From Bradyrhizobium lablabi (GTDB lineage Bacteria > Pseudomonadota > Alphaproteobacteria > Rhizobiales > Xanthobacteraceae): 64,000 nucleotides of DNA. The notes below the pieces were generated by a model. The model was not told the DNA's origin, did not search any database, and saw nothing but the letters and a program-made list of their open reading frames with translations. Both the position numbers and the translations under genes were made by a program. Of this stretch, positions 1 through 64,000 are shown piece by piece. The first letter of the stretch is position 1, and every line of letters begins with the position of its first letter. The stretch spans positions 248,001 through 312,000 of the forward strand of contig NZ_JAFCJK010000008.1 of NCBI RefSeq assembly GCF_018131005.1. The letters are read 5' to 3'.

Positions 1-453
1 GTGATCGTGGTCACCGGACATCAGGCGGAGCTGGTCGAGCAGGCCCTGACCGGCCTCAAGGTCAAATTCGCGCGCAATCCGGATTTCGCGGGCGGGCTTG
101 CAAGCTCGGTGAAGGCAGGTATCTCGGCCGTTTCGGACAACGCCGATGGCGCGATCGTTTGCCTCGGCGATATGCCCTTGATCGATGCGCAGTTGATCGA
201 CCGCCTGATCGACAATTTCGCGCCCGACCGCGGCCATCTGATCGCGGTACCGGTGAACGAGGGCCGGCGCGGCAATCCGGTGCTGTGGTCGCGGCGTTTC
301 TTCAAGGAACTCATGACGCTCGACGGCGATATCGGCGCACGTCACCTGATCGCGAAGCACGCCGAAGCGGTCGCGGAAGTCCCGGTCGAAGGCGACGGTG
401 CGTTCCTCGACATCGACACGCCGCAGGGGCTGGAGGCCGCGCGGCGGGGGTAG
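1..453 (+). CDS. MobA-like NTP transferase, C-terminal part (cut by window edge)
   Basis: The frame is open from the first base, so this is the 3' part of a longer gene; the GTG at base 1 need not be the true start. The visible 150 residues carry the second half of a nucleotidyltransferase fold of the MobA/MocA family: an LGDMP motif near residue 55 (metal and nucleotide binding), a GRRGNPVLW segment near 88, and DIGAR near 109. Such enzymes attach CMP or GMP to molybdopterin. In rhizobia this domain also occurs as the C-terminal half of a fusion with a molybdopterin-binding domain, and I cannot tell which form this is. The call rests on motifs; the exact nucleotide and product are not decidable here. 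Confidence 0.75.
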   Translation: MIVVTGHQAELVEQALTGLKVKFARNPDFAGGLASSVKAGISAVSDNADGAIVCLGDMPLIDAQLIDRLIDNFAPDRGHLIAVPVNEGRRGNPVLWSRRFFKELMTLDGDIGARHLIAKHAEAVAEVPVEGDGAFLDIDTPQGLEAARRG

Positions 454-536
454 TTCGCAGTTGTCGCCGGCTCCTATTCACCAACTGGAAACGTCCCCCG
501 GATAGATTCGCCGCCCTGCTCTGGGGGATTTCCGTC

Positions 537-929
537 TTGATCGTTTCGACCGTCGCCGCGCAACGTCGCGCGCTGTTCAAACTTGCCGTCACGCTGTTGC
601 TTGGCGCTTCGCTTTTCACTACCGAGACTTGGGCGGCCGGCGCGTTTGCGATCGGCAAATGTGGGGCTTACGGCCAGGCCTACGACTATCCGGCGGAGGC
701 TGCGGCGCGCGCCGCGGCGCTCAAGCAGTGCAAGGGGGACTGCACCGCCGTCTCGATGAAGCGCGCTTGCGCCGCCTTGTCGGTCGACATCACCAATCCC
801 TGCGGCCCCCACGGCTACGCCGTGACGCCGACGATCGCGAGCTCGCTCAACGCCGCTACCCGCAAGTGCTATGAATATGGCGGCAAGGAATGTGTGATCC
901 GCGCCTGGGCCTGCGACGCCAAGGGGTAG
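537..929 (+). CDS. Exported DUF4189-like cysteine-rich protein
   Basis: I start this 130-residue protein at a TTG preceded by CTGGGGGA; the open frame extends further upstream but overlaps the previous gene and looks non-coding there. Residues 10-35 form a hydrophobic signal peptide ending near TWAA. The mature part has regularly spaced cysteines (GKCGAYG, QCKGDC, RACAAL, NPCGPHG, RKCYEYGG, KECVIRAWAC), the pattern of DUF4189 secreted proteins, where the cysteines probably form disulfides in the periplasm. The molecular function of the family is unknown to me. The start codon is uncertain, while the coding frame is well supported. Confidence 0.7.
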   Translation: MIVSTVAAQRRALFKLAVTLLLGASLFTTETWAAGAFAIGKCGAYGQAYDYPAEAAARAAALKQCKGDCTAVSMKRACAALSVDITNPCGPHGYAVTPTIASSLNAATRKCYEYGGKECVIRAWACDAKG

Positions 930-970
930 CGGCGGGGGACGCGCGCCGAAGCTCCAGATTCCTGTTTTGG

Positions 971-1010
971 CGCGTTTTCTTCACGCCGACCGAAGTCCAC
1001 TTCGCTCGAA
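971..1010. repeat. Dispersed intergenic repeat, copy A
   Basis: Read on the minus strand this contains TTCGAGCGAAGTGGAC, then a GGCGTGAAG segment and AAAACGCG. The same word order recurs at 11214, 15796 and 18230 in this window. It lies between two genes and looks like a member of a small palindromic repeat family rather than coding sequence. Confidence 0.55.
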
Positions 1011-1096
1011 AGCGCTGTGGCGATCCCAGACAAAGTCCGTGTTTCTGCTGTATAGTTCAACAGAGGAGCGGACACCGGTTCTTTAGGGGCTAAATC

Positions 1097-1372
1097 ATGC
1101 GCAAGACACTTGGCTTATTGTCCTTGGCCATTGCTGTTGTTCTATTCGGTCCACAGACGAGCGTGCGGCCTGCCGCGGCCCAGACGCCGCAGAGCGTGCT
1201 GTCTGCTCAGATTCGCTTGCAAGGCTTTACCTGCGACAAGGCGCTCGGCGCGACACGGGACAAGAAGCGCTCCCGGCCGGACTATGCCGTGTGGGTGCTC
1301 AGATGCAGCAATGCGACATACAGGGTCTCGCGCCCACCGGACATGGCGGCAAAGGTCGAAGTGCTCCCGTGA
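1097..1372 (+). CDS. Small exported protein of unknown function
   Basis: The 91-residue product begins with MRKTLGLLSLAIAVVLF, a clear signal peptide with cleavage probable after AAAQ near residue 29. The mature part of about 60 residues has two cysteines (FTCDKAL and VLRCSNAT) that could form one disulfide, and it is otherwise basic. I recognise no family. Comparable small secreted proteins with a similar tail (YAVWVLRCSNATYRV) look like a conserved rhizobial type, but that is an impression only. The gene is convergent with the oxidoreductase that follows and is separated from it by a short hairpin-forming repeat. Confidence 0.6.
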   Translation: MRKTLGLLSLAIAVVLFGPQTSVRPAAAQTPQSVLSAQIRLQGFTCDKALGATRDKKRSRPDYAVWVLRCSNATYRVSRPPDMAAKVEVLP

Positions 1373-1374
1373 GC

Positions 1375-1410
1375 TAAAGCGCGATGATCATCCTCATCTC
1401 GTCGCGCGCT
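1375..1410. terminator. Hairpin between convergent genes (repeat-derived)
   Basis: The sequence starts CTAAAGCGCGATGATCATCC and ends CGTCGCGCGCTAG, so AGCGCGA can pair with TCGCGCGCT. The left arm is shared with the repeat at 30405-30449. It sits exactly between two convergent stop codons, which suits a bidirectional terminator. No long T run is present, so the role is inferred. Confidence 0.45.
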
Positions 1411-2386
1411 AGCCGATCCTTACGACCATCTTGCCTAGCGCGGCGCGCGTCTGCATGGTCTTGAACGCCTCGCGGAAATCCGCGAGGGCGAACACCTTGC
1501 CGACGACGGGCGTCAGATTCCCGCCGTTCAGCCATGCCGACAATTGCGCCATCACGCGCGCCTGCGCCAGCGGCTCGCGGCGCGCGATCTGGGCGACGTC
1601 GACGCCGATCAGGAGGCCGCCCTTCAGCAGCGGCAGGTTGAACGGCAGCGCCGGGATGCTGCCTGAGGCAAAGCCCACGACGAGATGCCGTCCGTTCCAT
1701 GCGATCGAACGGAACGCCTGTACCGAGATCTCGCCGCCGACCGGATCGAAGATCACGTCGGCGCCGTGGCCGCCGGTCAATTCCTTCAGGGTGTCGCGCC
1801 AGTCCGATCTGGAGTAGTCGATCACGGCGTCGGCGCCGAAGCTCGCGGCGAATTTGCGCTTGTCCTCGGTCGAGGCCGCGGCGATGACGCGCGCGCCGAG
1901 CAGCTTGCCGACCTGGATCGCAGCAATGCCGGTGCCGCCGGCCGCTCCAAGCACAAGCAACTGTTCGCCGGCGCGGAGCGAGCCGCGTTCGCTGAGCGCG
2001 TAGAGCGCGGTCAGATAGTTGGTGCGGAAGGCGGCGCCGGCTTCCGGCTGCAATCCGTCAGGCATGATCTCGACAGCGTCCGGCGGAACGACGATGTATT
2101 CCGCGAGCGCGCCCGAGCGCGCTGCGCCCATCACCCGCATGCCCGGCGCGAAGCCCTGGACGTCAGGGGCAACTTCGTCGATCACGCCGGCAAATTCCGC
2201 GCCGGGCGTAAAGGGCAGGGGATCCCGGGTCTGGTAGCGCCCCTCGACTTTCAGCCCATCGACAAAGCCGACGCTCGCGGCCTGCACCCGGATGCGGAGC
2301 TGGCCCGGCGTCACCACGGGGACAGCGATGTCCTTCAACCCGATCTGATCGATGGGCGCGTATTGCTCGACGATGACCGCCTTCAT
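1409..2386 (-). CDS. Zinc-independent NADPH:quinone oxidoreductase (MDR family)
   Basis: This 325-residue medium-chain reductase starts at MKAVIVEQYAP, chosen because GAGGAGG lies just upstream and because this is the normal family N-terminus. It has a GroES-like domain (about 1-125) and a Rossmann domain with LVLGAAGGTGIAAIQVGK near 145-165 for NADPH binding; the AAGGTG form is typical of the quinone oxidoreductase branch. The cysteine and histidine zinc ligands of alcohol dehydrogenases are absent. It probably reduces quinones or enones in the cytoplasm. It is divergent from motA with a 281-bp shared upstream region. It is a distant relative of the Adh2XL enzyme of lipid A clusters, but nothing links it to the cluster 9 kb away. 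Confidence 0.85.
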   Translation of the reverse strand: MKAVIVEQYAPIDQIGLKDIAVPVVTPGQLRIRVQAASVGFVDGLKVEGRYQTRDPLPFTPGAEFAGVIDEVAPDVQGFAPGMRVMGAARSGALAEYIVVPPDAVEIMPDGLQPEAGAAFRTNYLTALYALSERGSLRAGEQLLVLGAAGGTGIAAIQVGKLLGARVIAAASTEDKRKFAASFGADAVIDYSRSDWRDTLKELTGGHGADVIFDPVGGEISVQAFRSIAWNGRHLVVGFASGSIPALPFNLPLLKGGLLIGVDVAQIARREPLAQARVMAQLSAWLNGGNLTPVVGKVFALADFREAFKTMQTRAALGKMVVRIG

Positions 2387-2667
2387 CCGTCCTCCTCTCT
2401 CTCCACTGCCTCGTTCCTTCGCAAGGGACAGGCTATCCCACGTCCGTCGTTCTACGGGCAGTCCTTTGCGCATGCGAGAGCAGCGCATTGCGAGGAAACC
2501 GAGCAGCTTCAACCACATCGCGCAAAGGAGTGCGTTTACCTGTTGTTATCCCTACCGAATTCGGTAACGCGTCCTTAATCGCATTAACGTTAGGGTCGTG
2601 CCGCGGTCCGCCTTGGATCGCGGCCCGTCCAGGACAGGCGGGTGTCGCGTTCGCGTTGGAGTTTTCC

Positions 2668-3441
2668 ATGGATATCATGACAGGCGCCGGGCTGTTGGCT
2701 GGCATCATCGTCATTTCGGTGATGATGATCATGGGCGGCGACCTGCATATGTTCATCTCCGAACACGCCATGATCATCATCTTCGGCGGTTCGATCGCGG
2801 CGACCATGATCCGTTTTCCGCTCGGCGTGATGCTGCACGGGCTGCCGCTAGGCGCCAAATTTGCCTTCACGATGAGCCGGCTGTCGGCCCGCGACCTCGT
2901 CGAGGAACTGGCCCGCATCGCCGAGATCGCCCGCAAGCAGGGGCCGGTGGGCCTTGAAAAGGTCGAAGCAACTGATCCCTTCCTCGCCAAGGGGATCCGT
3001 TACGTCGCCGACGGTTACGACCTCGAATTCATCCGCGACAATCTCGAACGCGACCGCGACAACTTCCTGATGCACCTCGACGAGGGCAGCAAGATCTACC
3101 GCGCGATCGGCGATTGCGCCCCGGCCTTCGGCATGATCGGCACGCTGATCGGCATGGTGCAGATGTTCGCCAACATGACCGATCCCTCCAAGCTCGGCCC
3201 CTTCATGGCGACCGCGCTGCTCGCAACCCTGTACGGTGCGCTGGTCGCGAACCTGTTCTGCCTGCCGATCGCAGACAAGCTGCATGGCAAGCTGCTCGAC
3301 GAGGAGACCAACCGCACGCTGATCATCGACGGCATTCTGATGATCCGCGACTCCAAGAGCCCGGCGCTGGTGCGCGAAATGCTGCTCGCCTATCTGCCGG
3401 AGAAGCATCGCCAGGAGGAAGGCGAGCCGGTCCCGGCCTGA
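2668..3441 (+). CDS. motA: Flagellar stator-type proton/sodium channel subunit MotA
   Basis: This is a 257-residue inner-membrane protein started at an ATG with GGAG eight bases upstream. Its order of segments fits MotA/PomA: two hydrophobic helices (about 5-25 and 30-50), a cytoplasmic loop rich in charged residues, then DCAPAFGMIGTLIGMVQMF and LGPFMATALLATLYGALVANLF, the pore-lining helices 3 and 4 with the characteristic proline and glycine pattern. MotA surrounds MotB to form an ion channel that drives the flagellar motor. motB follows after 31 bp, evidently in one operon. The length and PomA-like loop point to the polar-flagellum type stator; a non-flagellar MotA/TolQ/ExbB role cannot be excluded because no flagellar gene is nearby. 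Confidence 0.85.
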   Translation: MDIMTGAGLLAGIIVISVMMIMGGDLHMFISEHAMIIIFGGSIAATMIRFPLGVMLHGLPLGAKFAFTMSRLSARDLVEELARIAEIARKQGPVGLEKVEATDPFLAKGIRYVADGYDLEFIRDNLERDRDNFLMHLDEGSKIYRAIGDCAPAFGMIGTLIGMVQMFANMTDPSKLGPFMATALLATLYGALVANLFCLPIADKLHGKLLDEETNRTLIIDGILMIRDSKSPALVREMLLAYLPEKHRQEEGEPVPA

Positions 3442-3472
3442 CGACCGGCCGGTGCGTTTGGGGCTTTGAGCG

Positions 3473-4303
3473 ATGGCCAAGAAAAAGCGTGGCAGCGCCC
3501 ATACCGGAGGTCACGGCTGGTTCGTGACCTTCGCCGACCTGATGGGCCTGATGATGAGCTTCTTCGTGATGCTCGTCGCCTTCTCCACCATGGACAACAA
3601 CAAGCTGAAGATCGTCGCAGGTTCGATGCGCGACGCGTTCGGCGTGCAGACCAACGTTCGCTATTCCGGCATCGTCGAGTCCGACGGCCTGCCGACGCGG
3701 CCGAAGCTGAAGAATGTCGAGCACATCTCGCCGGAGGAATCCTCCGCCAATCCGACGCCGGACCAGCAGGAGCGCAGCCAAATCAACGGTGCGCGGCTGA
3801 AGATCGACCGCGAATTCGCGCTCGCCTCGGCCTCGCTGCGCCAGGCGCTGCAGGACATGCCGGAGCTGACGGAGCTGTCCAAGCACATCATGTTCGAGGA
3901 AACCAAGGAAGGGCTCAACCTCGAGATCGTCGACCAGGACGGCCGCTCGATGTTCGCCGACGGCTCCAGGGAGCCATATGAACGCACCCGGCGGCTGATC
4001 CAGAAGCTCGCCGCGCCGCTCAAGGCGACGCCGCTGCGCGTGTCGATCGTGGGACATACCGCCGCAGGCTTCGTGCCGGCGCGCAGCGACTACGGCGCTT
4101 TCGATCTGTCGGCTGACCGTGCCAATGCGGTGAGGCAGATCCTGGAGCGGGAAGGGCTGCCGCCATCTCACATCTTCGCGGTGTCGGGTAAGGCCGATGG
4201 TCAGCCCCTGTTTCCCGACGATCCGACGCTGCCGGCCAACCGTCGCGTGACGATTACATTGATGCGCGAAAATCCGCCGCTGCCGCCCGATCTCAAGCCG
4301 TAA
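3473..4303 (+). CDS. motB: Stator subunit MotB with OmpA peptidoglycan-binding domain
   Basis: The 276-residue product has a short basic N-terminus, one membrane helix at about 16-38 (WFVTFADLMGLMMSFFVML) and a C-terminal OmpA/MotB domain from about 150 to 265 with the VSIVGHTA and LSADRANAVRQIL motifs. Asp22 within FADLM matches the invariant ion-binding aspartate of MotB. The protein anchors the stator to peptidoglycan while the helix completes the ion channel with MotA. The linker at residues 60-110 is polar and probably the plug region. It is transcribed with motA, directly downstream. Confidence 0.88.
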   Translation: MAKKKRGSAHTGGHGWFVTFADLMGLMMSFFVMLVAFSTMDNNKLKIVAGSMRDAFGVQTNVRYSGIVESDGLPTRPKLKNVEHISPEESSANPTPDQQERSQINGARLKIDREFALASASLRQALQDMPELTELSKHIMFEETKEGLNLEIVDQDGRSMFADGSREPYERTRRLIQKLAAPLKATPLRVSIVGHTAAGFVPARSDYGAFDLSADRANAVRQILEREGLPPSHIFAVSGKADGQPLFPDDPTLPANRRVTITLMRENPPLPPDLKP

Positions 4304-4414
4304 GTTCAATTACCATACTACCATTGCGGTAGCCGTGTTGCTCGGTTGACAGCCAGCGCGGAAGCGTCGATAGCCGCGCGGATCAATTCACCCGGCAGAG
4401 CGTTCCAACCTGTC

Positions 4415-6313
4415 ATGGCTGTCAGCGTCTCATCCACCGAAGCCCAGGAGGGGCAGCTCAGCTCCGGCTTTTGGGCGCTAACGCTCGGCAGCATCGGCGT
4501 TGTGTTCGGCGACATCGGAACTTCGCCACTCTACGCGTTCCGCGAGGCTGTGGGCGGCGCTGCGCATGGCCAGCCGGTCACGCGCATCATGGTGCTCGGC
4601 GTGCTCAGCCTGATTCTCTGGTCGCTCTTCGTCGTCGTCACCGCGAAATACGTCCTGCTGCTGCTGCGCGCCGACAATAATGGCGAGGGCGGCACACTCT
4701 CGCTGATGGCGCTCGGCCAGCGCGCAATCGGACGCCGTAGCTGGCCGCTGCTGGCGCTCGGCGTGCTCGGCGCCTCGATGTTCATCGGCGATTCCATGAT
4801 CACGCCGGCGATCTCGGTGCTGTCGGCCGTCGAAGGCCTCAAGCTCGCCACGCCGCATCTCGAACATTATGTCGTGCCGGTGACGATCCTGATCCTCGTC
4901 GTGCTGTTCTCGGTGCAGAGGGGTGGCACGGCGCGCGTAGCCTCGGCCTTTGGACCGGTCATGGTGGTGTGGTTCGCCTCGCTGGCGGTGATGGGGATCG
5001 TCCATATCACGGACGATCCGTCGGTGCTGGCGGCGATCAATCCATACTACGCGATCGAGTTCATGCTGACCCACGGCACGATCGGCCTGGTGACGCTGGG
5101 CGCGGTGTTCCTCGCGGTGACTGGTGGCGAGGCGCTGTATGCGGATCTCGGGCATTTCGGACGCAAGCCGATCCAATCCGCCTGGGTGTTCTTCGTGCTG
5201 CCGGCGCTGCTCCTGAACTATTTCGGCCAGGGCGCGCTGGTGCTGTCCGATCCGTCCGCGATCGAGAACTCGTTCTACCGCATGGTGCCGGAGGTGCTGC
5301 TGCTGCCTCTGGTGGTGCTTGCGACCGTGGCAACCGTGATCGCAAGCCAGGCCGTCATTACCGGCGCCTATTCGCTGATCAGTCAGGCAGTGCAACTCGG
5401 CCTCCTGCCGCGCTTCGAGGTCCGCTATACGTCCGAGACCCACGCCGGCCAGATCTATCTGCCACGCGTCAATCGTCTGCTGTTGATCGGGGTGGTCCTG
5501 CTGGTGCTGATGTTCCGCACGTCGAGCGGATTGGCATCCGCCTACGGCATCGCGGTGTCGACGACCATGGTCGCCGACGGCATCATGGGCTTCATCGTAA
5601 TCTGGAAGTTGTGGAACTGGCGCGCCGCGAGCGCCGCAGCGCTGATCCTGCCCTTCGTCGTAGTCGACATGACATTCTTCAGCGCCAACCTCTTGAAGTT
5701 GCTCGAGGGCGCGTGGGTGCCGCTGCTGTTCGGCGCGACAGTGGCGATCATGATCTGGACCTGGCGGCGCGGTGCGGCGATCCTCGTCGCCAAGACCCGC
5801 CGCATCGAGGTCCCGCTCCTCGAACTGATCAAGAGCCTGGAAAAGCGGCCGCCGCACATTGTCAAGGGCACCGCGGTGTTCCTCACCAGCGACCCGAGTT
5901 TCGTGCCGACCGCGCTGTTGCACAATCTCAAGCACAACAAGGTGCTGCACGAGCATAATGTCATCTTGACCATCGAGACCGCGCCGACACCGCGGGTCGA
6001 TCTCGCCGAGCGCGTCCAGATGGAGCGCATCAGCAACCAGTTCTCTGCCGTCCGGCTGCGCTTCGGCTACATGGAGTCCCCCAACGTGCCAAAGGCGCTT
6101 GCGGTCGCGCGCAAGCTCGGCTGGCAGTTCGACATCATGGCGACGTCGTTTTTCGTGTCGCGCCGTTCGCTGAAGCCATCGGCGCAGTCCGGCATGCCGC
6201 AATGGCAGGACCATCTCTTCATCGCGATGAGCCGGTCCGCCAACGATGCCACGGACTATTTCCAGATCCCGACCGGTCGGGTCGTCGAAGTGGGAACCCA
6301 GGTAACTATCTGA
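4415..6313 (+). CDS. kup: Kup-family potassium uptake transporter (first of tandem pair)
   Basis: The protein has 632 residues from the ATG at 4415 ([11 protein letters not shown]); an in-frame TTG at 4346 would add 23 residues, and neither start has a strong ribosome-binding site. The Kup signature [18 protein letters not shown] opens the first membrane helix, followed by about eleven more helices to residue 450 and a cytoplasmic C-terminal domain. ADNNGEGG and [10 protein letters not shown], both conserved loops of Kup/HAK/KT transporters, are present. The family imports potassium with protons. The next gene is a close paralogue, and both proteins end in the same [19 protein letters not shown] tail, so the pair is a tandem duplication. 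Confidence 0.93.
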
Positions 6314-6466
6314 TCTGAGAACGAAATTCAAAATAATCGGATTCAAATCCATGCGCGAAATGCATGCCGATGGTCGGAATCCGTGCTAACCTTCGCATTC
6401 GCGCCGGGAGTATAGGCCTGCCGCCTGGCGTTCGGCAGTGCAGTAGAGATAGAGGCACGTCTTCCC

Positions 6467-8392
6467 ATGTCATCCGAGAGTGCGATCGCCGCGGCGGAAA
6501 CGCCCGCGGCCAACGGGCATGGCGAGGCGCATTCCACGGCCGGTTTCAAGGCGCTGATGCTCGGCAGCATCGGCGTCGTCTATGGCGACATCGGCACCAG
6601 TCCGCTCTATGCGCTGCGTGAAGCCGTTGCGGCGGCCAGCGGCACCGAGGGAGCGGTGACGCCGCATGCCGTGCTCGGCGTGCTCAGTCTGATCCTGTGG
6701 GCACTGATCGTCGTGGTCACGTTGAAATATGTCGTGATCCTGCTGCGCGCCGATAACCACGGCGAGGGCGGGACGCTGGCACTGATGGCGCTGGCGCAGC
6801 GTGCGGTGACCAAGGGTGCCGGCACGATCGTGCTGCTCGGCATCATCAGCGGCGCACTGTTCTATGGCGATGCCGTCATCACGCCCGCGCTGTCGGTGCT
6901 ATCGGCAATCGAGGGCATCAAGCTCGTCACCGCGAGCTTCGACCCCTATGTCGTTCCGATCACCGTCGTGATCCTGGTGCTTCTGTTCTCGGTGCAGTCG
7001 CGCGGCACCGCGCGCGTCGCGGCGTTCTTCGGGCCGGTCATGTGTTTGTGGTTCGCGGTGATCGCGATCGCGGCCTTGCCGCAGATCGTGCGGCATCCGG
7101 AGGTGCTGCAGGCGCTCAATCCGTTTCACGCGGTGTCCTTCATGCTGCATCACGGCGTGATCGGCTTCATCACCCTTGGCGCGGTCTTCCTCGCGGTCAC
7201 CGGCGCGGAGGCGCTCTATGCCGATCTTGGCCATTTCGGCAAGCGGCCGATCCAGACAGCGTGGCTGCTCATCGTGCTGCCGTCACTGGCGCTGAATTAT
7301 CTCGGGCAGGGGGCGCTCGTGATCGCAGACCCCAAGGGAATCGAGAACCCGTTCTTCCTGATGTTTCCGGATTGGGCGCTGATCCCGATGGTCTCGCTTG
7401 CGACGGTTGCGACCGTGATCGCGAGCCAGGCCGTCATCACCGGCGCCTATTCGCTGACGCGCCAGGCGATCCAGCTTGGCCTGCTGCCCCGGTTTGAAAT
7501 CCGCCACACCTCGGAAGCGCATTCCGGCCAGATCTATATGCCCCGCATCAACCGCCTGCTGTTCATCGCCGTGATCCTGCTGGTGCTGATGTTCCGTTCC
7601 TCGAGCGCGCTCGCCTCGGCCTACGGCATCTCCGTGACCGGCACGATGGTGGTGACGGCGATGATGGGATTTGTGGTGATCTGGCGGGTCTGGAACTGGA
7701 CGCCGCTCGCGGCCGCCAGCCTGATCGCGCCGTTCCTGTTCCTTGATCTCACCTTCCTCTCCGCCAATCTCCTCAAGGTGCTGGAGGGCGGTTGGGTGCC
7801 ACTCGCGCTTGGCGCCGCGATGATCGTGGTGATGTACACGTGGCGTCGCGGGAGCCGGCTGCTGTTCGAGAAATCGCGCAAGCTGGAATTTCCGCTCGCC
7901 GAGCTCGTTGCGATGCTGGAGAAGCGACCGCCGCAACGCGTCCCCGGCACTGCCGTATTCCTGACCAGCGATCCCGTCAGCGCGCCGACCGCGCTGATGC
8001 ACAGCCTGAAGCACTACAAGGTGCTGCATGAGAAGAACGTCATCCTCACCATCCAAACCGCGCCGACGCCCCGCATCGACCCGTCCGAGCGGGTACGGAT
8101 GGAGGAAATCAGCCCGACCTTCTCGAAGGTCACCCTGAAGTTCGGCTTCATGGAATCGCCGAACGTGCCGAAGACACTGGCGATCGCCCGCAAGCTCGGC
8201 TGGCAGTTCGACATCATGTCGACCTCGTTCTTCCTGTCCCGCCGCGCGCTGAAGCCGGCCGTGCATTCCGGCATGCCGCGCTGGCAGGATCATCTGTTCA
8301 TTGCGCTGAGCCGCATTTCCAACGACGCCACCGACTATTTCCAGATCCCGACCGGGCGGGTGGTCGAGGTTGGAACACAAGTCACGATCTAG
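6467..8392 (+). CDS. kup: Kup-family potassium uptake transporter (second of tandem pair)
   Basis: This 641-residue paralogue follows the first kup after 153 bp and begins at an ATG preceded by [25 protein letters not shown] starts the first of about twelve helices. The [18 protein letters not shown] loop and [18 protein letters not shown] match the upstream copy, as does the C-terminal domain (SMKPNF-type segment written here as [19 protein letters not shown]). It imports potassium. The N-terminal 30 residues differ completely between the copies, as does their immediate upstream DNA, so the two may be regulated separately. The gap between them shows no evident terminator, and co-transcription is possible. 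Confidence 0.93.
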
Positions 8393-8509
8393 CTTTGAGA
8401 AAGCCCGGTAAGCGTCTTGGGGCGCTTGATTTTCTATGCGTGAGGGGCGACTTTGCGCTTCGGCTGGCGGGAGCCAAAGCGGGCCTAACGAGTGTCGGAG
8501 GATTTTTCA

Positions 8510-8839
8510 GTGGCGGACCACAAGGTGCATGATCTGATGCCGGATGAGGTATCGAAGGGAATTGCGGAAGGCCGCTATCTGCTGGTCGACGTCCGCGAGC
8601 CCAACGAGGTCGCTGCCGAGGCTTATCCTGACGGCGTCGTCGTGCCGCTGTCGAGCTTCGATCCCGCGGCGATTCCCGACCCGCAGGGCAGAGAAGTGGT
8701 ATTCGCCTGCCGATCCGGCAAGCGCTCGGTGACTGCCTCGCTGGCGGCGCAGGCCGCAGGCCTGCCCTACGACAAGCATCTGGCCGGCGGAATCCTCGGC
8801 TGGAAGTCGGCGGGATTGCCCACCAGGACCGGCGGCTGA
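8510..8839 (+). CDS. Single-domain rhodanese
   Basis: I start this 109-residue protein at the GTG at 8510, which has GGAGG eight bases upstream; an in-frame GTG at 8492 would place the Shine-Dalgarno sequence inside the gene. The rhodanese fold is shown by LLVDVREPNEV (residues about 24-34) and by the active-site loop FACRSGKRS, whose cysteine carries the persulfide, then HLAGGILGWKSAGLP near the C-terminus. Such proteins move sulfane sulfur in the cytoplasm. The stop is only 8 bp before the aminotransferase, so the two are probably co-transcribed, although no functional link is obvious. Confidence 0.9.
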   Translation: MADHKVHDLMPDEVSKGIAEGRYLLVDVREPNEVAAEAYPDGVVVPLSSFDPAAIPDPQGREVVFACRSGKRSVTASLAAQAAGLPYDKHLAGGILGWKSAGLPTRTGG

Positions 8840-8847
8840 CCTCTGCC

Positions 8848-10017
8848 ATGACTTCCATGAACAAGGTCTTCGCGGACCTTCCGGTCACGATCTTCGAGGC
8901 AATGTCGCAGGCCGCGCGCGACAACGACGCCATCAATCTCGGCCAGGGCTTTCCCGACGATCCCGGCCCGGAGGACATTCGCCGCGCCGCCGCGGACGCA
9001 TCGGTGAACGGGTACAATCAGTATCCGTCAATGATGGGCATCCCCGAACTCCGGCAGGCGATCGCATCCCATTACGACCGCTGGCACGGCCTCAAGCTCG
9101 ACCCGATGACCGAGGTGATGGTCACCTCCGGCGGCACCGAAGCATTGACATCCTCGATCCTGGCCGTGGTCGAGCCGGGCGATGAGGTCGTGTGCTTCCA
9201 GCCCGTTTACGACTCCTATCTGCCGATCATCCGCCAGGCCGGCGGCATTCCACGGCTGTTGCGGCTGCAGCCGCCGGATTGGCGGCTGAACGAGGACATG
9301 CTGCGCAGCGTCTTCAACCACAAGACCAAGGCGGTGCTGTTCAACAATCCGCTCAACCCGTCGGCGGTGGTCTATCCGCGCGAGGACCTCGAATTGCTGG
9401 CGCGGTACTGCCAGGCATTCGACGTGGTCGCGATTTGCGACGAGGTCTGGGAGCATGTCGTCTTTGACGGCCGCGAGCACATTCCATTGATCACGATTCC
9501 GGGGATGCGCGATCGCACCATCAAGGTCGGCAGTGCCGGCAAGATCTTCTCGCTGACGGGATGGAAGATCGGTTTCGTTTGCGCCGCGCCGCCGCTGTTG
9601 CGCGTGGCCGCCAAGGTGCACCAGTTTCTCACCTTCACCACCGCTCCCAATCTGCAGGCGGCGGTGGCCTACGGCCTCGGCAAATCCGATGACTATTTCC
9701 ACGCGATGCGGAAGGATATGGCGCGAAGCCGCGACCGCCTCACCAAGGGGCTGGAGAGCATCGGGTTTCCCGTGCTGAAGTCGCAGGGAACGTACTTCCT
9801 GACAGTCGACCTGTCGCCGCTCGGGCTCAACGAGACCGATGCGGAGTTCTGCTGGCGTATCGTCCAGGACTACAAGGTCGCGGCGATTCCGGTGTCGGCA
9901 TTCTATGAGCAGGATGCGGTGACCTCGGTCGTGCGCTTTTGTTTTGCCAAGAAGGACGCCACGCTCGACGCCGCTCTGGAACGCCTGTCGGACGCGGTCC
10001 ACCGTCGCAAGAGGTAA
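8848..10017 (+). CDS. Class I/II PLP-dependent aminotransferase
   Basis: The 389-residue enzyme shows INLGQGFPDDPGP at the N-terminus, YNQYPSMMGIPELR, VTSGGTEAL (PLP phosphate region), NNPLNPSAVVYPREDLE and VGSAGKIFSLTGWKIGF, where Lys232 is the Schiff-base lysine. This arrangement fits the subgroup that contains YbdL-type methionine aminotransferase and kynurenine aminotransferases; N-succinyl-diaminopimelate aminotransferases are close relatives. NPLNPS replaces the usual NPHNPT/S. It acts in the cytoplasm on an amino acid I cannot name with certainty. The ATG at 8857 is an alternative start. The stop is 6 bp before the next gene, suggesting an operon with the PotF-like protein. Confidence 0.88.
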   Translation: MTSMNKVFADLPVTIFEAMSQAARDNDAINLGQGFPDDPGPEDIRRAAADASVNGYNQYPSMMGIPELRQAIASHYDRWHGLKLDPMTEVMVTSGGTEALTSSILAVVEPGDEVVCFQPVYDSYLPIIRQAGGIPRLLRLQPPDWRLNEDMLRSVFNHKTKAVLFNNPLNPSAVVYPREDLELLARYCQAFDVVAICDEVWEHVVFDGREHIPLITIPGMRDRTIKVGSAGKIFSLTGWKIGFVCAAPPLLRVAAKVHQFLTFTTAPNLQAAVAYGLGKSDDYFHAMRKDMARSRDRLTKGLESIGFPVLKSQGTYFLTVDLSPLGLNETDAEFCWRIVQDYKVAAIPVSAFYEQDAVTSVVRFCFAKKDATLDAALERLSDAVHRRKR

Positions 10018-10023
10018 GTCAAG

Positions 10024-11133
10024 ATGCGAAAGCGGAACTGCCATGACCTCAGCATCATCGGTGCGATCGCCGCGGTTCTGCTGTTCTCTCCGTCCGCTGA
10101 TGCGCAACAGCGTACGGTCAATTTCTACAACTGGTCGAATTACATGGCGCCGGGGGTCCTTGAGGACTTCACCAAGGAGACCGGCATCAAGGTCGTCTAC
10201 GACACGTTCGATGCCAACGAGACGCTGGAGACGCGGCTGCTCGCCGGCAGGTCCGGCTACGACGTCGTGGTGCCTACCGGCTATTTCCTGCAGCGCCAGA
10301 TCACCGCAAAGGTATTCTTGAAACTCGACAAGTCGAAGCTGCCGAACCTCGCCAACGCCTGGCCCGTGGTTGCCAAGGAGCTTGCGACCTACGATCCCGG
10401 CAACAATTACGGCGCCAACTACATGTGGGGCACCACGGGTATCGGCTACAACGTCAAGATGGCGCAGCAGGTCCTTGGCGCCGACGCCAGGATCGATAGC
10501 TGGGACATGGTGTTCAAGCCGGAGAACCTCGCCAAGTTCAAGGATTGCGGCATCCACATGCTGGACTCCGCCGACGATATCTTGCCGGCAGCGCTGAGCT
10601 ATCTCGGCATCGATCCGAATTCGACCAGGCAGGCCGACCTGGAGAAGGCCGCCGATCTCGTCATCAAGATCAGGCCTTACATACGCAAGTTCCACTCATC
10701 CGAATATCTCGGTGCTCTGGCCTCGGGTGAGATCTGCTTCGTGGTCGGCTGGTCGGGCGATATCATGCAGGCGCGCAGCCGCGCGGCAGAGGCCAAATCC
10801 GGCGTCGAGATCGGCTACACGATCCCGAAGGAGGGCGCGCAGATGTTCTTCGACAATCTCGCGATCCCCGCGGACGCCAAGAACGTCACCGAGGCCTATG
10901 AGCTCATCAATTATCTCTACCGTCCCGACGTCGCGGCGAGGAATTCGAACTTCCTGTCGTACGCCAACGGCAATCTGGCGAGCCAGAAGTTGATCGACCC
11001 GAAGATTTTCAACGACGAGAACATCTATCCCGACGAGGCGATGCAGAAGAAGCTGTTCGTCATCACCGCGCGCGATCCTGCCACGCAGCGGATCATCAAC
11101 CGCCTGTGGACCCGGGTGAAGACGGGAAAGTGA
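10024..11133 (+). CDS. PotF/PotD-like polyamine-binding periplasmic protein
   Basis: The 369-residue product has a signal peptide (residues about 8-27, ending SADAQ) and then VNFYNWSNYMAPGVLEDFTKETGIKVVYD, the standard opening of polyamine solute-binding proteins. YDVVVPTGYFLQRQI, YMWGTTGIGYN and VGWSGDIMQA are further family segments that line the ligand cleft. It would deliver putrescine or a related polyamine to an ABC permease. No permease or ATPase genes follow, so the transporter must be encoded elsewhere or the protein has another role. AGAGG nine bases upstream supports the start. The gene is followed by a dispersed repeat. Confidence 0.87.
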   Translation: MRKRNCHDLSIIGAIAAVLLFSPSADAQQRTVNFYNWSNYMAPGVLEDFTKETGIKVVYDTFDANETLETRLLAGRSGYDVVVPTGYFLQRQITAKVFLKLDKSKLPNLANAWPVVAKELATYDPGNNYGANYMWGTTGIGYNVKMAQQVLGADARIDSWDMVFKPENLAKFKDCGIHMLDSADDILPAALSYLGIDPNSTRQADLEKAADLVIKIRPYIRKFHSSEYLGALASGEICFVVGWSGDIMQARSRAAEAKSGVEIGYTIPKEGAQMFFDNLAIPADAKNVTEAYELINYLYRPDVAARNSNFLSYANGNLASQKLIDPKIFNDENIYPDEAMQKKLFVITARDPATQRIINRLWTRVKTGK

Positions 11134-11213
11134 CCCCTTGGTCGCGGTTGCATGCTCCGTCATTGCAAGGAGCATCAGCCTGCGATCCGCGACGCGGTGG
11201 GATAGCCGCTATA

Positions 11214-11318
11214 GCCGTTTCGAGCGAAGTGGATACCGTTCCACGTACGGAAAACGCGTCAGAACAAGATGCAGCTTCGGTTTCTGCTTCAATCGGAAAC
11301 GATGATGCTCTGGCCTAA
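11214..11318. repeat. Dispersed intergenic repeat, copy B
   Basis: The element reads TTTCGAGCGAAGTGGATACC followed by a GTACGGAAAACGCGTCA block and a hairpin-forming GGTTTCTGCTTCAATCGGAAAC block. It separates the convergent PotF-like and lpxXL genes and shares its word order with the copies at 971, 15796 and 18230. Confidence 0.6.
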
Positions 11319-12250
11319 CGCCACCGCCGGTGCAGCCAGAGCCACTGATCCGGATATTCGCGGACCCAGCCCTCGACGACGTCGGTGACCGCTTGCATCG
11401 TGCCCGGGATGTCGACCTCGCCGGATGCATCGAACACCGGCTTCACTTCTTCCGACACCTCGCCACGGAAGCGGCCGTCGGGCAGTCGGATGATCCGCGT
11501 GCCATGGATCGGGCAATCGACCTGACGGCGCAGGCGCGCCAAGAGCGGGTTCGCGGTGGTCTTGCGGCCGAAGAACGTGACGGGCACGCCGTTGGTCAAA
11601 TACTGGTCGACCAGCATTGCGACGTGCTGGCCGTTCTGCAGCGCCTGCGCCAATTTGAACGGCGCATCGCGGCCAGCGGGGACAAGTGTGCCCATCTTGA
11701 CCGCGCGAATGCGTTCGATGGCACGGTCGGCAGATTCGATGTTCGGCCGTCGGAACAGGATCGCGGCATCGAGCCCGTGAGCGACGGCGGCGAGCGCAGG
11801 CAATTCCCAGTTGCCGAGATGCGCGGCAAAGAACAGCGCTGGCTTGCCGTCGTCACGCAGCCGGTCGAACAGTTCCTTGCTGCGTGGAGAGAATTCGACG
11901 CGGCTGGGCTTTTCCGGATGCTCGGGATCGTGGTCCCAGATGCGATCGAGATGGGCGAACTCGGCGCCGATACGCCCGAGATTGTCCCATACGCCGGCGA
12001 GAATTGTCTCGATCTCCTCCGGCGACTTCTCGGGGAAGGCGGCCGTGAGATTCTCGCGGCCGATGCGGTCCTCGCGCAACCTGCGGCCGATGAAGTGTGC
12101 CGCGCGGCCGAAGAACCAGGCGGTCTTGTCCGGATCGAAATAGCGCGTGGTCCGCAGCAGCCCGATCGTCAAGGCGCCAACGGAAGCCTCGATCGCCGGT
12201 TTTGCGGCGTCGCGCAGGCGCGCCCTGGTGCGAAGGAGCAGGCGGTTCAT
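11315..12250 (-). CDS. lpxXL: Lipid A very-long-chain fatty acyltransferase (LpxL/LpxM family)
   Basis: The 311-residue membrane-associated enzyme has the HxxxxE acyltransferase motif as AAHLGNWELPAL near residues 143-154, a DQYLTNGVPVTFFGRKT segment and DGRFRGEV further on, all typical of late lipid A acyltransferases. Its position as last gene after acpXL, fabZXL and two ketosynthase genes marks it as the LpxXL type, which moves the 27-hydroxyoctacosanoyl or similar chain from AcpXL to lipid A at the inner membrane. It lies 21 bp downstream of fabF1XL. In Rhizobium and Sinorhizobium an alcohol dehydrogenase gene usually stands between these two, and here it is missing. Confidence 0.87.
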   Translation of the reverse strand: MNRLLLRTRARLRDAAKPAIEASVGALTIGLLRTTRYFDPDKTAWFFGRAAHFIGRRLREDRIGRENLTAAFPEKSPEEIETILAGVWDNLGRIGAEFAHLDRIWDHDPEHPEKPSRVEFSPRSKELFDRLRDDGKPALFFAAHLGNWELPALAAVAHGLDAAILFRRPNIESADRAIERIRAVKMGTLVPAGRDAPFKLAQALQNGQHVAMLVDQYLTNGVPVTFFGRKTTANPLLARLRRQVDCPIHGTRIIRLPDGRFRGEVSEEVKPVFDASGEVDIPGTMQAVTDVVEGWVREYPDQWLWLHRRWR

Positions 12251-12271
12251 CGCACGAAGCGAAACGCCCGC

Positions 12272-13549
12272 TCAGACCGGTTCGTGCGTCAGGATCAGCG
12301 AGGCGTTTTGCCCGCCGAAACCAAACGAGTTCGACATCACGGCGGTGACGCGGGCGTCGCGCGCCTTGTTGCCAACCACATCGAACGGGATCGCCGGATC
12401 CGGCACTTCGTAATTGATGGTCGGCGGTATCCGCTGATGTTCGAGCGTGAGCAGCGAAAAGATCGCTTCGACTGCGCCGGCCGCCGAGATGGTGTGGCCA
12501 ACCATCGACTTGTTCGACGACACCGGAATGTTCGGTGTGTGGTCGCCGAACACGGCCGCGGTCGCCAGATATTCCATCTTGTCGTTTTCCGGAGTCGAGG
12601 TGCCGTGGGCATTGATGTGGTCGATCTGGTCCGGCTCCATGCCGGCGTCGGCGAGCGTCTTGCGCACGCAACCGATCGCCGGCTTGCCATCCGGGCTCGA
12701 GCGCGTCCGATGGAAGGAGTCGGTAAGCTCGCCGCATCCGGCGACGACGCCCAGGATGCGCGCTCCGCGGGCCATTGCGGCGTCGTAGCTCTCGAGCACC
12801 AGTGCACCGGCGCCTTCGGCCATGACGAAGCCGTCGCGGTTCTTCGAGAACGGCTTTGAGGCGGCTTGCGGCGGATCGTTCTGGGTGGAGAGGGCCGACA
12901 GCAGGGAGAAGCGCACCATGGCTTCGGGATTGACCGAGCCGTCGGTCGCGATGCAAAGAGTCGCGTCGGCTTCGCCGCGGCGAATCGCCTCGACGCCAAG
13001 CTGGATCGCAGTCGCGCCGGAGGCACAGGCGGTCGACAGTGAGATCGGCGACCCCTTGGTGCCGAAGGTATCGGCGAGATTGCCCGCGACCGAGCCGAAC
13101 ATGAAGCGACGATGGTAGTCGGCAAATCTGCCGCCGCCGCCCGCCGCCACCACGTCCATCGTGTCGAAATTCTTCTTCGCGATCGTTCGGCTCACCAGCA
13201 GCCGTTGCGGCCATTCGGTTTCGACAGGGGCGACCGCCAGAAACATCGGACCCGGGAAGTCGCCCTTGCGGCCGACGCCGGATTGCTCGAGCGCTTCTTC
13301 GGTCGCCATCACCGCAAGGCGCTCGGACAGGCCGGTCGAAGAAAAGGGTTCGACGGTGACGAAATCGACCGCGCCGGCCATCGTGGTCTTCAAGCCGTCG
13401 ATCGGGAAACGGGTCACCGTCTTGATGCCGGATTCGCCGGCGGTCAGGCGCTTCCAGTTGTCCGTCTTGCCCGCGCCAAGCGAAGTCACGATCCCCATGC
13501 CAGTCACAACAACGACCGGCCTGCCGAATTTATCGCGTGGTGCTGTCAT
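12272..13549 (-). CDS. fabF1XL: Beta-ketoacyl-ACP synthase II-like, VLCFA-specific (catalytic)
   Basis: This 425-residue ketosynthase carries the full catalytic triad: Cys175 in STACASGAT, His315 in NAHGTSTPEND and His352 in NKSMVGHTISAAG. The family condenses malonyl-ACP with a growing acyl-ACP in the cytoplasm. Within this cluster it would elongate chains on AcpXL to C26-C28. It starts 27 bp after the stop of fabF2XL. The GGGGRFADYHRRFMFGS insert near residues 137-153 is not usual in housekeeping FabF and may be part of the specialised interface. Confidence in the family is very high; the symbol comes from gene order. Confidence 0.92.
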   Translation of the reverse strand: MTAPRDKFGRPVVVVTGMGIVTSLGAGKTDNWKRLTAGESGIKTVTRFPIDGLKTTMAGAVDFVTVEPFSSTGLSERLAVMATEEALEQSGVGRKGDFPGPMFLAVAPVETEWPQRLLVSRTIAKKNFDTMDVVAAGGGGRFADYHRRFMFGSVAGNLADTFGTKGSPISLSTACASGATAIQLGVEAIRRGEADATLCIATDGSVNPEAMVRFSLLSALSTQNDPPQAASKPFSKNRDGFVMAEGAGALVLESYDAAMARGARILGVVAGCGELTDSFHRTRSSPDGKPAIGCVRKTLADAGMEPDQIDHINAHGTSTPENDKMEYLATAAVFGDHTPNIPVSSNKSMVGHTISAAGAVEAIFSLLTLEHQRIPPTINYEVPDPAIPFDVVGNKARDARVTAVMSNSFGFGGQNASLILTHEPV

Positions 13550-13576
13550 GGTTCCCCCGTCGATACTGCGCCGGAC

Positions 13577-14764
13577 TTAACTGACGGCCTCGACCAGGGC
13601 CATGCCTTCGCCCTGCCAATGACCGGCCCCCAAAACGACAATCTGGGTCGGCGCCTCGGCCTTTTCAACCTCGAAACCGGTCGGATCGTTGGCGGGATAA
13701 AGTGCCCCGCGCGAAATCGACAGTGCGGCGAGCGCTAACCCGAGCGGAAACTGCGCTTCCACTGTGTGGCCAAAGGTCGTTCCGGTCGCGCGCACGGCGA
13801 GGCCCGGGTGCTCGCTGAGGAACGCGCGTTCCTCGGTGGTCGCGGGCTCGGCGCCGGTTGCGCCGGTGATGACGACGCCATCGTCGGCACTGATGCCAAG
13901 CTTTGGCCACATCGCCCGCAGCGACTTCGTGAGCGCGCCGGCTTGATTGCGTTGCGCACGGTCGGCGACCACCTTGGTCAGCTTGGCGTAAGGCTTTGCC
14001 CCACGCGCTTCCGCGTGCTCCCGCGCTTCCATCACCAGGAATGCGCCGACAGAGCCGAGCGCGAAGCCGGGTTTGTCCCCGCGGGCCCAGAGCGGCGCAT
14101 ATCGGTCCTTCAGGTTGAAGTCAGCATACTCATAGAGCATCAGCAGATCGGCGCGGTCGCCGTTATGCGCAGCGCCGACGAGCGCGATGTCACTCTGGCC
14201 GGCCTCGATGCGGGCAACCGCGATCCGCGCTGCGTCGATGCTGGAAGCTTCCTCGCCCATGAAGGTTCGCGAGGTCCCGCACACGCCATGGACGATCGCG
14301 ATATTGCCGGCGAGCAGATTGGAGAGCTGCGCCAGGAACAGCGTCGGACGCAGCTCGTTCATCAGCTTCTCGTTGAGGAAGCCGGGCTGCGAGTTGCCCT
14401 GCGCGTCGGCGTTCATGATCGCCACGTCGACATTGAGGTCGCGCTCGCCGCCGCCGGCCGCGACGATCATGTCCATCCGCGACAGCACTTCCGGATTGCC
14501 TTTGACGCCGGCGGAATCGAGCGCGAGACCGGCCGCATAGGTGCCGATGCGCTGCCAGGCTTCCATCTGACGCTGATCGCCCTTTTTCGGGATCTGGGCG
14601 TCGAAGCTGACGGGTGCGAGCGGATGGATCACGCAGGGCGCAAAGCGCTTCTCGTCGACGTTGATGCGCCTGGCGCCTAGTGCTTCCCAATGCGCGTCCA
14701 GCCCCTCGCCGAGCGAGGAGAGCAGGCCGATGCCAGTAATCCAGACTTCCTTCGGCTCAATCAT
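13577..14764 (-). CDS. fabF2XL: Ketosynthase-like protein, probably catalytically inactive (chain-length-factor type)
   Basis: The 395-residue protein has the thiolase fold of KAS enzymes (VWITGIGLLSSLGEG at the N-terminus, GFALGSVGAFLVMEAREHA, TGTTFGHTVEAQFPLGLALA near the C-terminus). By my alignment the nucleophilic cysteine position is not conserved (no TACxSG block; the region reads HGVCGTSRTFMGEEASSIDAARI), and the NAHGTST block is replaced by TGATGAEP, which removes the first catalytic histidine. The second histidine (FGHTV) remains. This resembles the KS-beta or chain-length-factor partner of type II polyketide synthases, so it may dimerise with the fabF1XL product and set the chain length. 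Its ATG overlaps the end of fabZXL by 8 bp. Confidence 0.85.
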   Translation of the reverse strand: MIEPKEVWITGIGLLSSLGEGLDAHWEALGARRINVDEKRFAPCVIHPLAPVSFDAQIPKKGDQRQMEAWQRIGTYAAGLALDSAGVKGNPEVLSRMDMIVAAGGGERDLNVDVAIMNADAQGNSQPGFLNEKLMNELRPTLFLAQLSNLLAGNIAIVHGVCGTSRTFMGEEASSIDAARIAVARIEAGQSDIALVGAAHNGDRADLLMLYEYADFNLKDRYAPLWARGDKPGFALGSVGAFLVMEAREHAEARGAKPYAKLTKVVADRAQRNQAGALTKSLRAMWPKLGISADDGVVITGATGAEPATTEERAFLSEHPGLAVRATGTTFGHTVEAQFPLGLALAALSISRGALYPANDPTGFEVEKAEAPTQIVVLGAGHWQGEGMALVEAVS

Positions 14765-15230
14765 GGCCCATCGCCTGCAGCGGGAAGCCGATCTTCCTGG
14801 CCATCGCGTCCATGTGTCCGCGGAAGGCAGGGTCGGGGAAGGGGACGAGGCGGAAGGTGATCTCGGAGCTGCATTTCAGCTCTTTGCCGACCCGGACCTT
14901 GGCCGAGGTGACTGCGAAGCCCGAGCCTTCGTGCTCGAGTTTTGCTTCGATGGTCAGCAATTGGCCGGGACTGACGAAGCCGCGCATCTTGGCTTCCTTG
15001 ACCATCGCCAGGAACGGCATGCGCTCGAACTTGTTCACGCCGAGCAACAGCCAGCCCGAACTTTGCGCCATCGCTTCGGTGAGCAGGACGCCCGGCATGA
15101 TTGGAAAGCCGGGGAAATGGCCCTCGAAGATAGTGTGCGTCGTCGGAACCTGGGCCTCGACTACAATTGTCTTGTTGCCCACGTTGAGGTCGACGATGCG
15201 GTCGATCAGTATAAAGTAGTCGAGCTGCAT
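14757..15230 (-). CDS. fabZXL: (3R)-hydroxyacyl-ACP dehydratase, VLCFA-specific
   Basis: I start this 157-residue hot-dog-fold protein at MQLDYFILIDRI. The FabZ active site is visible in GHFPGFPIMPGVLLTEAMAQ (about residues 50-70), with the catalytic histidine and glutamate. It dehydrates hydroxyacyl-ACP during fatty acid elongation. The gene begins 7 bp after the acpXL stop and overlaps fabF2XL, so translation is probably coupled. The length is close to ordinary FabZ; the assignment to the very-long-chain pathway rests on neighbours. An upstream in-frame ATG at 15269 would overlap acpXL. Confidence 0.9.
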   Translation of the reverse strand: MQLDYFILIDRIVDLNVGNKTIVVEAQVPTTHTIFEGHFPGFPIMPGVLLTEAMAQSSGWLLLGVNKFERMPFLAMVKEAKMRGFVSPGQLLTIEAKLEHEGSGFAVTSAKVRVGKELKCSSEITFRLVPFPDPAFRGHMDAMARKIGFPLQAMGHD

Positions 15231-15237
15231 TGGGCGA

Positions 15238-15546
15238 TTATGAGCCCGTGCCGGTGCCCGCGCCCGCATTCTTGGCCGCGACCAGTTCGTCGATGCGGTC
15301 GGCGAGGTTCTTCAACACGAAGTACTGCTCGGTCGTCGCCTTACCGTCGTTGACCTCCTGGGTCCACTTTTCGAGCGGCATCTTGATTCCAAAGGCCTTG
15401 TCGATGGCGAAGGCGATGTCGAGGAAGTCGAGGCTGTCGATTCCAAGATCATCGATGGCGTGGCTCTCCGGCTTGATCGTGTCGCGCGGGATATCGCAGG
15501 TCTCCGCGATAATGTTGGCGATCTGCTCGAATGTGGAAGACATCAT
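15238..15546 (-). CDS. acpXL: Acyl carrier protein AcpXL for lipid A very-long-chain fatty acid
   Basis: The 102-residue carrier begins with tandem methionines ([13 protein letters not shown]); the second, at 15543, is an alternative start. Ser38 in [12 protein letters not shown] is the phosphopantetheine attachment site. [16 protein letters not shown] and a C-terminal part longer than in housekeeping AcpP (about 78 aa) are typical of AcpXL. It carries the acyl chain that LpxXL transfers to lipid A. It is the first gene of the five-gene cluster, preceded by AAAGGC and a 308-bp upstream region that must hold the promoter. Confidence 0.92.
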
Positions 15547-15854
15547 TAAGCCTTTGATATATTTGAGATAATTCTGGGGCGGCTCGGAGGAGATGGTCGC
15601 GTCGCCCCGGAATGCCCTATTCCCGCTGCCGGAGTCGTGTGCCCGTATAACGGAGCAGGGCCGTGAGTTCAATGGACGTGGGGACGGCGACCGGGGCAGT
15701 TCGGCGGGACAAGAATGGTCGCTTGGTTCCCCCGGCAAGCAGCCGACCTGCAGGGGGCGGATGCAGGCTCCTTTGGGAAACGTGTCAAATGGGATGCCGG
15801 TTCGCGTGAAGAGAACGCGCAAAGCAACAATCTAGCGCTTCGGTTCTGATTCCA
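15547..15854 (-). promoter_or_regulatory. Upstream region of acpXL
   Basis: About 300 bp without a credible gene separates acpXL from the small membrane-protein gene. It should contain the acpXL promoter; an AT-rich TTTGATATATTTGAG stretch lies immediately before the gene. The far end (15796-15858) is a dispersed repeat. I could not fix -35 and -10 boxes with confidence. Confidence 0.4.
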
Positions 15855-15858
15855 TCAG
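15796..15858. repeat. Dispersed intergenic repeat, copy C
   Basis: It contains GCCGGTTCGCGTGAAGAG, AACGCGCAAA and CTTCGGTTCTGATTCCATCAG, in the same order as copies at 11214 and 18230. The end runs up to the stop codon of the next minus-strand gene. Confidence 0.6.
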
Positions 15859-16253
15859 CCGCGCGGCATCACCGAAATCTTTGCGCAATCTCGGCGGCCC
15901 ATCAGCACGCAGTCTTGGGTCTTGCGCAGGTCGGCGATGCTCACTGCGAGCCAGATGCCGATCGCCGTCAGCGCCACAGTGAACGCGAAGGCCGCAATGT
16001 TGGCGAGCATGCGCTGACGGAAATCGTCCGGCTCTTCGCGCGGCTTCTCGTAGCGGGAGAGGTCGTTGGCGACGGAAACGGGGCGGGCCGGGCGGGGCGG
16101 CTCTTCGCGCTTGCCCGGTAGTTGTGCGGACGTACGCGGCCGGAATTTGAGCACCACGTGCTCGCTATCCGAGGTGATTGGCCGCTGGGTTTTCACTGAT
16201 GTCAGTCCGGTCGCGTCGCAGTCCTTGTTTAGCATGTTTGCCGCGCCCCACAT
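15855..16253 (-). CDS. Small single-span membrane protein of unknown function
   Basis: The 132-residue product has a long polar, proline- and arginine-rich N-terminal half, then one membrane helix at about 86-106 (ANIAAFAFTVALTAIGIWLAV), and a short tail with two cysteines (KTQDCVLMGRRDCAKI). The tail would face the periplasm if the positive-inside rule holds. I recognise no domain. It is divergent from the ParB-like gene. The ATG at 16235 (MLNKDCDA) is an alternative start. Confidence 0.65.
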   Translation of the reverse strand: MWGAANMLNKDCDATGLTSVKTQRPITSDSEHVVLKFRPRTSAQLPGKREEPPRPARPVSVANDLSRYEKPREEPDDFRQRMLANIAAFAFTVALTAIGIWLAVSIADLRKTQDCVLMGRRDCAKISVMPRG

Positions 16254-16419
16254 CTAAAATCTTGGTGCGCGCAGAGGTGGTATCCAGCCTTCAGGCAGCT
16301 TGCGGAACCGGTCCCGATCGTCGGCGCACGGCAGGCCGGATGGTTCGGCCTTCCGCCCCTCTCCAACGATATGTCATAATGGAACCCGTTCCGGAAGGCT
16401 GTCAAACGGGAGCACAGTC

Positions 16420-17046
16420 ATGGCCCATACGCGCGAGCCCTACGTCAAGCCGGTCCCAATCATGGCCCTACGGCCGACCCAGATGACGGTCGGCATGCAG
16501 GAGGTAAAAGAAAAACGGAAGCGCTGGCGCGAGCACAAATCGGACAAGAAGCGCGCAGAACTCCTCGGCAAGCATATGATCCCGGTCGTCCATGGTCCTG
16601 ACGATCGCTACTACGTGGTGGATCACCACCACTTGGCGCGGGCGCTGCACGATGAGGGCGTCAAGGATATTCTCGTCACCGTGATCGGCGACCTCACCAT
16701 GGTCGAGCGTGACGTGTTCTGGGGCGTGATGGACAACAAGCGCTGGGTCTATCCCTACGACGCCAAGGGCGAGCGCCGGCATTTCAAGGACATTCCGAAA
16801 TCGGTGGCCGATCTCAAGGACGATCCGTTCCGCAGCCTTGCCGGCGAGATGCGCCGCTCCGGCGGTTTCGCCAAGGACACGACGCCGTTCAGCGAATTCC
16901 TGTGGGCCGACTTCCTGCGCCGACACATCCCGGCCAAGCTGGTGAAAAACGACTTCGCCAACGCCATAGAAAAAGGCCTTGCGCTAGCCCGCAGCAAGGG
17001 CGCGATCTACCTGCCCGGCTGGTGCGGGCCGGCGTCTGACGGCTGA
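16420..17046 (+). CDS. ParB-like nuclease-domain protein (ParBc_2 type)
   Basis: From the ATG at 16420 (GGGAG upstream) the product has 208 residues. The N-terminal half shows the ParB/sulfiredoxin-like fold: VKPVPIMALRPTQMTVGM, IPVVHGPDDRYYVVDHHHLARAL and a TVIGDL strand. The DHHHL block takes the place of the GERR/GHRR phosphate-binding motif of ParB. No DNA-binding helix-turn-helix of true ParB is present, so a role in chromosome partitioning is unlikely. It stands alone, convergent with mgtC after 29 bp. The biochemical activity is unknown. Confidence 0.78.
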   Translation: MAHTREPYVKPVPIMALRPTQMTVGMQEVKEKRKRWREHKSDKKRAELLGKHMIPVVHGPDDRYYVVDHHHLARALHDEGVKDILVTVIGDLTMVERDVFWGVMDNKRWVYPYDAKGERRHFKDIPKSVADLKDDPFRSLAGEMRRSGGFAKDTTPFSEFLWADFLRRHIPAKLVKNDFANAIEKGLALARSKGAIYLPGWCGPASDG

Positions 17047-17075
17047 TCAAGCTGGTAGCGCCGGGGACCAGTCTT

Positions 17076-17534
17076 CTAATCGCCTGTATCATCCTTGCCG
17101 CCGAGCGTGCGGTGCAGCCACCGCTCGACGGAGTTTCCACACGTCAGGAGCAAAAGCGCGAAGACCAGTGCCGTGATGACGATCGGCCAGTGTCCGGCGC
17201 CGCAGGCGGTCCCGATGCAGGCGGCAAAGAAGACGCAAGCAGCGCTCGTCAAGCCGCGAACCCGGAACCGATCACCTTGCCGTACGATCACGCCGGCGCC
17301 CAGAAATCCGATGCCGGTCAGTACGCCTTGAGCAACACGGCTGGCCGCGTCCGTGAACTGGCCCGGTTCTGCGGCCTGCATGGCGAGCAGAATGACTGCC
17401 GCGGTGGAAAGACTGACGAGGCCAAGCGTCTTCAGGCCGATCGGCATGCCACGCAGGTCACGGTCGAGCCCGACAAGGCCTCCGGCGAACGTGGCGACAC
17501 CGAGCCGCAGGACAATCTCGCTCCAGTCCGTCAA
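17076..17534 (-). CDS. MgtC/SapB family membrane protein
   Basis: The 152-residue protein opens with WSEIVLRLGVATFAGGLVGLDRDLRGMPIGLKTLGLVSL, the conserved start of the MgtC/SapB family with its GLDR motif, and has four or five membrane helices, including GVLTGIGFLGAGVIVR, the most conserved family segment. It lacks the long cytoplasmic C-terminal domain of Salmonella MgtC, so it is the short form. MgtC proteins affect magnesium homeostasis and F-type ATPase activity under low magnesium in pathogens; in soil bacteria the role is less clear. It lies 9 bp downstream of the AhpD-like gene and may be in one operon. Confidence 0.87.
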   Translation of the reverse strand: MTDWSEIVLRLGVATFAGGLVGLDRDLRGMPIGLKTLGLVSLSTAAVILLAMQAAEPGQFTDAASRVAQGVLTGIGFLGAGVIVRQGDRFRVRGLTSAACVFFAACIGTACGAGHWPIVITALVFALLLLTCGNSVERWLHRTLGGKDDTGD

Positions 17535-17543
17535 AACCGTCCT

Positions 17544-18122
17544 CTACTTTGGCAATCGTCCAAGCATGTAGAACTCGTTGTTCGGCCGCATCGCGGTGAC
17601 ATTCGCCATTCGGTTCGACAGCGCAAAGAAGGCGGCGATCGCGGCGACATCCCAGATGTCGTCGTCGCTGAAGCCATGGGCCGCGACGGCGGTGAAATCG
17701 GCCTCAGAGATCTCTTCCGCCGCCCGGCTCACCTTCATCGCAAAGTCGAGCATCGCGCGCTGGCGCGGCGTGATGTCGGCCTTGCGGTAGTTTACCGAGA
17801 TTTGGTCCGCTAGCTCCGGATTCTTGGCGCGGATGCGCAGGATCGCGCCGTGGGCGATCACGCAATACTGGCACTGGTTGGCGGCGCTGGTCGCCACCAC
17901 GATCATCTCGCGCTCGGCCTTGGTCAGCCCGCCGTCTTTTTCCATCAGCGCGTCGTGATAGGCGAAGAAGGCGCGAAACTCATCCGGACGGTAGGCCAGC
18001 GTCAGGAACACGTTCGGCACGAAGCCGGATTTCTCCTGGACTGCAAGAATGCGGGCGCGGATGTCCTCGGGGAGCTTGTCCAGAGCGGGCGCGGGAAAGC
18101 GTGTTGCGGTCGGCTGTGTCAT
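17544..18122 (-). CDS. AhpD-like peroxidase-related protein (carboxymuconolactone decarboxylase fold)
   Basis: The 192-residue protein has the AhpD-like core with NQCQYCVIAHGAILR near residues 83-97, where the CxxC pair and the following histidine form the alkylhydroperoxidase motif. GFVPNVFLTLAYRPDEFRAFF at the N-terminus and SNRMANVTAMRPNNEFYMLGR at the C-terminus match the uncharacterised peroxidase-related subfamily. It probably has disulfide reductase or peroxidase activity in the cytoplasm. It starts the two-gene unit with mgtC. Confidence 0.87.
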   Translation of the reverse strand: MTQPTATRFPAPALDKLPEDIRARILAVQEKSGFVPNVFLTLAYRPDEFRAFFAYHDALMEKDGGLTKAEREMIVVATSAANQCQYCVIAHGAILRIRAKNPELADQISVNYRKADITPRQRAMLDFAMKVSRAAEEISEADFTAVAAHGFSDDDIWDVAAIAAFFALSNRMANVTAMRPNNEFYMLGRLPK

Positions 18123-18229
18123 GAAATGGTTCCGGCGTGCCGCTGGAGTGCGGCATCACGCGAACCATAGTGGATGACGGCCTCGGCGCAAGGCGCATGC
18201 GCCGCCGCGTTGCGATGCCGCCATAGCCT

Positions 18230-18294
18230 CTTCGAGCGGCGTGGATTCCGGTTCGCGTGAAGAAGCTGCGGCTCTGATTCGATCAGAACCGATA
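18230..18294. repeat. Dispersed intergenic repeat, copy D, with hairpin
   Basis: CTTCGAGCGGCGTGGATTCC, GGTTCGCGTGAAGAAG and a palindrome CTCTGATTCGATCAGA followed by ACCGATAATG. The palindrome lies just after the stop of the HerA-like gene on the minus strand and could serve as a transcription terminator. Confidence 0.6.
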
Positions 18295-18298
18295 ATGG

Positions 18299-20083
18299 CT
18301 AGCGCAGCGGCTTTTTCAGCAACGAGAAGCGGTCCGGATCGAGACCCATCGAGGGTTGCAGCATCGGAGCTTCCGCGGATGCCATCGTCCGCTGCGGCCG
18401 CTCGTTCATGCCGGAATCGCTGCTGGGCACATCGCGATGTGACGTCGCGCCGCGCCAGCGTTCCAGCACGGCGCTGACGAAGTGCATGTCATGGCCGGCA
18501 GTGACCGACGGCACGGTGGCGATGGTCGCTTCGCCGCGCGGCAATTGGTGCGGCGGCACTTCCTTGAAGCGCAAGCGCGTCGGCAGCGCCACGCCCTCGC
18601 CGAACGCCAGCACCTCGCGGGTGCCGAGCGAGGGCACGAACGACAACAGGTTGGCGGCGGCGTCCGAGACCGCGGAGCGCAGCAGCGCCTGGTCGCGGTC
18701 GTTGGCGAGGCGCATCGTGAACAGCGTGTTGCACTGGGAGATGATGGTGGCGTCGAGCTCGGCCGGACGCTGGGTGATCAGCCCGAGATAGACGCCGTAT
18801 TTGCGGCCTTCCTTGGCGATGCGCGACACTGCCTTGCGGGTCGGGCCGAACCCGACATTGCGGTCGGCGGAGGCGTAGCGGTGGGCTTCCTCGCAGACGA
18901 ACAGCATCGGCGAGACGCCGTCGCTCCACAGGCCGAAATCGAATGCCATACGGCACAGCACCGACACCACGGAATCGACGACTTCGGCTGGAAAGCCCGC
19001 GAGCTGCATGATGGTCATCGGCCTGCCGTTGGCGGGCAGGCGGAACAGATGGCTGATCACCTCCGCCATGGTATCGCCGCCGACATTGGCGTTGTCGAAC
19101 ATGAAGGCGTAGCGCGGATCGTTTCGCACCGTTTCGACGCGCGAGATCAGCTTGTGATAGATGATGCGCGAGGAGCGGTTCTCGAGTTTGCCCATGCGCT
19201 CGTCGATCAGCGAGATCAGGTCGACGAGCCGATAGGGCACCGGCGTATCGACGGTGTAGCCGATCTGCTTCGGATCGACGCGCTTCAATCCGAGACTGAC
19301 CCGGTCGGAGTTTTGATACTGGGTGTAGAGACCCTTCGCGACCGGGATCACTTCGGCGAGGATGTCGAGCTCTTCGGGCACGCCGGGACGGCCCGCGAAC
19401 AGCACGTCGACAATCTCCTCGAAGTTGAACAGCCAGAACGGCAGCTTCAGGTTTCGCGGGTTGAGCACCTGGGCGCGCTCGCCGAAGCAGCGGCCGTATT
19501 CGTTGTGCACGTCGAGCAGGAAGATACGCAGGTTCGGCCGCGACTTCAGAATCTCGTTGAGCAGGAGCGACACGCCGGTCGACTTGCCGACGCCGGTCGA
19601 GCCCAGCACGGCGAAGTGCTTGGAGAGCATTTCCTCGACGTCGACGTAGGCGGTGACCGAACGGTCCTGCTGCAGTGTTCCGACATTGATCTGGTCCGAT
19701 CCGGAAGGAGCATAGACGGTGCGCAGCTCCTGGTTGGTGATCAGCTCGACGCCGTCACCGATGGTCGGATAATTGGTGACACCGCGCTGGAATTTGGGCC
19801 GCTCGCCGCCGAGGATCTCGCCGAGCAGGTCCACTGAGGCGGTCGCGATGTAGGCATCGGACTCTGGCAGGCCCTCGCACGACACTTCGGTGATCATGGC
19901 GACGATGACCGAGGTCAGACAGCGGATGCTGACGAACCGACCGACTGTGGCGCGCACTTCCGAAAGCGGCATCTGGCCCGTCGCCATGAGCCCGACCCGG
20001 GCCTGCGAGCCGCGCACAGAGATCACACGTCCAAAGGATGTCACGATGTTGCCTGGAATGTCCCGAAAATTTCCCGATCCCAA
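18299..20083 (-). CDS. HerA-type hexameric ATPase/helicase (DUF87)
   Basis: The 594-residue protein starts with a HAS-barrel-like domain (GRVISVRGSQARVGL to about residue 100), then Walker A GSTGVGKSTGVSLLLNEIL near 166-184, Walker B LFVCEEAHRYAS near 393, and an arginine-containing KEGRKYGVYLGLITQRPAELD segment, the signature of HerA/FtsK-superfamily translocases. The C-terminal 70 residues are polar and disordered. HerA works with the NurA nuclease in archaeal end resection, and bacterial homologues work with nucleases or Sir2 in phage defence, but no NurA, Sir2 or nuclease gene is adjacent. The start TTG at 20083 lacks a clear ribosome-binding site; GTG at 20044 is an alternative. Confidence 0.85.
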   Translation of the reverse strand: MGSGNFRDIPGNIVTSFGRVISVRGSQARVGLMATGQMPLSEVRATVGRFVSIRCLTSVIVAMITEVSCEGLPESDAYIATASVDLLGEILGGERPKFQRGVTNYPTIGDGVELITNQELRTVYAPSGSDQINVGTLQQDRSVTAYVDVEEMLSKHFAVLGSTGVGKSTGVSLLLNEILKSRPNLRIFLLDVHNEYGRCFGERAQVLNPRNLKLPFWLFNFEEIVDVLFAGRPGVPEELDILAEVIPVAKGLYTQYQNSDRVSLGLKRVDPKQIGYTVDTPVPYRLVDLISLIDERMGKLENRSSRIIYHKLISRVETVRNDPRYAFMFDNANVGGDTMAEVISHLFRLPANGRPMTIMQLAGFPAEVVDSVVSVLCRMAFDFGLWSDGVSPMLFVCEEAHRYASADRNVGFGPTRKAVSRIAKEGRKYGVYLGLITQRPAELDATIISQCNTLFTMRLANDRDQALLRSAVSDAAANLLSFVPSLGTREVLAFGEGVALPTRLRFKEVPPHQLPRGEATIATVPSVTAGHDMHFVSAVLERWRGATSHRDVPSSDSGMNERPQRTMASAEAPMLQPSMGLDPDRFSLLKKPLR

Positions 20084-20581
20084 ATATGACGGCGCGGACT
20101 GGAAAAACCGTTAAATCGCGGCAGTTCCAGTTTGGCTAAATCCGCGCCTTCTCGGTCAGGATTCCTTTGCAGAACGCCCGCTCGGCGGATCATTTCCCAC
20201 TTCTGCAGCAAAAATCGTTGCTTTGCGGAAGGACGGCGGCCGTTTCACCCAAGTTTCGTTAACCTGGGATTCACCATGGCCGAGAACGCCTCGCTCGCCG
20301 GATCAAGGCCGATTTCATCCTGATCGCGGTGGGGACCGGTCTGATCAATGGGCTCGGCTGCGGCCTGCTCAACGCCGCCTGCGCCGAGGCGGCCAACTGG
20401 CCGGATCACGTTCAGCCGGCCGGCTTAGGCCGTTGAGATCCCGCATCTGCTGTCGTCGCATCGCGAGAGAATTGCCTCGGTCGGCTGACCGTGCTGCGGA
20501 CGCCGCTCCAGTGCTTGCTGCCGCGATTGACCCAAAAACATCCGGCCTGTATCCATTGGACAACGACAAGAACAGGGCAGG
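20084..20581. other. Intergenic region between HerA-like and MFS genes
   Basis: This 498-bp stretch separates divergent genes and must hold both promoters. The only coding-like signal is the frameshifted small frame at 20276-20436, listed separately. The remaining 190 bp next to the HerA-like gene is relatively AT-rich. I see nothing else definable. Confidence 0.5.
20276..20436 (+). pseudogene. Possible frameshifted small membrane-protein gene
   Basis: An ATG at 20276 opens MAENASLAG and then runs out of frame. One base step away the reading continues as RIKADFILIAVGTGLINGL and GCGLLNAACAEAANWPDHV to a TGA at 20436. The second part has a convincing hydrophobic helix and no start codon of its own, since its frame is closed by a TAA upstream. 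A single-base difference near 20305 would restore a 52-residue protein. It may be a true pseudogene or a base-call error. Confidence 0.35.
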
Positions 20582-21871
20582 GTGGAACGCGATGAGCCGC
20601 GGCATCGGGTCTTGAGCGCGTCAGCGCGGCCGTCCGCGCTCGCTCCCTTCCGCATCCGGAATTATCGATTCCAGTGGCCTGCCGATCTGCTCACCTCCTG
20701 GGCGTTCGAGATGGAGACGCTCATCCTCGGCTGGTATGTGCTGGTCGAGACCGGCTCGGTTCTGCTGCTCACGGTGTTCGCCTCGCTTGGCTATGTCGGC
20801 ACGCTTGTCGCCCCGGTGTTCGGCGTGATCGGTGACCGTATCGGCCATCGGGACCTGCTTGCCATGATGCGCGCCGCCTATGCGACGCTTGCGGCCACGC
20901 TCATGATACTGGCGCTGACCGGCCATCTCACGCCGCCTTGCGTGTTCCTGATCGCGGCGCTGATGGGCATCGTGCGGCCGTCCGATCTTGGCGTGCGCGG
21001 CGCGCTGGTCGCGACCATCATGCCGCACGAGCAACTGATCGGCGCCATCAGCCTGTCGCGCACCACCATGGATACCGCGCGCATCGCGGGCGCGCTGAGC
21101 GGCGCCGGGCTGTTCGCGTCGCTCGGCATCGGGCCTGCCTACGTCGCCATCGTCTGCCTCTACGCGGTCGCCACCGTGCTGACGCTTTGCGTGGTCGCGC
21201 CGCACGGGCGGGCCAAGGCCCACGAGGCGGTCGAGGCCGTTTTGCGGCGCTCGCCGCTGCGCGATCTCAAGGAAGGCATCAGCTATGTCTGGACCTCGCC
21301 GCGGATGCGCGCCGCGATCTGGATCGCCTTCCTCGCCAATCTCACCGCCTATCCGCTGACCAACGGTTTGCTGCCCTACGCGGCGCGGGAGATCTACCTG
21401 ACCAACCAGAGCGGCCTCGGCTATCTGTCGGCGAGCTTCGCTGTCGGCTCGCTGGCGGGCTCGATTGCGCTCAGCCTCGTCGGCAGCGTTCGCGTTGCGC
21501 GGTTGATGATCGGCGCTACCATCGTCTGGTATGCGACCCTGCTGGTTTTCGCGCAGATGCAGACGGTGCCGAGTGCGATGGCCTGCCTGATGCTTGCAGG
21601 ATTTTCGCAGAGCCTGTGCATGATCTCGCTTGCGGTGATCCTGATGCGGGCGGCAAGTGAGCAGTTCCGCGGCCGCGTGATGGGGGTGCGCATGATGGTG
21701 ATCTACGGCTTGCCGCTTGGCCTTTTGGCCGCCGGCGGTCTGATCGATCTGGTCGGCTTTGCCGCGATGGGCACTCTCTATGCCGTCGCCGGTCTCGCAA
21801 TGATGCTGGTCATCATACTGCACTGGCGTGCCGACCTCTGGCACGCGCACGCGCCGGCCAATGCGCGTTAG
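20582..21871 (+). CDS. Major facilitator superfamily exporter (EntS-like)
   Basis: The 429-residue transporter starts at a GTG with CAGGGCAGG upstream. It has 12 predicted helices; the first is preceded by FRIRNYRFQWPADLLTSWAFEMETLILGWYVL, typical of the MFS_3/enterobactin-exporter group, and the loop VIGDRIGHRDLLAMMRAAYA is the conserved loop 2-3 motif. PSDLGVRGALVATIMPHEQLIGAISLSRTTMDTARIAGAL lies in helices 4-5. It probably exports a small molecule by proton antiport; the substrate is unknown. It stands alone, and the next gene has its own operator-like site. Confidence 0.85.
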   Translation: MERDEPRHRVLSASARPSALAPFRIRNYRFQWPADLLTSWAFEMETLILGWYVLVETGSVLLLTVFASLGYVGTLVAPVFGVIGDRIGHRDLLAMMRAAYATLAATLMILALTGHLTPPCVFLIAALMGIVRPSDLGVRGALVATIMPHEQLIGAISLSRTTMDTARIAGALSGAGLFASLGIGPAYVAIVCLYAVATVLTLCVVAPHGRAKAHEAVEAVLRRSPLRDLKEGISYVWTSPRMRAAIWIAFLANLTAYPLTNGLLPYAAREIYLTNQSGLGYLSASFAVGSLAGSIALSLVGSVRVARLMIGATIVWYATLLVFAQMQTVPSAMACLMLAGFSQSLCMISLAVILMRAASEQFRGRVMGVRMMVIYGLPLGLLAAGGLIDLVGFAAMGTLYAVAGLAMMLVIILHWRADLWHAHAPANAR

Positions 21872-21960
21872 CGTTCTCGCTCAAATATTCGACGCCAAAT
21901 CGACTCGCCCGCGAATTTGCCGCCGCGCGCATGTTCGCGGGTGGGTGATACTCCACTATT

Positions 21961-21998
21961 TTGTTGACGAGACCTAATCTTTTGTACAGTAGTACAAA
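21961..21998 (+). promoter_or_regulatory. Promoter with overlapping perfect palindrome upstream of the extradiol dioxygenase
   Basis: Bases 21981-21998 read TTTGTAC-AGTA-GTACAAA, a perfect 7-bp inverted repeat around a 4-bp centre. TTGTTG at 21961 and TACAGT at 21984 are 17 bp apart and could be the -35 and -10 boxes, so a repressor bound to the palindrome would block the promoter. It lies 66 bp before the dioxygenase start. TetR- and GntR-family proteins use sites of this kind, but no regulator gene is adjacent. Confidence 0.55.
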
Positions 21999-22063
21999 TA
22001 GGTGCCGCGCGAAATGATGCCATGCGCCGCCGATCTCGCGTCACCGCGGAAGGAGAAGCGCTG

Positions 22064-23020
22064 ATGCAGCCGGAGCCGATCTTCGATCTCGCCCATCTTG
22101 GGCATATGGAGTTGCTGACGCCAAAGCCGGACGAGAGCCTGAAATTCTTCGTCGACGTGATGGGCATGACGGTCAGCGGCCGGAAGGGCGAGTCGGTTTA
22201 TCTGCGCGGCTGGGATGATTACGAGCGCTATTCGCTCAAGCTTACGGCGTCGAAGACGTCGGGCATGGAGCACATGGCGCTGCGCGCGCGCAGCCCCCAG
22301 GCGCTCGAACGCCGTGTCGCCGCGCTCAAGGGCTCGGGCTTCGACATCGGCTGGATCGACGGCGACATGGGGCAGGGGCCGGCATTCCGTTGCCGCGATC
22401 CCGACGGTCACGTCATCGAATTATACTACGAGACCGAATGGTACCAGGCACCGGCCGAGCTGAAACCTGCGCTGAAGAACCAGGCGCAGCGCTTTCCCGC
22501 GCGCGGGGTCAATGTTCGTCGCCTCGATCACCTGAACTGCCTCGCCGTCGACATCAAGGCGAACCGTCTGTTCTTCGAGAACTATCTCGGCTGCCGAACC
22601 ACCGAGCAGATCGTGCTCAACGACGGTACGGAAGCGGCGATGTGGATGACGATGTCGAACAAGAGTTACGACTTCGCCTATACACGCGACCATTACGGCA
22701 AGACAGGCCGCTTCCATCACGTCACCTACGCGCTCGACAGTCGCGAGGAGATCCTGCGCGCCGCCGATATCTTCCTGGAGAATGGCGTGCATATCGAGAC
22801 CGGGCCGCACAAGCATGCGATCCAGCAGACGTTCTTTCTGTATGTCTATGAGCCCGGCGGCAACCGCGTCGAGGTCGCCAATGCCGGCGCCCGCCTGATC
22901 CTCGCGCCGGACTGGAAACCGATTGTCTGGACCGAGGAGGAGCGCAAGAAGGGCCAGGCGTGGGGATTGAAGACGATCGAGTCCTTCCACACTCACGGCA
23001 CACCACCGGTGACGGGCTGA
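22064..23020 (+). CDS. Type I extradiol ring-cleavage dioxygenase (catechol 2,3-dioxygenase family)
   Basis: Started at MQPEPIFDLAHL, with GGAAGGAGAAG upstream, the product has 318 residues in two VOC domain pairs. The iron ligands of the class can be placed: His in RLDHLNCLAVD (second domain start), His in FHHVTYALDS and Glu in YEPGGNRVEVANAG. GHMELLTPKPDESLKFF is the degenerate first-domain counterpart. Enzymes of this class open catechol rings next to the hydroxyl groups in aromatic degradation. No other catabolic genes of a meta pathway lie alongside, so the substrate is open. The upstream palindrome suggests control by a repressor responding to an aromatic compound. Confidence 0.9.
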   Translation: MQPEPIFDLAHLGHMELLTPKPDESLKFFVDVMGMTVSGRKGESVYLRGWDDYERYSLKLTASKTSGMEHMALRARSPQALERRVAALKGSGFDIGWIDGDMGQGPAFRCRDPDGHVIELYYETEWYQAPAELKPALKNQAQRFPARGVNVRRLDHLNCLAVDIKANRLFFENYLGCRTTEQIVLNDGTEAAMWMTMSNKSYDFAYTRDHYGKTGRFHHVTYALDSREEILRAADIFLENGVHIETGPHKHAIQQTFFLYVYEPGGNRVEVANAGARLILAPDWKPIVWTEEERKKGQAWGLKTIESFHTHGTPPVTG

Positions 23021-23279
23021 CGCGAATTAGCTGAAACGGCTTGCAGCCTCGCGCCGGCGTCCGCGACAGAGACGCCGCCAACGCAGCTCCGCTTCGTTCC
23101 CAGCGCAGCATGATTGCGTCGAAGGTTCCTTCGGCCCTCCGTCTATCGTTCACGACGGGGCCGCTATGCCTGAAGTCCCGTTGATTTGACTGCAACCGTG
23201 ATGTTCCTGGCATCCACCGGTCTTGCAGGCGCGCCGGCCAGTACCATCTTCCGGAAGCTCGAACGGCATGAGGGACGTC

Positions 23280-24488
23280 ATGACATCGCAGCCTGACTTT
23301 TCCAGCGAGGTATTCAACCGTGATCCCGCTGCCGGGATTGCCGCGCTGCGCGCCCGCGGACAGGTTGTCGAGGTGAGGTTTCCGATCGTCGGCCGGGTCT
23401 GGGTGACGACCACCTATGAGACGACCGCGGCGATGCTGAAGGACAGCACGACATTCACGCTGCGCAAGGAGGACGGTGAAGTTGCGGGCCTGCGCTGGTG
23501 GATGCCCAGGTCGATCGCGACCGTCGCCAACAACATGCTGACGATGGACGAGCCCGACCACACGCGGCTGCGCAGCATCGTGGACGAGGCGTTCCGTCGC
23601 CGCGCTGTGCTCGAGATGGAGCCGCACATCCGCGCCATCGCCGATCGTCTGGCCGGCGAACTGTTCGCGGCCGGAAGTCCCGCCGATCTGGTGCAGCGCT
23701 ATGCACGCATATTGCCGGTGTCGGTGATCTGCGAACTGCTCGGATTGCCGATGGCTGATCGGACAAAATTCATCGCCTGGGCCAACTCGATGTCTCAGCT
23801 CAGAGGTCCGGTCAGCTTCCTGCGCATGATGGTCGGATTGTCGAAAATGCGGCGTTATCTCGAAGCACAGTTGCGGCGTGCGCGCGAGAAGGGGGGCGAG
23901 GGGCTGATTGCGGAACTGGTGCAAGTCGAAAAGGAAGGCGGCCGCATCACGTCGGCTGAAATGGTGTCGATGGTCTTTCTGCTGCTCGGCGCCGGCTCGG
24001 AGACCACGACGCACCTGATCAGCGGATCAGTCTTTGAGCTGCTCAAGAACCCTGCGCGGCGCGATTGGCTTGCCGCCGACTGGGGCCGCGTTGGGCTGGC
24101 GATCGAGGAATTCCTGCGCTTCGTCTCGCCGGTGCAATTCTCCAAGCCGCGCTATATCAGGCGCGATGTCGAGCTAGGCGGAGTCCATCTGAAGAGAGGC
24201 GACCGAATCATGGCGATGATCGCGGCCGCCAATATCGATCCGGACGCGCATGAGCACCCTGAGAGGATGGAGCTCGATCGCAAGCCAAATCGGCACATCT
24301 CGTTCGGGACGGGAATCCATTTCTGTCTCGGCCACCAGCTCGCGCGGATTGAGGCGGCCTGTGCCCTGCAGGCCCTGTTTGTGCGCTGGCCCAAGCTCCG
24401 GCTTGCAGTTGCACCCGCGCAGATTCGCTGGCGCGGACGGCCCGGAATCCGTTCGATCGACAAATTGCCAGTGGTCGCCGGCAGCTGA
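23280..24488 (+). CDS. Cytochrome P450
   Basis: The ATG at 23280 is preceded by GAGGGA, giving 402 residues. The diagnostic blocks are present: LLLGAGSETTTHL in the oxygen-binding I helix, EEFLRFVSPVQFSKPRYI (ExxR region) and FGTGIHFCLGHQLAR with haem-ligating Cys349. TMDEPDHTRLRSIVDEAFR is the C-helix region of soluble bacterial P450s. It needs an external ferredoxin and reductase, neither of which is encoded nearby. The substrate is unknown. It is 259 bp downstream of the dioxygenase and probably has its own promoter. Confidence 0.93.
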   Translation: MTSQPDFSSEVFNRDPAAGIAALRARGQVVEVRFPIVGRVWVTTTYETTAAMLKDSTTFTLRKEDGEVAGLRWWMPRSIATVANNMLTMDEPDHTRLRSIVDEAFRRRAVLEMEPHIRAIADRLAGELFAAGSPADLVQRYARILPVSVICELLGLPMADRTKFIAWANSMSQLRGPVSFLRMMVGLSKMRRYLEAQLRRAREKGGEGLIAELVQVEKEGGRITSAEMVSMVFLLLGAGSETTTHLISGSVFELLKNPARRDWLAADWGRVGLAIEEFLRFVSPVQFSKPRYIRRDVELGGVHLKRGDRIMAMIAAANIDPDAHEHPERMELDRKPNRHISFGTGIHFCLGHQLARIEAACALQALFVRWPKLRLAVAPAQIRWRGRPGIRSIDKLPVVAGS

Positions 24489-24573
24489 CGAATGATGCGC
24501 GGCGGATGGTTGCAACGTCTCGGGCGTTTGGTGTTAGGCTATGCGGCAACAAGAACGTCGGAGGAAAACGTCG

Positions 24574-25851
24574 ATGGGTGAACAGACGACGGACAAAGGC
24601 ATGCGAGAGGCGTCTCGCAGGCGTTTCCTTCAGGCGGGGACGGCACTGGTCGGCGGTTCTGCGGTGGCAGGGCTTGGCGGCGCGGCCGCGCTCGCCGAAT
24701 CCGGGAGCAACCTTCCGCCCAACGTGCCCGAGTGGATGAAGGCGCCGGGTGATCCCATGGGAAGCCAGCCTTACGGTACGCCTTCGGTCTATGAGAAGGG
24801 GATCGTCAAGAACATCTCGAAGACGTTGCCGCAATACATCTCCGCTTCGGGCCGCACGCCGCTGCAGGAACTCGACGGCATCATCACGCCGAACGGTTTA
24901 TTCTACGAACGCCACCATGGCGGCGTCCCGACCATCGATCCCGCGCAGCACCGGTTGATGCTGCACGGCATGGTGGATCGTCCGCTGGTGTTCTCGATGG
25001 ACGATATCAGGCGCTTCCCGTCGCAGTCGCGCATCCACTTCATCGAGTGCTCCGGCAATCCCGTCTACACGAAGCCCTATGGCAAGACGGCGTCCGATCT
25101 CGTCGGTCTCGTGAGCTGCGCGGAATGGACCGGCGTGCCGTTGAAAACGGTGCTGAACGAGGCGGGCCTGCAGCAGGGCGCTAGGTGGATCGTGGCCGAA
25201 GGCGCGGACGCCGCCGCGCTGACGCGCAGCATCCCGATCGAGAAATGCCTCGACGATGCCATGCTGGTCTACAGCCAGAACGGCGAACGGCTGCGTCCGC
25301 AGCAGGGCTATCCGCTGCGGTTGCTGCTGCCCGGCTTCGAGGGGAACATGAACGTGAAATGGCTGCGCCGGCTGAAAGTCGTCGCCGAGCCTGCCTATTC
25401 GCGCGAGGAGACCTCGAAATACACCGATCTGATGCCTGACGGCACCTCGCGTGAGTTTACTTTCTACATGGAGGCGAAATCGATCATCACGCGTCCATCG
25501 GGCGGGCAGAAGCTTGCGGAGCCCGGCTTCCACGAGATCACGGGGCTCGCCTGGAGCGGCCGCGGCAAGATCGCGCGCGTGGAGGTGTCCGTTGATGACG
25601 GCAAGACGTGGCAGGACGCGCAGCTCCAGGAGCCGGTCCTGACGCGTGCGCTCACGCGCTTCCGCTTTCCCTGGCACTGGGATGGCAAACCCGCGGTGGT
25701 CCAGAGCCGTGCCGTTGACGAGACCGGTTACGTTCAGCCGACGCTCGCCGAGTTGCTGGCCGTGCGCGGCCCAAATCATTTCTATCACAACAACGCCATC
25801 TGGCCCTGGCGCATCGATGCGAACGGTGAGGTGACCAATGGCCAGGCCTGA
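24574..25851 (+). CDS. soxC: Sulfite/sulfane dehydrogenase molybdopterin subunit, SoxC type
   Basis: The 425-residue precursor begins after GGAGGAAAA and carries a Tat signal (RRRFLQAGTALVGG), so it is exported folded with its cofactor. The sulfite oxidase fold is shown by FIECSGNP near residue 153, with the cysteine ligand of molybdenum, by LLLPGFEGNMNVKWLRRLKV, and by the C-terminal dimerisation domain with RVEVSVDDGKTW. SoxC with SoxD oxidises sulfane sulfur on SoxYZ, or acts as a SorAB-like sulfite dehydrogenase. It overlaps the downstream cytochrome gene by 14 bp. No soxXYZAB genes are in the window. Confidence 0.88.
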   Translation: MGEQTTDKGMREASRRRFLQAGTALVGGSAVAGLGGAAALAESGSNLPPNVPEWMKAPGDPMGSQPYGTPSVYEKGIVKNISKTLPQYISASGRTPLQELDGIITPNGLFYERHHGGVPTIDPAQHRLMLHGMVDRPLVFSMDDIRRFPSQSRIHFIECSGNPVYTKPYGKTASDLVGLVSCAEWTGVPLKTVLNEAGLQQGARWIVAEGADAAALTRSIPIEKCLDDAMLVYSQNGERLRPQQGYPLRLLLPGFEGNMNVKWLRRLKVVAEPAYSREETSKYTDLMPDGTSREFTFYMEAKSIITRPSGGQKLAEPGFHEITGLAWSGRGKIARVEVSVDDGKTWQDAQLQEPVLTRALTRFRFPWHWDGKPAVVQSRAVDETGYVQPTLAELLAVRGPNHFYHNNAIWPWRIDANGEVTNGQA

Positions 25852-26383
25852 ATGGAAAGCTGCGCTCCTCGCGAGCGCGATCGGCGCCTTGACCCTCGCC
25901 GCGCAGGCTGAGGAACATTACGGGATCGGGCGCGCGGCGACGCCTGAGGAGATTGCCGGCTGGAATATCGATATCGGCCGCGACGGCTCGAACCTGCCGT
26001 CCGGCAGCGGCAGCGTCGAGCGCGGCCGCGTCGTGTTCAGCGAACAGTGCGCGACGTGTCATGGTGCGGATGGACAGGGCGGTCTCGGCGATCGTCTGGC
26101 CGGCGGACAGGGTACGCTGGCGAGCCTAAAGCCTATCCGCACCGTCGGCAGCTACTGGCCTTACGCCTCGACGCTGTTCGACTATATCCGCCGCGCGATG
26201 CCGCAGAACGCGCCGCAGTCGCTGAGCAATGAGGATGTCTACGCGGTGTCCGCCTACATCCTCAATCTCAATGGCGTGGTGCCCGCCGACGCCGTGCTCG
26301 ACGCTAAGACGCTTGCGGCGATCCGGATGCCGAACCGCGACGGCTTCGTCACCGATCCGCGGCCCGACGTGCATAACCACTGA
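25838..26383 (+). CDS. soxD: Single-haem cytochrome c subunit of the sulfite/sulfane dehydrogenase (SoxD/SorB-like)
   Basis: The 181-residue product has a signal peptide ending near AAQAEE and one CxxCH haem site (EQCATCHGADG) near residue 70; the methionine ligand may be in RRAMPQNAPQSLSNEDVYAVSAYIL. SoxD of Paracoccus has two haem domains and about twice this length, so this is the short, single-haem form seen in many rhizobia. It would take electrons from the SoxC partner in the periplasm. The start lies inside the end of soxC, indicating translational coupling. Confidence 0.87.
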   Translation: MARPEWKAALLASAIGALTLAAQAEEHYGIGRAATPEEIAGWNIDIGRDGSNLPSGSGSVERGRVVFSEQCATCHGADGQGGLGDRLAGGQGTLASLKPIRTVGSYWPYASTLFDYIRRAMPQNAPQSLSNEDVYAVSAYILNLNGVVPADAVLDAKTLAAIRMPNRDGFVTDPRPDVHNH

Positions 26384-26459
26384 AGGCCGACGCCATGATC
26401 TCCTTCGCCAGGCAGAGGATGTGTGCTCCAAGTGCGAGCCCGCCTGGTCGCACGGAGGC

Positions 26460-27653
26460 CTAGACCGACGTTGCAACCGCCGCCGGGCTGGCCTTGGCGA
26501 CAGCACCGCCGCGGTGCGGTGCCGGGCCGCGTCGTGCAAAATCCATCGCGGGCTTCTCGATCCAGCGATAGCTCAGCGCAGCAAACGGCACGACGACGAC
26601 CACCGAGATGACCAGTGCCGCCAGAAGCGCATGGCCGGGCGTTCCGAGCAGCAGCAGCTTGTCTCCGTCGCACCAGCCGACCAGATCGACATGAATCTTG
26701 CGGCCGAGATAGGAGGCGGTCATCTTCATCAGTTGGAATAGGAACGTGTGGATCATGTAGATCGAGTAAGACCACAGGCCAAGCTTCTGCAGCGGCGAAG
26801 AGCGCAGCAGTGCCGAGATGAAGCCCTGGTCGAACGAGAACACGTAGATCACGATGGCTGCGAGCAGCGGGAATGCGTATTGCATCTCGCCCGGCTGTGT
26901 GCAGACGACGAACGCCGCGACCAGCAGCACGCTCCACACTTCGAGCATGTTCGGTGTCTCGAGCCGGCCGTTGGAATGCAGGCGCATGTCGTAGACGAGG
27001 CAGCCTGCGAAGAAGCTGAACATTGCGCGCAGCATGCCCCAATCGTGTGAGACGAACAGCTGTTGCGGCGACCGTTCGAACAACTGCATGCCTGCCGCAA
27101 GACACAGACCGAGGAAGATCTCCCGCCGGCGCTGCGGAAACAGCAGGATGACGACAGCGAACAACAACGACACATAGAATTCGACCGCCGCGCTCCAAGC
27201 CGGGCCGTTCCAGGTCAGGCCGGCATGGAGGTGGAACGACTGCAGGAAGAGGACGTTGGTGATCATCTGCCACGGCGTATGGCCTTCACCGAACGGCACG
27301 GAATCCAACGACAACGAACCGTCCGCGCGCAGGAATACGATCTTGACCACCTCGATTCCGATAAACAGCACCAGCATCACGATGTGCAGCGGCCAGAGCC
27401 TCGCGAACCGGCTCACCGCAAAGCGAAGACCGTCGGCGCGATCGTGTAGACGATGGCCATAGGCATGGCACAGCACGAAACCTGACAGCGCGAAGAACAT
27501 GTCGACGCAGAACTGCAGGTTCGCGAATGGCTGGGTCCCCTTCAGTGCATGGTAAATCGGGATATGGAACAGCACCACAAGCAGCGCGCAGATTCCGCGC
27601 AATGCATCAAGTGCTTCAAATCGACCCAATCCCGAAATTGGTTGTCCCGCCAT
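26460..27653 (-). CDS. Membrane-bound acyltransferase family 3
   Basis: From the ATG at 27653 the protein has 397 residues and about ten membrane helices. [20 protein letters not shown] is the diagnostic first helix with the catalytic region of OafA/Exo acyltransferases, [18 protein letters not shown] follows, and [12 protein letters not shown] lies near the end. Members O-acetylate or succinylate surface sugars, Nod factors or other lipids. Upstream in-frame ATGs at 27686, 27692 and 27743 exist, but their sequence looks non-family. No sugar-biosynthesis genes are near. It is divergent from the permease. Confidence 0.85.
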
Positions 27654-27836
27654 GGCACGTCTCGACCTCAGGTTGTTTGTTCGCATCGCCATGTCAGCAA
27701 GGCGGAGGCCAGCGGCCTCGTCGATCTTCGAGGTGGCCAACATCGAGCGAGCGTTTGCCGTCGCGCGGCGCTTGAACGGCGCGCTATAATTCCGCCGGGC
27801 GTCTTGCCGCAATGCGGACGGCGGAGGGTGTGGATT

Positions 27837-29324
27837 GTGGCCAGCATCTGGACGCGGAAGTCGACGGCCGATCTGCTGCAGGAAGCGGCGCGGTCGGAAG
27901 GCGACGCCGATACGCCGCCGTTCAAGCGCTCGTTGTCGGCGCTGCAACTGGTGACCCTCGGTATCGGCGGCATCATCGGCGCCGGCATTTTCGTGTTGAC
28001 AGGCCATGCCGCTGCGGCGAACGCCGGTCCCGCGGTCACGCTCTCATTTCTTCTTGGCGCAGTCGCGTGCGGCTTCGCAGGCCTGTGCTATGCGGAGATG
28101 TCGTCGACCGTGCCCGTTTGCGGCAGCGCCTATACCTACGCATATGCGACGCTCGGCGAGTTCATCGCCTGGATCATCGGCTGGGACCTGATTCTCGAAT
28201 ACGCGGTCGGTGCCATCGCCGTTTCGGTCGGATGGTCGGGTTACTTCGTCAGCTTCGCGCGTGATTTCGGCATCAACCTGCCGCAGCACTTCACCTCGGC
28301 GCCGCTCGCCTACGACGTCAGCAGCGGCAACTGGTCGCGGACCGGCGCAATCGTCAACATTCCGGCGATGGCCATCATCGTGTTCGTGACCACGCTGCTC
28401 GTGATCGGCATCCGCGAGTCCGCGCAGTTCAACGGCTTCATCGTCGCGGTCAAGCTGACCGTCATCGCGCTGTTTCTCGGCAGCGCCTTGTCCTCGGTGA
28501 CGCTGGCCAACTGGGTGACGCCGAGCAATCCGGAAGGCGCGCTGATCCCGCCGAATGCCGGCGTCGGCGTCTATGGCTGGTCAGGCGTGGTCCGCGGCGC
28601 TGCCGTGGTGTTCTTTGCCTATATCGGCTTCGACGCGATCTCGACCGCAGCGCAGGAGGCGAAGGCGCCGGAGCGCGACATGCCGATCGGAATCCTCGGC
28701 TCGCTTGTGATCTGCGCGGCGCTCTATGTCGCGGTCGGCTTCGTGCTGACCGGCATCGTGCCGTTCGACCGGTTGAATGTCGCAGATCCGATCGCAGTCG
28801 GCATCGATGCGATCGGCATTGGCTGGCTCGGTCCCTTCATCAAGCTCGGCATCCTGTTCGGATTGACGTCGGTCATCCTGGTGATGCTGCTGGCGCAGCC
28901 GCGGATCTTTCGCGCCATGGCACATGACGGCTTGCTGCCGCCGTTTGCGGCGAAAATCCATCCGCGCTTCCGGACGCCCCATGTCTCGACCATCATCACC
29001 GGCACGATCGTCACGATTTTCGCCGGGCTGTTGCCGATCGGCCTGGTTGGCGAACTCGTCAGCATCGGAACCCTGTTCGCATTCACCGTGGTCTCGATGG
29101 GCACGCTCGCGCTGCGCGTAAGCGACCCGCTACTGCCGCGTCCGTTCCGCGCGCCGGCGATCTGGTTGGTAGCGCCCGCCGGGGCCGCAACCTCGCTGTT
29201 CCTGATGTTCGGCTTGCCGCTCGACACCTGGATCAGGCTCGCAGTGTGGCTTGCGGTCGGGCTCGTGATCTATGCGGTCTACGGTGTTCGCCACAGCCGC
29301 CTGCGGGCAACGGGCCGCGGGTAG
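27837..29324 (+). CDS. APC-family amino acid permease (cationic amino acid transporter type)
   Basis: A GTG at 27837 with GGAGG nine bases upstream gives 495 residues. [29 protein letters not shown] is the APC superfamily helix 1 with the substrate-binding GxGxG break, and [15 protein letters not shown] and [28 protein letters not shown] (helix 6-7 block) match the CAT/YfnA branch. About 12-14 helices are predicted. It probably takes up an amino acid by proton symport. It starts 183 bp from the divergent acyltransferase. Confidence 0.9.
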
Positions 29325-29434
29325 ATGAGGCCGCGGTTCGACAGCATTTCCCAGAATCCGCGAGGTCGCTTGCCTTGGAAGGTTTCGGGTGGCTTACTGC
29401 CCGGAAACCCACTCTATAGAAAAGGGAGCAAGCG

Positions 29435-30322
29435 ATGGTCGACATCGGATTTATTGGCTTGGGGATCATGGGCCGTCCCATGGCCGAAAACCTGCAAGCG
29501 GCGGGGCACCGGCTGTTCGTGCTCAAGAAGTCGAAAGCCGCAGGCGATCTCGTGGCCAAGGGCGCGGTGGCATGCGAGAGCGCAAGCGATATCGCGACGA
29601 AATCGAGCGTCGTTATCCTGATGCTGCCGGACACTCCGGAGGTTGAAGAAGTGCTGTTCGGCGACGGCGGCGTTGCCAAGGGACTCACCGACGGCAAGAT
29701 CGTCGTCGACATGAGCTCCATCTCGCCCCTGGCGACGAAGGAGTTTGCAAAACGGATCAGGGAGCATGGCGCCGAATATCTTGATGCGCCGGTGTCAGGT
29801 GGAGAAGTGGGAGCAAAGGCCGCGTCGCTGACCATCATGGTCGGTGGAACGCAAAAGGCGTTCGATGCTGTCAAGCCGCTGTTCGAGAAGATGGGGAAAA
29901 ACATCACGCTCGTCGGAGGAAACGGCGATGGGCAAACCACGAAGGTCGCAAATCAGATCGTGGTCGCGCTGACGATCGAGGCCGTGGCTGAGGCGCTGCT
30001 GTTCGCGTCCAAGGCCGGCGCCGACCCGGCGCTGGTGCGGCAAGCGCTCATGGGTGGGTTTGCGTCGTCTCGAATCCTCGAGCTTCACGGCGAGCGCATG
30101 ATCGAGCGGAAGTTCAATCCCGGTTTCCGGATTGGACTGCACCAGAAGGACCTCAACCTCGCACTGGAAGGGGCGCGAAAGCTCGGAATTGCACTGCCGC
30201 ACACGGCATCGGCGCAACAATTGTTCAGCAGCTGCGTCGCGAATGGCGGCAAGGAATGGGATCACTCCGCGATGGTCAAGGCCCTTGAACTTATGAGTTC
30301 GCACCAGGTCGCCAAGGGCTAA
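29435..30322 (+). CDS. glxR: 2-hydroxy-3-oxopropionate (tartronate semialdehyde) reductase
   Basis: The 295-residue beta-hydroxyacid dehydrogenase starts after GGGAGCAAGCG. IGFIGLGIMGRPMAENLQAAGH binds NAD(P), DAPVSGGEVGAKAASLTIMVGG (about 117-138) is the substrate-binding block, and the catalytic lysine is in GNGDGQTTKVANQ near residue 170. QKDLNLALEGARKLGIALP is further family signature. The enzyme reduces tartronate semialdehyde to glycerate in glyoxylate or glucarate use; 3-hydroxyisobutyrate dehydrogenase is the closest alternative. The usual partners gcl and hyi are not adjacent. It is followed by a repeat-rich terminator region. Confidence 0.88.
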   Translation: MVDIGFIGLGIMGRPMAENLQAAGHRLFVLKKSKAAGDLVAKGAVACESASDIATKSSVVILMLPDTPEVEEVLFGDGGVAKGLTDGKIVVDMSSISPLATKEFAKRIREHGAEYLDAPVSGGEVGAKAASLTIMVGGTQKAFDAVKPLFEKMGKNITLVGGNGDGQTTKVANQIVVALTIEAVAEALLFASKAGADPALVRQALMGGFASSRILELHGERMIERKFNPGFRIGLHQKDLNLALEGARKLGIALPHTASAQQLFSSCVANGGKEWDHSAMVKALELMSSHQVAKG

Positions 30323-30449
30323 AGCATGATCCGGAAAAGTGTGTAGCGGTTTTCCCTCGCGACAAACGCGTAGCGTTTGCGCGGAGATCATGCGCAAGCA
30401 ACAAGCTAAAGCGCGATGATGATTCATCCTGATCTCATCACGCTTTAGG
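30322..30449. repeat. Composite intergenic repeat with terminator-like hairpin
   Basis: The first half carries AAGCATGATCCGGAAAAGTG, the second an inverted repeat from 30405 to 30449 in which CTAAAGCG pairs with CGCTTTAG. The left arm of the second part is shared with the hairpin at 1375. It sits between two convergent genes and is probably a bidirectional terminator. From memory, elements of this type are common between genes in Bradyrhizobium. Confidence 0.65.
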
Positions 30450-30477
30450 CTATCGGCCGCGACGGTCGCGGGATGTG

Positions 30478-31002
30478 TCAGTGGAGCGGGGCCACCGGTA
30501 CCAGGACGGCCGGTGTCCAGGTCAGCGCAAGTCGTTGACCAATCACGATCTCATTGGTCGACATTTTTGTCGCGACCGCATTACGGAATCTGGCGTAGGT
30601 ATCCCGCTGGCGGCCGCTCGTATGGGCGGCCGCCAGATTGAGCCATTTATAAGCGAGCACGAAATCCTGCCGGACGCCGTGTCCCTTGTCGTACATCAGG
30701 CCCAGCATGGCTTGGGAGAACGGGTCGCCCAGAGCGGCTCCGCGTGTATAGAAATCGGCGGCCGCATCATAGGCTTGCGGCACGCCGAAACCGTTCTCGT
30801 ACATGAAGCCGATCAAGCCGAGCGCCCTGGCATTGTGACGGTCGGCGAGCGGCCAGAGATCCCGTAACGCGCGACCATATTGGCCAAGATGGAAGGCCGC
30901 GATTCCGCGCGAAAGCGTATCAGCCCGTGCCACGGTCGGGGCGGCGATCGAGATCGCCGCGGCCAGAAGCGCGATGAAGGCTCTCCGCGGGAGACGGACC
31001 AT
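30478..31002 (-). CDS. Exported Sel1-repeat (TPR-like) protein
   Basis: I start at MVRLPRRAFIALL, giving 174 residues with a signal peptide cleaved near VARADT. Two to three Sel1 repeats follow, seen in HNARALGLIGFMYENGFGVPQ, YDAAADFYTRGAALGDP and GLMYDKGHGVRQDFVLAYKWL. Such repeats make helical solenoids for protein binding in the periplasm. The C-terminus (QRLALTWTPAVLVPVAPLH) is unusual for the family. The gene begins 13 bp after gspD and may be co-transcribed with it, which raises the possibility of an accessory role in type II secretion. Confidence 0.8.
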   Translation of the reverse strand: MVRLPRRAFIALLAAAISIAAPTVARADTLSRGIAAFHLGQYGRALRDLWPLADRHNARALGLIGFMYENGFGVPQAYDAAADFYTRGAALGDPFSQAMLGLMYDKGHGVRQDFVLAYKWLNLAAAHTSGRQRDTYARFRNAVATKMSTNEIVIGQRLALTWTPAVLVPVAPLH

Positions 31003-31015
31003 GCCCGCGGATCGT

Positions 31016-33376
31016 TCAATGGTAGCTGGTGGTGATGGGAGCATTGGTTGAGGTCGTCGCGATGCCGCCGCGCAGCCGCGATCGGAGCTCCTCGGCGATG
31101 ACGTGGGCGTCGGAACCGTCCCGGATGATCTGTGGGCGAATGAAGATGATGAGTTCGGTACGCTGAGTGGTATTCGCCTGATGGCCGAAGGCATCGCCGA
31201 GGCCGGGAATCTGATCAATGAGGGGGATCGCGTTGCGAGTGCCGTTCTGCTGCTCACTGATCAAACCGGCCAGCAGGACCGTCTGCCCGTTTGCGATCGA
31301 AATCTGGCTCTTGACCCGTCGCTCGGACACCGTCGGCGTCAGGCTGCCCGAGCTCCCCACCGGCACGTTGCTGATTTCCTGTTCGATATCCAGTCGAACG
31401 TTGCCGTTTGCACTGACACGGGGCGAAACCCGCAAGATGATGCCGGTGTTTCGATAATCGATGGTGTTCACCACCGTATTGTTGGTTGTCAGCACGGTCG
31501 CGCTTCCGGTCGATACCGGGACGACGTCGCCGACCTGCAGCGTCGCCGTCTGGTTGTTGATCACGACCAGCGACGGGTTGGAGAGCACCTTCACGCTCGT
31601 GACCGCGTGCAGCGCGTCAAGGATCAGGCTCGGTTGCGTTTCAGACCCGATCAGGAAGTTGAAGCCAGGAAAAGCGCGATTGATGAACGCGTTCGTGACC
31701 GATCCGGCGACGGATGCGGTGCCCGTTGTCGGGTCAACCGTAGTCGCGGGGCCCGTCAAGGCCTGGGTGTTGAGGATGGAGCCCGTGTTCGGCTTCAGGC
31801 CGACATTTCGGCTGGTCAGGTAGGTTTGCACTCCGTAGGAGAGGGTATTGTTCAGCGTCACCTCGGCGATCGTCGCATCAATTGCGACCTGCAATTGCGG
31901 CTGGTCGATCTGTACCAGGGTTGCTTCGATGGTGCGGTAATTGGCCTGGTCGGCGTAAATCAGCAGCGAGTTGTTTACGGCGTCCGGCGTGATCCGCACG
32001 TCCTGCATCACCGGTTGACCGTTGCCGCCGGAACCGTGTCCGTTGTCGAGCGCGGCGGCGCCGCCTTGCCCCTGGCTGCCGTTGGCCGGCTGTCCGCCGA
32101 GACCGGCACCGGCGCCCAGAATGGCTCCGTTACCCAAGGCGGTGCCGGTGCGGGAACCAAAGCTGTTCGACCCGTTCGTATTGCTGTTCAACGACAGCCG
32201 GTCGGTGCTCGAAGATGTGGTCGTCTCGGACCCCGGAGCGATCTGGCTGTCGGCGCTATCGAGCAGGCTTGACGACGATCCGCCAAGGAACATATCGGTC
32301 AGCACCCGCGCAATCTGGCGGGCATCGCCGTATTTGACGCGATAGACGTGGACGGTGGTCCGCGCGACGTCGTTGCGATCAAGCCGCTTGATCCAGGTCG
32401 CCGCCGTGCGAAGCATCTCCGGCTTCTTCGTTACGACCATGACGGCGTTCAGCCGCGCGATCGGCATGAACTTGATCACGTTCTGGCTGAGGCCGTTCTC
32501 GCCGGAATCGACGATCTTCTCCAACTCCGCGATGATGGGCGCCGGCGAGCCGCTCGAGATCGGGAAGATGCCGACCGACTGGCCACGCATCCAGTCGACG
32601 TCGAAGCTGAGCACCGTATCCACCGCGGCGCGGCGCTCAGCGCCGGTGCCCTGAATCAAGATCAGATTCCGAGACGCATCGGCGCGCACGGTGCCGGCCT
32701 TGGTGGCGAAGCTGTCCATCAGCTTCAACAGGGTCTGCGCCGACACGTACTGCAACGGAACGACGGAGACGCCGAACCCGGGCTCAGGCGAGGCGCCCGC
32801 GGAATCGACCGATCCGCCGCCGACGGCGTCGCCGAGGGGAGTCAGGCGGTAGCCCGTAGTGTCGCGCAGCAGCACGATGCCGCTGAGGCGCAGGGCATTT
32901 TCAAGCACGAAGACGATGTCGGACTTCGGTACCGGGCGAACCGAGACCAGGCTGACCGTGCCCTGTACGCGAGGATCGATAGTGTAGCCGACGCGGAGGA
33001 TGTCGCCGAGCACGACCTTGGCCACTGTCGCCACCGGCGTGTTCTCAAAATTCAAATCGAACCCGTTGCCGTTCGCGGTCGCCTGGAGCCGCTCGCTGGA
33101 CACGGTTTCAACGTCGGAGCCTTCATACATCGCCGTGCGAACGGTGCCGCCCCGGTTGGCGGTCGTCGCGATCCCATTCACGGGCTGGGACTGGCGCGGC
33201 AACAAGTCCAGCGAGCGGACCTTGTCGACGATATCGAGCTGAGATGCGTCCACGCCGGCGTCGCCGACGGTTGCGGAGTTGCAGGAAGCGAGCAGCCCAA
33301 GCGACAGCAGGGCGAACGCGGCCCCGAGGCCGCCACGGATCGTCGATTCGCGGCCCAGTTTACCCACGCGCTTCAT
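31016..33376 (-). CDS. gspD: Type II secretion outer-membrane secretin GspD
   Basis: The 786-residue precursor has a lipoprotein-type signal (LGLLASC, lipidated Cys near 32). The N-domains follow: FENTPVATVAKVVLGDILRVGYTIDP (N0) and two to three ring-forming N1-N3 repeats (VVPLQYVSAQTLLKLMD, VYRVKYGDARQIARVLTDM). A long Ser/Asn/Gly-rich low-complexity insertion lies at about 370-455. The secretin core has PSLVVINNQTATLQVGD and the IPLIDQIPGLGDAFG block, with TELIIFIRPQII near the end. It forms the outer-membrane pore. It is transcribed away from gspE, with 329 bp between. A lipidated secretin may not need a separate pilotin. Confidence 0.94.
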   Translation of the reverse strand: MKRVGKLGRESTIRGGLGAAFALLSLGLLASCNSATVGDAGVDASQLDIVDKVRSLDLLPRQSQPVNGIATTANRGGTVRTAMYEGSDVETVSSERLQATANGNGFDLNFENTPVATVAKVVLGDILRVGYTIDPRVQGTVSLVSVRPVPKSDIVFVLENALRLSGIVLLRDTTGYRLTPLGDAVGGGSVDSAGASPEPGFGVSVVPLQYVSAQTLLKLMDSFATKAGTVRADASRNLILIQGTGAERRAAVDTVLSFDVDWMRGQSVGIFPISSGSPAPIIAELEKIVDSGENGLSQNVIKFMPIARLNAVMVVTKKPEMLRTAATWIKRLDRNDVARTTVHVYRVKYGDARQIARVLTDMFLGGSSSSLLDSADSQIAPGSETTTSSSTDRLSLNSNTNGSNSFGSRTGTALGNGAILGAGAGLGGQPANGSQGQGGAAALDNGHGSGGNGQPVMQDVRITPDAVNNSLLIYADQANYRTIEATLVQIDQPQLQVAIDATIAEVTLNNTLSYGVQTYLTSRNVGLKPNTGSILNTQALTGPATTVDPTTGTASVAGSVTNAFINRAFPGFNFLIGSETQPSLILDALHAVTSVKVLSNPSLVVINNQTATLQVGDVVPVSTGSATVLTTNNTVVNTIDYRNTGIILRVSPRVSANGNVRLDIEQEISNVPVGSSGSLTPTVSERRVKSQISIANGQTVLLAGLISEQQNGTRNAIPLIDQIPGLGDAFGHQANTTQRTELIIFIRPQIIRDGSDAHVIAEELRSRLRGGIATTSTNAPITTSYH

Positions 33377-33705
33377 GCCCTTTACTCGACCGGGTGAAGT
33401 TCAAGTCGCCTGTGACGACCAGTCCCTGTCCGCGCAAACCATTAGCGAGCGAAGATGACAGAAATAAATTGGTTACATGATCGTCGCTCTGCTTCGCACG
33501 TCGCGATGCGACGAACACAGCGCAACTAGCTGCAGATCCTGCCGCGATCAGTTCTTTCTCAGATTTTTTTGAACGAGGAGATAAAAACCGATTCGTACAA
33601 CTGTCATACTTCGGATTGATAACCTTGCCCGGCCGGCGTTACGTGCAGCGGCAAGATAGCGTCGCGGTGCGAGCCGCGCGGAACTGGTGTGGCGGAAAAA
33701 CAAGA
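33377..33705. promoter_or_regulatory. Divergent gspD/gspE promoter region
   Basis: This 329-bp region between the secretin and the ATPase gene is clearly more AT-rich than its surroundings (for example AGATTTTTTTGAACGAG and AGATAAAAACCGATTCG). It must hold promoters for both halves of the secretion cluster. ACTGTCATACTT resembles a single half of a PHO box, but no second half is at the right spacing. An ATG at 33616 in frame with gspE exists but lacks coding character. Confidence 0.5.
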
Positions 33706-35373
33706 ATGGCCAACGATCTGTCCGTGCAGTTCGTGGACTACCTCCGCCAGAACCAGCATCTGGCGTCGGTTGACCACTCGGCCGGCCAGGATGCGGACCA
33801 TCGTCATGTCAAGCTTTGGGAAATCACGAATCTATCGCCCATAGAATTTGCCGACGAGGCCGCCCGCTTCTTCTCGCTTGGGCGCGTGACGCTGCAGGAG
33901 ATGATGGCGGCCGATCCTCTCGTCGCATCCTTCTCGCAGCGGTTTTTGCGCGAGACCATGGTGTATCCCTATAAGGCGCCCGATGGAACGTTGACGCTCG
34001 CCGTCGTCGATCCGGCCGATCAGGCGACGCAGCGCGCGGCGCAGATCGTGCTCGGCACCGGCGTCGCGATCAAGGTGGCCTCATCGGAAGACGTCGGCGT
34101 CGCGCTTGGCCAGCGTCTCGACGCGGACGAAAGCCAGGGCGCAGAGCCCATGTCGGCACTGCCGCGCGAGGACGATATAGAGAGCCTTCGCGACCTCGCC
34201 AGCGGCGCTCCGGTTGTTCGCGCCGTGAACGATCTGCTCGAGAAAGCGGTCGAACTCCGCGCCAGCGATATCCATATCGAGCCGTTTTCATCGGGCCTCA
34301 TTGTGCGATTGCGGATCGATGGGCTGTTGCGGCCGGTCGCGGCGCTGTCCGGCGTGCTGCCGCAAGCGGTGATTTCCCGTATCAAGATCATCGCCAATCT
34401 GAACATCGCCGAGCGCCGCCTGCCGCAGGACGGCGCGGCGCGGCTGCGGGCCGGGCGCGCGGATATCGATATCCGCGTCGCGATCATGCCGACGCAGCAC
34501 GGCGAATCCGCCGTCATCCGCATTCTGCCGAAGGACCGCGGACTGCTGGTCGTGGAGAAGCTGGGGTTTTCGGCGCCGGACGAGAGCAAGCTTCGGCGGC
34601 TCTTGAAGCTCCCGCACGGGATGATCGTCATCACGGGGCCGACCGGGAGCGGGAAGACGACGACGCTCGCGACGATCCTCTCGATCCTCAATGAGCCGAT
34701 CCGCAAGATCCTGACGATCGAGGATCCAGTCGAATATGAGATCCCCGGGATCAATCAGTCCCAGGTCAAGCCGGCGATCGGCCTGACATTTGCTGCGGCC
34801 TTGCGCTCCTTCGTTCGACAGGACCCCGACGTCATCATGTTGGGTGAGATCCGGGATTCGGAGACGGCCCACGTCGCGGTCCATGCGGCACTGACCGGCC
34901 ATCTGGTTCTGACGACCCTGCATACCGAGACGGCGGCGGCTGCGGTCCCGCGCCTCCTCGACCTCGGCGTCGAGGGCTATCTGCTGCGCTCGGTCTTGCG
35001 TGGCGTGATCGCGCAGCGGCTGGTTCGCTACCTCTGTGAACGCTGCAAGACCGGACGACCGCTCGAGGCCGCGGATTTCGAAGAGGACCCGAGACTTGCC
35101 GCGCTCGGATTCCGTGTCGGCGAGACGATCCAGCAGGCCGGCGGTTGCGAACGTTGCGGCGGGGCCGGCTACCGCGGCCGGCTTGGCGTCTTCGAGTTGC
35201 TCGAACTGACGGACGGTCTGCGCGAATTGATCGGAGAGCAAGCCGACGGACTGAAGATCGACGAAATGGCAATCCGCGCCGGCATGACGACGATGCTCGA
35301 CGACGGCGTTGCCAAATGCCGGGCGGGATTGACGTCGCCCGCCGAAATTCTCCGCGTCACGACAATGCGGTGA
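33706..35373 (+). CDS. gspE: Type II secretion cytoplasmic ATPase GspE
   Basis: The 555-residue ATPase starts at MANDLSVQFVDYL. An N-terminal GspE domain (to about 130) binds GspL. RASDIHIEPF and LRIDGLLRPV lead into the nucleotide domain with Walker A GPTGSGKTTTLATIL near 311, the Asp box ILTIEDPVEYEIPGI and Walker B DPDVIMLGEIRDSETA. A zinc module with CERCKTG and CERCGGAGYRG (about 445-485) is the four-cysteine motif typical of GspE/PilB. It powers pseudopilus assembly at the inner membrane. It is the first gene of the plus-strand run that continues to gspM and the GspC/N-like gene. Confidence 0.95.
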   Translation: MANDLSVQFVDYLRQNQHLASVDHSAGQDADHRHVKLWEITNLSPIEFADEAARFFSLGRVTLQEMMAADPLVASFSQRFLRETMVYPYKAPDGTLTLAVVDPADQATQRAAQIVLGTGVAIKVASSEDVGVALGQRLDADESQGAEPMSALPREDDIESLRDLASGAPVVRAVNDLLEKAVELRASDIHIEPFSSGLIVRLRIDGLLRPVAALSGVLPQAVISRIKIIANLNIAERRLPQDGAARLRAGRADIDIRVAIMPTQHGESAVIRILPKDRGLLVVEKLGFSAPDESKLRRLLKLPHGMIVITGPTGSGKTTTLATILSILNEPIRKILTIEDPVEYEIPGINQSQVKPAIGLTFAAALRSFVRQDPDVIMLGEIRDSETAHVAVHAALTGHLVLTTLHTETAAAAVPRLLDLGVEGYLLRSVLRGVIAQRLVRYLCERCKTGRPLEAADFEEDPRLAALGFRVGETIQQAGGCERCGGAGYRGRLGVFELLELTDGLRELIGEQADGLKIDEMAIRAGMTTMLDDGVAKCRAGLTSPAEILRVTTMR

Positions 35374-35377
35374 CGAC

Positions 35378-36589
35378 GTGCCGAATTTCCGTTACCGAGC
35401 CCTGACCCAGAACGGCGAAGTCGTGAACGGCTCAATCTCCGCGCCCACTGCGGCCGAAGTCGCGCGCCGGATCGAGTATCTCCGGCTGTTGCCGATCGAA
35501 ACCATTGAGGACAAGCGCGCCTCCAGCGCGGCGGGTGGTGGGCGCATGTTCGGCGGTCCGAGCGCCGCCGAAGTCACCACGTTCACGCGCGATCTCGCGC
35601 TTCTTCTCAAGGCCGGCGCGCGCCTCGACGATGCACTGGAACTGTTGGCCGATGACGCCGACGTCGGTCGGATGCGCTCCGTGGTCGCCAAGATTCGAGC
35701 GGCTGTGCTCACCGGCGAAAGCTTTGCCGACGCGGTGGCCAGCCACCCGGCCTTGTTCCAGCCGATGTATGTCGCGCTGGTGCGCGTCGGCGAGGTCTCG
35801 GGCACGCTTGACGCCGTGCTGGAAGTGCTCAGCGCGGAGCGAGCACGTTCCGAGCAGATGCGGCGCAAGCTGACGGATGCGATGCAGTATCCGGCCTTCG
35901 TGCTGATCGCCGCTTGCGGAGTGATGCTGTTCTTCCTTCTGTTCGTGCTGCCGCAATTTTCGACCGTGCTCGGGGATTTCGGCGGCAAGTCCGATACGGC
36001 GCTCGCCACCTTCCTCAAGCTGTCGGATTTCCTGCGTGGCAATGCCACCGCTGCCAGTCTGACCGCCGCGGCGTCCATTGGGGGATCGTGGTGGCTATTG
36101 CGGCAACCCGGCGCGCGTGCAGCGCTGGTCGGCGCGATCTCGCGATTTCCCGGCATTCGCAACGGCTTTCAATTCTACCGCGCGAGCCTGTTTTGTCGCA
36201 ATCTCGGCGTCCTGCTCGGCAGCGGCGTGAACCTGACGGCTGCGTTGCGCATCCTCGTCGACATCATGGCGGCGACGGGGAGCGAAGCAAGTTGGACGGC
36301 CGCGGCCGATCGTGTCCGTCACGGCGGCAAACTGTCTGAGGCGCTCGCGGTTGCCGACATCTTGCCGGCGATGGCGGTCCGCATGTTGCGGTTGGGGGAA
36401 GAGACCGGGCAATTGCCGGTCCTGGCCGGGCGCGTCGCGGAATTCTACGAAACGAAACTGCAGCGCAGCCTCGACCGCGTCGTAGGCATCGTCGGGCCGC
36501 TTGCGATCATCACGATCAGCACCGTCGTCGGTGGCTTGATCGTATCTGTCATGACGGCGCTGCTCTCGGTGACGCAGCTTGTCGGCTAG
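35378..36589 (+). CDS. gspF: Type II secretion inner-membrane platform GspF
   Basis: The GTG start lies 4 bp after gspE. The 403-residue protein shows two T2SSF domains: ERTRDLALLLKAGARLDDALELL-like region near 67-90 (TFTRDLALLLKAGARLDD) and FYRASLFCRNLGVLLGSGVNL near 265, each followed by a membrane helix, plus a third near the C-terminus (GLIVSVMTALLSV). The N-terminal segment FRYRALTQNGEVVNG is the usual small domain. GspF links the ATPase to the growing pseudopilus. Confidence 0.94.
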   Translation: MPNFRYRALTQNGEVVNGSISAPTAAEVARRIEYLRLLPIETIEDKRASSAAGGGRMFGGPSAAEVTTFTRDLALLLKAGARLDDALELLADDADVGRMRSVVAKIRAAVLTGESFADAVASHPALFQPMYVALVRVGEVSGTLDAVLEVLSAERARSEQMRRKLTDAMQYPAFVLIAACGVMLFFLLFVLPQFSTVLGDFGGKSDTALATFLKLSDFLRGNATAASLTAAASIGGSWWLLRQPGARAALVGAISRFPGIRNGFQFYRASLFCRNLGVLLGSGVNLTAALRILVDIMAATGSEASWTAAADRVRHGGKLSEALAVADILPAMAVRMLRLGEETGQLPVLAGRVAEFYETKLQRSLDRVVGIVGPLAIITISTVVGGLIVSVMTALLSVTQLVG

Positions 36590-36604
36590 GGAGGGATACC
36601 GAAC

Positions 36605-37117
36605 ATGATATCGCGGAGGACCATCGTTGCAGAACTTTCGGCTCGCGCAGGCGCCAGCGTGCGAGCGCGCGGGTGGCGCCGCCACAGCGGCCAGGATGGC
36701 TTCACGCTGGTCGAGATGCTGGTGGTGATCGCGATCATCGGTCTGATCATGGGATTGATCGGTCCGCGCGTTCTCAACTATCTCAGCGAATCCAGGGTCA
36801 AGACCGCGCGGATTCAGTTGCAAAGCTTCTCGAGCGCGCTTGATCTCTTCTACCTCGACGCCGGCCGCTTCCCGTCCACCGCGGAAGGACTTGCCGCGCT
36901 GGTCCGGCGGACGCCTGGGGTGGCCGCGTGGAACGGGCCATATCTGAAAGGCGGCAATGTTCCGAGCGATCCCTGGAACCATCCATACATCTACCGGTCG
37001 CCGGGCGAGCACGGGCCCTATGACATCGTCTCCTATGGAGCCGACGGTCAGGAGGGCGGCAGCGGCACCTCCGCCGACATTTCCCTGGAAAAGACGACGG
37101 CAGCCAAGGATGAATGA
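36605..37117 (+). CDS. gspG: Major pseudopilin GspG
   Basis: GGGAGGGA stands upstream of this 170-residue prepilin. The prepilin peptidase site is GQDG/FTLVEMLVV, with Glu at +5 and a hydrophobic helix; the 32-residue leader before it is longer than the usual 6-10. The globular part has YLDAGRFPSTAEGLAALV, WNGPYLKGGNVPSDPW and YDIVSYGADGQEGG, the calcium-site and family signature. It polymerises into the pseudopilus. The needed prepilin peptidase GspO/PilD is not in the window. Confidence 0.94.
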   Translation: MISRRTIVAELSARAGASVRARGWRRHSGQDGFTLVEMLVVIAIIGLIMGLIGPRVLNYLSESRVKTARIQLQSFSSALDLFYLDAGRFPSTAEGLAALVRRTPGVAAWNGPYLKGGNVPSDPWNHPYIYRSPGEHGPYDIVSYGADGQEGGSGTSADISLEKTTAAKDE

Positions 37118-37574
37118 GACCACGCAACGCGGCTTTACGCTTCTCGAGATGGTGTGCGTGCTCGCCATCATCGCGCTGATCGCTGCCGTGCTGCTTCCCT
37201 TCATTCCATCCCAGACGTCGCGATCGCGATTGCAGGCCTATGCGTTGCAGACAGCGACGCTGCTGAAACGCGATCGAACCGCGGCCATCGACCGCAGCAC
37301 CAGCGTCGCAACCCTGGTCGACGCGTCCAGTCGCGTGATCCATTCCGGCTCGTCACGCTTGATGGTCCGCATCCCGGACGATGTGCGCTTCGACGCCCTG
37401 TTGCCGCGAACCTGCCATCGGCAGGATGCGTTGTCGACCATTCGCTTTTTTGCGGACGGTGGGTCGTGCGGGGGCTCCATAGCGCTGACGCGGCTCGATG
37501 TTGGCTATGAAATCCGCGTCAACTGGCTCACCGGACGAGTTGAGATTGTCACCCGTGACATCGCCGTCAACTAG
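37110..37574 (+). CDS. gspH: Minor pseudopilin GspH
   Basis: The ATG at 37110 overlaps the end of gspG by 8 bp. The product has 154 residues. TQRG/FTLLEMVCVLAIIALIAA is the prepilin cleavage site and helix. The globular half contains two cysteines (RTCHRQD and GSCGGS) that could form a disulfide. GspH is a minor pseudopilin in the pilus shaft or tip. Confidence 0.88.
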   Translation: MNETTQRGFTLLEMVCVLAIIALIAAVLLPFIPSQTSRSRLQAYALQTATLLKRDRTAAIDRSTSVATLVDASSRVIHSGSSRLMVRIPDDVRFDALLPRTCHRQDALSTIRFFADGGSCGGSIALTRLDVGYEIRVNWLTGRVEIVTRDIAVN

Positions 37575-37959
37575 TAACCCCGAGGCGGGATTCACCATCG
37601 TCGAGGTGCTGGTGGCGCTGGCGGTGGTGGCCGTCTCGATCGTCGCGATCGGCGCCGTGATGGCGGGCAACACGCGCGGCGTGCGAACATTGGAGCAACA
37701 CGTGGCGCTGATGCAGGCGGTACGCACATTGATGACGGTCGGCATTCCGCCGCGCGCGGAATTGCGCCCCGGCACGACGACGGGCCAGGCGGAGGGTTAT
37801 CGATGGGTTATCGATGTCGCTCCTCTCGGCAACGGCTGGGCGGTTTCCGACACAAAGACGGACTGGACCCCCGAGCTGGTGCGGATCCGGGTCCGATCGC
37901 CCGGCGGGACCATGTCCGATATTCGCACCGTCCGCCTGATGCGGAGGCCATCCGAATGA
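37555..37959 (+). CDS. gspI: Minor pseudopilin GspI
   Basis: A GTG at 37555, inside the end of gspH, gives 134 residues; an ATG at 37498 would overlap gspH more deeply. PEAG/FTIVEVLVALAVVAVSIVAI is the prepilin peptidase site and helix. The short globular domain fits GspI (YRWVIDVAPLGNGW). With GspJ and GspK it forms the tip complex that starts pseudopilus assembly. Confidence 0.87.
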   Translation: MTSPSTSNPEAGFTIVEVLVALAVVAVSIVAIGAVMAGNTRGVRTLEQHVALMQAVRTLMTVGIPPRAELRPGTTTGQAEGYRWVIDVAPLGNGWAVSDTKTDWTPELVRIRVRSPGGTMSDIRTVRLMRRPSE

Positions 37960-38684
37960 CCGTGGCGACGACCAGGACGCAGGAACGAGGCTTCACGCTC
38001 ATCGAGACCATCATCGCGCTGGCGCTGATGGGCCTGTTACTCTCGGCGCTGGCAAGCATCACGGCGCAATGGCTCCCGAGCTGGAACAGGGGTTTCGAAC
38101 GGATTCAGCGCAATGAGCTGACCGGCATCGCGCTGGAGCGGATCGGCGCCGATCTCGCCGCGGCTGAGTTCGTTCCCGCCACCCGCGACTCGCACGGTCC
38201 CCTGTTCGAGGGATCGGAACTGTCGGTCATGTTCGTACGAACCGCAGTGGGACCGAATGCGGGGCCGGGTCTCGACGTGGTCCATCTCGGTGAAACCAGG
38301 GATCGCGGTGAATTTGTTACTGTGCGCTCGCGGGCGCGCTTCACGCCGCTTCCGGACGGGGTATCGCTGGCGCAACAGACGCAGTTCGGCAATCCCGTCG
38401 TGCTGCTGCGCGCGCCTTATCGTCTGTCGTTCGCCTATGCCGGCCCCGACCGGAGTTGGAAGAACGTATGGAAGGGCGCCGACAGGTTGCCGGCGATGAT
38501 CCGGCTGACAGTGCGCGACGCCGTGAGCGAACGGGTGCTGTCGGTCTCGACCATTGCGCCGATCCACGTTCAGTTGCCGAGCAATTGCACTAAGCCGGAC
38601 GGCAACTGCGCCGACCGTGACCGCAATGCGGAGGATACCGCGGAGCAGGGGAAGCAGGATACGGCAGATCAGGGGAAGACGTGA
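37956..38684 (+). CDS. gspJ: Minor pseudopilin GspJ
   Basis: It begins at an ATG overlapping the gspI stop (ATGA). The 242-residue product has QERG/FTLIETIIALALMGLLLSAL as prepilin site and helix, then the GspJ-type beta domain. The C-terminal 30 residues contain two cysteines (NCTKPDGNC) and a repeated acidic pattern, AEQGKQDTADQGKT, which is an extension I do not know from well-studied GspJ proteins. Confidence 0.87.
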   Translation: MTVATTRTQERGFTLIETIIALALMGLLLSALASITAQWLPSWNRGFERIQRNELTGIALERIGADLAAAEFVPATRDSHGPLFEGSELSVMFVRTAVGPNAGPGLDVVHLGETRDRGEFVTVRSRARFTPLPDGVSLAQQTQFGNPVVLLRAPYRLSFAYAGPDRSWKNVWKGADRLPAMIRLTVRDAVSERVLSVSTIAPIHVQLPSNCTKPDGNCADRDRNAEDTAEQGKQDTADQGKT

Positions 38685-39598
38685 TGGCGTTGATCGGCAG
38701 GATGCGCCGTCCCGTCTCCGAGCGCGGCTTCGTAATCGTTGCGGTGCTCTGGCTCCTTGCGGCGCTGTCGTCGTTGGCCATGATCTTCGCGGCCTACCTC
38801 TCGGCCTCCGCACGGGCGCTGGCCGCCAACGACTTGGCATTGCAGACCGAAGCGCTGGTGTCGGCAAGCGTGGAACTGGCGGCCTATCAATTGACGCTAA
38901 CGGATGAGAAGGTGAGGCCGCCACGCGGTGCGCTTCATTTTCAGCTCGACGAGGCGAGCGTCGAGGTCGCCTATACATCGGAGGCGGCGCGTATCGATCT
39001 GAATTACGCGCCGAAGGATACGTTGGCCCGGCTGTTCGTGGTGCTGGGCGCCCGAAGGGACGCCGCCGCCGAATATGCCGATCGGATCGTTGGCTGGCGA
39101 ACCCGCCCGGTTCAGGGCAGTGAGAACACGGAGGCGGCGCGTTACAACGCACTCGGCTATTCCCCACGGCAGGGACTGTTCACGCATGTCAACGAGTTGG
39201 CGTTGGTTGCGGGCCTGCCAGCGGTGCTGGTTGATCGCGCCCTGCCGTTCGTGACCGTGTTCAACGGCTCTCCTGACGTCGATCCGGCAATCGCTGCACC
39301 GGAGACGATTGCCGCCACGCAGGACAAATCCGCGAACCAGCAGGACTGGTCGGGGAACCCCTCGGCTTCGCCGAACGACGCCGCCGCGAAGTCGCAATCT
39401 GCAGCCGCTACAAACCCAGCGTCGACCGCAAAGAGCCCGTGCTACCGGGTTGAGACAAACATCCGTTTCCGCAACGGTCGGCACACGACTTCGGCCGTGG
39501 TGTTCGCCCTCGGCGACAAGGTCGAGCCGTATCGCGTGCTGTCCTGGCAGGACGCCGTTGAATTGCGACATCCGGTTTCGCTTCGCGGGAGCAGGTGA
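38684..39598 (+). CDS. gspK: Minor pseudopilin GspK
   Basis: The ATG at 38684 shares its last base with the gspJ stop codon. The 304-residue product has SERG/FVIVAVLWLLAALSSLAMIF; GspK typically lacks Glu at +5, as here (Val-Ala), and caps the pseudopilus. IDLNYAPKDTLARLFVVLG and ADRIVGWRTRPVQG are the GspK helical domain segments. Residues about 205-250 are an Ala/Ser/Asn-rich low-complexity insertion. Confidence 0.88.
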   Translation: MALIGRMRRPVSERGFVIVAVLWLLAALSSLAMIFAAYLSASARALAANDLALQTEALVSASVELAAYQLTLTDEKVRPPRGALHFQLDEASVEVAYTSEAARIDLNYAPKDTLARLFVVLGARRDAAAEYADRIVGWRTRPVQGSENTEAARYNALGYSPRQGLFTHVNELALVAGLPAVLVDRALPFVTVFNGSPDVDPAIAAPETIAATQDKSANQQDWSGNPSASPNDAAAKSQSAAATNPASTAKSPCYRVETNIRFRNGRHTTSAVVFALGDKVEPYRVLSWQDAVELRHPVSLRGSR

Positions 39599-40671
39599 TG
39601 GCAATGTTTGCCGAGGCCCGACAATGGTTTGAGCAGTGGATCGCGGCCATTGCAACCGCGTTTGACGGCATCGCGGGCCGCTTTGCGCATAGCCGCGGCA
39701 TATTGCTCGAAGAAGGCGCCGATGGCGCTTTCACCGCCAATATCGCCGCGCCCAAGGACAATGCCGGAATGGACGCTTGTTCGTTCCGTCTCGATCGCGA
39801 TACGCCGCAGCCGTCATTGCCTGCGCATTTGCGGTCCGCGTTTGATGGAGCCCGCATCGAGGTGCGATTGCTGCCTGATCGAGTGGTGACCCGTCTGCTT
39901 GATTTCCCGAGCCGGGCTGCCGAATTCCTCGATGGCATGATCCGCGCGCAGGTCGACCGCCTGACGCCGTGGACGGCCGCCGATGCTGTGTTCGGCTGGA
40001 GCCCGCCGCAGCCGATCTCCAACGACCGCATCGAGGTCGCGTTCAGCGCGACATCGGCGACGCAGGTCCGACCACTGGTGGAACTGGCCAAGACGCTTGG
40101 CGCGATGTCAGTTGCTATTTCGGTTCCGGCTGTGGCCGGCGGCGGTGAGCCGGTCCACGTGACCTTGCTCGATCGACAATTGCGTGGTCTGGCCGGACCG
40201 AAAGTGCCCCGCTTTTTGCGCGTCGGTCTGGTCGCCGCGGGGATTGCCGCTGCCGCCGCACTGTTCCTGGACATCTATGTCGGCGGATGGCTGCAGTCGG
40301 AGCAGGAAGAGCTTCAGCAGAGGATTTCCCAGCGCCGCGCCGCGCTGCGCGTCGATACCAACGGTGCCGCGTCCGGATTGGGCTTGCTCGCGAAGCGCAA
40401 GCAGACCACGCCGTCGAGCGTCATGGTTCTGGAAGCGCTGTCGCGCGTGCTGCCTGACACGGCCTACGTCACGGAACTGCGTATCGAGGGAGACAAGATG
40501 CAGGTCGTCGGCATGACACCGGATGCTCCATCACTGATCCGTCTGATGGAACAGTCGCCGCAGTTCACCCGCGCCACCTTTTTCGCGCCGACCACGCGTG
40601 CTGCGAACGAGTCCACGGAGCGTTTCCACGTCGAAGCCCATATCACGGCTTATTTCGGATCCGGCTCATGA
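39598..40671 (+). CDS. gspL: Type II secretion assembly protein GspL
   Basis: The 357-residue protein starts at the ATG overlapping the gspK stop; a GTG three bases earlier is an alternative. The N-terminal half is an actin-like cytoplasmic domain that binds GspE (VVTRLLDFPSRAAEFLDGMIRAQVDRLTPW resembles the PilM/GspL block). A membrane helix follows at about 205-225 (LVAAGIAAAAALFLDIYV), then a PilN-like periplasmic domain with SSVMVLEALSRVLPDTAYVTELRIEGDKMQVVG. It connects the ATPase to the periplasmic parts. Confidence 0.85.
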   Translation: MAMFAEARQWFEQWIAAIATAFDGIAGRFAHSRGILLEEGADGAFTANIAAPKDNAGMDACSFRLDRDTPQPSLPAHLRSAFDGARIEVRLLPDRVVTRLLDFPSRAAEFLDGMIRAQVDRLTPWTAADAVFGWSPPQPISNDRIEVAFSATSATQVRPLVELAKTLGAMSVAISVPAVAGGGEPVHVTLLDRQLRGLAGPKVPRFLRVGLVAAGIAAAAALFLDIYVGGWLQSEQEELQQRISQRRAALRVDTNGAASGLGLLAKRKQTTPSSVMVLEALSRVLPDTAYVTELRIEGDKMQVVGMTPDAPSLIRLMEQSPQFTRATFFAPTTRAANESTERFHVEAHITAYFGSGS

Positions 40672-41234
40672 ATGCTTCGACCAGATCGCTCATGAGTATC
40701 AGCACCTCGCCGTTGGTCGCGGCGAGCAGCTATGTCGGACTAATGATCGTGTTCTTATTCCTGGTGGTATCGTTGCTGTCAGATATCGTCGGACAGCGCG
40801 CAGACGTGGCGGCGTCCGCGGCGTTGCTGGAGCAACTTGAGGGCCGCCGGCCCAAGGCCAACAGTGTGGCCGGTGAGGCCGCGGTGCCGACGGGGTCGGC
40901 GTATCTCGAGGGCGCAACCGTGACGGTTGCCGGCGCCACGCTGCTGCAGCGGGTATCGGGTGCGGTCACTCGGTTCGGAGGCAACGTCTTGTCGACCCAA
41001 CTCGACGTTCCCAAGACGCCAACCAAGGCCGGATTCATCAGCATGATCGCAAGCTGCGAGATCGAGCAGGCACAATTGCAGCAGGTGCTTTATGACCTCG
41101 AAGCCGGCATGCCATTCCTGTTCATCGACCAATTGGTGGTGCAGCCCACCGCCGATGAGGAAGCCGCAAAGAGCGAGCCACGCAAACTGCGTGTGTTGCT
41201 CGGCGTGTCCGGACAATGGCGAGGAGCCAAATGA
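40668..41234 (+). CDS. gspM: Type II secretion protein GspM
   Basis: It overlaps gspL by 4 bp (ATGA). The 188-residue bitopic protein has a membrane helix at about 22-44 (SYVGLMIVFLFLVVSLLSDIV), a coiled stretch, then a ferredoxin-like periplasmic domain (FISMIASCEIEQAQLQQVLYDLEAGMPFLFIDQLVV) typical of the GspM/PilO group that pairs with GspL. Confidence 0.85.
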   Translation: MNASTRSLMSISTSPLVAASSYVGLMIVFLFLVVSLLSDIVGQRADVAASAALLEQLEGRRPKANSVAGEAAVPTGSAYLEGATVTVAGATLLQRVSGAVTRFGGNVLSTQLDVPKTPTKAGFISMIASCEIEQAQLQQVLYDLEAGMPFLFIDQLVVQPTADEEAAKSEPRKLRVLLGVSGQWRGAK

Positions 41235-41869
41235 TACGACGCTTCCTGACCGTCCTTGCCGTGGGTAGCCTGTCGCTCCAATCCGCGCCGGCCGCCGTGA
41301 CCGATCCGTCCGGTGACGCGCTGGACGCGGGCCTGCTCGACGACACTCGTTTGGGCGGACCGGTGTTGACCTCGCCGCAGCCGTCCGAGCCGGTGACGAC
41401 GGTCCGGGCGCCTCCGCCGCAGGAACCGGCTGCGGCGCGGCCGCTCAGCGCCAATCCGTTGTGGGCCATTCCGCTGGCAAAACTGTCCAACACGCGCGAC
41501 CGCCCGGTGTTCTCGCCATCGCGGCGGCCACCGCCACCCGCGGTGGCCGAGGCTCCCGTCGTGTCGAGGCCGCCATCGCCGCGAAAGGCTGAGGCCGAGC
41601 CGCCGCAGCTATCGCTCGTCGGCACGATTGCGGGCGACGACGAGAGCTTCGGGATATTTCTTGATCAATCGAGCAAGGCCGCACTCCGCCTGAAGATCGG
41701 TGAGGATTTTCAGGGCTGGACGTTGCGGACGATCCAGGGACGTGAAGTCACGATGGTGAAGGACGAGCAGGGCGCGGTCATGACGATGCCGGCGCCTGGG
41801 AGGGAGGGCAGCGGTGAAGTTCGTCTCGTCCCAATCACGGCGCGGGCAGCACAGACCGCGCGTCATTAG
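41231..41869 (+). CDS. GspC/GspN-like periplasmic type II secretion protein
   Basis: The ATG at 41231 overlaps the gspM stop. The 212-residue product has a signal or anchor helix (FLTVLAVGSLSLQSAPAA), a long Pro/Ala-rich spacer (about 45-125), then an HR-like domain: LSLVGTIAGDDESFGIFLDQ and LKIGEDFQGWTLRTIQGREVTM. That pattern is what GspC uses to contact the secretin. No separate gspC is in the cluster, so this gene probably fills that role; annotation pipelines tend to call it GspN. It ends the plus-strand secretion operon. Confidence 0.75.
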   Translation: MIRRFLTVLAVGSLSLQSAPAAVTDPSGDALDAGLLDDTRLGGPVLTSPQPSEPVTTVRAPPPQEPAAARPLSANPLWAIPLAKLSNTRDRPVFSPSRRPPPPAVAEAPVVSRPPSPRKAEAEPPQLSLVGTIAGDDESFGIFLDQSSKAALRLKIGEDFQGWTLRTIQGREVTMVKDEQGAVMTMPAPGREGSGEVRLVPITARAAQTARH

Positions 41870-42092
41870 ATCTTGAGAAGCATATTGCAGCAGTCCTTCG
41901 CTCCCAACAGCTTGGTCCGATTGATCCGCGATGTACGTGCCGCGAGCCTTCGACAATGTGATCGTCGATAAAGAACGCCGCTACGGAAAGCTGCGACAAT
42001 CCGTCCATCTGTCACAAAACCGCATAGGAAGCCGACAATATTTCTGGCGGGCGCGGGACGAGCGTTCTTCGACGGCAAGAGTGAGTGGGGCG

Positions 42093-42881
42093 ATGATGAG
42101 CATGATGCGAGTGGTAGCCTGCCTTGCCGTGGTATCGGCGCTGGTTGGCGGGCGTTCCGCGAACGCCGGCGTTCTCGAGGAGGGAGCCGAGCGCTATCGG
42201 CCCTACATGATCGAGGGCATTGGCAGCGCGCTGGCTGGAGCGCGCGCGCTGCGTGAAAGCGCCGCCGCGGGTGATTTGGGCGGCGCAAAGAGAGCCTGGC
42301 TTTCGGCGCGGGCCGGCTGGGAGCGCTCGGAAGTGTTTACCACCGGATTCGTGCCTGAGCTCGATGCACAGATCGACGCCTGGCCGAACGCGGACAGCGG
42401 CTTCCACGCCATCGAGGCGAAATTGTTCGGCACCGGTTCGACCGACGTCGATGCGGACGCCGCGGCACTTGTCGAGCACCTGAATGATCTCCACTCCAAG
42501 CTCAGGGAGATGAAGCTCACGCCGCAAGGCCTGTTGGACGGCACCGCGCGGCTCGCTTACGAAGTCGGGGAAAGCAAGGCGGACGGGGGCGAATCTCGCA
42601 TCAGCGGCACCTCGCTCGACGACATGCGAAACAACATTGCCGGAATTGATTTCGCCTATCGCACGATCTTCTCCGCTGCACTCAACACGGCGGAAGGAAA
42701 GCTCGATGAATTGGTGACGAACCGCATCGACCAGCTCCACGCGATCGTTGCGACGCCGGACCTGCCGCATGTGGATATTCCCGATCTGCGCCGCGCCAGC
42801 GAGGAACTCGTCGTCGCATTGCAACTCGCATCAGCCAAGCTTGGCCTGCGGCGGCCGACGCTGGAGGCGCAGGTGCGATGA
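42093..42881 (+). CDS. Imelysin-family periplasmic protein (EfeO/EfeM type, M75)
   Basis: The ATG at 42093 (GTGGGGCG upstream) gives 262 residues with a signal peptide ending near SANAGV. YRPYMIEGIGSALAGARALRESAAAGDLGGAKRAWLSARAGWERSE is the opening of the EfeO imelysin domain, and FHAIEAKLFG carries the HxxE motif that is its presumed metal site. The cupredoxin domain of full EfeO is absent, so this is the EfeM form. It probably handles ferrous or ferric iron in the periplasm. The next gene, a dihaem peroxidase, overlaps it by 4 bp, so the two proteins are surely made together; efeU and efeB are not present. Confidence 0.85.
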   Translation: MMSMMRVVACLAVVSALVGGRSANAGVLEEGAERYRPYMIEGIGSALAGARALRESAAAGDLGGAKRAWLSARAGWERSEVFTTGFVPELDAQIDAWPNADSGFHAIEAKLFGTGSTDVDADAAALVEHLNDLHSKLREMKLTPQGLLDGTARLAYEVGESKADGGESRISGTSLDDMRNNIAGIDFAYRTIFSAALNTAEGKLDELVTNRIDQLHAIVATPDLPHVDIPDLRRASEELVVALQLASAKLGLRRPTLEAQVR

Positions 42882-44254
42882 CCCTGGTCCGGCTGCGGCT
42901 GGCAGGGCTTGCCTCCGCCCTCATCGCTACTGTGCTGCTCGGGCGCGCGCTGGCTTTTCCGGTCGATGGAAACCAGACCGTATTGCCCGCGACGACCGAG
43001 CTGAACGAGGATGCGCTCGACAAGCCGCGTGAAGTGTTCCAGTCGGAGCGGGCCGGCGTCAAATCATATCTCGTGAATCTCGGCGACCTCGCATTCAACT
43101 CGCCGGCGCTACTCGGGGAGGTGGCGCGGCAGGCCGGCATCAGTTGTGGCACTTGCCATGTCAATGGCGCGGGCAACGCCAAGTTCTTCATGCCGAAGAT
43201 GTCGAGCCGGCCAGGAACGTTCGATACGACGGGCCCGTTGTTCAATCCGAAGGCAAACAATCTCGTACTGGACCCCGTGCGGATTCCGAGCCTGCGCGGC
43301 GCCCGATATCTCGCGCCTTATGGTGCCGATGGCCGTTTCGCCTCGCTGCGCGACTTCGTGCACAATGTCATCACCAACGAGTTCGATGGCCCCGAGCCGT
43401 CGTCGGCAATCGTCAATGCAATCGTGGCCTACATTCAGGATATCGATTTCCTGCCCAATCCAAGCCTCAGTCCCGGCGGGCGATTGGTCGCCCAAACGAG
43501 CGAGTCCGAGCGCCGCGGCGAAGTGTTGTTTTCGAAGCCGTTTCCGCACGATGCGGCGATGAGCTGCGCAGGCTGCCACGTTCCGTCCGGCGGCTTCGTC
43601 GATCACCAGCAGCATGACGTCGGTTCGGGCGGCATGTTCAAGACGCCGACCCTGCGTAACGCGGATTTCAACGCGCCGTACTTTCACGATGGTCGCTTCG
43701 GCAATTTCGATCAAGTCGTTGACCATTTCGACCGCACTTTCGATCTCGGCCTGTCGGTGCAGGACAAACGCGACCTCGTCGCCTATCTCACAGCCGTCGG
43801 CGACGGTCTGCTGCCCTTCGAGCGCGATGGTGCGGGTGCAACGCTGAAAGAGATCAATGGCTTCAACACGGTGCTCGCGACGGCAATACCGTCCGGCGAC
43901 AAGGCAACTGTTGCGTTGGCGGTCGATACGATCGGCCGGGAGCTGCGCGAGCTCACCGAGCGATATCCGGATCGGAAGAACACCACCGTGTCAGGCGGCG
44001 AGCAACAGCGCGTGCTGGCGCGCAGCGGATTGAAGGAACTCGTGCTCACGCTTCGGCGAATCGAGATGGCCGTCGACGCCGGACGTAATGCCGACGCGGC
44101 AACGGAGTTCAGGAACTATCGCTATCTGATGGCCGCCGCGGTTCCGGCGTTGCTGGCGAGCGCCGAGCCCTGGTCTCTGTTCAATCAGAGTGTGCATGAC
44201 CAGCACTTCGCCGCGCTTCGTCAAGTCATGCAGTCGAAGCATCTGCCTCACTAA
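42878..44254 (+). CDS. Dihaem cytochrome c peroxidase/MauG-like protein
   Basis: The 458-residue exported protein has a signal peptide (to about residue 26) and two CxxCH sites, CGTCHVNG near 90 and CAGCHVPSGG near 230. PLFNPKANNLVLDPVRIPSLRGARYLAPYGADGRFASL and FKTPTLRNADFNAPYFHDGRFGNFDQVVDHF are family blocks around the haems. It extends about 100 residues beyond usual bacterial peroxidases after DLVAYLTAVGDG, with a helical C-terminal domain resembling the imelysin style. It probably oxidises a metal ion or a protein partner. It is translationally coupled with the EfeM gene. Confidence 0.87.
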   Translation: MTLVRLRLAGLASALIATVLLGRALAFPVDGNQTVLPATTELNEDALDKPREVFQSERAGVKSYLVNLGDLAFNSPALLGEVARQAGISCGTCHVNGAGNAKFFMPKMSSRPGTFDTTGPLFNPKANNLVLDPVRIPSLRGARYLAPYGADGRFASLRDFVHNVITNEFDGPEPSSAIVNAIVAYIQDIDFLPNPSLSPGGRLVAQTSESERRGEVLFSKPFPHDAAMSCAGCHVPSGGFVDHQQHDVGSGGMFKTPTLRNADFNAPYFHDGRFGNFDQVVDHFDRTFDLGLSVQDKRDLVAYLTAVGDGLLPFERDGAGATLKEINGFNTVLATAIPSGDKATVALAVDTIGRELRELTERYPDRKNTTVSGGEQQRVLARSGLKELVLTLRRIEMAVDAGRNADAATEFRNYRYLMAAAVPALLASAEPWSLFNQSVHDQHFAALRQVMQSKHLPH

Positions 44255-44499
44255 CAATCATCAACGCAATGTAGGACCGCGCTGCGCAACGCTCGCAGCA
44301 ATTGCTTCGCCGCGCTCGTTCGTGCATTTGCGGCCGGCGCGCGACCCGCTGTGCATCATCGCGAGTGAGCGTTGCGATGTCCTCGCCGCGAATTTGAATC
44401 GTTCGAAGTTTCTTGCGCGCTTTCACGCCAACGATAAGCGCGCGTCATGTTGTCGCATTAGGCAATGTGTCGCTAAGTGCAACCACCACGAGGTCGAAA

Positions 44500-46569
44500 A
44501 TGACTTTCAAGTACAAGATGAGTTGGCGAACCAGCACGGCGATCTGCGCCGTGTCCACTATGCTCGTCGCAACGGCGGCATACGCCGCTCAATACTCGGC
44601 CGGCCGAAGTGATTGGGACAAGCGTCCTCATCACAATCACCATGAGGGACAGAACAACGACCCAGGCAAGAACGGGGGCAACAACGATCACGGCGACCAG
44701 GGGAAGGATCCCTCCGACCAGGCGAAGACCGCTTCGCCGATCAAGCATGTCATTATCCTGATTGGCGAAAACCGTGGCCTCGACCACACGTTCGGCATCT
44801 ACAAGCCAAAGGGCAAGAAGCAGACGATCTCCAACCTGCTGTCGAAGGGAATCGTCAACGAAGACGGAACGCCGGGACCGAACTTCTCTCAGGCTCAGCA
44901 GTTTTCGGTTGCCGGCCAGCCTTCATTCTATATCGGCGCGCCGACGATCGCAAAGTCGCCCTATAACGCGACCAACACGATGCCGCAGCCAAACACCGCC
45001 GGCACGCCGAGCGCGCAGAGCGACACGTCGGCTCCGTTCAAGACCATCGCGGAAGCCGGTGTCGAGAAGGACATGGATCCCAGCGATCTCGACATCCTCA
45101 CGACCGGTTTCAGCAATTTGTCGAAGAACGTTCTTGATACTCGCGTTCCCGGCGCCGGCAGTCTGAGCGGACCATTCCCGCTGCAGGGACAGCAGATCAG
45201 CGACGACGACTACACCGGCGACACCAGTCATCGCTTCTATCAGGACGTCCAGCAGGAGGACTGCAGCGCCGCCAATGCGACCAAGAGCAACAACTCGGGG
45301 TGCTTGAACGATTTGTTCCCGTTCGTGATGGCGACTTATTCGAGCAGCAACAAGAGCATGGGCAACTCGATGGGCTTCTACAATGCTCAGCAGGGTCAGG
45401 CTCCTGTGCTGAAGATGCTCGCGGACCGTTTCACCCTCGGTGATAACTTCCACCAGTCGTTCCACGGCGGTACTGGCGCCAACCACTTCATGCTGGGCAC
45501 CGGCGATGCGGCCTTCTGGAGCGACGGCAAGGGCAATCCGACGGTGCCGCCGGCAAACTTGATCGCCAACCCAAATCCGGTGACAGGTACGGTCAATCGC
45601 TACACGGTTGACGGCAGTTTCAGCGATTGCTCGGACGTGTTCCAGCCCGGCGTCAAGCCGATCGTCACCTATCTCAGCAACTTGCCGTATGCGGCTGAGC
45701 CGAACTGCAAGCCCAACCACTACTACATGCTCAACAACACCGACCCGGGATATCTGCCGAACGGGGCGCTGGCGGGCGGCAACAGCCTTCCGCCATCGTC
45801 GGTTCGGACCATCGGCGATGCGCTGATGGAGAAAAATATCTCCTGGGCGTTCTATGGTGGCGCGTATAACGACGCCGTGGTGCTGTCCAACGCCGCGGTT
45901 GCCGCCAACCCATCGAAGCCCGATCTCAACGCCGCCGCGCTCGCCGATCCGGCGCACGCGCTCGGAGTCGACAATTGCCAGATCTGCAATCCGTTCCAGT
46001 ATGCGACCTCGATCATGGCCAATCCGGCTGTGCGCCAGGCCCATATGAAGGACACCGCGGATCTGATCACGGCGATCGAGAAAGGCAAGCTGCCGTCAGT
46101 GTCGTTCGGCAAGCCGGACACCCTGCTTGATGGCCATCCGGAGAGCTCGAAGGTGGATCTGTTCGAGGCCTATGTCCTGAACGTGCTCAATGCGCTGGAC
46201 AATAACCCCGAACTCAAGGCCGAGACCGCTGTGTTCGTCACATGGGACGAGGCCGGCGGCTACTGGGACTCCGGCTATACCCAGTCGATCGACTTCTTCG
46301 GCGACGGACCGCGTTTGCCGATCCTGATCCTCTCGCCCTATTCGACGGGCGGCAAGATCTACCACAACTACGGCGACCACGTTTCGTTGCTGAAGTTCAT
46401 CGAACGCAACTGGAATCTCCAGCCGCTCACGAACCGCAGCCGCGACAACCTGCCGAACCCGACGTACTCGAAGAACAATGAGTATGTGCCGACCAACAGT
46501 CCGGCGCTCGCCGATCTCTTCGATGCGTTCGACTTCAGCAAGCCGGTGACCTTGTCCTACACCGAGTGA
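44500..46569 (+). CDS. Secreted phosphoesterase of the phospholipase C/acid phosphatase family
   Basis: The 689-residue precursor starts after CGAGGTCG and has a signal peptide ending near AAYAAQ. A His/Asn/Asp-rich linker follows (residues about 43-75, with HHNHHEG). The catalytic domain starts with IKHVIILIGENRGLDHTFG (metal-binding Glu-Asn), has DNFHQSFHGGTGANHFMLG with the nucleophile region, and VTWDEAGGYWDSGY with the last metal ligands. The family hydrolyses phosphate esters or phospholipids outside the cytoplasm. Position after the secretion cluster makes it a likely type II secretion substrate. Confidence 0.88.
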   Translation: MTFKYKMSWRTSTAICAVSTMLVATAAYAAQYSAGRSDWDKRPHHNHHEGQNNDPGKNGGNNDHGDQGKDPSDQAKTASPIKHVIILIGENRGLDHTFGIYKPKGKKQTISNLLSKGIVNEDGTPGPNFSQAQQFSVAGQPSFYIGAPTIAKSPYNATNTMPQPNTAGTPSAQSDTSAPFKTIAEAGVEKDMDPSDLDILTTGFSNLSKNVLDTRVPGAGSLSGPFPLQGQQISDDDYTGDTSHRFYQDVQQEDCSAANATKSNNSGCLNDLFPFVMATYSSSNKSMGNSMGFYNAQQGQAPVLKMLADRFTLGDNFHQSFHGGTGANHFMLGTGDAAFWSDGKGNPTVPPANLIANPNPVTGTVNRYTVDGSFSDCSDVFQPGVKPIVTYLSNLPYAAEPNCKPNHYYMLNNTDPGYLPNGALAGGNSLPPSSVRTIGDALMEKNISWAFYGGAYNDAVVLSNAAVAANPSKPDLNAAALADPAHALGVDNCQICNPFQYATSIMANPAVRQAHMKDTADLITAIEKGKLPSVSFGKPDTLLDGHPESSKVDLFEAYVLNVLNALDNNPELKAETAVFVTWDEAGGYWDSGYTQSIDFFGDGPRLPILILSPYSTGGKIYHNYGDHVSLLKFIERNWNLQPLTNRSRDNLPNPTYSKNNEYVPTNSPALADLFDAFDFSKPVTLSYTE

Positions 46570-46678
46570 GCGTAGCCTCGCCTAGAAGCAAGTCCTAAAT
46601 CAGCGCCGGCCGAACCTATGGTTCGATCGGCGCTGCCATGTCTCCGCCTCCTCAAGAGTTGAAAGCCGAGTGCAAGCA

Positions 46679-47359
46679 ATGAAGCGCAAGCAGACGATGC
46701 CGCCAGGAATGAACGTCACCGCACGCCTGCTTGCCGTTGTCGGCCTTGCGTTGACGACGATGCCGGCCGGCGCCCAGCAATTTTCGGCCGATCTCGTCGC
46801 CACGAAGGGGGAGAGCGCGACACGCATAGGCAAATTGCTTGTGTCGGAAGGCAAAGCGCGGATTGAGACGACGGCGCTTCCCGACGGCTTCCTGCTCGTC
46901 GATGCGGCGAGGGTTGCAGCCTATTTCGTCCGTCCGGCCGCCCGTGTTTTCATGGATGCAAAGCGATCGAGCGATCTTACGCAGATGTTCGTCCCGCTTG
47001 ATCCCGAGGATCCTTGCCGGCAGTGGCGCGCGATGGCGGCATTGGCCGCGCCGGCGGCTCTGACCGTGTGGCGTTGCGAGCGCGCCGGCGAGGGAACAGT
47101 CGGCGGACGTACAATGTCCGCCTACAAGGTCGAAGGAGATGGCTTCAGCTTCGTCGGCTGGGTCGATCGCGATCGCAAATTTCCGCTGCAGGTCAGGACC
47201 GCCGATGGGACAACGATCGCCGTCGAGCGGGTCCGTGACGAGCCGCAGCCTGCGCAATCGTTTGAGATTCCGCCCGGCGCACGGAAATTTGACCCGCAAG
47301 CGCTGATCCGCCTTATGCAGCACAGCGACGCGTGGGTTGCCCCACCGGCTTCGGAATGA
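46679..47359 (+). CDS. Exported protein of unknown function between two phosphoesterases
   Basis: The 226-residue product (ATG at 46679; a GTG at 46670 adds three residues) has a signal peptide ending near PAGAQQF. The mature part is predicted beta-rich with a repeated strand pattern (FSADLVATKGESATRIGKLLVSEGKARIETTAL, then TVGGRTMSAYKVEGDGFSFVGWVDRDRKFPLQVRT), which recalls the LolA/LppX or DUF4412 fold of lipid-binding periplasmic proteins. One cysteine pair (EDPCRQW and VWRCERA) may form a disulfide. I do not recognise a named family. Confidence 0.65.
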   Translation: MKRKQTMPPGMNVTARLLAVVGLALTTMPAGAQQFSADLVATKGESATRIGKLLVSEGKARIETTALPDGFLLVDAARVAAYFVRPAARVFMDAKRSSDLTQMFVPLDPEDPCRQWRAMAALAAPAALTVWRCERAGEGTVGGRTMSAYKVEGDGFSFVGWVDRDRKFPLQVRTADGTTIAVERVRDEPQPAQSFEIPPGARKFDPQALIRLMQHSDAWVAPPASE

Positions 47360-47439
47360 TCCCGTCGCCCTTGTGTCCACGCTACAGCTACTATTGTCGT
47401 TGGCTCGTCGGCAGCAGGATGCGCCCGAGCGCGGCGTAG

Positions 47440-48951
47440 TGGGATCTCGTCGCCTATCTGACGGCCATAGGCGACGGCGAGCGCCCGCTCGAGAAGGACG
47501 GCGTCATGATCCGGATGAAGGAAGTGCGGAACGACGTCAACCTGACGTCGCCCTCGCCGCTGCAGACGAGCTGCACCGACAGCACCGGTTCGGTGGCGAT
47601 CCTGAGCGCGTTCAAGAACCAGCCGTTCGAGATCAACGACTTCATTCCGACGTCGGCGACCACTTGTCCGAAGCCGGTCGGTGCCTTGGCAGCTCATGGC
47701 TTTGCCAACGGCACCGGCTTGCCCGGCGGCTGCACGGAGGACATCGTCCATCGCTTCTACAGCGAGCAGTATCAGATCAATGGCGGCCGGCAGAACCGCT
47801 ATGTGACCGGCAGCGATGCTGCGGGTCTTGTCATGGGCTACTATGACACCAGGAAGCTGCCCATCTACCTCTATCTTCATGGCGGCGGCGCGCCGAATTA
47901 CGTGATCGCCGACAGCTTCTACCAGTCCGCATTTGGTGGTTCGTTCCTCAATCACCAGTTCCTGGTCGCCGCCGCCGCGCCGCAATTCGTCGGCGCGCTG
48001 AACGACGGCAGCGCCAACGATCTGCACTCGATCGTTGACGCCAACGGCATGCCGACCAGCACGCCGCTCTACACGCCCACAGCGACTGTGCAGGACGCGC
48101 AATTGACCGCGAAATGCGGTCAGAGGGGCCTGCCTGCGGGGCTCGCCTGCGGCGACTACGCGGTCAACACCACGCAGCCGTTCTATCAGCCGTTTTTCCC
48201 CGGCACGGCAGACGCGAAACGTCTGCCGCCGCTGCATGCGCCCAACATCGGCGATCGGCTGTCGGCAAAGAAGGTCGACTGGGCCTGGTACGCGGGCGGC
48301 TGGTCAAATGCCAATGGTGACGTCGGTGGGTCCGGCTGGACCAATGGCAACGGAACGACCTGTACCGATCCGAACCATCTTCCCACGGCGGTGTTTCCGA
48401 ACTGCCCGGACGTCGACTTTCAGTTCCACCACCAGGCGCTGAACTATTTCGCCAGCTATGCGCCGGGAACGACGGCCCGCAGGGACCACCTGAAGGACGA
48501 AGCGGAGTTCATTCAGGCGGCCAAAAACGGCACGCTGAAGGACGTGAGTTTCATCAAGCCGATTGGCGAGGAGACTGAGCATCCGGGCTATACCAGCGAA
48601 AGCGAAGGCAGCCAGCATCTGGTCGATCTGGTCAAGGCGATCGTCGAAGGACCTGATGGCAAGGACACGCTGATCATCATCACCTATGACGAGTTTGGCG
48701 GACAGTGGGATCACGTGCCGCCTCCGCCGTACAATCGTCAAGGTGCCGATGCCGAGGCCGCGGACAAGTGGGGACCGGGCACCCGTATTCCCACGCTGCT
48801 GATCTCCAAGCAGTTCGACAGGTCGGGTGTTGCGCATGAGGACTATGACACCACGTCGATCCTCAAGCTGCTGGAACAGCGCTTTGATCTCCAGCCGCTG
48901 GTGACGCGCCCTGTGCGTGATCTGGCGGTCGCGCTGAAGGCCGCGGACTAA
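47440..48951 (+). pseudogene. Truncated phosphoesterase fused to a dihaem-peroxidase relic
   Basis: The frame opens after a TAG at 47437 and first reads WDLVAYLTAIGDGERPLEKD, which matches the DLVAYLTAVGDGLLPFERD segment of the dihaem peroxidase at 42878. Around MKEVRN it passes in frame into a phosphoesterase: DVNLTSPSPLQ, DSFYQSAFGGSFLNHQFL (nucleophile region) and ITYDEFGGQWDHVPPPP (metal ligands). The signal peptide and the N-terminal ENHSFDN metal-binding segment are missing. The first ATG is at 47506, which would give 481 residues. The enzyme would be neither exported nor active, so I call it a pseudogene, though the 3' frame is fully intact. Confidence 0.72.
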
Positions 48952-49313
48952 GAGCGGCACGCGAGCAACCACGTTCGACCGCATCACGGAGCGGGACAGA
49001 ATCGAAGTCGATCAGGCCTGCCGGATGATATCCGGCGGGCCTGAATTTTTGTCTGACGACAGCCTCGGCCGACGCGGGCGTGTGGGGCTCGCCGGCACCT
49101 CGAGACAGTTGGAAGTGCGTTCGCGAGGCGGCCGCTGTCCGGATTCGGCAAGCTCATGAAGCACGAATTGCGTGCCGCCTATTGGGAGACAAGCGCCGCA
49201 GCATCGGCATCGGGTGATTACGACAGGGTGCGGAACGCGTGCTTGGACGGAGCAGGGCACTCTCGATGAAAGAAGCGAGGCCTCCGGCGGCACGACACAG
49301 CGGCGCCGGAGGG
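48952..49313. other. Intergenic region after the phosphoesterase relic
   Basis: This 362-bp stretch holds the strong terminator at 49013-49051, listed separately. Between the terminator and the 3' end of the adenylation-reductase gene I see no credible gene or motif. Confidence 0.5.
49013..49051 (+). terminator. Rho-independent terminator
   Basis: CAGGCCTGCCGGA at 49013 pairs with TCCGGCGGGCCTG ending at 49043, around a TGATA loop and with one mismatch; AATTTTTG follows directly. It lies 62 bp after the truncated phosphoesterase stop and is the clearest intrinsic terminator in the window. Because the genes on either side converge, it would also shield each from the other. Confidence 0.85.
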
Positions 49314-52300
49314 CTAGGATGCCGTCGCCACGAAACCGATTGAATTCTCAAGATACCGAGTCAGTTCTTTGTCGTTGAATCTCGGTTCTTCAATTCCACT
49401 CCCCTTGAGAAAGCTCGTCACGTTCTTGCAGCCCCAGCGATAGGTGTCTTGGTACAGCTCCACCGTTGAGCGTCCGTCGTACATATTGTCCCTGAACAGG
49501 CTGAGCAACGGATAGAGTGGCGCCTCGCGGTTGTCCTTCCACTTGCCCAGCCACTCCGCGAACGGAATGACGTCGAACTTCACTCCGACGTGAGGCTCAA
49601 GCAACGAAAAGAACTGCTTCAACGTAAGATTGTTTTCGTCGGAGTGAATCAGGTTGAATTTTTTGGTAAGGGCCGCCGGATTCCTTGAAATATGGACAAT
49701 GGCGCGCGTCATGTAGTCGATGGTCGTCAGACCTTCGCGCAGATCGCGTAGATCGGGTATGGCGCCGAATTTGATACACGTTTCGACTAGGCGCCCCCAC
49801 CATTGATAGCTCGCACTCAGCCCTGTGCGGCTGTTAAACGTCGCATAGCCCAACCGGAATGTCATCAGCGGCAATCCGTGCGCGGCTGCAAGGTCGGCGA
49901 TTTTCTCCATCACCCATTTGCTGCGCACATAGCCAATATCCGTCAGGACGGCGGGGAGGTTCTGGTCGATGTCGTCTTCTTCTGTCATGACCGTCTTGCC
50001 GGTGTGCAGATGCCCCCAACTGTAGACGGATATCGTTGACAGGAGGATCAGCGCCTTCAGCTTGTCGCTGGCAGCGAATGAAATGATCTGCTTAAGCCCG
50101 TCTACGTTGTCCTTCTTCATGTATGAATACGGTTGAATGAAGTTGACGGCGCTGGCCGAGTGATAAATCACATCGACGTCGCTGGACAGCTTCATGTAGT
50201 TGCCATGTGCCATGCCGAACTCGGCGAGCGAAAGATCGGCAGCGTACGCAATGACCCGGCTACGATCCTCGATCCCAATCCGGTAGGTCGCGAGCTTGTC
50301 GTCGATCCTCGACCTCGCTTCGGCATCGTTGGGCGCCCGCACCGGGCAATGGATGACAGCGTTGGTCGTCGCAAGCAGATCGGAGAGCAGATGGGCACCG
50401 ACAAATCCGGTCGTGCCAGTCAGGAGAATATGGCGGGGCCGCTTCAACGCGTCGATATCAAACGGGCTGTTCAGCACAATTCCGGCCGGAAGCTCGATAT
50501 CGTTGCGCAACTCGTGGATGGGCTCCGCGTCGATCTCGGGTAGTCGTTCGCTTTGCATCCGCGACCGGATATGTGCGGCAAGCGCGGTCACAGTCTGATA
50601 CTGGTACACGTCGCGCATATAGGCTTTGCTGTTGAGCCGTTCCTCGAGCGTCAAAACCACTTCGGCAACTAGCAGGGAATGTCCGCCTACGTCGAAAAAG
50701 CTGTCTCGGCGGCCAAAGTCGCTGTGCTTCAGCACCGTACGGAACACATCGAAAACAAGCCGCTCCATGGAATTCGGGTCCGCACGGCTGTCGACTGACG
50801 CTGGAGATCCCGCAGCGAACTGCGCGCGCAATGCCGCTTTGTCGGTCTTGCCGTTCACGGTAAGCGGCATGTCGCGCAGTTCGATGTAGCGCCCCGGTCT
50901 CATGTAGTCAGGCAGATGTGTACGCACGTTCTCCCTGATCGATTCGACAATTTGTGCAAAGGGGGCGGTCGCCCCATTGGTCACGAGGAAAGCTACAACC
51001 TCTCTCGCGAGATCGGCGTCCCCGCCTGTCACGATAACGGCTACCTTTTTGATCCCTTGCTGAGTGGCGAGAAACGACTCAATCTCCCCGAGTTCGACGC
51101 GGTTTCCGCGAATCTTTACCTGCTCGTCGCCGCGGCCGAGGTATTGAACGGTTCCGTCGGGCAGCCACCGAGCCAGGTCGCCTGTGCGATACATACGCGC
51201 CCCGGATCGGGTGGGGTGCGGTACGAACCTGTCGCGTGTCAGCCCCTCGTTGTTAAGGTAGCCGCGTGCAAGACAAGAGCCGGCGATGAACAGTTCGCCG
51301 ACTTCCCCTCGAGGCCGCTCCTTGAACTCCTCGTCAAGAATAAGGATCTCCGTATCGGTAACCGGGCGACCGATCGATTCCGGTTTTCCTGACGCAGAAC
51401 CTGGTACGTAATGAACAGTGGCGAAGATCGTGGCCTCTGTTGGCCCGTAATAGTCGATTAGCGAATAAGAGACACCTTCAGTATCGACTGGCTTCAGCTT
51501 TTCGCCCGCCGTGAACAGGTACGTTAGCGAACTATCGCGATTGCGGGTGGCATTGACCACGTTTGGGACCATCACGGTCGGCACAAACGCATGCGTAATG
51601 TCGTTCCGGCGATAGAAATCCGTTAGCAGATCGACATCCAACCGCTTTTCATCGTCCAGAATATGCAACGTCGCTCCCGCGCAGAGTGGCGACCAGATCT
51701 CCCACTGGCAGACATCGAAACCCAGGCCGGCCATCAAGGTATGGCGGCTGGCTGATGTGACCTCGAATTTGTCGTTATGCCATTGAATCAGACTGGTCAC
51801 CGCTTGGTGCTCGACGACGACACCTTTCGGTACACCGGTCGTGCCCGATGTGAAAATGACATAAATCGGATCTGCCGGGGACGGTCTTGCCGACAAGGAA
51901 ATCCGGTTCGCGGCAGCCTTCGCGGACAACGACGCCACGCTCACGCGGGTCCACCTGTCCAAGGGTTCACTCTCGTAGCCGTCGCGCTCGCCGGCAGTGC
52001 TAAGCAGGATGGGCGATCCGATTTGCTCCAGAATGAGCTTTTTTCTCTCAATGGGGTGTTTGTGGTCAATGGGAGCGTATACCGCATTGGCCTTCAGAAC
52101 GCCGATGATGGCCACAATATAGTCGATCGAGCGCGTCGCTTCGATGGGAACGAGCGCTCCGCCCTTGACTCCGTTTTCCAGCAGGAAGCGAGCGACCGCG
52201 TCGCTGCGCGCCGCTAGCTCGCCATAGGTCAGGGGCGCCTGTCCACTTACGAGAGCGATTCCATCTGGCGCCGAGCTAACCTGATTATCGAATAAGTCCA

Positions 52301-52319
52301 GGACGGTTCTGATGTTCAT
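49314..52319 (-). CDS. Stand-alone adenylation-carrier-thioester reductase (A-T-R) enzyme
   Basis: The 1001-residue protein has three domains. The adenylation domain (1 to about 510) has YVIFTSGTTGVPKG, YGPTEATI, YRTGDLARWLPDG, KIRGNRVELGEIE and the lysine in TVNGKTDKAAL. A carrier domain (about 530-605) has FFDVGGHSLLVAE with the phosphopantetheine serine near 548. A C-terminal extended short-chain reductase (about 625-1001) has LLTGTTGFVGAHLL, LSTISVYSWG and YVRSKWVMEK. It would load an amino or carboxylic acid, hold it as thioester and release it by NADPH as an aldehyde or alcohol. There is no condensation domain. Substrate residues read by eye as D-V-W-T-F-A-Y-I-F-K. It stands alone and looks less GC-rich than its neighbours. 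Confidence 0.88.
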   Translation of the reverse strand: MNIRTVLDLFDNQVSSAPDGIALVSGQAPLTYGELAARSDAVARFLLENGVKGGALVPIEATRSIDYIVAIIGVLKANAVYAPIDHKHPIERKKLILEQIGSPILLSTAGERDGYESEPLDRWTRVSVASLSAKAAANRISLSARPSPADPIYVIFTSGTTGVPKGVVVEHQAVTSLIQWHNDKFEVTSASRHTLMAGLGFDVCQWEIWSPLCAGATLHILDDEKRLDVDLLTDFYRRNDITHAFVPTVMVPNVVNATRNRDSSLTYLFTAGEKLKPVDTEGVSYSLIDYYGPTEATIFATVHYVPGSASGKPESIGRPVTDTEILILDEEFKERPRGEVGELFIAGSCLARGYLNNEGLTRDRFVPHPTRSGARMYRTGDLARWLPDGTVQYLGRGDEQVKIRGNRVELGEIESFLATQQGIKKVAVIVTGGDADLAREVVAFLVTNGATAPFAQIVESIRENVRTHLPDYMRPGRYIELRDMPLTVNGKTDKAALRAQFAAGSPASVDSRADPNSMERLVFDVFRTVLKHSDFGRRDSFFDVGGHSLLVAEVVLTLEERLNSKAYMRDVYQYQTVTALAAHIRSRMQSERLPEIDAEPIHELRNDIELPAGIVLNSPFDIDALKRPRHILLTGTTGFVGAHLLSDLLATTNAVIHCPVRAPNDAEARSRIDDKLATYRIGIEDRSRVIAYAADLSLAEFGMAHGNYMKLSSDVDVIYHSASAVNFIQPYSYMKKDNVDGLKQIISFAASDKLKALILLSTISVYSWGHLHTGKTVMTEEDDIDQNLPAVLTDIGYVRSKWVMEKIADLAAAHGLPLMTFRLGYATFNSRTGLSASYQWWGRLVETCIKFGAIPDLRDLREGLTTIDYMTRAIVHISRNPAALTKKFNLIHSDENNLTLKQFFSLLEPHVGVKFDVIPFAEWLGKWKDNREAPLYPLLSLFRDNMYDGRSTVELYQDTYRWGCKNVTSFLKGSGIEEPRFNDKELTRYLENSIGFVATAS

Positions 52320-53135
52320 GTTTCAGTGCTCTCATCTGAGAAGCATGGATGTGACCACGAGAAGCGCAGAAATATTTGACGCGCTGCCGTTGCATATGAA
52401 GCGCCCGATGCGACGCCAGCATTACGAGACGGACGGAGTCCTATTACGGTTGCAATAAAGCAGCGACCTGATCGCTCGACATCGCGACAGCGATGCGTTC
52501 AAGAGAAACTCCGAAGGCACGAGGTCAAACTGCGAAGTGCACATGCGGCGCTGCGAGGACCGTGAGGGCTGGGAAATGCTCTGGGCGCGCGGGCTCGAGC
52601 CGATCGTCGTCCGAACCTTGCGCGACGCGATCAAAGAAAGGCTGGTGATGGCGAACCAGATGCCGTCCGTGGGCGGCACCATCCGGGATTGGGCCATCCC
52701 GCTCAGTCGTCAAAGCCAATCCGTTCGAGAAGAACAGAGACCTGGAAATCCCGGATCGCGGTCATGTGCCGTGGCCTGCGTGGGTTGTCGCAAGCGACGC
52801 CTGACTTGGTGCGGATGATGGTCAGGATGGGCCGGAGCACCGCGACGGCAAAAATGGCATCTGGTGCCAGCCAAAGAAGACCTGCGAGCGCCGCCGCGCG
52901 ACCCTGATCCAGTTCACCACGGCTGACGTGCTCGAACTCGATCGCTGGGCCGAAACGCCGGTCAGATGAAGGCCGCTGCGGATGGTCGCAAGCGACTGCA
53001 GATCGCTGGCAAGGGGGACTAGACCATGAACCAACATGCAGCTATATCGCACTCTCCGAAGGCCGGGTTTTGCCAGAAAGCTAGCGAAACCCCGCTGGAA
53101 TTTCGGGAGAAGTCGAATGAAATCATCGACTTCGA
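52320..53135. other. Gene-poor region upstream of the A-T-R gene and tRNA-Gln
   Basis: 816 bp without a gene I can support. The first 130 bp should contain the A-T-R promoter. From about 52706 to 52969 a plus-strand frame reads like protein but is interrupted by a stop (listed separately). TCGCAAGCGAC occurs twice (near 52788 and 52987). The whole region looks like decayed DNA beside a tRNA gene. Confidence 0.45.
52706..52969 (+). pseudogene. Possible decayed gene fragment with an internal TGA
   Basis: In one plus-strand frame the translation runs VVKANPFEKNRDLEIPDRG, then HVPWPAWVVASDA, a TGA at 52802, and continues as GKNGIWCQPKKTCERRRATL and IQFTTADVLELDRWAETPVR to a TGA at 52967. Both halves have an amino-acid make-up like real protein. 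There is no start codon with a ribosome-binding site. I recognise no family; this is a weak call. Confidence 0.2.
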
Positions 53136-53209
53136 TGGGGAATGGTGTAACGGTAGCACAACAGACTCTGACTCTGTTTGTCTTGGTTCGAATCCAGGTT
53201 CCCCAGCCA
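53136..53209 (+). tRNA. tRNA-Gln (anticodon CUG)
   Basis: The 74-nt gene folds as a standard cloverleaf: acceptor arms TGGGGAA and TTCCCCA pair fully, the anticodon stem ACAGA/TCTGT encloses CTCTGAC with anticodon CTG, and GGTTCGAATCC forms the T arm. G discriminator and CCA are encoded. It reads CAG glutamine codons. It stands alone between gene-poor stretches, a common target position for integrating elements, but I see no repeated copy of its 3' end in the window. Confidence 0.95.
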
Positions 53210-53293
53210 GATTCCCCGGAAACGCCAAACATGTGAAACCACTCAGTTTCTTCTGGCGGGGTGGCCGACGTACCCCAACGCCACTAGGGGTGG

Positions 53294-53764
53294 TCAAAAA
53301 TGGGTTGCGCGACCAAGCCAATCGGCGGCCAGAGGGACGTTCTGGAACTGCTTCACAACTACGTTCTTGGCCAAAATCAACTGAATGCTTCCGATTGAAA
53401 GCCGCCCAAAAAACGAGTGTGACGGTATCGCCGCGACGCGCTTGAGGCCCAGGGCTTGCGCTCGGGGAAGCCATTCCTCGATGATCCATCGCTGATCTTC
53501 CGCGTGAACGATTGGCAATTCCCTATCATCGCCCAAGAGGCTTTGAGCTCCGGTCCCCTCCATCACCTGCAGAAGAGCCTCGTGAAGAAAGCGGAGCTGA
53601 GCGCTCGTTGCATATTTTCGCCAGACCACTTTGATGCACGAGAGATCTTCGTCGTGAGTGAAGGAACATACGGGGTTGTCGCTGGGGTTTTTGACTACCA
53701 GCGCCCCATCAAGTGATTCGCTTCGGACCGTTTCCGTAAGACTTGCGAGAGAGTCAGCGGTCAT
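53294..53764 (-). CDS. Conserved-looking small cytoplasmic protein of unknown function (STAS/SpoIIAA-like fold possible)
   Basis: I start at the ATG at 53764 because GAGGA lies eight bases upstream, giving 156 residues; a GTG at 53800 adds 12. The central block LPIVHAEDQRWIIEEWLPRAQALGLKRVAAIPSHSFFGRLSIGSIQ resembles a group of small STAS/SpoIIAA-like proteins of unknown role with an ED-QW-I-W-PRA motif. There is no signal peptide or membrane helix. It is convergent with the tRNA gene, 84 bp apart. Confidence 0.6.
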   Translation of the reverse strand: MTADSLASLTETVRSESLDGALVVKNPSDNPVCSFTHDEDLSCIKVVWRKYATSAQLRFLHEALLQVMEGTGAQSLLGDDRELPIVHAEDQRWIIEEWLPRAQALGLKRVAAIPSHSFFGRLSIGSIQLILAKNVVVKQFQNVPLAADWLGRATHF

Positions 53765-54418
53765 CCGCGCGTCCTCGATCAAATCGAATCTCCGAACCAC
53801 GATAGCAGCTAGTTCCTGCGGAAGAACTTAGGAAATTGGGCGTAGTGCCGTCTCCCGCGCCATTCGGTGGACTTCTCGTGACTGTTTGAGATGCCGCGGC
53901 TCGTTGAAGCGTAGTTGCTCTTCGCCCTGCTGTGCATGGGGTAGGGCTCAGTGGCCGCCCGTGCGCCAAGGTTGCCGTCAGATTCCACGCTTACCATCAC
54001 CGCTGGCTTGTTCGCGTCGATGCCATGAGCTCGAGCTGGCTGGCGGACGAGGCTTCGCTGCGGACCGTCGAGAATCCGGCGGGCGCGCGGTAGCAAGTTT
54101 GTCTGGATGCAATCTGCACCGGTGACCCCGGCACCTGCGGTCGGCGAGAGGGAGGCCAGCTCATTCGGCAAAACTGGTCGCTCCCGGCGCGCCTGCGGAA
54201 GCGCGGCACGCGGGAAGATCACTGCACTGCACATTCTCGTTGCAGCGACTTTAGTCGCAAGCCATCGGTCTCGGCAGCGCCTCAACTTGCCGGTTCCGGA
54301 CGGCCATGCAATGCTGGCACACCAAGAAAAACAAAAGGGGGAAGGCGGCAGGCTTGGATCGCCGGACGTTTTTCCGCCCGATGAAAAATCGCCAGGTGGG
54401 ATGTTCGGAGATGATCAT
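53765..54418. other. Intergenic region upstream of livK
   Basis: 654 bp. Open frames exist on both strands but none has a ribosome-binding site and recognisable sequence; the longest, on the minus strand to 54285, is rich in Arg, Ala and Ser like a shadow frame. The last 120 bp probably hold the promoter of the transporter operon and a purine-rich stretch (AAACAAAAGGGGGAAGG). Confidence 0.4.
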
Positions 54419-55672
54419 ATGAGATTTTCGAAATTTGTAGCGCTGCTGTCCGTGGCCGCGATCTCGGTGGGTCTGGCTTCAGGCGCGTTGGCGCAGCAGA
54501 AGACCGTCAAGATCGGCGCGGTGTTTCCGCTGACCGGCAATGCCGCGAGCGCCGGCGTGCACGCCAAATACGCGATTGAAGTCGCGCTCGACATTATCAA
54601 CAACGCACATCCGGAGCTTGGCAATCTCCCGCTCGCCAAGAATGCCGGTCTTGCCGGCCTCGGCGGCGCCAAGGTCGAGGTCGTTTTTGCCGATAACCAG
54701 GGCAGCCCCGCGACCGGACAGAATCAGGCGCTGCGACTGATCACGGAAGAGAAGGTGGTGGCGCTCACCGGTGCCTATCAGTCCGGTATCACGCTGACTG
54801 CAAGTGCGATCTCCGAGAAATACGGTATTCCGTTCGTCAATGGCGAGTCCGTTGCGGCGAACCTCACCGAGCGCGGATTCAAATGGTTCTTCCGCACCAC
54901 GCCGGTCGCGACCGACTTTGCCAAGGTCTATTACGACTTTCTCACCGACATGAAGGCGTCCGGCGCCAAGACCGACACTATCGCGCTGGTGCACGACACC
55001 ACCGAATATGGCGCCTCCGTCGCCAATACCATCAGCACGATCTTCAAGGAGAAAGGGCTTTCGATCGCGCAGGACGTCGCCTACACGACCAACGCGACCG
55101 ACGTGCAGAGCCAGGTGCTGCAGCTCAAGGACAAGAAGCCCGACGTCGTCATCATGATCTCCTATACGTCGGATGCGATCCTGTTCGCCAAGACGATGCA
55201 GGCGCTCGACTACAAGCCGCCGATGCTGCTCGCCGACGACGCCGGCTATTCCGATCCGTCGTTCCTCAAGGCGGTCGGCAAGATTTCGCAAGGCGCATTC
55301 AACCGCTCGTCCTGGAGCGTCGGCGCGCCGGGCTCGCCCACCGCGCTGATCGCCAAGATGTATAAGGAGAAGAGCGGCGACGAGATGGACGACACCGCCG
55401 CGCGACAGATGCAGGGCTTCTTCGTGCTGATCGATGCGATCGACCGTGCCGGCTCGACCGACCCCGCCAAGATCCAGGCCGCGCTGAAGGCGACCGATCT
55501 GAAGCCGGACCAGCTGATGATCGGCTTCAAGGGCGTCAAGTTCGACGACAAGGGCCAGAACATCCTGGCCTCGGGTCTGATCATCCAGTTGCAGGACGGC
55601 GAGAACTACGTCGCGGTTTTTCCGAAGGCGAATGCCGAGAAGCCGCCGGTCATGCCATACAAAGGCTGGTGA
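54419..55672 (+). CDS. livK: Branched-chain amino-acid-type ABC transporter, substrate-binding protein
   Basis: The ATG at 54419 has GGAG eight bases upstream and gives 417 residues; an upstream open extension to 54107 is not credible because a signal peptide (MRFSKFVALLSVAAISVGLASGALAQ) starts here. The mature protein has the type I periplasmic-binding fold: VKIGAVFPLTGNAASAGVHAKYAIEVALD, ALTGAYQSGITLTASAISEKYGIPFVNGES and IALVHDTTEYGAS. It captures the ligand for LivHMGF. In rhizobia these systems import many amino acids, amides or aromatic acids, so leucine is not assured. Confidence 0.9.
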   Translation: MRFSKFVALLSVAAISVGLASGALAQQKTVKIGAVFPLTGNAASAGVHAKYAIEVALDIINNAHPELGNLPLAKNAGLAGLGGAKVEVVFADNQGSPATGQNQALRLITEEKVVALTGAYQSGITLTASAISEKYGIPFVNGESVAANLTERGFKWFFRTTPVATDFAKVYYDFLTDMKASGAKTDTIALVHDTTEYGASVANTISTIFKEKGLSIAQDVAYTTNATDVQSQVLQLKDKKPDVVIMISYTSDAILFAKTMQALDYKPPMLLADDAGYSDPSFLKAVGKISQGAFNRSSWSVGAPGSPTALIAKMYKEKSGDEMDDTAARQMQGFFVLIDAIDRAGSTDPAKIQAALKATDLKPDQLMIGFKGVKFDDKGQNILASGLIIQLQDGENYVAVFPKANAEKPPVMPYKGW

Positions 55673-55754
55673 CAGTGAGCCGAGGGCGGAGGCTCCAGCT
55701 TCCGCCCGTACTGCTGCCGTCAATGGCGACGGCATCATCTGATAGACGGCGGCG

Positions 55755-56618
55755 ATGTCCATAGTCCTTGTCCAGGTGATCGTGGGGGGCCTCCTGCTCG
55801 GGGCCGTCTACGCGTTGTTCTCCTCCGGCCTGACGCTGGTGTGGGGGATGATGAACGTGGTCAATTTTGCCCACGGCGATTTCGTCATGCTCGGCATGTA
55901 CGTCGCCTACGTGGTTTACACGTTGTTCGGTGGCGGCCCGCTGTTCGGCGCGCCGCTCGCAACGCTGCTGCTCGCCACGCTCGGGGTTATTGTCTATTTC
56001 GGCCTGATCCGCGACATCATGAAGGGGCCGATGCTGGCGCAGATCCTCGGCACCTTCGGGCTGGCGCTGCTCTTGCGCTACTCCGTATTCTGGTGGTTTG
56101 GCGCCAATTTCCTGTCGCTGCCGGAAAATCTTGTCGGCGGCACGTTCGATATCTTAGGCATCCGCATCCAGGCCTCGCGACTGCTTGCGGGCGTCGTCGC
56201 GCTGCTGGTGACGCTCGGCCTCCATCTCTTGCTGACACGCTCGACGCTCGGCTCGCGGATGCTCGCGGTCGCCGAGGATTCGACGGCCGCGCAATTGATG
56301 GGCATTCGCCCCGACAGCATGCAGGCGATCGCCTGGGCGATCGCCGCCGGCGCCACCGGACTTGCCGGTGCGCTGATCGCCACGTTCTTCTATGTCGTGC
56401 CCACTGTCGGCGAGACCCTCGGCATCGTCGCCTTCGTCACCGTGTCGCTCGGCGGTTTCGGCAGCGTGCCGGGCGCGCTGATCGCGGGACTCCTGATCGG
56501 CGTGATCGAGTCGCTGTCCGGATACCTGATCGGCGCGATCTACAAGGACATGGTGGTCTACGCGCTGTTTCTCGGCTTCCTCTGGTTCAGGCCGCAGGGT
56601 CTGATGGGCAAGACGTGA
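55755..56618 (+). CDS. livH: ABC transporter permease LivH
   Basis: The 287-residue inner-membrane protein has about eight helices. VNFAHGDFVMLGMYVAY is the family block in the second helix, GSRMLAVAEDSTAAQLMGI is the loop that contacts the ATPases, and VSLGGFGSVPGALIAGLLIGVIESL is the conserved late segment. It forms the channel with LivM. It begins 82 bp after livK. Confidence 0.92.
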   Translation: MSIVLVQVIVGGLLLGAVYALFSSGLTLVWGMMNVVNFAHGDFVMLGMYVAYVVYTLFGGGPLFGAPLATLLLATLGVIVYFGLIRDIMKGPMLAQILGTFGLALLLRYSVFWWFGANFLSLPENLVGGTFDILGIRIQASRLLAGVVALLVTLGLHLLLTRSTLGSRMLAVAEDSTAAQLMGIRPDSMQAIAWAIAAGATGLAGALIATFFYVVPTVGETLGIVAFVTVSLGGFGSVPGALIAGLLIGVIESLSGYLIGAIYKDMVVYALFLGFLWFRPQGLMGKT

Positions 56619-57595
56619 TGCGCCGCTATCTCTGGCTCCTCATCGCGCTGGCAATCGTCATCGCTTACCCGTGGATTTTCTCCACTCCGTTCCAGCAGCG
56701 GCTCGGCGCGTTGGTCCTGCTTTATGCCATCGCGGCCTCGGCCTGGAACATCATCGGCGGCTATGCCGGCCAGGTCTCGGTCGGACATGTCGTGTTTTTC
56801 GGGTGTGGCGCTTATGCCGCGATGGGAGCGTATGCGCATTATGGCCTGTCGCCGCTGGTTGGAATACCGGTGGGTTTCGTCGCCAGCGTCGCGATATCAG
56901 CCGTGGTCGGTGTGCCAACGTTGCGGCTTTCCGGCCACTACTTCAGCATGGCGACGATCGCCGTCGCCGAGCTCGCGCGATTGATCGTGACCAACACCGA
57001 GTATCTGGGCGCTGCGGTGGGGCTGAGCGGCCCGACCGTGCCGCGCAACGTGTTCGATCTCTCCTTCATCTCGGCGCTGCCTTACTATTATCTCTTCCTT
57101 GCCGTCCTCGCGATCACGCTCCTGCTCACATGGTGGATGACCAACAACCGCATGGGCTTCTATCTGCGTGCGATCAAGGATTCCGAGCGCGCCGCGCGCT
57201 CGCTTGGCGCGCCGGCAAGCCGCACCAAGCTTTATGCCTATATGCTCAGTGCCGGCCTCACCAGCGTTGCCGGGGCGCTTTATGCGATGATGTTCGGCTT
57301 TGTCGATCCGGAATCCGGCCTCGGTATCCTGATCTCCGTGAAAATCCTTATCATGGCCGCGCTCGGCGGCGCGGGCCTGCTGTTAGGGCCGCTGGTCGGC
57401 GCGGCGATCCTGGTGCCGCTCGAGGAAATCTCCAACAGCCTGCTCGGCGGCAAGGGGGCCGGCCTGACCTTCGTCGTCTATGGCGCCATCATCGTGCTGA
57501 TCGCGCGCTTCCAGCCCGGTGGGCTTCTGGCGCTGGCCAACCGGCTCTGGGCGCAACGCAAGGCGCGCGAGAAGGGAGCATCCCATGCTCCTTGA
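56618..57595 (+). CDS. livM: ABC transporter permease LivM
   Basis: The ATG at 56618 overlaps the livH stop by one base. The 325-residue protein has about nine helices with LLYAIAASAWNIIGGYAGQVSVGHVVFFGCGAYAA, the LivM hallmark, RAIKDSERAARSLGAPASRTKLYAYMLSA as ATPase-contact loop and MAALGGAGLLLGPLVGAAIL near the end. It is the channel partner of LivH. Confidence 0.92.
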   Translation: MRRYLWLLIALAIVIAYPWIFSTPFQQRLGALVLLYAIAASAWNIIGGYAGQVSVGHVVFFGCGAYAAMGAYAHYGLSPLVGIPVGFVASVAISAVVGVPTLRLSGHYFSMATIAVAELARLIVTNTEYLGAAVGLSGPTVPRNVFDLSFISALPYYYLFLAVLAITLLLTWWMTNNRMGFYLRAIKDSERAARSLGAPASRTKLYAYMLSAGLTSVAGALYAMMFGFVDPESGLGILISVKILIMAALGGAGLLLGPLVGAAILVPLEEISNSLLGGKGAGLTFVVYGAIIVLIARFQPGGLLALANRLWAQRKAREKGASHAP

Positions 57596-58355
57596 GGCGC
57601 GCGAGATCACAAAGGCGTTCGGCAGCTTCAAGGCGGTGAACGCCGCGAGCGTCACGCTGGCGCAAGGCGACATCCTCGGCCTGATCGGCCCGAACGGTGC
57701 CGGCAAGTCGACCTTCTTCAATTGCCTGACCGGCGATCTTGCCGCGACCTCGGGCAGGGTGTTCTTCGAAGGCCACGACATCACCAATCTGTCGCCGGAG
57801 GCGAGGGCGCGGCTCGGACTGGCGCGCACGTTCCAGGTGCCGCAGACCTTCGAGGGCATGACGGTACTCGAGAACGTGATGATCGGCGCCTTTCTGCGCA
57901 CCTCGCATCGCGCCGAGGCCGAGGCGAAGGCCCGCGCGGTGCTGGCGCGCGTCGGCATGGAGCGGCTCGCGGCGGCGCCCGCACGCTCGCTCGGCACGCC
58001 CGGCCGCAAGCGGCTGGAGATCGCGCGCGCGCTCGCAACCGAGCCGAAGGTGCTGCTGCTCGACGAGGCGATGGCGGGGCTGACCCAACGCGAGGTTCAG
58101 CTTGCGATCGATCTCGTGCGCGACATCCATCGCTCGGGCGTCACGCTCGTGATCGTCGAACACATCATGGAAGTGATCATGTCGCTGGCGAGCCGCGTCA
58201 TGGTTTTTCACCAGGGCAAGGAGATCGCGCGCGGCACGCCGCAGGAGGTGACGTCCAACCCCGCCGTGATCGCCGCCTATCTCGGCACCCGCGCCGCCGC
58301 CAAGGTTGCCGCCGGCCACACGCCGATCGAGTTGATGGGCGGGCCCCCGACATGA
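57585..58355 (+). CDS. livG: ABC transporter ATP-binding protein LivG
   Basis: The start lies inside the end of livM (GGGAG upstream). The 256-residue ATPase has Walker A GPNGAGKST, Q-loop RTFQVPQTFEGMTV, Walker B VLLLDEAMAGL and a switch His in IVEHIMEVI. The ABC signature deviates: LGTPGRKRLEIARAL stands where LSxGQ is expected. A degenerate signature of this kind occurs, as far as I recall, in a LivG subgroup. It energises import with LivF. Confidence 0.92.
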   Translation: MLLEAREITKAFGSFKAVNAASVTLAQGDILGLIGPNGAGKSTFFNCLTGDLAATSGRVFFEGHDITNLSPEARARLGLARTFQVPQTFEGMTVLENVMIGAFLRTSHRAEAEAKARAVLARVGMERLAAAPARSLGTPGRKRLEIARALATEPKVLLLDEAMAGLTQREVQLAIDLVRDIHRSGVTLVIVEHIMEVIMSLASRVMVFHQGKEIARGTPQEVTSNPAVIAAYLGTRAAAKVAAGHTPIELMGGPPT

Positions 58356-59068
58356 CCGGCGCCTTGCTGAAGATCGAGCATCTCGAAGTACGCTACGGCG
58401 ATTTGATCGGCGTATCCGACGTGTCGCTGGAAGTGCCTCTGGGCAGCGTGGTGGCACTGCTCGGCTCCAATGGCGGCGGCAAGACCACGACACTGAACGC
58501 GATCGCCGGCCTCATTCCGGTGCACTCCGGCTCGATCAGCTTTGCTGGTGAAGAGATCGCGGGCGAGAGCGCATTCGCGATCGTGCGCAGGGGACTGGCG
58601 CTGTCGCCGGAGGGCTGGCGGCTGTTCGTGCAGCAGACCGTCGAGAACAATCTGTTGCTCGGCGCGACGCCGCTGCGCGACAAGGCCCGCATCAGGGCGC
58701 TGCTCGAGCGCGTCTACGATATCTTCCCGCGATTGAAGGAGCGCCGCACCCAGCGCGCCGGCACCATGTCCGGGGGTGAAAGGCAAATGCTCGCGGTCGG
58801 CCGCGCGCTGATGTGCGATCCGAAGCTCCTGATGCTGGACGAGCCGTCGCTCGGGCTCGCGCCGGCGGTCGTCGAGTCCATGTACGAGACCTTTGGCCGT
58901 CTGCACCGCGAGGGCCTGACGATTTTGCTTGCCGAGCAATCGATCGAACTCGCGCTGGAGGTGTCCGACTTTGCCACCGTGCTGCAGGTTGGCAAAAGCG
59001 TGTTGTCGGGGACGGCCGCCGCGCTTGCCGAGGATCCGCAGGTGCAGAAAGCCTATCTCGGCGCGTAG
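58352..59068 (+). CDS. livF: ABC transporter ATP-binding protein LivF
   Basis: It overlaps livG by 4 bp (ATGA). The 238-residue ATPase has Walker A GSNGGGKTT, the canonical signature MSGGERQMLAVGRAL, Walker B LLMLDEPSLGLAPAV and switch-loop LLAEQSIELAL, where a Gln replaces the usual His (E-Q), as is common in LivF. With LivG it forms the nucleotide-binding pair. It is the last gene of the operon; a repeat element follows. Confidence 0.93.
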   Translation: MTGALLKIEHLEVRYGDLIGVSDVSLEVPLGSVVALLGSNGGGKTTTLNAIAGLIPVHSGSISFAGEEIAGESAFAIVRRGLALSPEGWRLFVQQTVENNLLLGATPLRDKARIRALLERVYDIFPRLKERRTQRAGTMSGGERQMLAVGRALMCDPKLLMLDEPSLGLAPAVVESMYETFGRLHREGLTILLAEQSIELALEVSDFATVLQVGKSVLSGTAAALAEDPQVQKAYLGA

Positions 59069-59110
59069 AGCGTGATGAGATCAAGTCGAGTAGCAACCGC
59101 GAAGGAATTG

Positions 59111-59261
59111 CGCTCCCTCTCCCCGTACTTGCGGGGAGAGGGTTGGGGTGAGGGGCCGCCTCCGCGTAAACGGCGACAGAAGAATCCGCGGAAGGCTCCC
59201 CCTCACCCGGAACGCATCTTACGATGCGTTCCGACCTCTCCCCGCAGGCGGGGCGAGGTGC
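59111..59261. repeat. Composite palindromic repeat (CTCTCCCC-type)
   Basis: The left part has CTCTCCCCGTACTTGCGGGG followed by AGAGGGTTGGGGTGAGGGG. The right part repeats it inverted, CCCCTCACCC then ACCTCTCCCCGCAGGCGGGG, with an inner hairpin GGAACGCATCTTACGATGCG. The full unit can form one long cruciform. Elements with these words are frequent between genes in Bradyrhizobium and other high-GC bacteria, by memory. Confidence 0.7.
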
Positions 59262-59334
59262 AAGGAGCCAGCAGCTGAACCGATTCACCTGACTTCATCC
59301 CACTCTAGATGGTGCCGAGTGCGAGCAGCTCGCG

Positions 59335-59465
59335 ACAAAATTGCAAAACAATTTTGCGCGGAAGCGACGACTTGTCCGCCGAAGCCTCGGCGTAGGCGGA
59401 AGCAACCCATTGCGGCCGACGTTCGCGGGGCGCGATGGATTGCTTCGCTTGCGCCCGCAATGACG
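59335..59465. repeat. Second intergenic repeat
   Basis: It begins with an inverted repeat (AAAATTGCAAAACAATTTT) and ends GATGGATTGCTTCGCTTGCG then CCCGCAATGACGGGA. The ending is familiar from many alphaproteobacterial intergenic repeats. It abuts the end of the pump gene. Confidence 0.5.
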
Positions 59466-59537
59466 GGATACACCGACGCCTTACGCGATCTTCCGTACAC
59501 CGTCGCGAAACACCGCCGCTGAGCCGACGGACTCAAC

Positions 59538-62500
59538 TCATTCGGCGGCTTCCTTGACCGGGCGCTCTTCGCCTTCATGCGCGTCGTCGTCGGCGCGCGG
59601 CGACCGGCCCCAATTCGCGAATGCGTTGGAAAGGCGGTCGAGGTAGAGATAGACCACGGGCGTCGTGAACAGTGTCAGCGCCTGGCTGACGATCAGGCCG
59701 CCGACCATGGCGTAGCCGAGCGGCTGGCGGATCTCCGAACCGGTACCGGTGCCGAGCATCAGCGGCACGCCGCCGAGCAGGGCTGCCATCGTCGTCATCA
59801 TGATCGGGCGGAAGCGCAGCAGCGCCGCCTGGCGGATCGCAGCTTCCGGCTCCAGGTGCTCGTCGCGTTCGGCCGCGATCGCGAAGTCGACCATCATGAT
59901 GCCGTTCTTCTTCACGATGCCGATCAGGAGGATGATGCCGATCAGCGCGATCAGGCTGAAGTCGAAGCCGGCTGCCATCAGAATCGCAAGCGCGCCGACG
60001 CCGGCCGATGGCAACGTCGACAGGATCGTGATCGGGTGGATGTAGCTTTCGTAGAGGATGCCGAGGATCAAATACACCACCACGAGCGCCGCGAGGATCA
60101 GGAGCGGCACGGTGCCCAGCGACTGCTGGAATGCCTGCGCGGTGCCCTGGAAGCTCGAATTCAGCGTCGGGGGCGCGCCGAGCTCGACCATGGCCTTTTG
60201 GACGGCCTCCGTCGCCTGGCCGAGCGCAACGCCCTGGGCGAGGTTGAACGAGATGGTGATCGCCGGGAACTGGCCCTGGTGGCTGATCGAGAGCGGCCGC
60301 ACCGGCACGCTGGTCCAGGTCGCGAATGTCGCGATCGGCACCTGTTCACCGGTCAGCGGCGACTTGATGTAGATTTTGTTCAGCGTGTCGATCGCGCCCT
60401 GCAACTCCGGCAGTACTTCGAGGATCACGTGATAGCTGTTGAGCTGGGTGAAGTATTGCGTCACCTGGCGCTGGCCGAACGCATCGTAGAGCGTGTCGTC
60501 GATCAGTTGCGGCTGGATGCCGTAGCGCGAGGCGGTATCGCGGTTGATCTTCAATTCGAGGGTCGTGCCGTTGGTCTGCTGGTCGGTCGCGACATCGCGT
60601 AGCTGCGGCAGCGTCTGCATCCTGGCGAGAATCTTCGGCGCCCATTCATTCAGCTCGGCAAGATTGGCGTCCTGCAGCGTGAATTCGAACTGGGTACGGG
60701 TCGGGCGGCCGCCGAGGCGGACGTCCTGCGCCGCCTGCATGTACAGGCGGGCACCCTCGACCTTCTCGAGCTTCGGCCGCAGCCGGGCGATGATCTGCTG
60801 CGCGCTCGCGTCGCGTTGGTCCCGCGGCTTCAGCGTGATGTACATGCTGCCGTTGTTGCCGGCGCGTCCGCTGCCGCCGATCGCCATCGCGACCGAGGCC
60901 ACGGCGGGATCCTGCATCACGATCTGGCCGAGCGCCTCCTGCTTGCGCTTCATGTCGATGAAGGAGATGTCCTGATTGGCCTCCGCGGTCGCGGTGATCA
61001 AACCGACGTCCTGTTGCGGGAAAAAGCCCTTCGGAATGATCACGAACAGGTAGACCGAGAGAGCGAGCGTCGCGAAGAACACCATCAGCGTGGTGAACTT
61101 CCAGCGAAGGGCGAGGTCAAGGCCGCGCTGATAGGCGCGCAGCATCGCCTCGAAGCCGCGCTCGCTCAGCTGATAGAACCGGCCGTGTTTCTCCTCGCTG
61201 TGGGCGCGCAGGAAGCGCGACGCCATCATAGGGGTCAGCGTCAGCGAAACGACCATCGAGACGAAGATCGTCATCGCCAGCACGACCGCGAATTCGCGGA
61301 ACAGGCGGCCGATAATGCCGCCCATCAAGAGCAGCGGGATCAGCACCGCGACCAGCGAAATCGAGATCGAGACGATGGTGAAGCCGATTTCACTGGAACC
61401 TCTGAACGCGGCCGCGAGCGGCCTTTCGCCGTCCTCGATGTAGCGGCTGATGTTCTCCAGCATCACGATCGCGTCGTCGACGACGAAACCGACTGCGATC
61501 GTCAGCGCCATCAGCGACAGATTGTCGAGCGTATAGCCGAACACCCACATCAGCGCGCAGGCGCCGAGCAGCGCCAGCGGCACCGTGACGGCGGGAATCA
61601 CCGTCGCCCAGAAGCTGCGCAGGAAGATGAAGATCACCATCACGACCAGGCAAATGGTCAGGAGCAGGGTGAACTGAACGTCCTCGACCGCGGCGCGGAT
61701 GGTGGTGGTGCGGTCAGAGATCACCTCGATCTTGATCGCCGGCGGGATCGCCGCGACGAGGCGCGGCAGCGTCGCCTTGATCTTGTCGACGGTTTCGATG
61801 ACGTTGGCGCCCGGCTGCTTGAATACGACCAGGAACACGCCGCGCTTGCCGTTGGCCCAGGCCGCCTGCTTGGCATCCTCGGGGCCGGTCACGGCCTGGC
61901 CAATATCGCGGATTCTTAAGGGTCCACCGTTGCGATACGCGATGATGATGTCGTTCCAGGGATCGGCCTTGAGCAACTGATCGTTGGCGTAGATCGTGTA
62001 GGCGCGGGTATCGCCGTCGATATTGCCCTTCGGGCTGTCGACGGTCGCGATCGCGATCGCCGAACGCACGTCCTCCAGCGACAGGCCCTTGGCGACGAGC
62101 TTGCCCGGATCGATCTGGACGCGGACTGACGGCTTCTGTTGGCCGCCGATAATAACCTGGGCGACGCCCGAAATCTGGCTGATCTGCTGGGCGAGCTGCG
62201 CGTCCACGGAATCGCTGACGGTGGTCAGCGGCAGCGTGTCCGAGGTCGCAGACAGGAGCAGGATCGGCGAGTCCGCCGGGTTGACCTTGCGATAGGTCGG
62301 CGGCGAGGGAAGGTTCTTCGGCAACTGGCCGCTGGCGGCGTTGATGGCGGACTGCACGTCGTTGGCGGCGCCGTCGATGCTGCGGTTGAGATCGAACTGG
62401 ATGGTGATCGACGACGTGCCGAGATAGCTCGTCGAGGTCATCTGCGCGATGCCGGGGATCTGGGCGAATTGTCGCTCCAGCGGTTGCGCCACCGAGGTCG

Positions 62501-62684
62501 CCATTGTCTCCGGGCTGCCGCCCGGCAACGACGCGGTGATCTGGATGGTGGGGAAGTCGACCTGCGGCAACGGCGCCACCGGGAGCAGCGGGTAGGCGAC
62601 GAGGCCGACAAACAGAATGCCCGCCATCAGCAGCGAGGTGCCGATGGGATAGCGAATGAATGGTGCGGAAACTCCCTCGCTCAT
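59538..62684 (-). CDS. RND multidrug efflux pump, inner-membrane transporter (MdtB/MdtC-like)
   Basis: The 1048-residue transporter has the HAE-1 architecture: helix 1 YPIGTSLLMAGILFVGLVAYPLLPVAPLPQVDFPTI, two large periplasmic loops, helices 2-6 with VGFVVDDAIVMLENISRYIEDG (the proton-relay aspartates), and helices 7-12 with a second repeat ending PLGYAMVGGLIVSQALTLFTTPVVYLYLDRL. The MdtB/C subfamily is suggested by the short PLPQVDFPTIQITASLPGGSPETMA opening. It exports drugs or detergents by proton antiport. Its ATG overlaps the fusion-protein stop by 4 bp. No outer-membrane factor gene is in the operon. Confidence 0.93.
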   Translation of the reverse strand: MSEGVSAPFIRYPIGTSLLMAGILFVGLVAYPLLPVAPLPQVDFPTIQITASLPGGSPETMATSVAQPLERQFAQIPGIAQMTSTSYLGTSSITIQFDLNRSIDGAANDVQSAINAASGQLPKNLPSPPTYRKVNPADSPILLLSATSDTLPLTTVSDSVDAQLAQQISQISGVAQVIIGGQQKPSVRVQIDPGKLVAKGLSLEDVRSAIAIATVDSPKGNIDGDTRAYTIYANDQLLKADPWNDIIIAYRNGGPLRIRDIGQAVTGPEDAKQAAWANGKRGVFLVVFKQPGANVIETVDKIKATLPRLVAAIPPAIKIEVISDRTTTIRAAVEDVQFTLLLTICLVVMVIFIFLRSFWATVIPAVTVPLALLGACALMWVFGYTLDNLSLMALTIAVGFVVDDAIVMLENISRYIEDGERPLAAAFRGSSEIGFTIVSISISLVAVLIPLLLMGGIIGRLFREFAVVLAMTIFVSMVVSLTLTPMMASRFLRAHSEEKHGRFYQLSERGFEAMLRAYQRGLDLALRWKFTTLMVFFATLALSVYLFVIIPKGFFPQQDVGLITATAEANQDISFIDMKRKQEALGQIVMQDPAVASVAMAIGGSGRAGNNGSMYITLKPRDQRDASAQQIIARLRPKLEKVEGARLYMQAAQDVRLGGRPTRTQFEFTLQDANLAELNEWAPKILARMQTLPQLRDVATDQQTNGTTLELKINRDTASRYGIQPQLIDDTLYDAFGQRQVTQYFTQLNSYHVILEVLPELQGAIDTLNKIYIKSPLTGEQVPIATFATWTSVPVRPLSISHQGQFPAITISFNLAQGVALGQATEAVQKAMVELGAPPTLNSSFQGTAQAFQQSLGTVPLLILAALVVVYLILGILYESYIHPITILSTLPSAGVGALAILMAAGFDFSLIALIGIILLIGIVKKNGIMMVDFAIAAERDEHLEPEAAIRQAALLRFRPIMMTTMAALLGGVPLMLGTGTGSEIRQPLGYAMVGGLIVSQALTLFTTPVVYLYLDRLSNAFANWGRSPRADDDAHEGEERPVKEAAE

Positions 62685-63850
62685 TCCTGGCTGACCTTCG
62701 ACTGGGCCTGATCCGAACTCGCCACCGCCGTCGTCACCAGCGTGCCGGGCGAGACCTTGTACTGGCCTGAAACGATCACCTGCTGGCCCGGCGTCAGGCC
62801 CTCATCGATCACCGACTTGCCGTCGATCGACTGGCTCACCTTGATCTTGCGAAGCTCGGCCTTGTTATCCTGATTGACGGTAAAGGCGTAAAGGCCATTG
62901 GTGCCGTGCTGGACCGCGTCGTCGGGAACGACGGTCGCGTCCTTCAGCGTCCGGACCAAAAGCCGGGTCGAGACCGACTGACCGGGCCACAGCGCATGGT
63001 CCTTGTTGTCAAAAACCCCCTTCAGCCGAATAGTTCCACTCGTCGTGTCGACCTGATTGTTGATCAGCGCCAGCGTGCCGGTGGACAGCACCCGCTTGCC
63101 GTCGGTCGTGAGCGCAATGGTCTTGGGCGGCGCCACCGCCAGCGCCGCTTTGATGTCGGGCAACTGGTCCTCGGGCGCGGTGAAGATCACCGCGATCGGC
63201 TCGATCTGGGCGATCGAGACGATGCCGGTCTGGGTTGCGGCGTTGACGATGTTGCCGATATCGACCTGGCGCAGGCCGGCGACGCCAGAGATCGGGGCCT
63301 TGATGGTGGCGTAATCGAGCTGGGTCTGCGCGTTAAAGATCGCCGCGTCATCGGAAGTGATCTGGGCCGTCAATTGCGCGACGGTCGAGCGCTGGGTGTC
63401 GGTCTGCTGGCGCGTGGCGAATTCGCCGAGCCTCGTGTAGCGCTGCAGGTCGAGGTTGGCGTTGGCGAGATTGGCCTCGTCCTGGGCCTTCTTGGCCTTC
63501 GCCTGATCGAGCACGGCCTGGAACGGCCGCGGATCGATCTCGACCAGCGTGTCACCTTCCTTGACGAACTGGCCTTCCTGGAAGGCGATCTTGATGATCT
63601 GGCCGTCGACCCGTGTGCGCACCTGGACGGTGTTGAAGCCCTGCACGGTGCCGAGGCCGGTGAGGTAGACCGGGAAATCGGCCTTCTCGACCGGCGCGAT
63701 CTTTACAGGGACCGGGGGCCGGGCGGCGGCGCGTTTCTCGGCGGCCTCGGCGGCCCGCTTGTTGCCCTCGTATTTCTGCCAGCCAAAGTAGCCCGCTGCG
63801 CCGATCGCAGCGATCAGCAAAACCCAACCGATGGTTCGTGACTTGGACAT
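62681..63850 (-). CDS. RND efflux membrane fusion protein (MdtA/HlyD-like)
   Basis: The 389-residue protein has an N-terminal anchor helix (TIGWVLLIAAIGAAGYFGW), the barrel-sandwich halves VQVRTRVDGQIIKIAFQEGQFVKEGDTL and APISGVAGLRQVDIGNIVN, an alpha hairpin between them, and a beta-barrel domain with PDDAVQHGTNGLYAFTVNQDNKAELRKIKV. It links the pump to an outer-membrane channel. It is the first gene of the operon, and the promoter region with an inverted repeat lies just upstream. Confidence 0.92.
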   Translation of the reverse strand: MSKSRTIGWVLLIAAIGAAGYFGWQKYEGNKRAAEAAEKRAAARPPVPVKIAPVEKADFPVYLTGLGTVQGFNTVQVRTRVDGQIIKIAFQEGQFVKEGDTLVEIDPRPFQAVLDQAKAKKAQDEANLANANLDLQRYTRLGEFATRQQTDTQRSTVAQLTAQITSDDAAIFNAQTQLDYATIKAPISGVAGLRQVDIGNIVNAATQTGIVSIAQIEPIAVIFTAPEDQLPDIKAALAVAPPKTIALTTDGKRVLSTGTLALINNQVDTTSGTIRLKGVFDNKDHALWPGQSVSTRLLVRTLKDATVVPDDAVQHGTNGLYAFTVNQDNKAELRKIKVSQSIDGKSVIDEGLTPGQQVIVSGQYKVSPGTLVTTAVASSDQAQSKVSQE

Positions 63851-63910
63851 GCGGGCTCTTGGGTTGAACGAACAATAATGGGTGATCGAAACCGTTCCCA
63901 GACCTTGCGC

Positions 63911-63946
63911 ATATAGTATGTGTGCACTTTATATGTAAACACACTA
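63911..63946 (-). promoter_or_regulatory. Promoter/operator of the RND efflux operon
   Basis: On the minus strand TTTACA (around 63939-63934) and TATATG (around 63915-63910) are 18 bp apart and could be the -35 and -10 boxes. The region is also an imperfect inverted repeat, AGTATGTGTGCAC against GTAAACACACTA, centred on TTTATAT. That suits a TetR-type repressor as found at other RND operons; its gene may lie beyond the window edge. Both assignments are by eye. Confidence 0.5.
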
Positions 63947-64000
63947 AGGCTTGAGAATCCTAAACATTTGGAAAGGTTTAGGGCCAGAAACAAACGGAAA

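Follow-up and report, generated by a model that had tools for sequence, protein, structure and literature searches.

A stand-alone adenylation-thiolation-reductase gene of Bradyrhizobium lablabi, probably acquired and predicted to encode a small amino-acid reductase

The window analysed in this work, a 64,000-nucleotide stretch of Bradyrhizobium lablabi DNA, contains one intact gene coding for a single-protein A-T-R enzyme: an adenylation (A), a carrier (thiolation, T) and a thioester reductase (R) domain follow each other in one chain, and there is no condensation (C) domain (Table 1). We think that the protein is likely to be a stand-alone single-module NRPS-like reductase, with one small amino acid as its substrate and the corresponding amino aldehyde as its product. 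The A domain would activate one small alpha-amino acid using ATP, the amino acid would be loaded onto the phosphopantetheine arm that an Sfp-type phosphopantetheinyl transferase (PPTase) of the same genome would attach to Ser548, and the R domain would free the alpha-amino aldehyde by NAD(P)H. Judged from the protein families, the activation and reduction chemistry is very probably correct. Because a C domain is absent, the aldehyde is taken to be the enzyme's product; most likely it would either pair with a second molecule and oxidise to a symmetric pyrazine or be reduced to an amino alcohol. Dimerisation to a pyrazine, for which we see a chance somewhat short of even, has a precedent in Xenorhabdus indica, whose single A-T-R gene, according to the accessible text of PMC7586950, led to a Phe-derived pyrazine in its native host as well as in E. 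coli. The proposal of the initial annotation that one enzyme makes up the pathway was borne out as far as the single A-T-R enzyme and, with this precedent, the idea of an aldehyde are concerned, whereas the product itself is a prediction.

Table 1. Features of the A-T-R gene and its surroundings (coordinates refer to the window, residues to the protein)
Feature	Residues	Position	Strand	Basis
A-T-R enzyme gene	1001 aa	49314..52319	-	ORF call with ATG start, Pfam, NCBIfam, model
Adenylation domain	10-500	50820..52292	-	Pfam and alignments
Carrier (thiolation) domain; phosphopantetheine attachment at Ser548 in GGHSL	524-584	50568..50750	-	Pfam and alignment
Thioester reductase domain	630-992	49344..50432	-	NCBIfam, alignment with relatives and MxaA 4u7w
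Pocket code DVWFFAYIFK	202, 203, 206, 245, 269, 271, 290, 298, 299, 491		-	alignments with LgrA, relatives and control A domains
tRNA-Gln(CTG), native right-side marker		53136..53209	+	tRNA call, synteny
Stretch unmatched in compared relatives, essentially the gene alone		48950..52460	.	synteny comparison

The ORF call, Pfam and NCBIfam agree that domains for activation, tethering and reductive release are joined in one gene, as had been read initially. Pfam recognised AMP-binding (10-355, 1.4e-67), AMP-binding_C (412-491), PP-binding (524-584, 9.6e-11) and NAD_binding_4 (633-874, 5.2e-51) in the 1001-aa protein, and the five Pfam families assigned to it include neither C nor E nor TE. The NCBIfam models for the amino-acid adenylation domain (AA-adenyl-dom) and the thioester reductase domain gave 379.8 and 328.6 bits, against cut-offs of 317.4 and 213.35. 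In the A domain Asp235 and Lys517 are kept. The nucleotide-binding sequence TGTTGFVG occupies residues 634-641 of the R domain, and the alignments with relatives and with the MxaA reductase (4u7w), the latter running through the Y-x-x-x-K motif, placed the catalytic residues at Thr762 (Ser in some relatives), Tyr797 and Lys801. The motifs are intact, and S548, Y797 and K801 are unchanged throughout the 29 aligned rows. The AlphaFold2 model had a mean pLDDT of 87.0 over the 1001 residues; its pTM was just 0.56, therefore the placing of the domains relative to each other is unsure.

The gene is alone at its locus. The neighbours that Pfam named on the left are two PF04185 phosphoesterases and a MauG-like protein, the right side carries the tRNA-Gln and a branched-chain amino-acid ABC importer, and in the scanned subset of the window's ORFs nothing beside the A-T-R gene was recognised as a condensation domain, a tailoring gene, a PPTase or an exporter. 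The contig has no PPTase match; the genome's matches, with a Sfp-type enzyme among those encoded elsewhere, are confined to two other contigs. The only full-length match in the genome is the A-T-R gene itself. With a GC content of 56.9% (0.569) the gene lies below all 610 segments of 3006 bp taken at steps of 100 across the 64 kb (median 63.4%), in agreement with the lower GC noticed at the outset. Synteny stops on the left at 48947 (three genomes), and the native right flank starts at about 52463 in one genome (66% identity) and from the tRNA in more genomes. We considered a single mobile island spanning the whole low-GC region between 43 and 55 kb, and rejected it because both flanks are matched in other genomes of the genus. 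In the 264 other genomes of the genus, with two or three first-look candidates scored per genome, there was no match above 38% identity, which makes the gene, at this level, a feature of 1 genome in 265. The foreign GC, this absence from the rest of the genus and the nesting of the sequence inside Paraburkholderia (80% amino acid identity to P. mimosarum) uphold the earlier suspicion of acquisition, and we conclude that the gene was probably picked up from a Paraburkholderia-like bacterium. A lone gene of foreign GC found in so few genomes could also be a decaying, non-functional acquisition. This we regard as very unlikely, the 1001 codons being open, the motifs intact, and the comparison with the nearest relative, P. 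mimosarum, giving dN 0.107, dS 0.666 and a dN/dS of about 0.16, a ratio that averages both lineages.

Relatives were collected by a profile search of contigs, in which a four-protein alignment found 44 loci and a single-protein query none. Three loci did not enter as full rows: L073, which has two frames, L075, which contains Ns and is truncated at the end of its contig, and L065, whose open frame has 813 aa; L065 was kept as found in the alignment and left out of the tree. The enzyme falls in a 40-row clade (SH-aLRT 100) with ORFs of 989-1076 aa, which covers Pseudomonadota and Actinomycetota and includes Burkholderia, Paraburkholderia, Lysobacter, Dyella, Serratia, Halomonas, Vibrio, Photobacterium, Pseudomonas, Nocardia and other genera. 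With two or three candidates scored per genome, 1 of 398 genomes in a phylum sample matched at E 1e-130, namely the own genome, and in the order of Serratia genome G673 10 of 394 matched at E 1e-100, with more than 37% identity in the centre genome only. Two single-module A-T-R genes from other genomes of that order (codes DAFFLGVTFK and DAFFLGVVFK) had about 30% identity. Literature searches found no characterised member of the clade. From these sequences the clade is a scattered group of stand-alone reductases with an unusual aromatic-lined pocket. The label of orphan, given in the initial annotation, therefore suits the window locus, where the gene is lone, but not the global picture, since the conserved clade to which it belongs has at least 40 rows. 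The same genome also encodes an Sfp-type PPTase.

Elsewhere in the clade the A-T-R gene has company: a methyltransferase gene lies beside it in L053 and L043, a FAD oxidase gene in L050 and L052, an SDR gene in L054 and L035, and a PPTase gene in L046, L048, L051 and L056; none of these links of the sub-lineages occurs at the window locus. (For the neighbour Pfam scan 105 ORFs were picked by a simple rule, and 77 of them plus L033:13602-14585 were scanned, 78 in all and none from the window, whose neighbours were scanned separately.) In such sub-lineages, with their extra genes next to the A-T-R gene, the pathway may run on beyond the aldehyde. It is conceivable that the window enzyme, too, yields something else, either an amino alcohol by four-electron reduction or an aminoacyl group handed to a partner encoded elsewhere. 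The methyltransferase, SDR and FAD oxidase neighbours show that partners exist, and the available part of PMC7586950 states that an R-domain aldehyde can go on to the alcohol. Nevertheless we hold this to be a quite improbable alternative: Pfam recognised no partner at the window locus, the four Pfam-named neighbours of the nearest relative (L036) are a phasin, a transposase, a recombinase and an autotransporter, none of them a partner, and the motifs of the R domain are compatible with either outcome.

The binding pocket bears on the substrate of the preferred amino-acid reductase. Nine letters of the originally proposed code, D-V-W-T-F-A-Y-I-F-K, were confirmed; the fourth letter, at position 278, is not T but F by alignment with LgrA and the relatives, which gives D-V-W-F-F-A-Y-I-F-K. 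In the same columns the control A domains showed the textbook-looking codes DAWTIAAVCK, DAWFLGNVVK, DVWHFSLVDK and DILQLGLIWK. The first pocket residue is Asp, as had been claimed, and all 39 non-redundant rows of the clade have Asp235. Likewise, no standard code was matched: the best agreement among 33 reference codes was 5 of 10 letters, reached equally by Val and Ser, so that assignment of the substrate by the nearest reference code was uninformative. A text search of 5.39 million papers for code fragments had no match, and the accessible part of PMC10979478 yielded no Ala-reductase code. The layout resembles that of Ser codes (DVWHFSLVDK), but apolar and for the most part bulky residues take the place of the polar ones in the pocket; this points to a substrate side chain that is small and apolar. 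We tentatively propose Ala or Gly on account of the crowded pocket, an assignment that we find possible rather than probable. So aromatic a pocket would not usually be expected for Ala or Gly; the Gly codes among the control A domains were DILQLGLIWK.

The aromatic pocket would also suit a cationic, N-methylated substrate. Aromatic residues occupy on average 4.6 of 8 pocket positions in the 39 clade rows compared with 1.2 in 53 other A domains, and positions 278, 299 and 331 are aromatic in all 39. Together with Asp235 they might form a cation-pi cage, and the enzyme might act on a small acid that is quaternary or N-methylated, for instance by reducing glycine betaine to betaine aldehyde; it would then be the bacterial equivalent, with one reductase domain, of the betaine reductase A-T-R1-R2 of fungi. 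Hai et al. (2019) reportedly found that cation-pi contacts determine the specificity of fungal ATRR. According to the accessible passages of PMC11050029, choline is the product of betaine reduction by fungal ATRR, and a homologue from a nematode relieves yeast of inhibition by betaine. Among the clade loci, an SDR gene follows the A-T-R gene in both loci of P. aeruginosa, and the B. multivorans locus has an OpuAC-type gene at a distance of 1.6 kb and one for sarcosine oxidase at about 8 kb. On balance we judge this reading unlikely. Asp235 usually contacts a free alpha-amino group, the enzyme has a single R domain, only a single locus has an OpuAC relative within 6 kb, specialised metabolism accounts better for neighbours such as the FAD oxidase and the methyltransferase, and 7 of the 39 clade rows hold just 3 aromatic pocket residues. 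Extended to the whole clade, as horizontally spread one-gene reductases whose Asp and aromatic pocket cage glycine betaine or a near relative and release betaine aldehyde or an N-methyl amino aldehyde, the proposal appears decidedly doubtful; if true, it would give Proteobacteria and Actinobacteria a reductive entry to choline or osmolyte metabolism or, alternatively, N-methylated signals of a new class.

The pocket of the clade is unlike the reference codes used for comparison and unlike the pockets of the 53 other A domains. A single transferable gene that should suffice for a complete small molecule is nearly as small as a biosynthetic pathway can be. Should a volatile pyrazine or an amino alcohol signal prove to be the product, the clade would account for a trait that several genera of soil- and plant-associated bacteria have in common; if betaine is what the pocket binds, bacterial choline metabolism would gain a reductive step.

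It is useful to compare the enzyme with known systems. The top Foldseek match of the model, and the closest solved A-T fold, is the A-T initiation module of LgrA (34% identity over 599 columns); in LgrA the A-T pair is followed by a condensation domain, not by a reductase. Carboxylic acid reductases (CAR) share the A-T-R logic and the NAD(P)H-dependent aldehyde release, and their R domain is weakly similar (5mso, 57 bits). Lys2-type alpha-aminoadipate reductases also activate, tether and reduce an amino acid to the semialdehyde; their code, which we take to be DPRHFVMRAK, differs from DVWFFAYIFK. The A-T-R order is common to PvfC, MgoA and HamD as well, whose roles concern fragin, pyrazine N-oxides and mangotoxin regulation. 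In spite of the identical domain order, membership in any of these characterised families is extremely improbable. For the two families named in the initial annotation, the enzyme scored far under the cut-offs of the CAR model (Carboxyl_red, NF041592; 124.1 of 1300 bits) and the Lys2 model (alpha_am_amid, TIGR03443; 360.3 of 1030.1 bits). PvfC-like genes, which have a haem-oxygenase-like gene within 2 kb, are 30-32% identical to the window enzyme; of the 12 genomes searched, all with the window-type enzyme, five also have such paralogues with a PF14518 gene within 2 kb. The four PvfC-like rows of the tree, identified by the PF14518 neighbour and none by annotation, form their own clade (SH-aLRT 100, branch 1.92) with the window enzyme outside; in this comparison the PvfC-like rows stand for the PvfC, MgoA and HamD group. 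By coordinates, 6 of the 31 PF14518 matches in the 12 genomes are neighbours, at no more than 2 kb, of the other A-T-R paralogues, no match comes within 30 kb of the window-type enzyme, and the own genome has no PF14518 match. The fungal and nematode ATRR glycine betaine reductases resemble the enzyme in their NRPS-like A-T-R front and possibly in a cation-binding aromatic pocket. They carry a second reductase domain, R2, according to the part of PMC11050029 that was available, whereas the window enzyme lacks the R1-R2 tandem, its 1001 residues containing a single R domain, which extends to residue 992. ATRed (Xind01729) of X. indica has the same single A-T-R module, with aldehyde release proposed in the accessible text of PMC7586950, and is likened here by description, not by sequence; it uses Phe, unlike the small substrate proposed for the window enzyme.

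In the product of the A-T-R gene, Pfam and NCBIfam searches found the domain order adenylation (A), carrier (T), thioester reductase (R), with A and R scoring above the curated NCBIfam cut-offs. The AlphaFold2 model had a mean pLDDT of 87.0, falling below 50 only at residues 112-117, 505-515 and the last residues; the pTM of 0.56 leaves the arrangement of the domains relative to one another uncertain. The top Foldseek match was the A-T module of LgrA, and MxaA (4u7w) aligned with the reductase part (150.6 bits) across the nucleotide-binding motif and Y-x-x-x-K. Ser548, Tyr797 and Lys801 did not vary in an alignment of 29 sequences; the loss of catalytic residues considered in the initial annotation was not seen.

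Coordinates of the features discussed (window positions unless a locus or contig is named)
Feature	Position	Strand	Remarks
A-T-R gene	49314-52319	-	ORF with ATG start, 1001 aa
Type II secretion-like ORFs	~35378-40671	+	GspF-, GspJ-, GspK-, GspL-like (by eye)
Phosphoesterase gene	44413-46569	+	PF04185
Phosphoesterase gene	47506-48951	+	PF04185; 325.1 of 362.75 bits on acid phosphatase model, slightly below cut-off
Left flank matching relatives	up to 48947		
Right flank matching one relative	from 52463		
Lone NRPS-like protein, same genome	G000:C35:372524-374155 (L002:643-3378)		911 aa
Methyltransferase-aminotransferase fusion, Lysobacter antibioticus	L050:13051-15510		just 3' of A-T-R gene

A contig scan with a four-protein alignment as query identified 44 loci, a lower bound, because loci were detected through two short peptide patterns and members without both were missed. 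A quick maximum-likelihood tree (midpoint root, SH-aLRT support without bootstraps, long branches in some outgroup rows) was built from 45 rows (the scan loci, three plasmid-collection copies and the window, minus L065, L073 and L075) and 20 outgroup rows. Forty rows, with ORFs of 989-1076 aa, formed a clade (SH-aLRT 100), whose sister consisted of five Bacteroidota rows (SH-aLRT 100) with different pocket codes. In two of these five (L077, L079) the related reductase module is part of a larger protein (2040 and 1953 aa) that has another A-T unit upstream. Closest to the window enzyme was that of Paraburkholderia mimosarum (SH-aLRT 100, 80% amino acid identity), followed outward by P. madseniana (99) and B. 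multivorans (99). In searches of open-access papers we found no characterised clade member. Two records filed as Staphylococcus phages (H33, OR845000.1; H34, OR849920.1) contain an NRPS stretch (83% query coverage, 28% identity), which is probably host DNA; our guess is aureusimine synthetase. The B. lablabi genome encodes another lone NRPS-like protein, which by eye has adenylation, carrier and thioesterase-like parts.

Among 265 genomes of the genus the gene was present at high identity only in its own; 15 others had 33-38% matches to NRPS modules (E 1e-100). The low GC content noticed in the initial annotation was borne out: at 0.569 the gene lies below every one of 610 segments (3006 bp, step 100) of the window (median 0.634), and the value for the P. 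mimosarum gene is 0.567. At the DNA level the two genes are 82% identical, counting 37 bases upstream; beyond this, the P. mimosarum locus had no further DNA match to window positions 40001-60000. Immediately downstream of the P. mimosarum gene, a DDE transposase and a resolvase-type recombinase are encoded, which agrees with the A-T-R gene being mobile. Three genomes of the genus match on the left side, mostly at 75-85%, one matches the right flank at 66%, and further right other genomes match tRNA-Gln and an importer operon. Some 3.5 kb lacks a match in the compared relatives, hardly more than the gene itself. In relatives having both flanks these lie apart, thus a rearrangement may have occurred at the locus besides the acquisition. 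The dN/dS relative to P. mimosarum (0.107/0.666) argues against decay of the gene.

Alignments with LgrA and with the relatives gave D-V-W-F-F-A-Y-I-F-K for the ten pocket positions in GrsA numbering; the T read initially as fourth letter has to be replaced by F. The same columns in control A domains yielded DAWTIAAVCK, DAWFLGNVVK, DVWHFSLVDK, DILQLGLIWK and DALWLGGTFK, all textbook-like codes. The Asp noted earlier at the first position holds: Asp235 and Lys517 occur in every one of the 39 non-redundant clade rows. Most frequent among the codes were DVWFFAYIFK (15/39) and DVWYFAYIFK (7/39), with DLAFYCCIFK-like variants in five Pseudomonas and DVLFFACIFK-like variants in four Halomonadaceae rows. 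The eight pocket positions are more conserved (mean 0.82) than the A domain overall (0.59), but this by itself is not exceptional, since 29% of the domain's columns reach at least the same level. What is exceptional is the aromatic make-up: positions 278, 299 and 331 are aromatic in all 39 rows, the number of aromatic residues per row is five (30 rows), four (two rows) or three (seven rows), and the mean is 4.6 of 8 versus 1.2 of 8 (maximum three) in 53 other A domains, which are not a random sample, having been picked by their similarity to the query. Because most lining residues are bulkier than in Leu or Ser pockets and apolar, the pocket sequence points to a substrate with a small, apolar side chain. 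In the boldest alternative reading, the aromatic wall and the Asp could hold a small quaternary ammonium.

In agreement with the initial annotation, we recognised no tailoring gene, PPTase or exporter at the window locus. The transporter to the right is a branched-chain amino-acid importer, native as it matches relatives, and a Sfp-type PPTase is encoded elsewhere in the genome (4PPT_N and ACPS above cut-off). Two phosphoesterase genes (acid phosphatase/phospholipase C type) stand close to each other on the left side, and the Gsp-like ORFs are upstream of these and of a MauG gene; the phosphoesterases and MauG look secreted. Across the clade the surroundings are mostly unrelated from locus to locus. 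Some sub-lineages keep neighbour genes, thus the enzyme seems to be the core, and the neighbours would optionally modify a nitrogen-containing product. Homologous methyltransferases (mutual blastp ~2e-50) follow the A-T-R gene in Photobacterium halotolerans (+16 bases) and Lysobacter enzymogenes (+477); among solved proteins the nearest is ToxA (92 bits), a toxoflavin N-methyltransferase. A FAD-binding oxidase gene is upstream in L. antibioticus and P. humisilvae, the L. antibioticus fusion joins a methyltransferase to a class V (cysteine-desulfurase-like) aminotransferase, and an SDR gene follows in both P. aeruginosa loci. In four Halomonadaceae loci (L046, L048, L051, L056) a Sfp-type PPTase gene (Pfam run on L048 only) lies 56-150 bases downstream on the opposite strand.

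Carboxylic acid reductase and alpha-aminoadipate reductase identities were excluded by family score only. Five of 12 enzyme-carrying genomes, all Pseudomonas, have a second A-T-R gene (30-32% identity) with a PF14518 gene no more than 2 kb away (six pairs, PF14518 below cut-off in two), the arrangement expected for PvfC/MgoA. None of the 31 PF14518 matches in the 12 genomes was within 30 kb of the enzyme gene and the B. lablabi genome had none; four of the PvfC-like sequences formed a separate clade (SH-aLRT 100, branch 1.92). The enzyme is therefore not PvfC. Most likely, the A domain would activate one small alpha-amino acid, the carrier would tether it and the R domain would release it by reduction. 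The amino aldehyde could dimerise to a dihydropyrazine, which would be oxidised to a pyrazine, or it could be reduced further. The same route, with Phe, is proposed for Xenorhabdus indica ATRed in PMC7586950, which also describes formation of the pyrazine on expression in E. coli.
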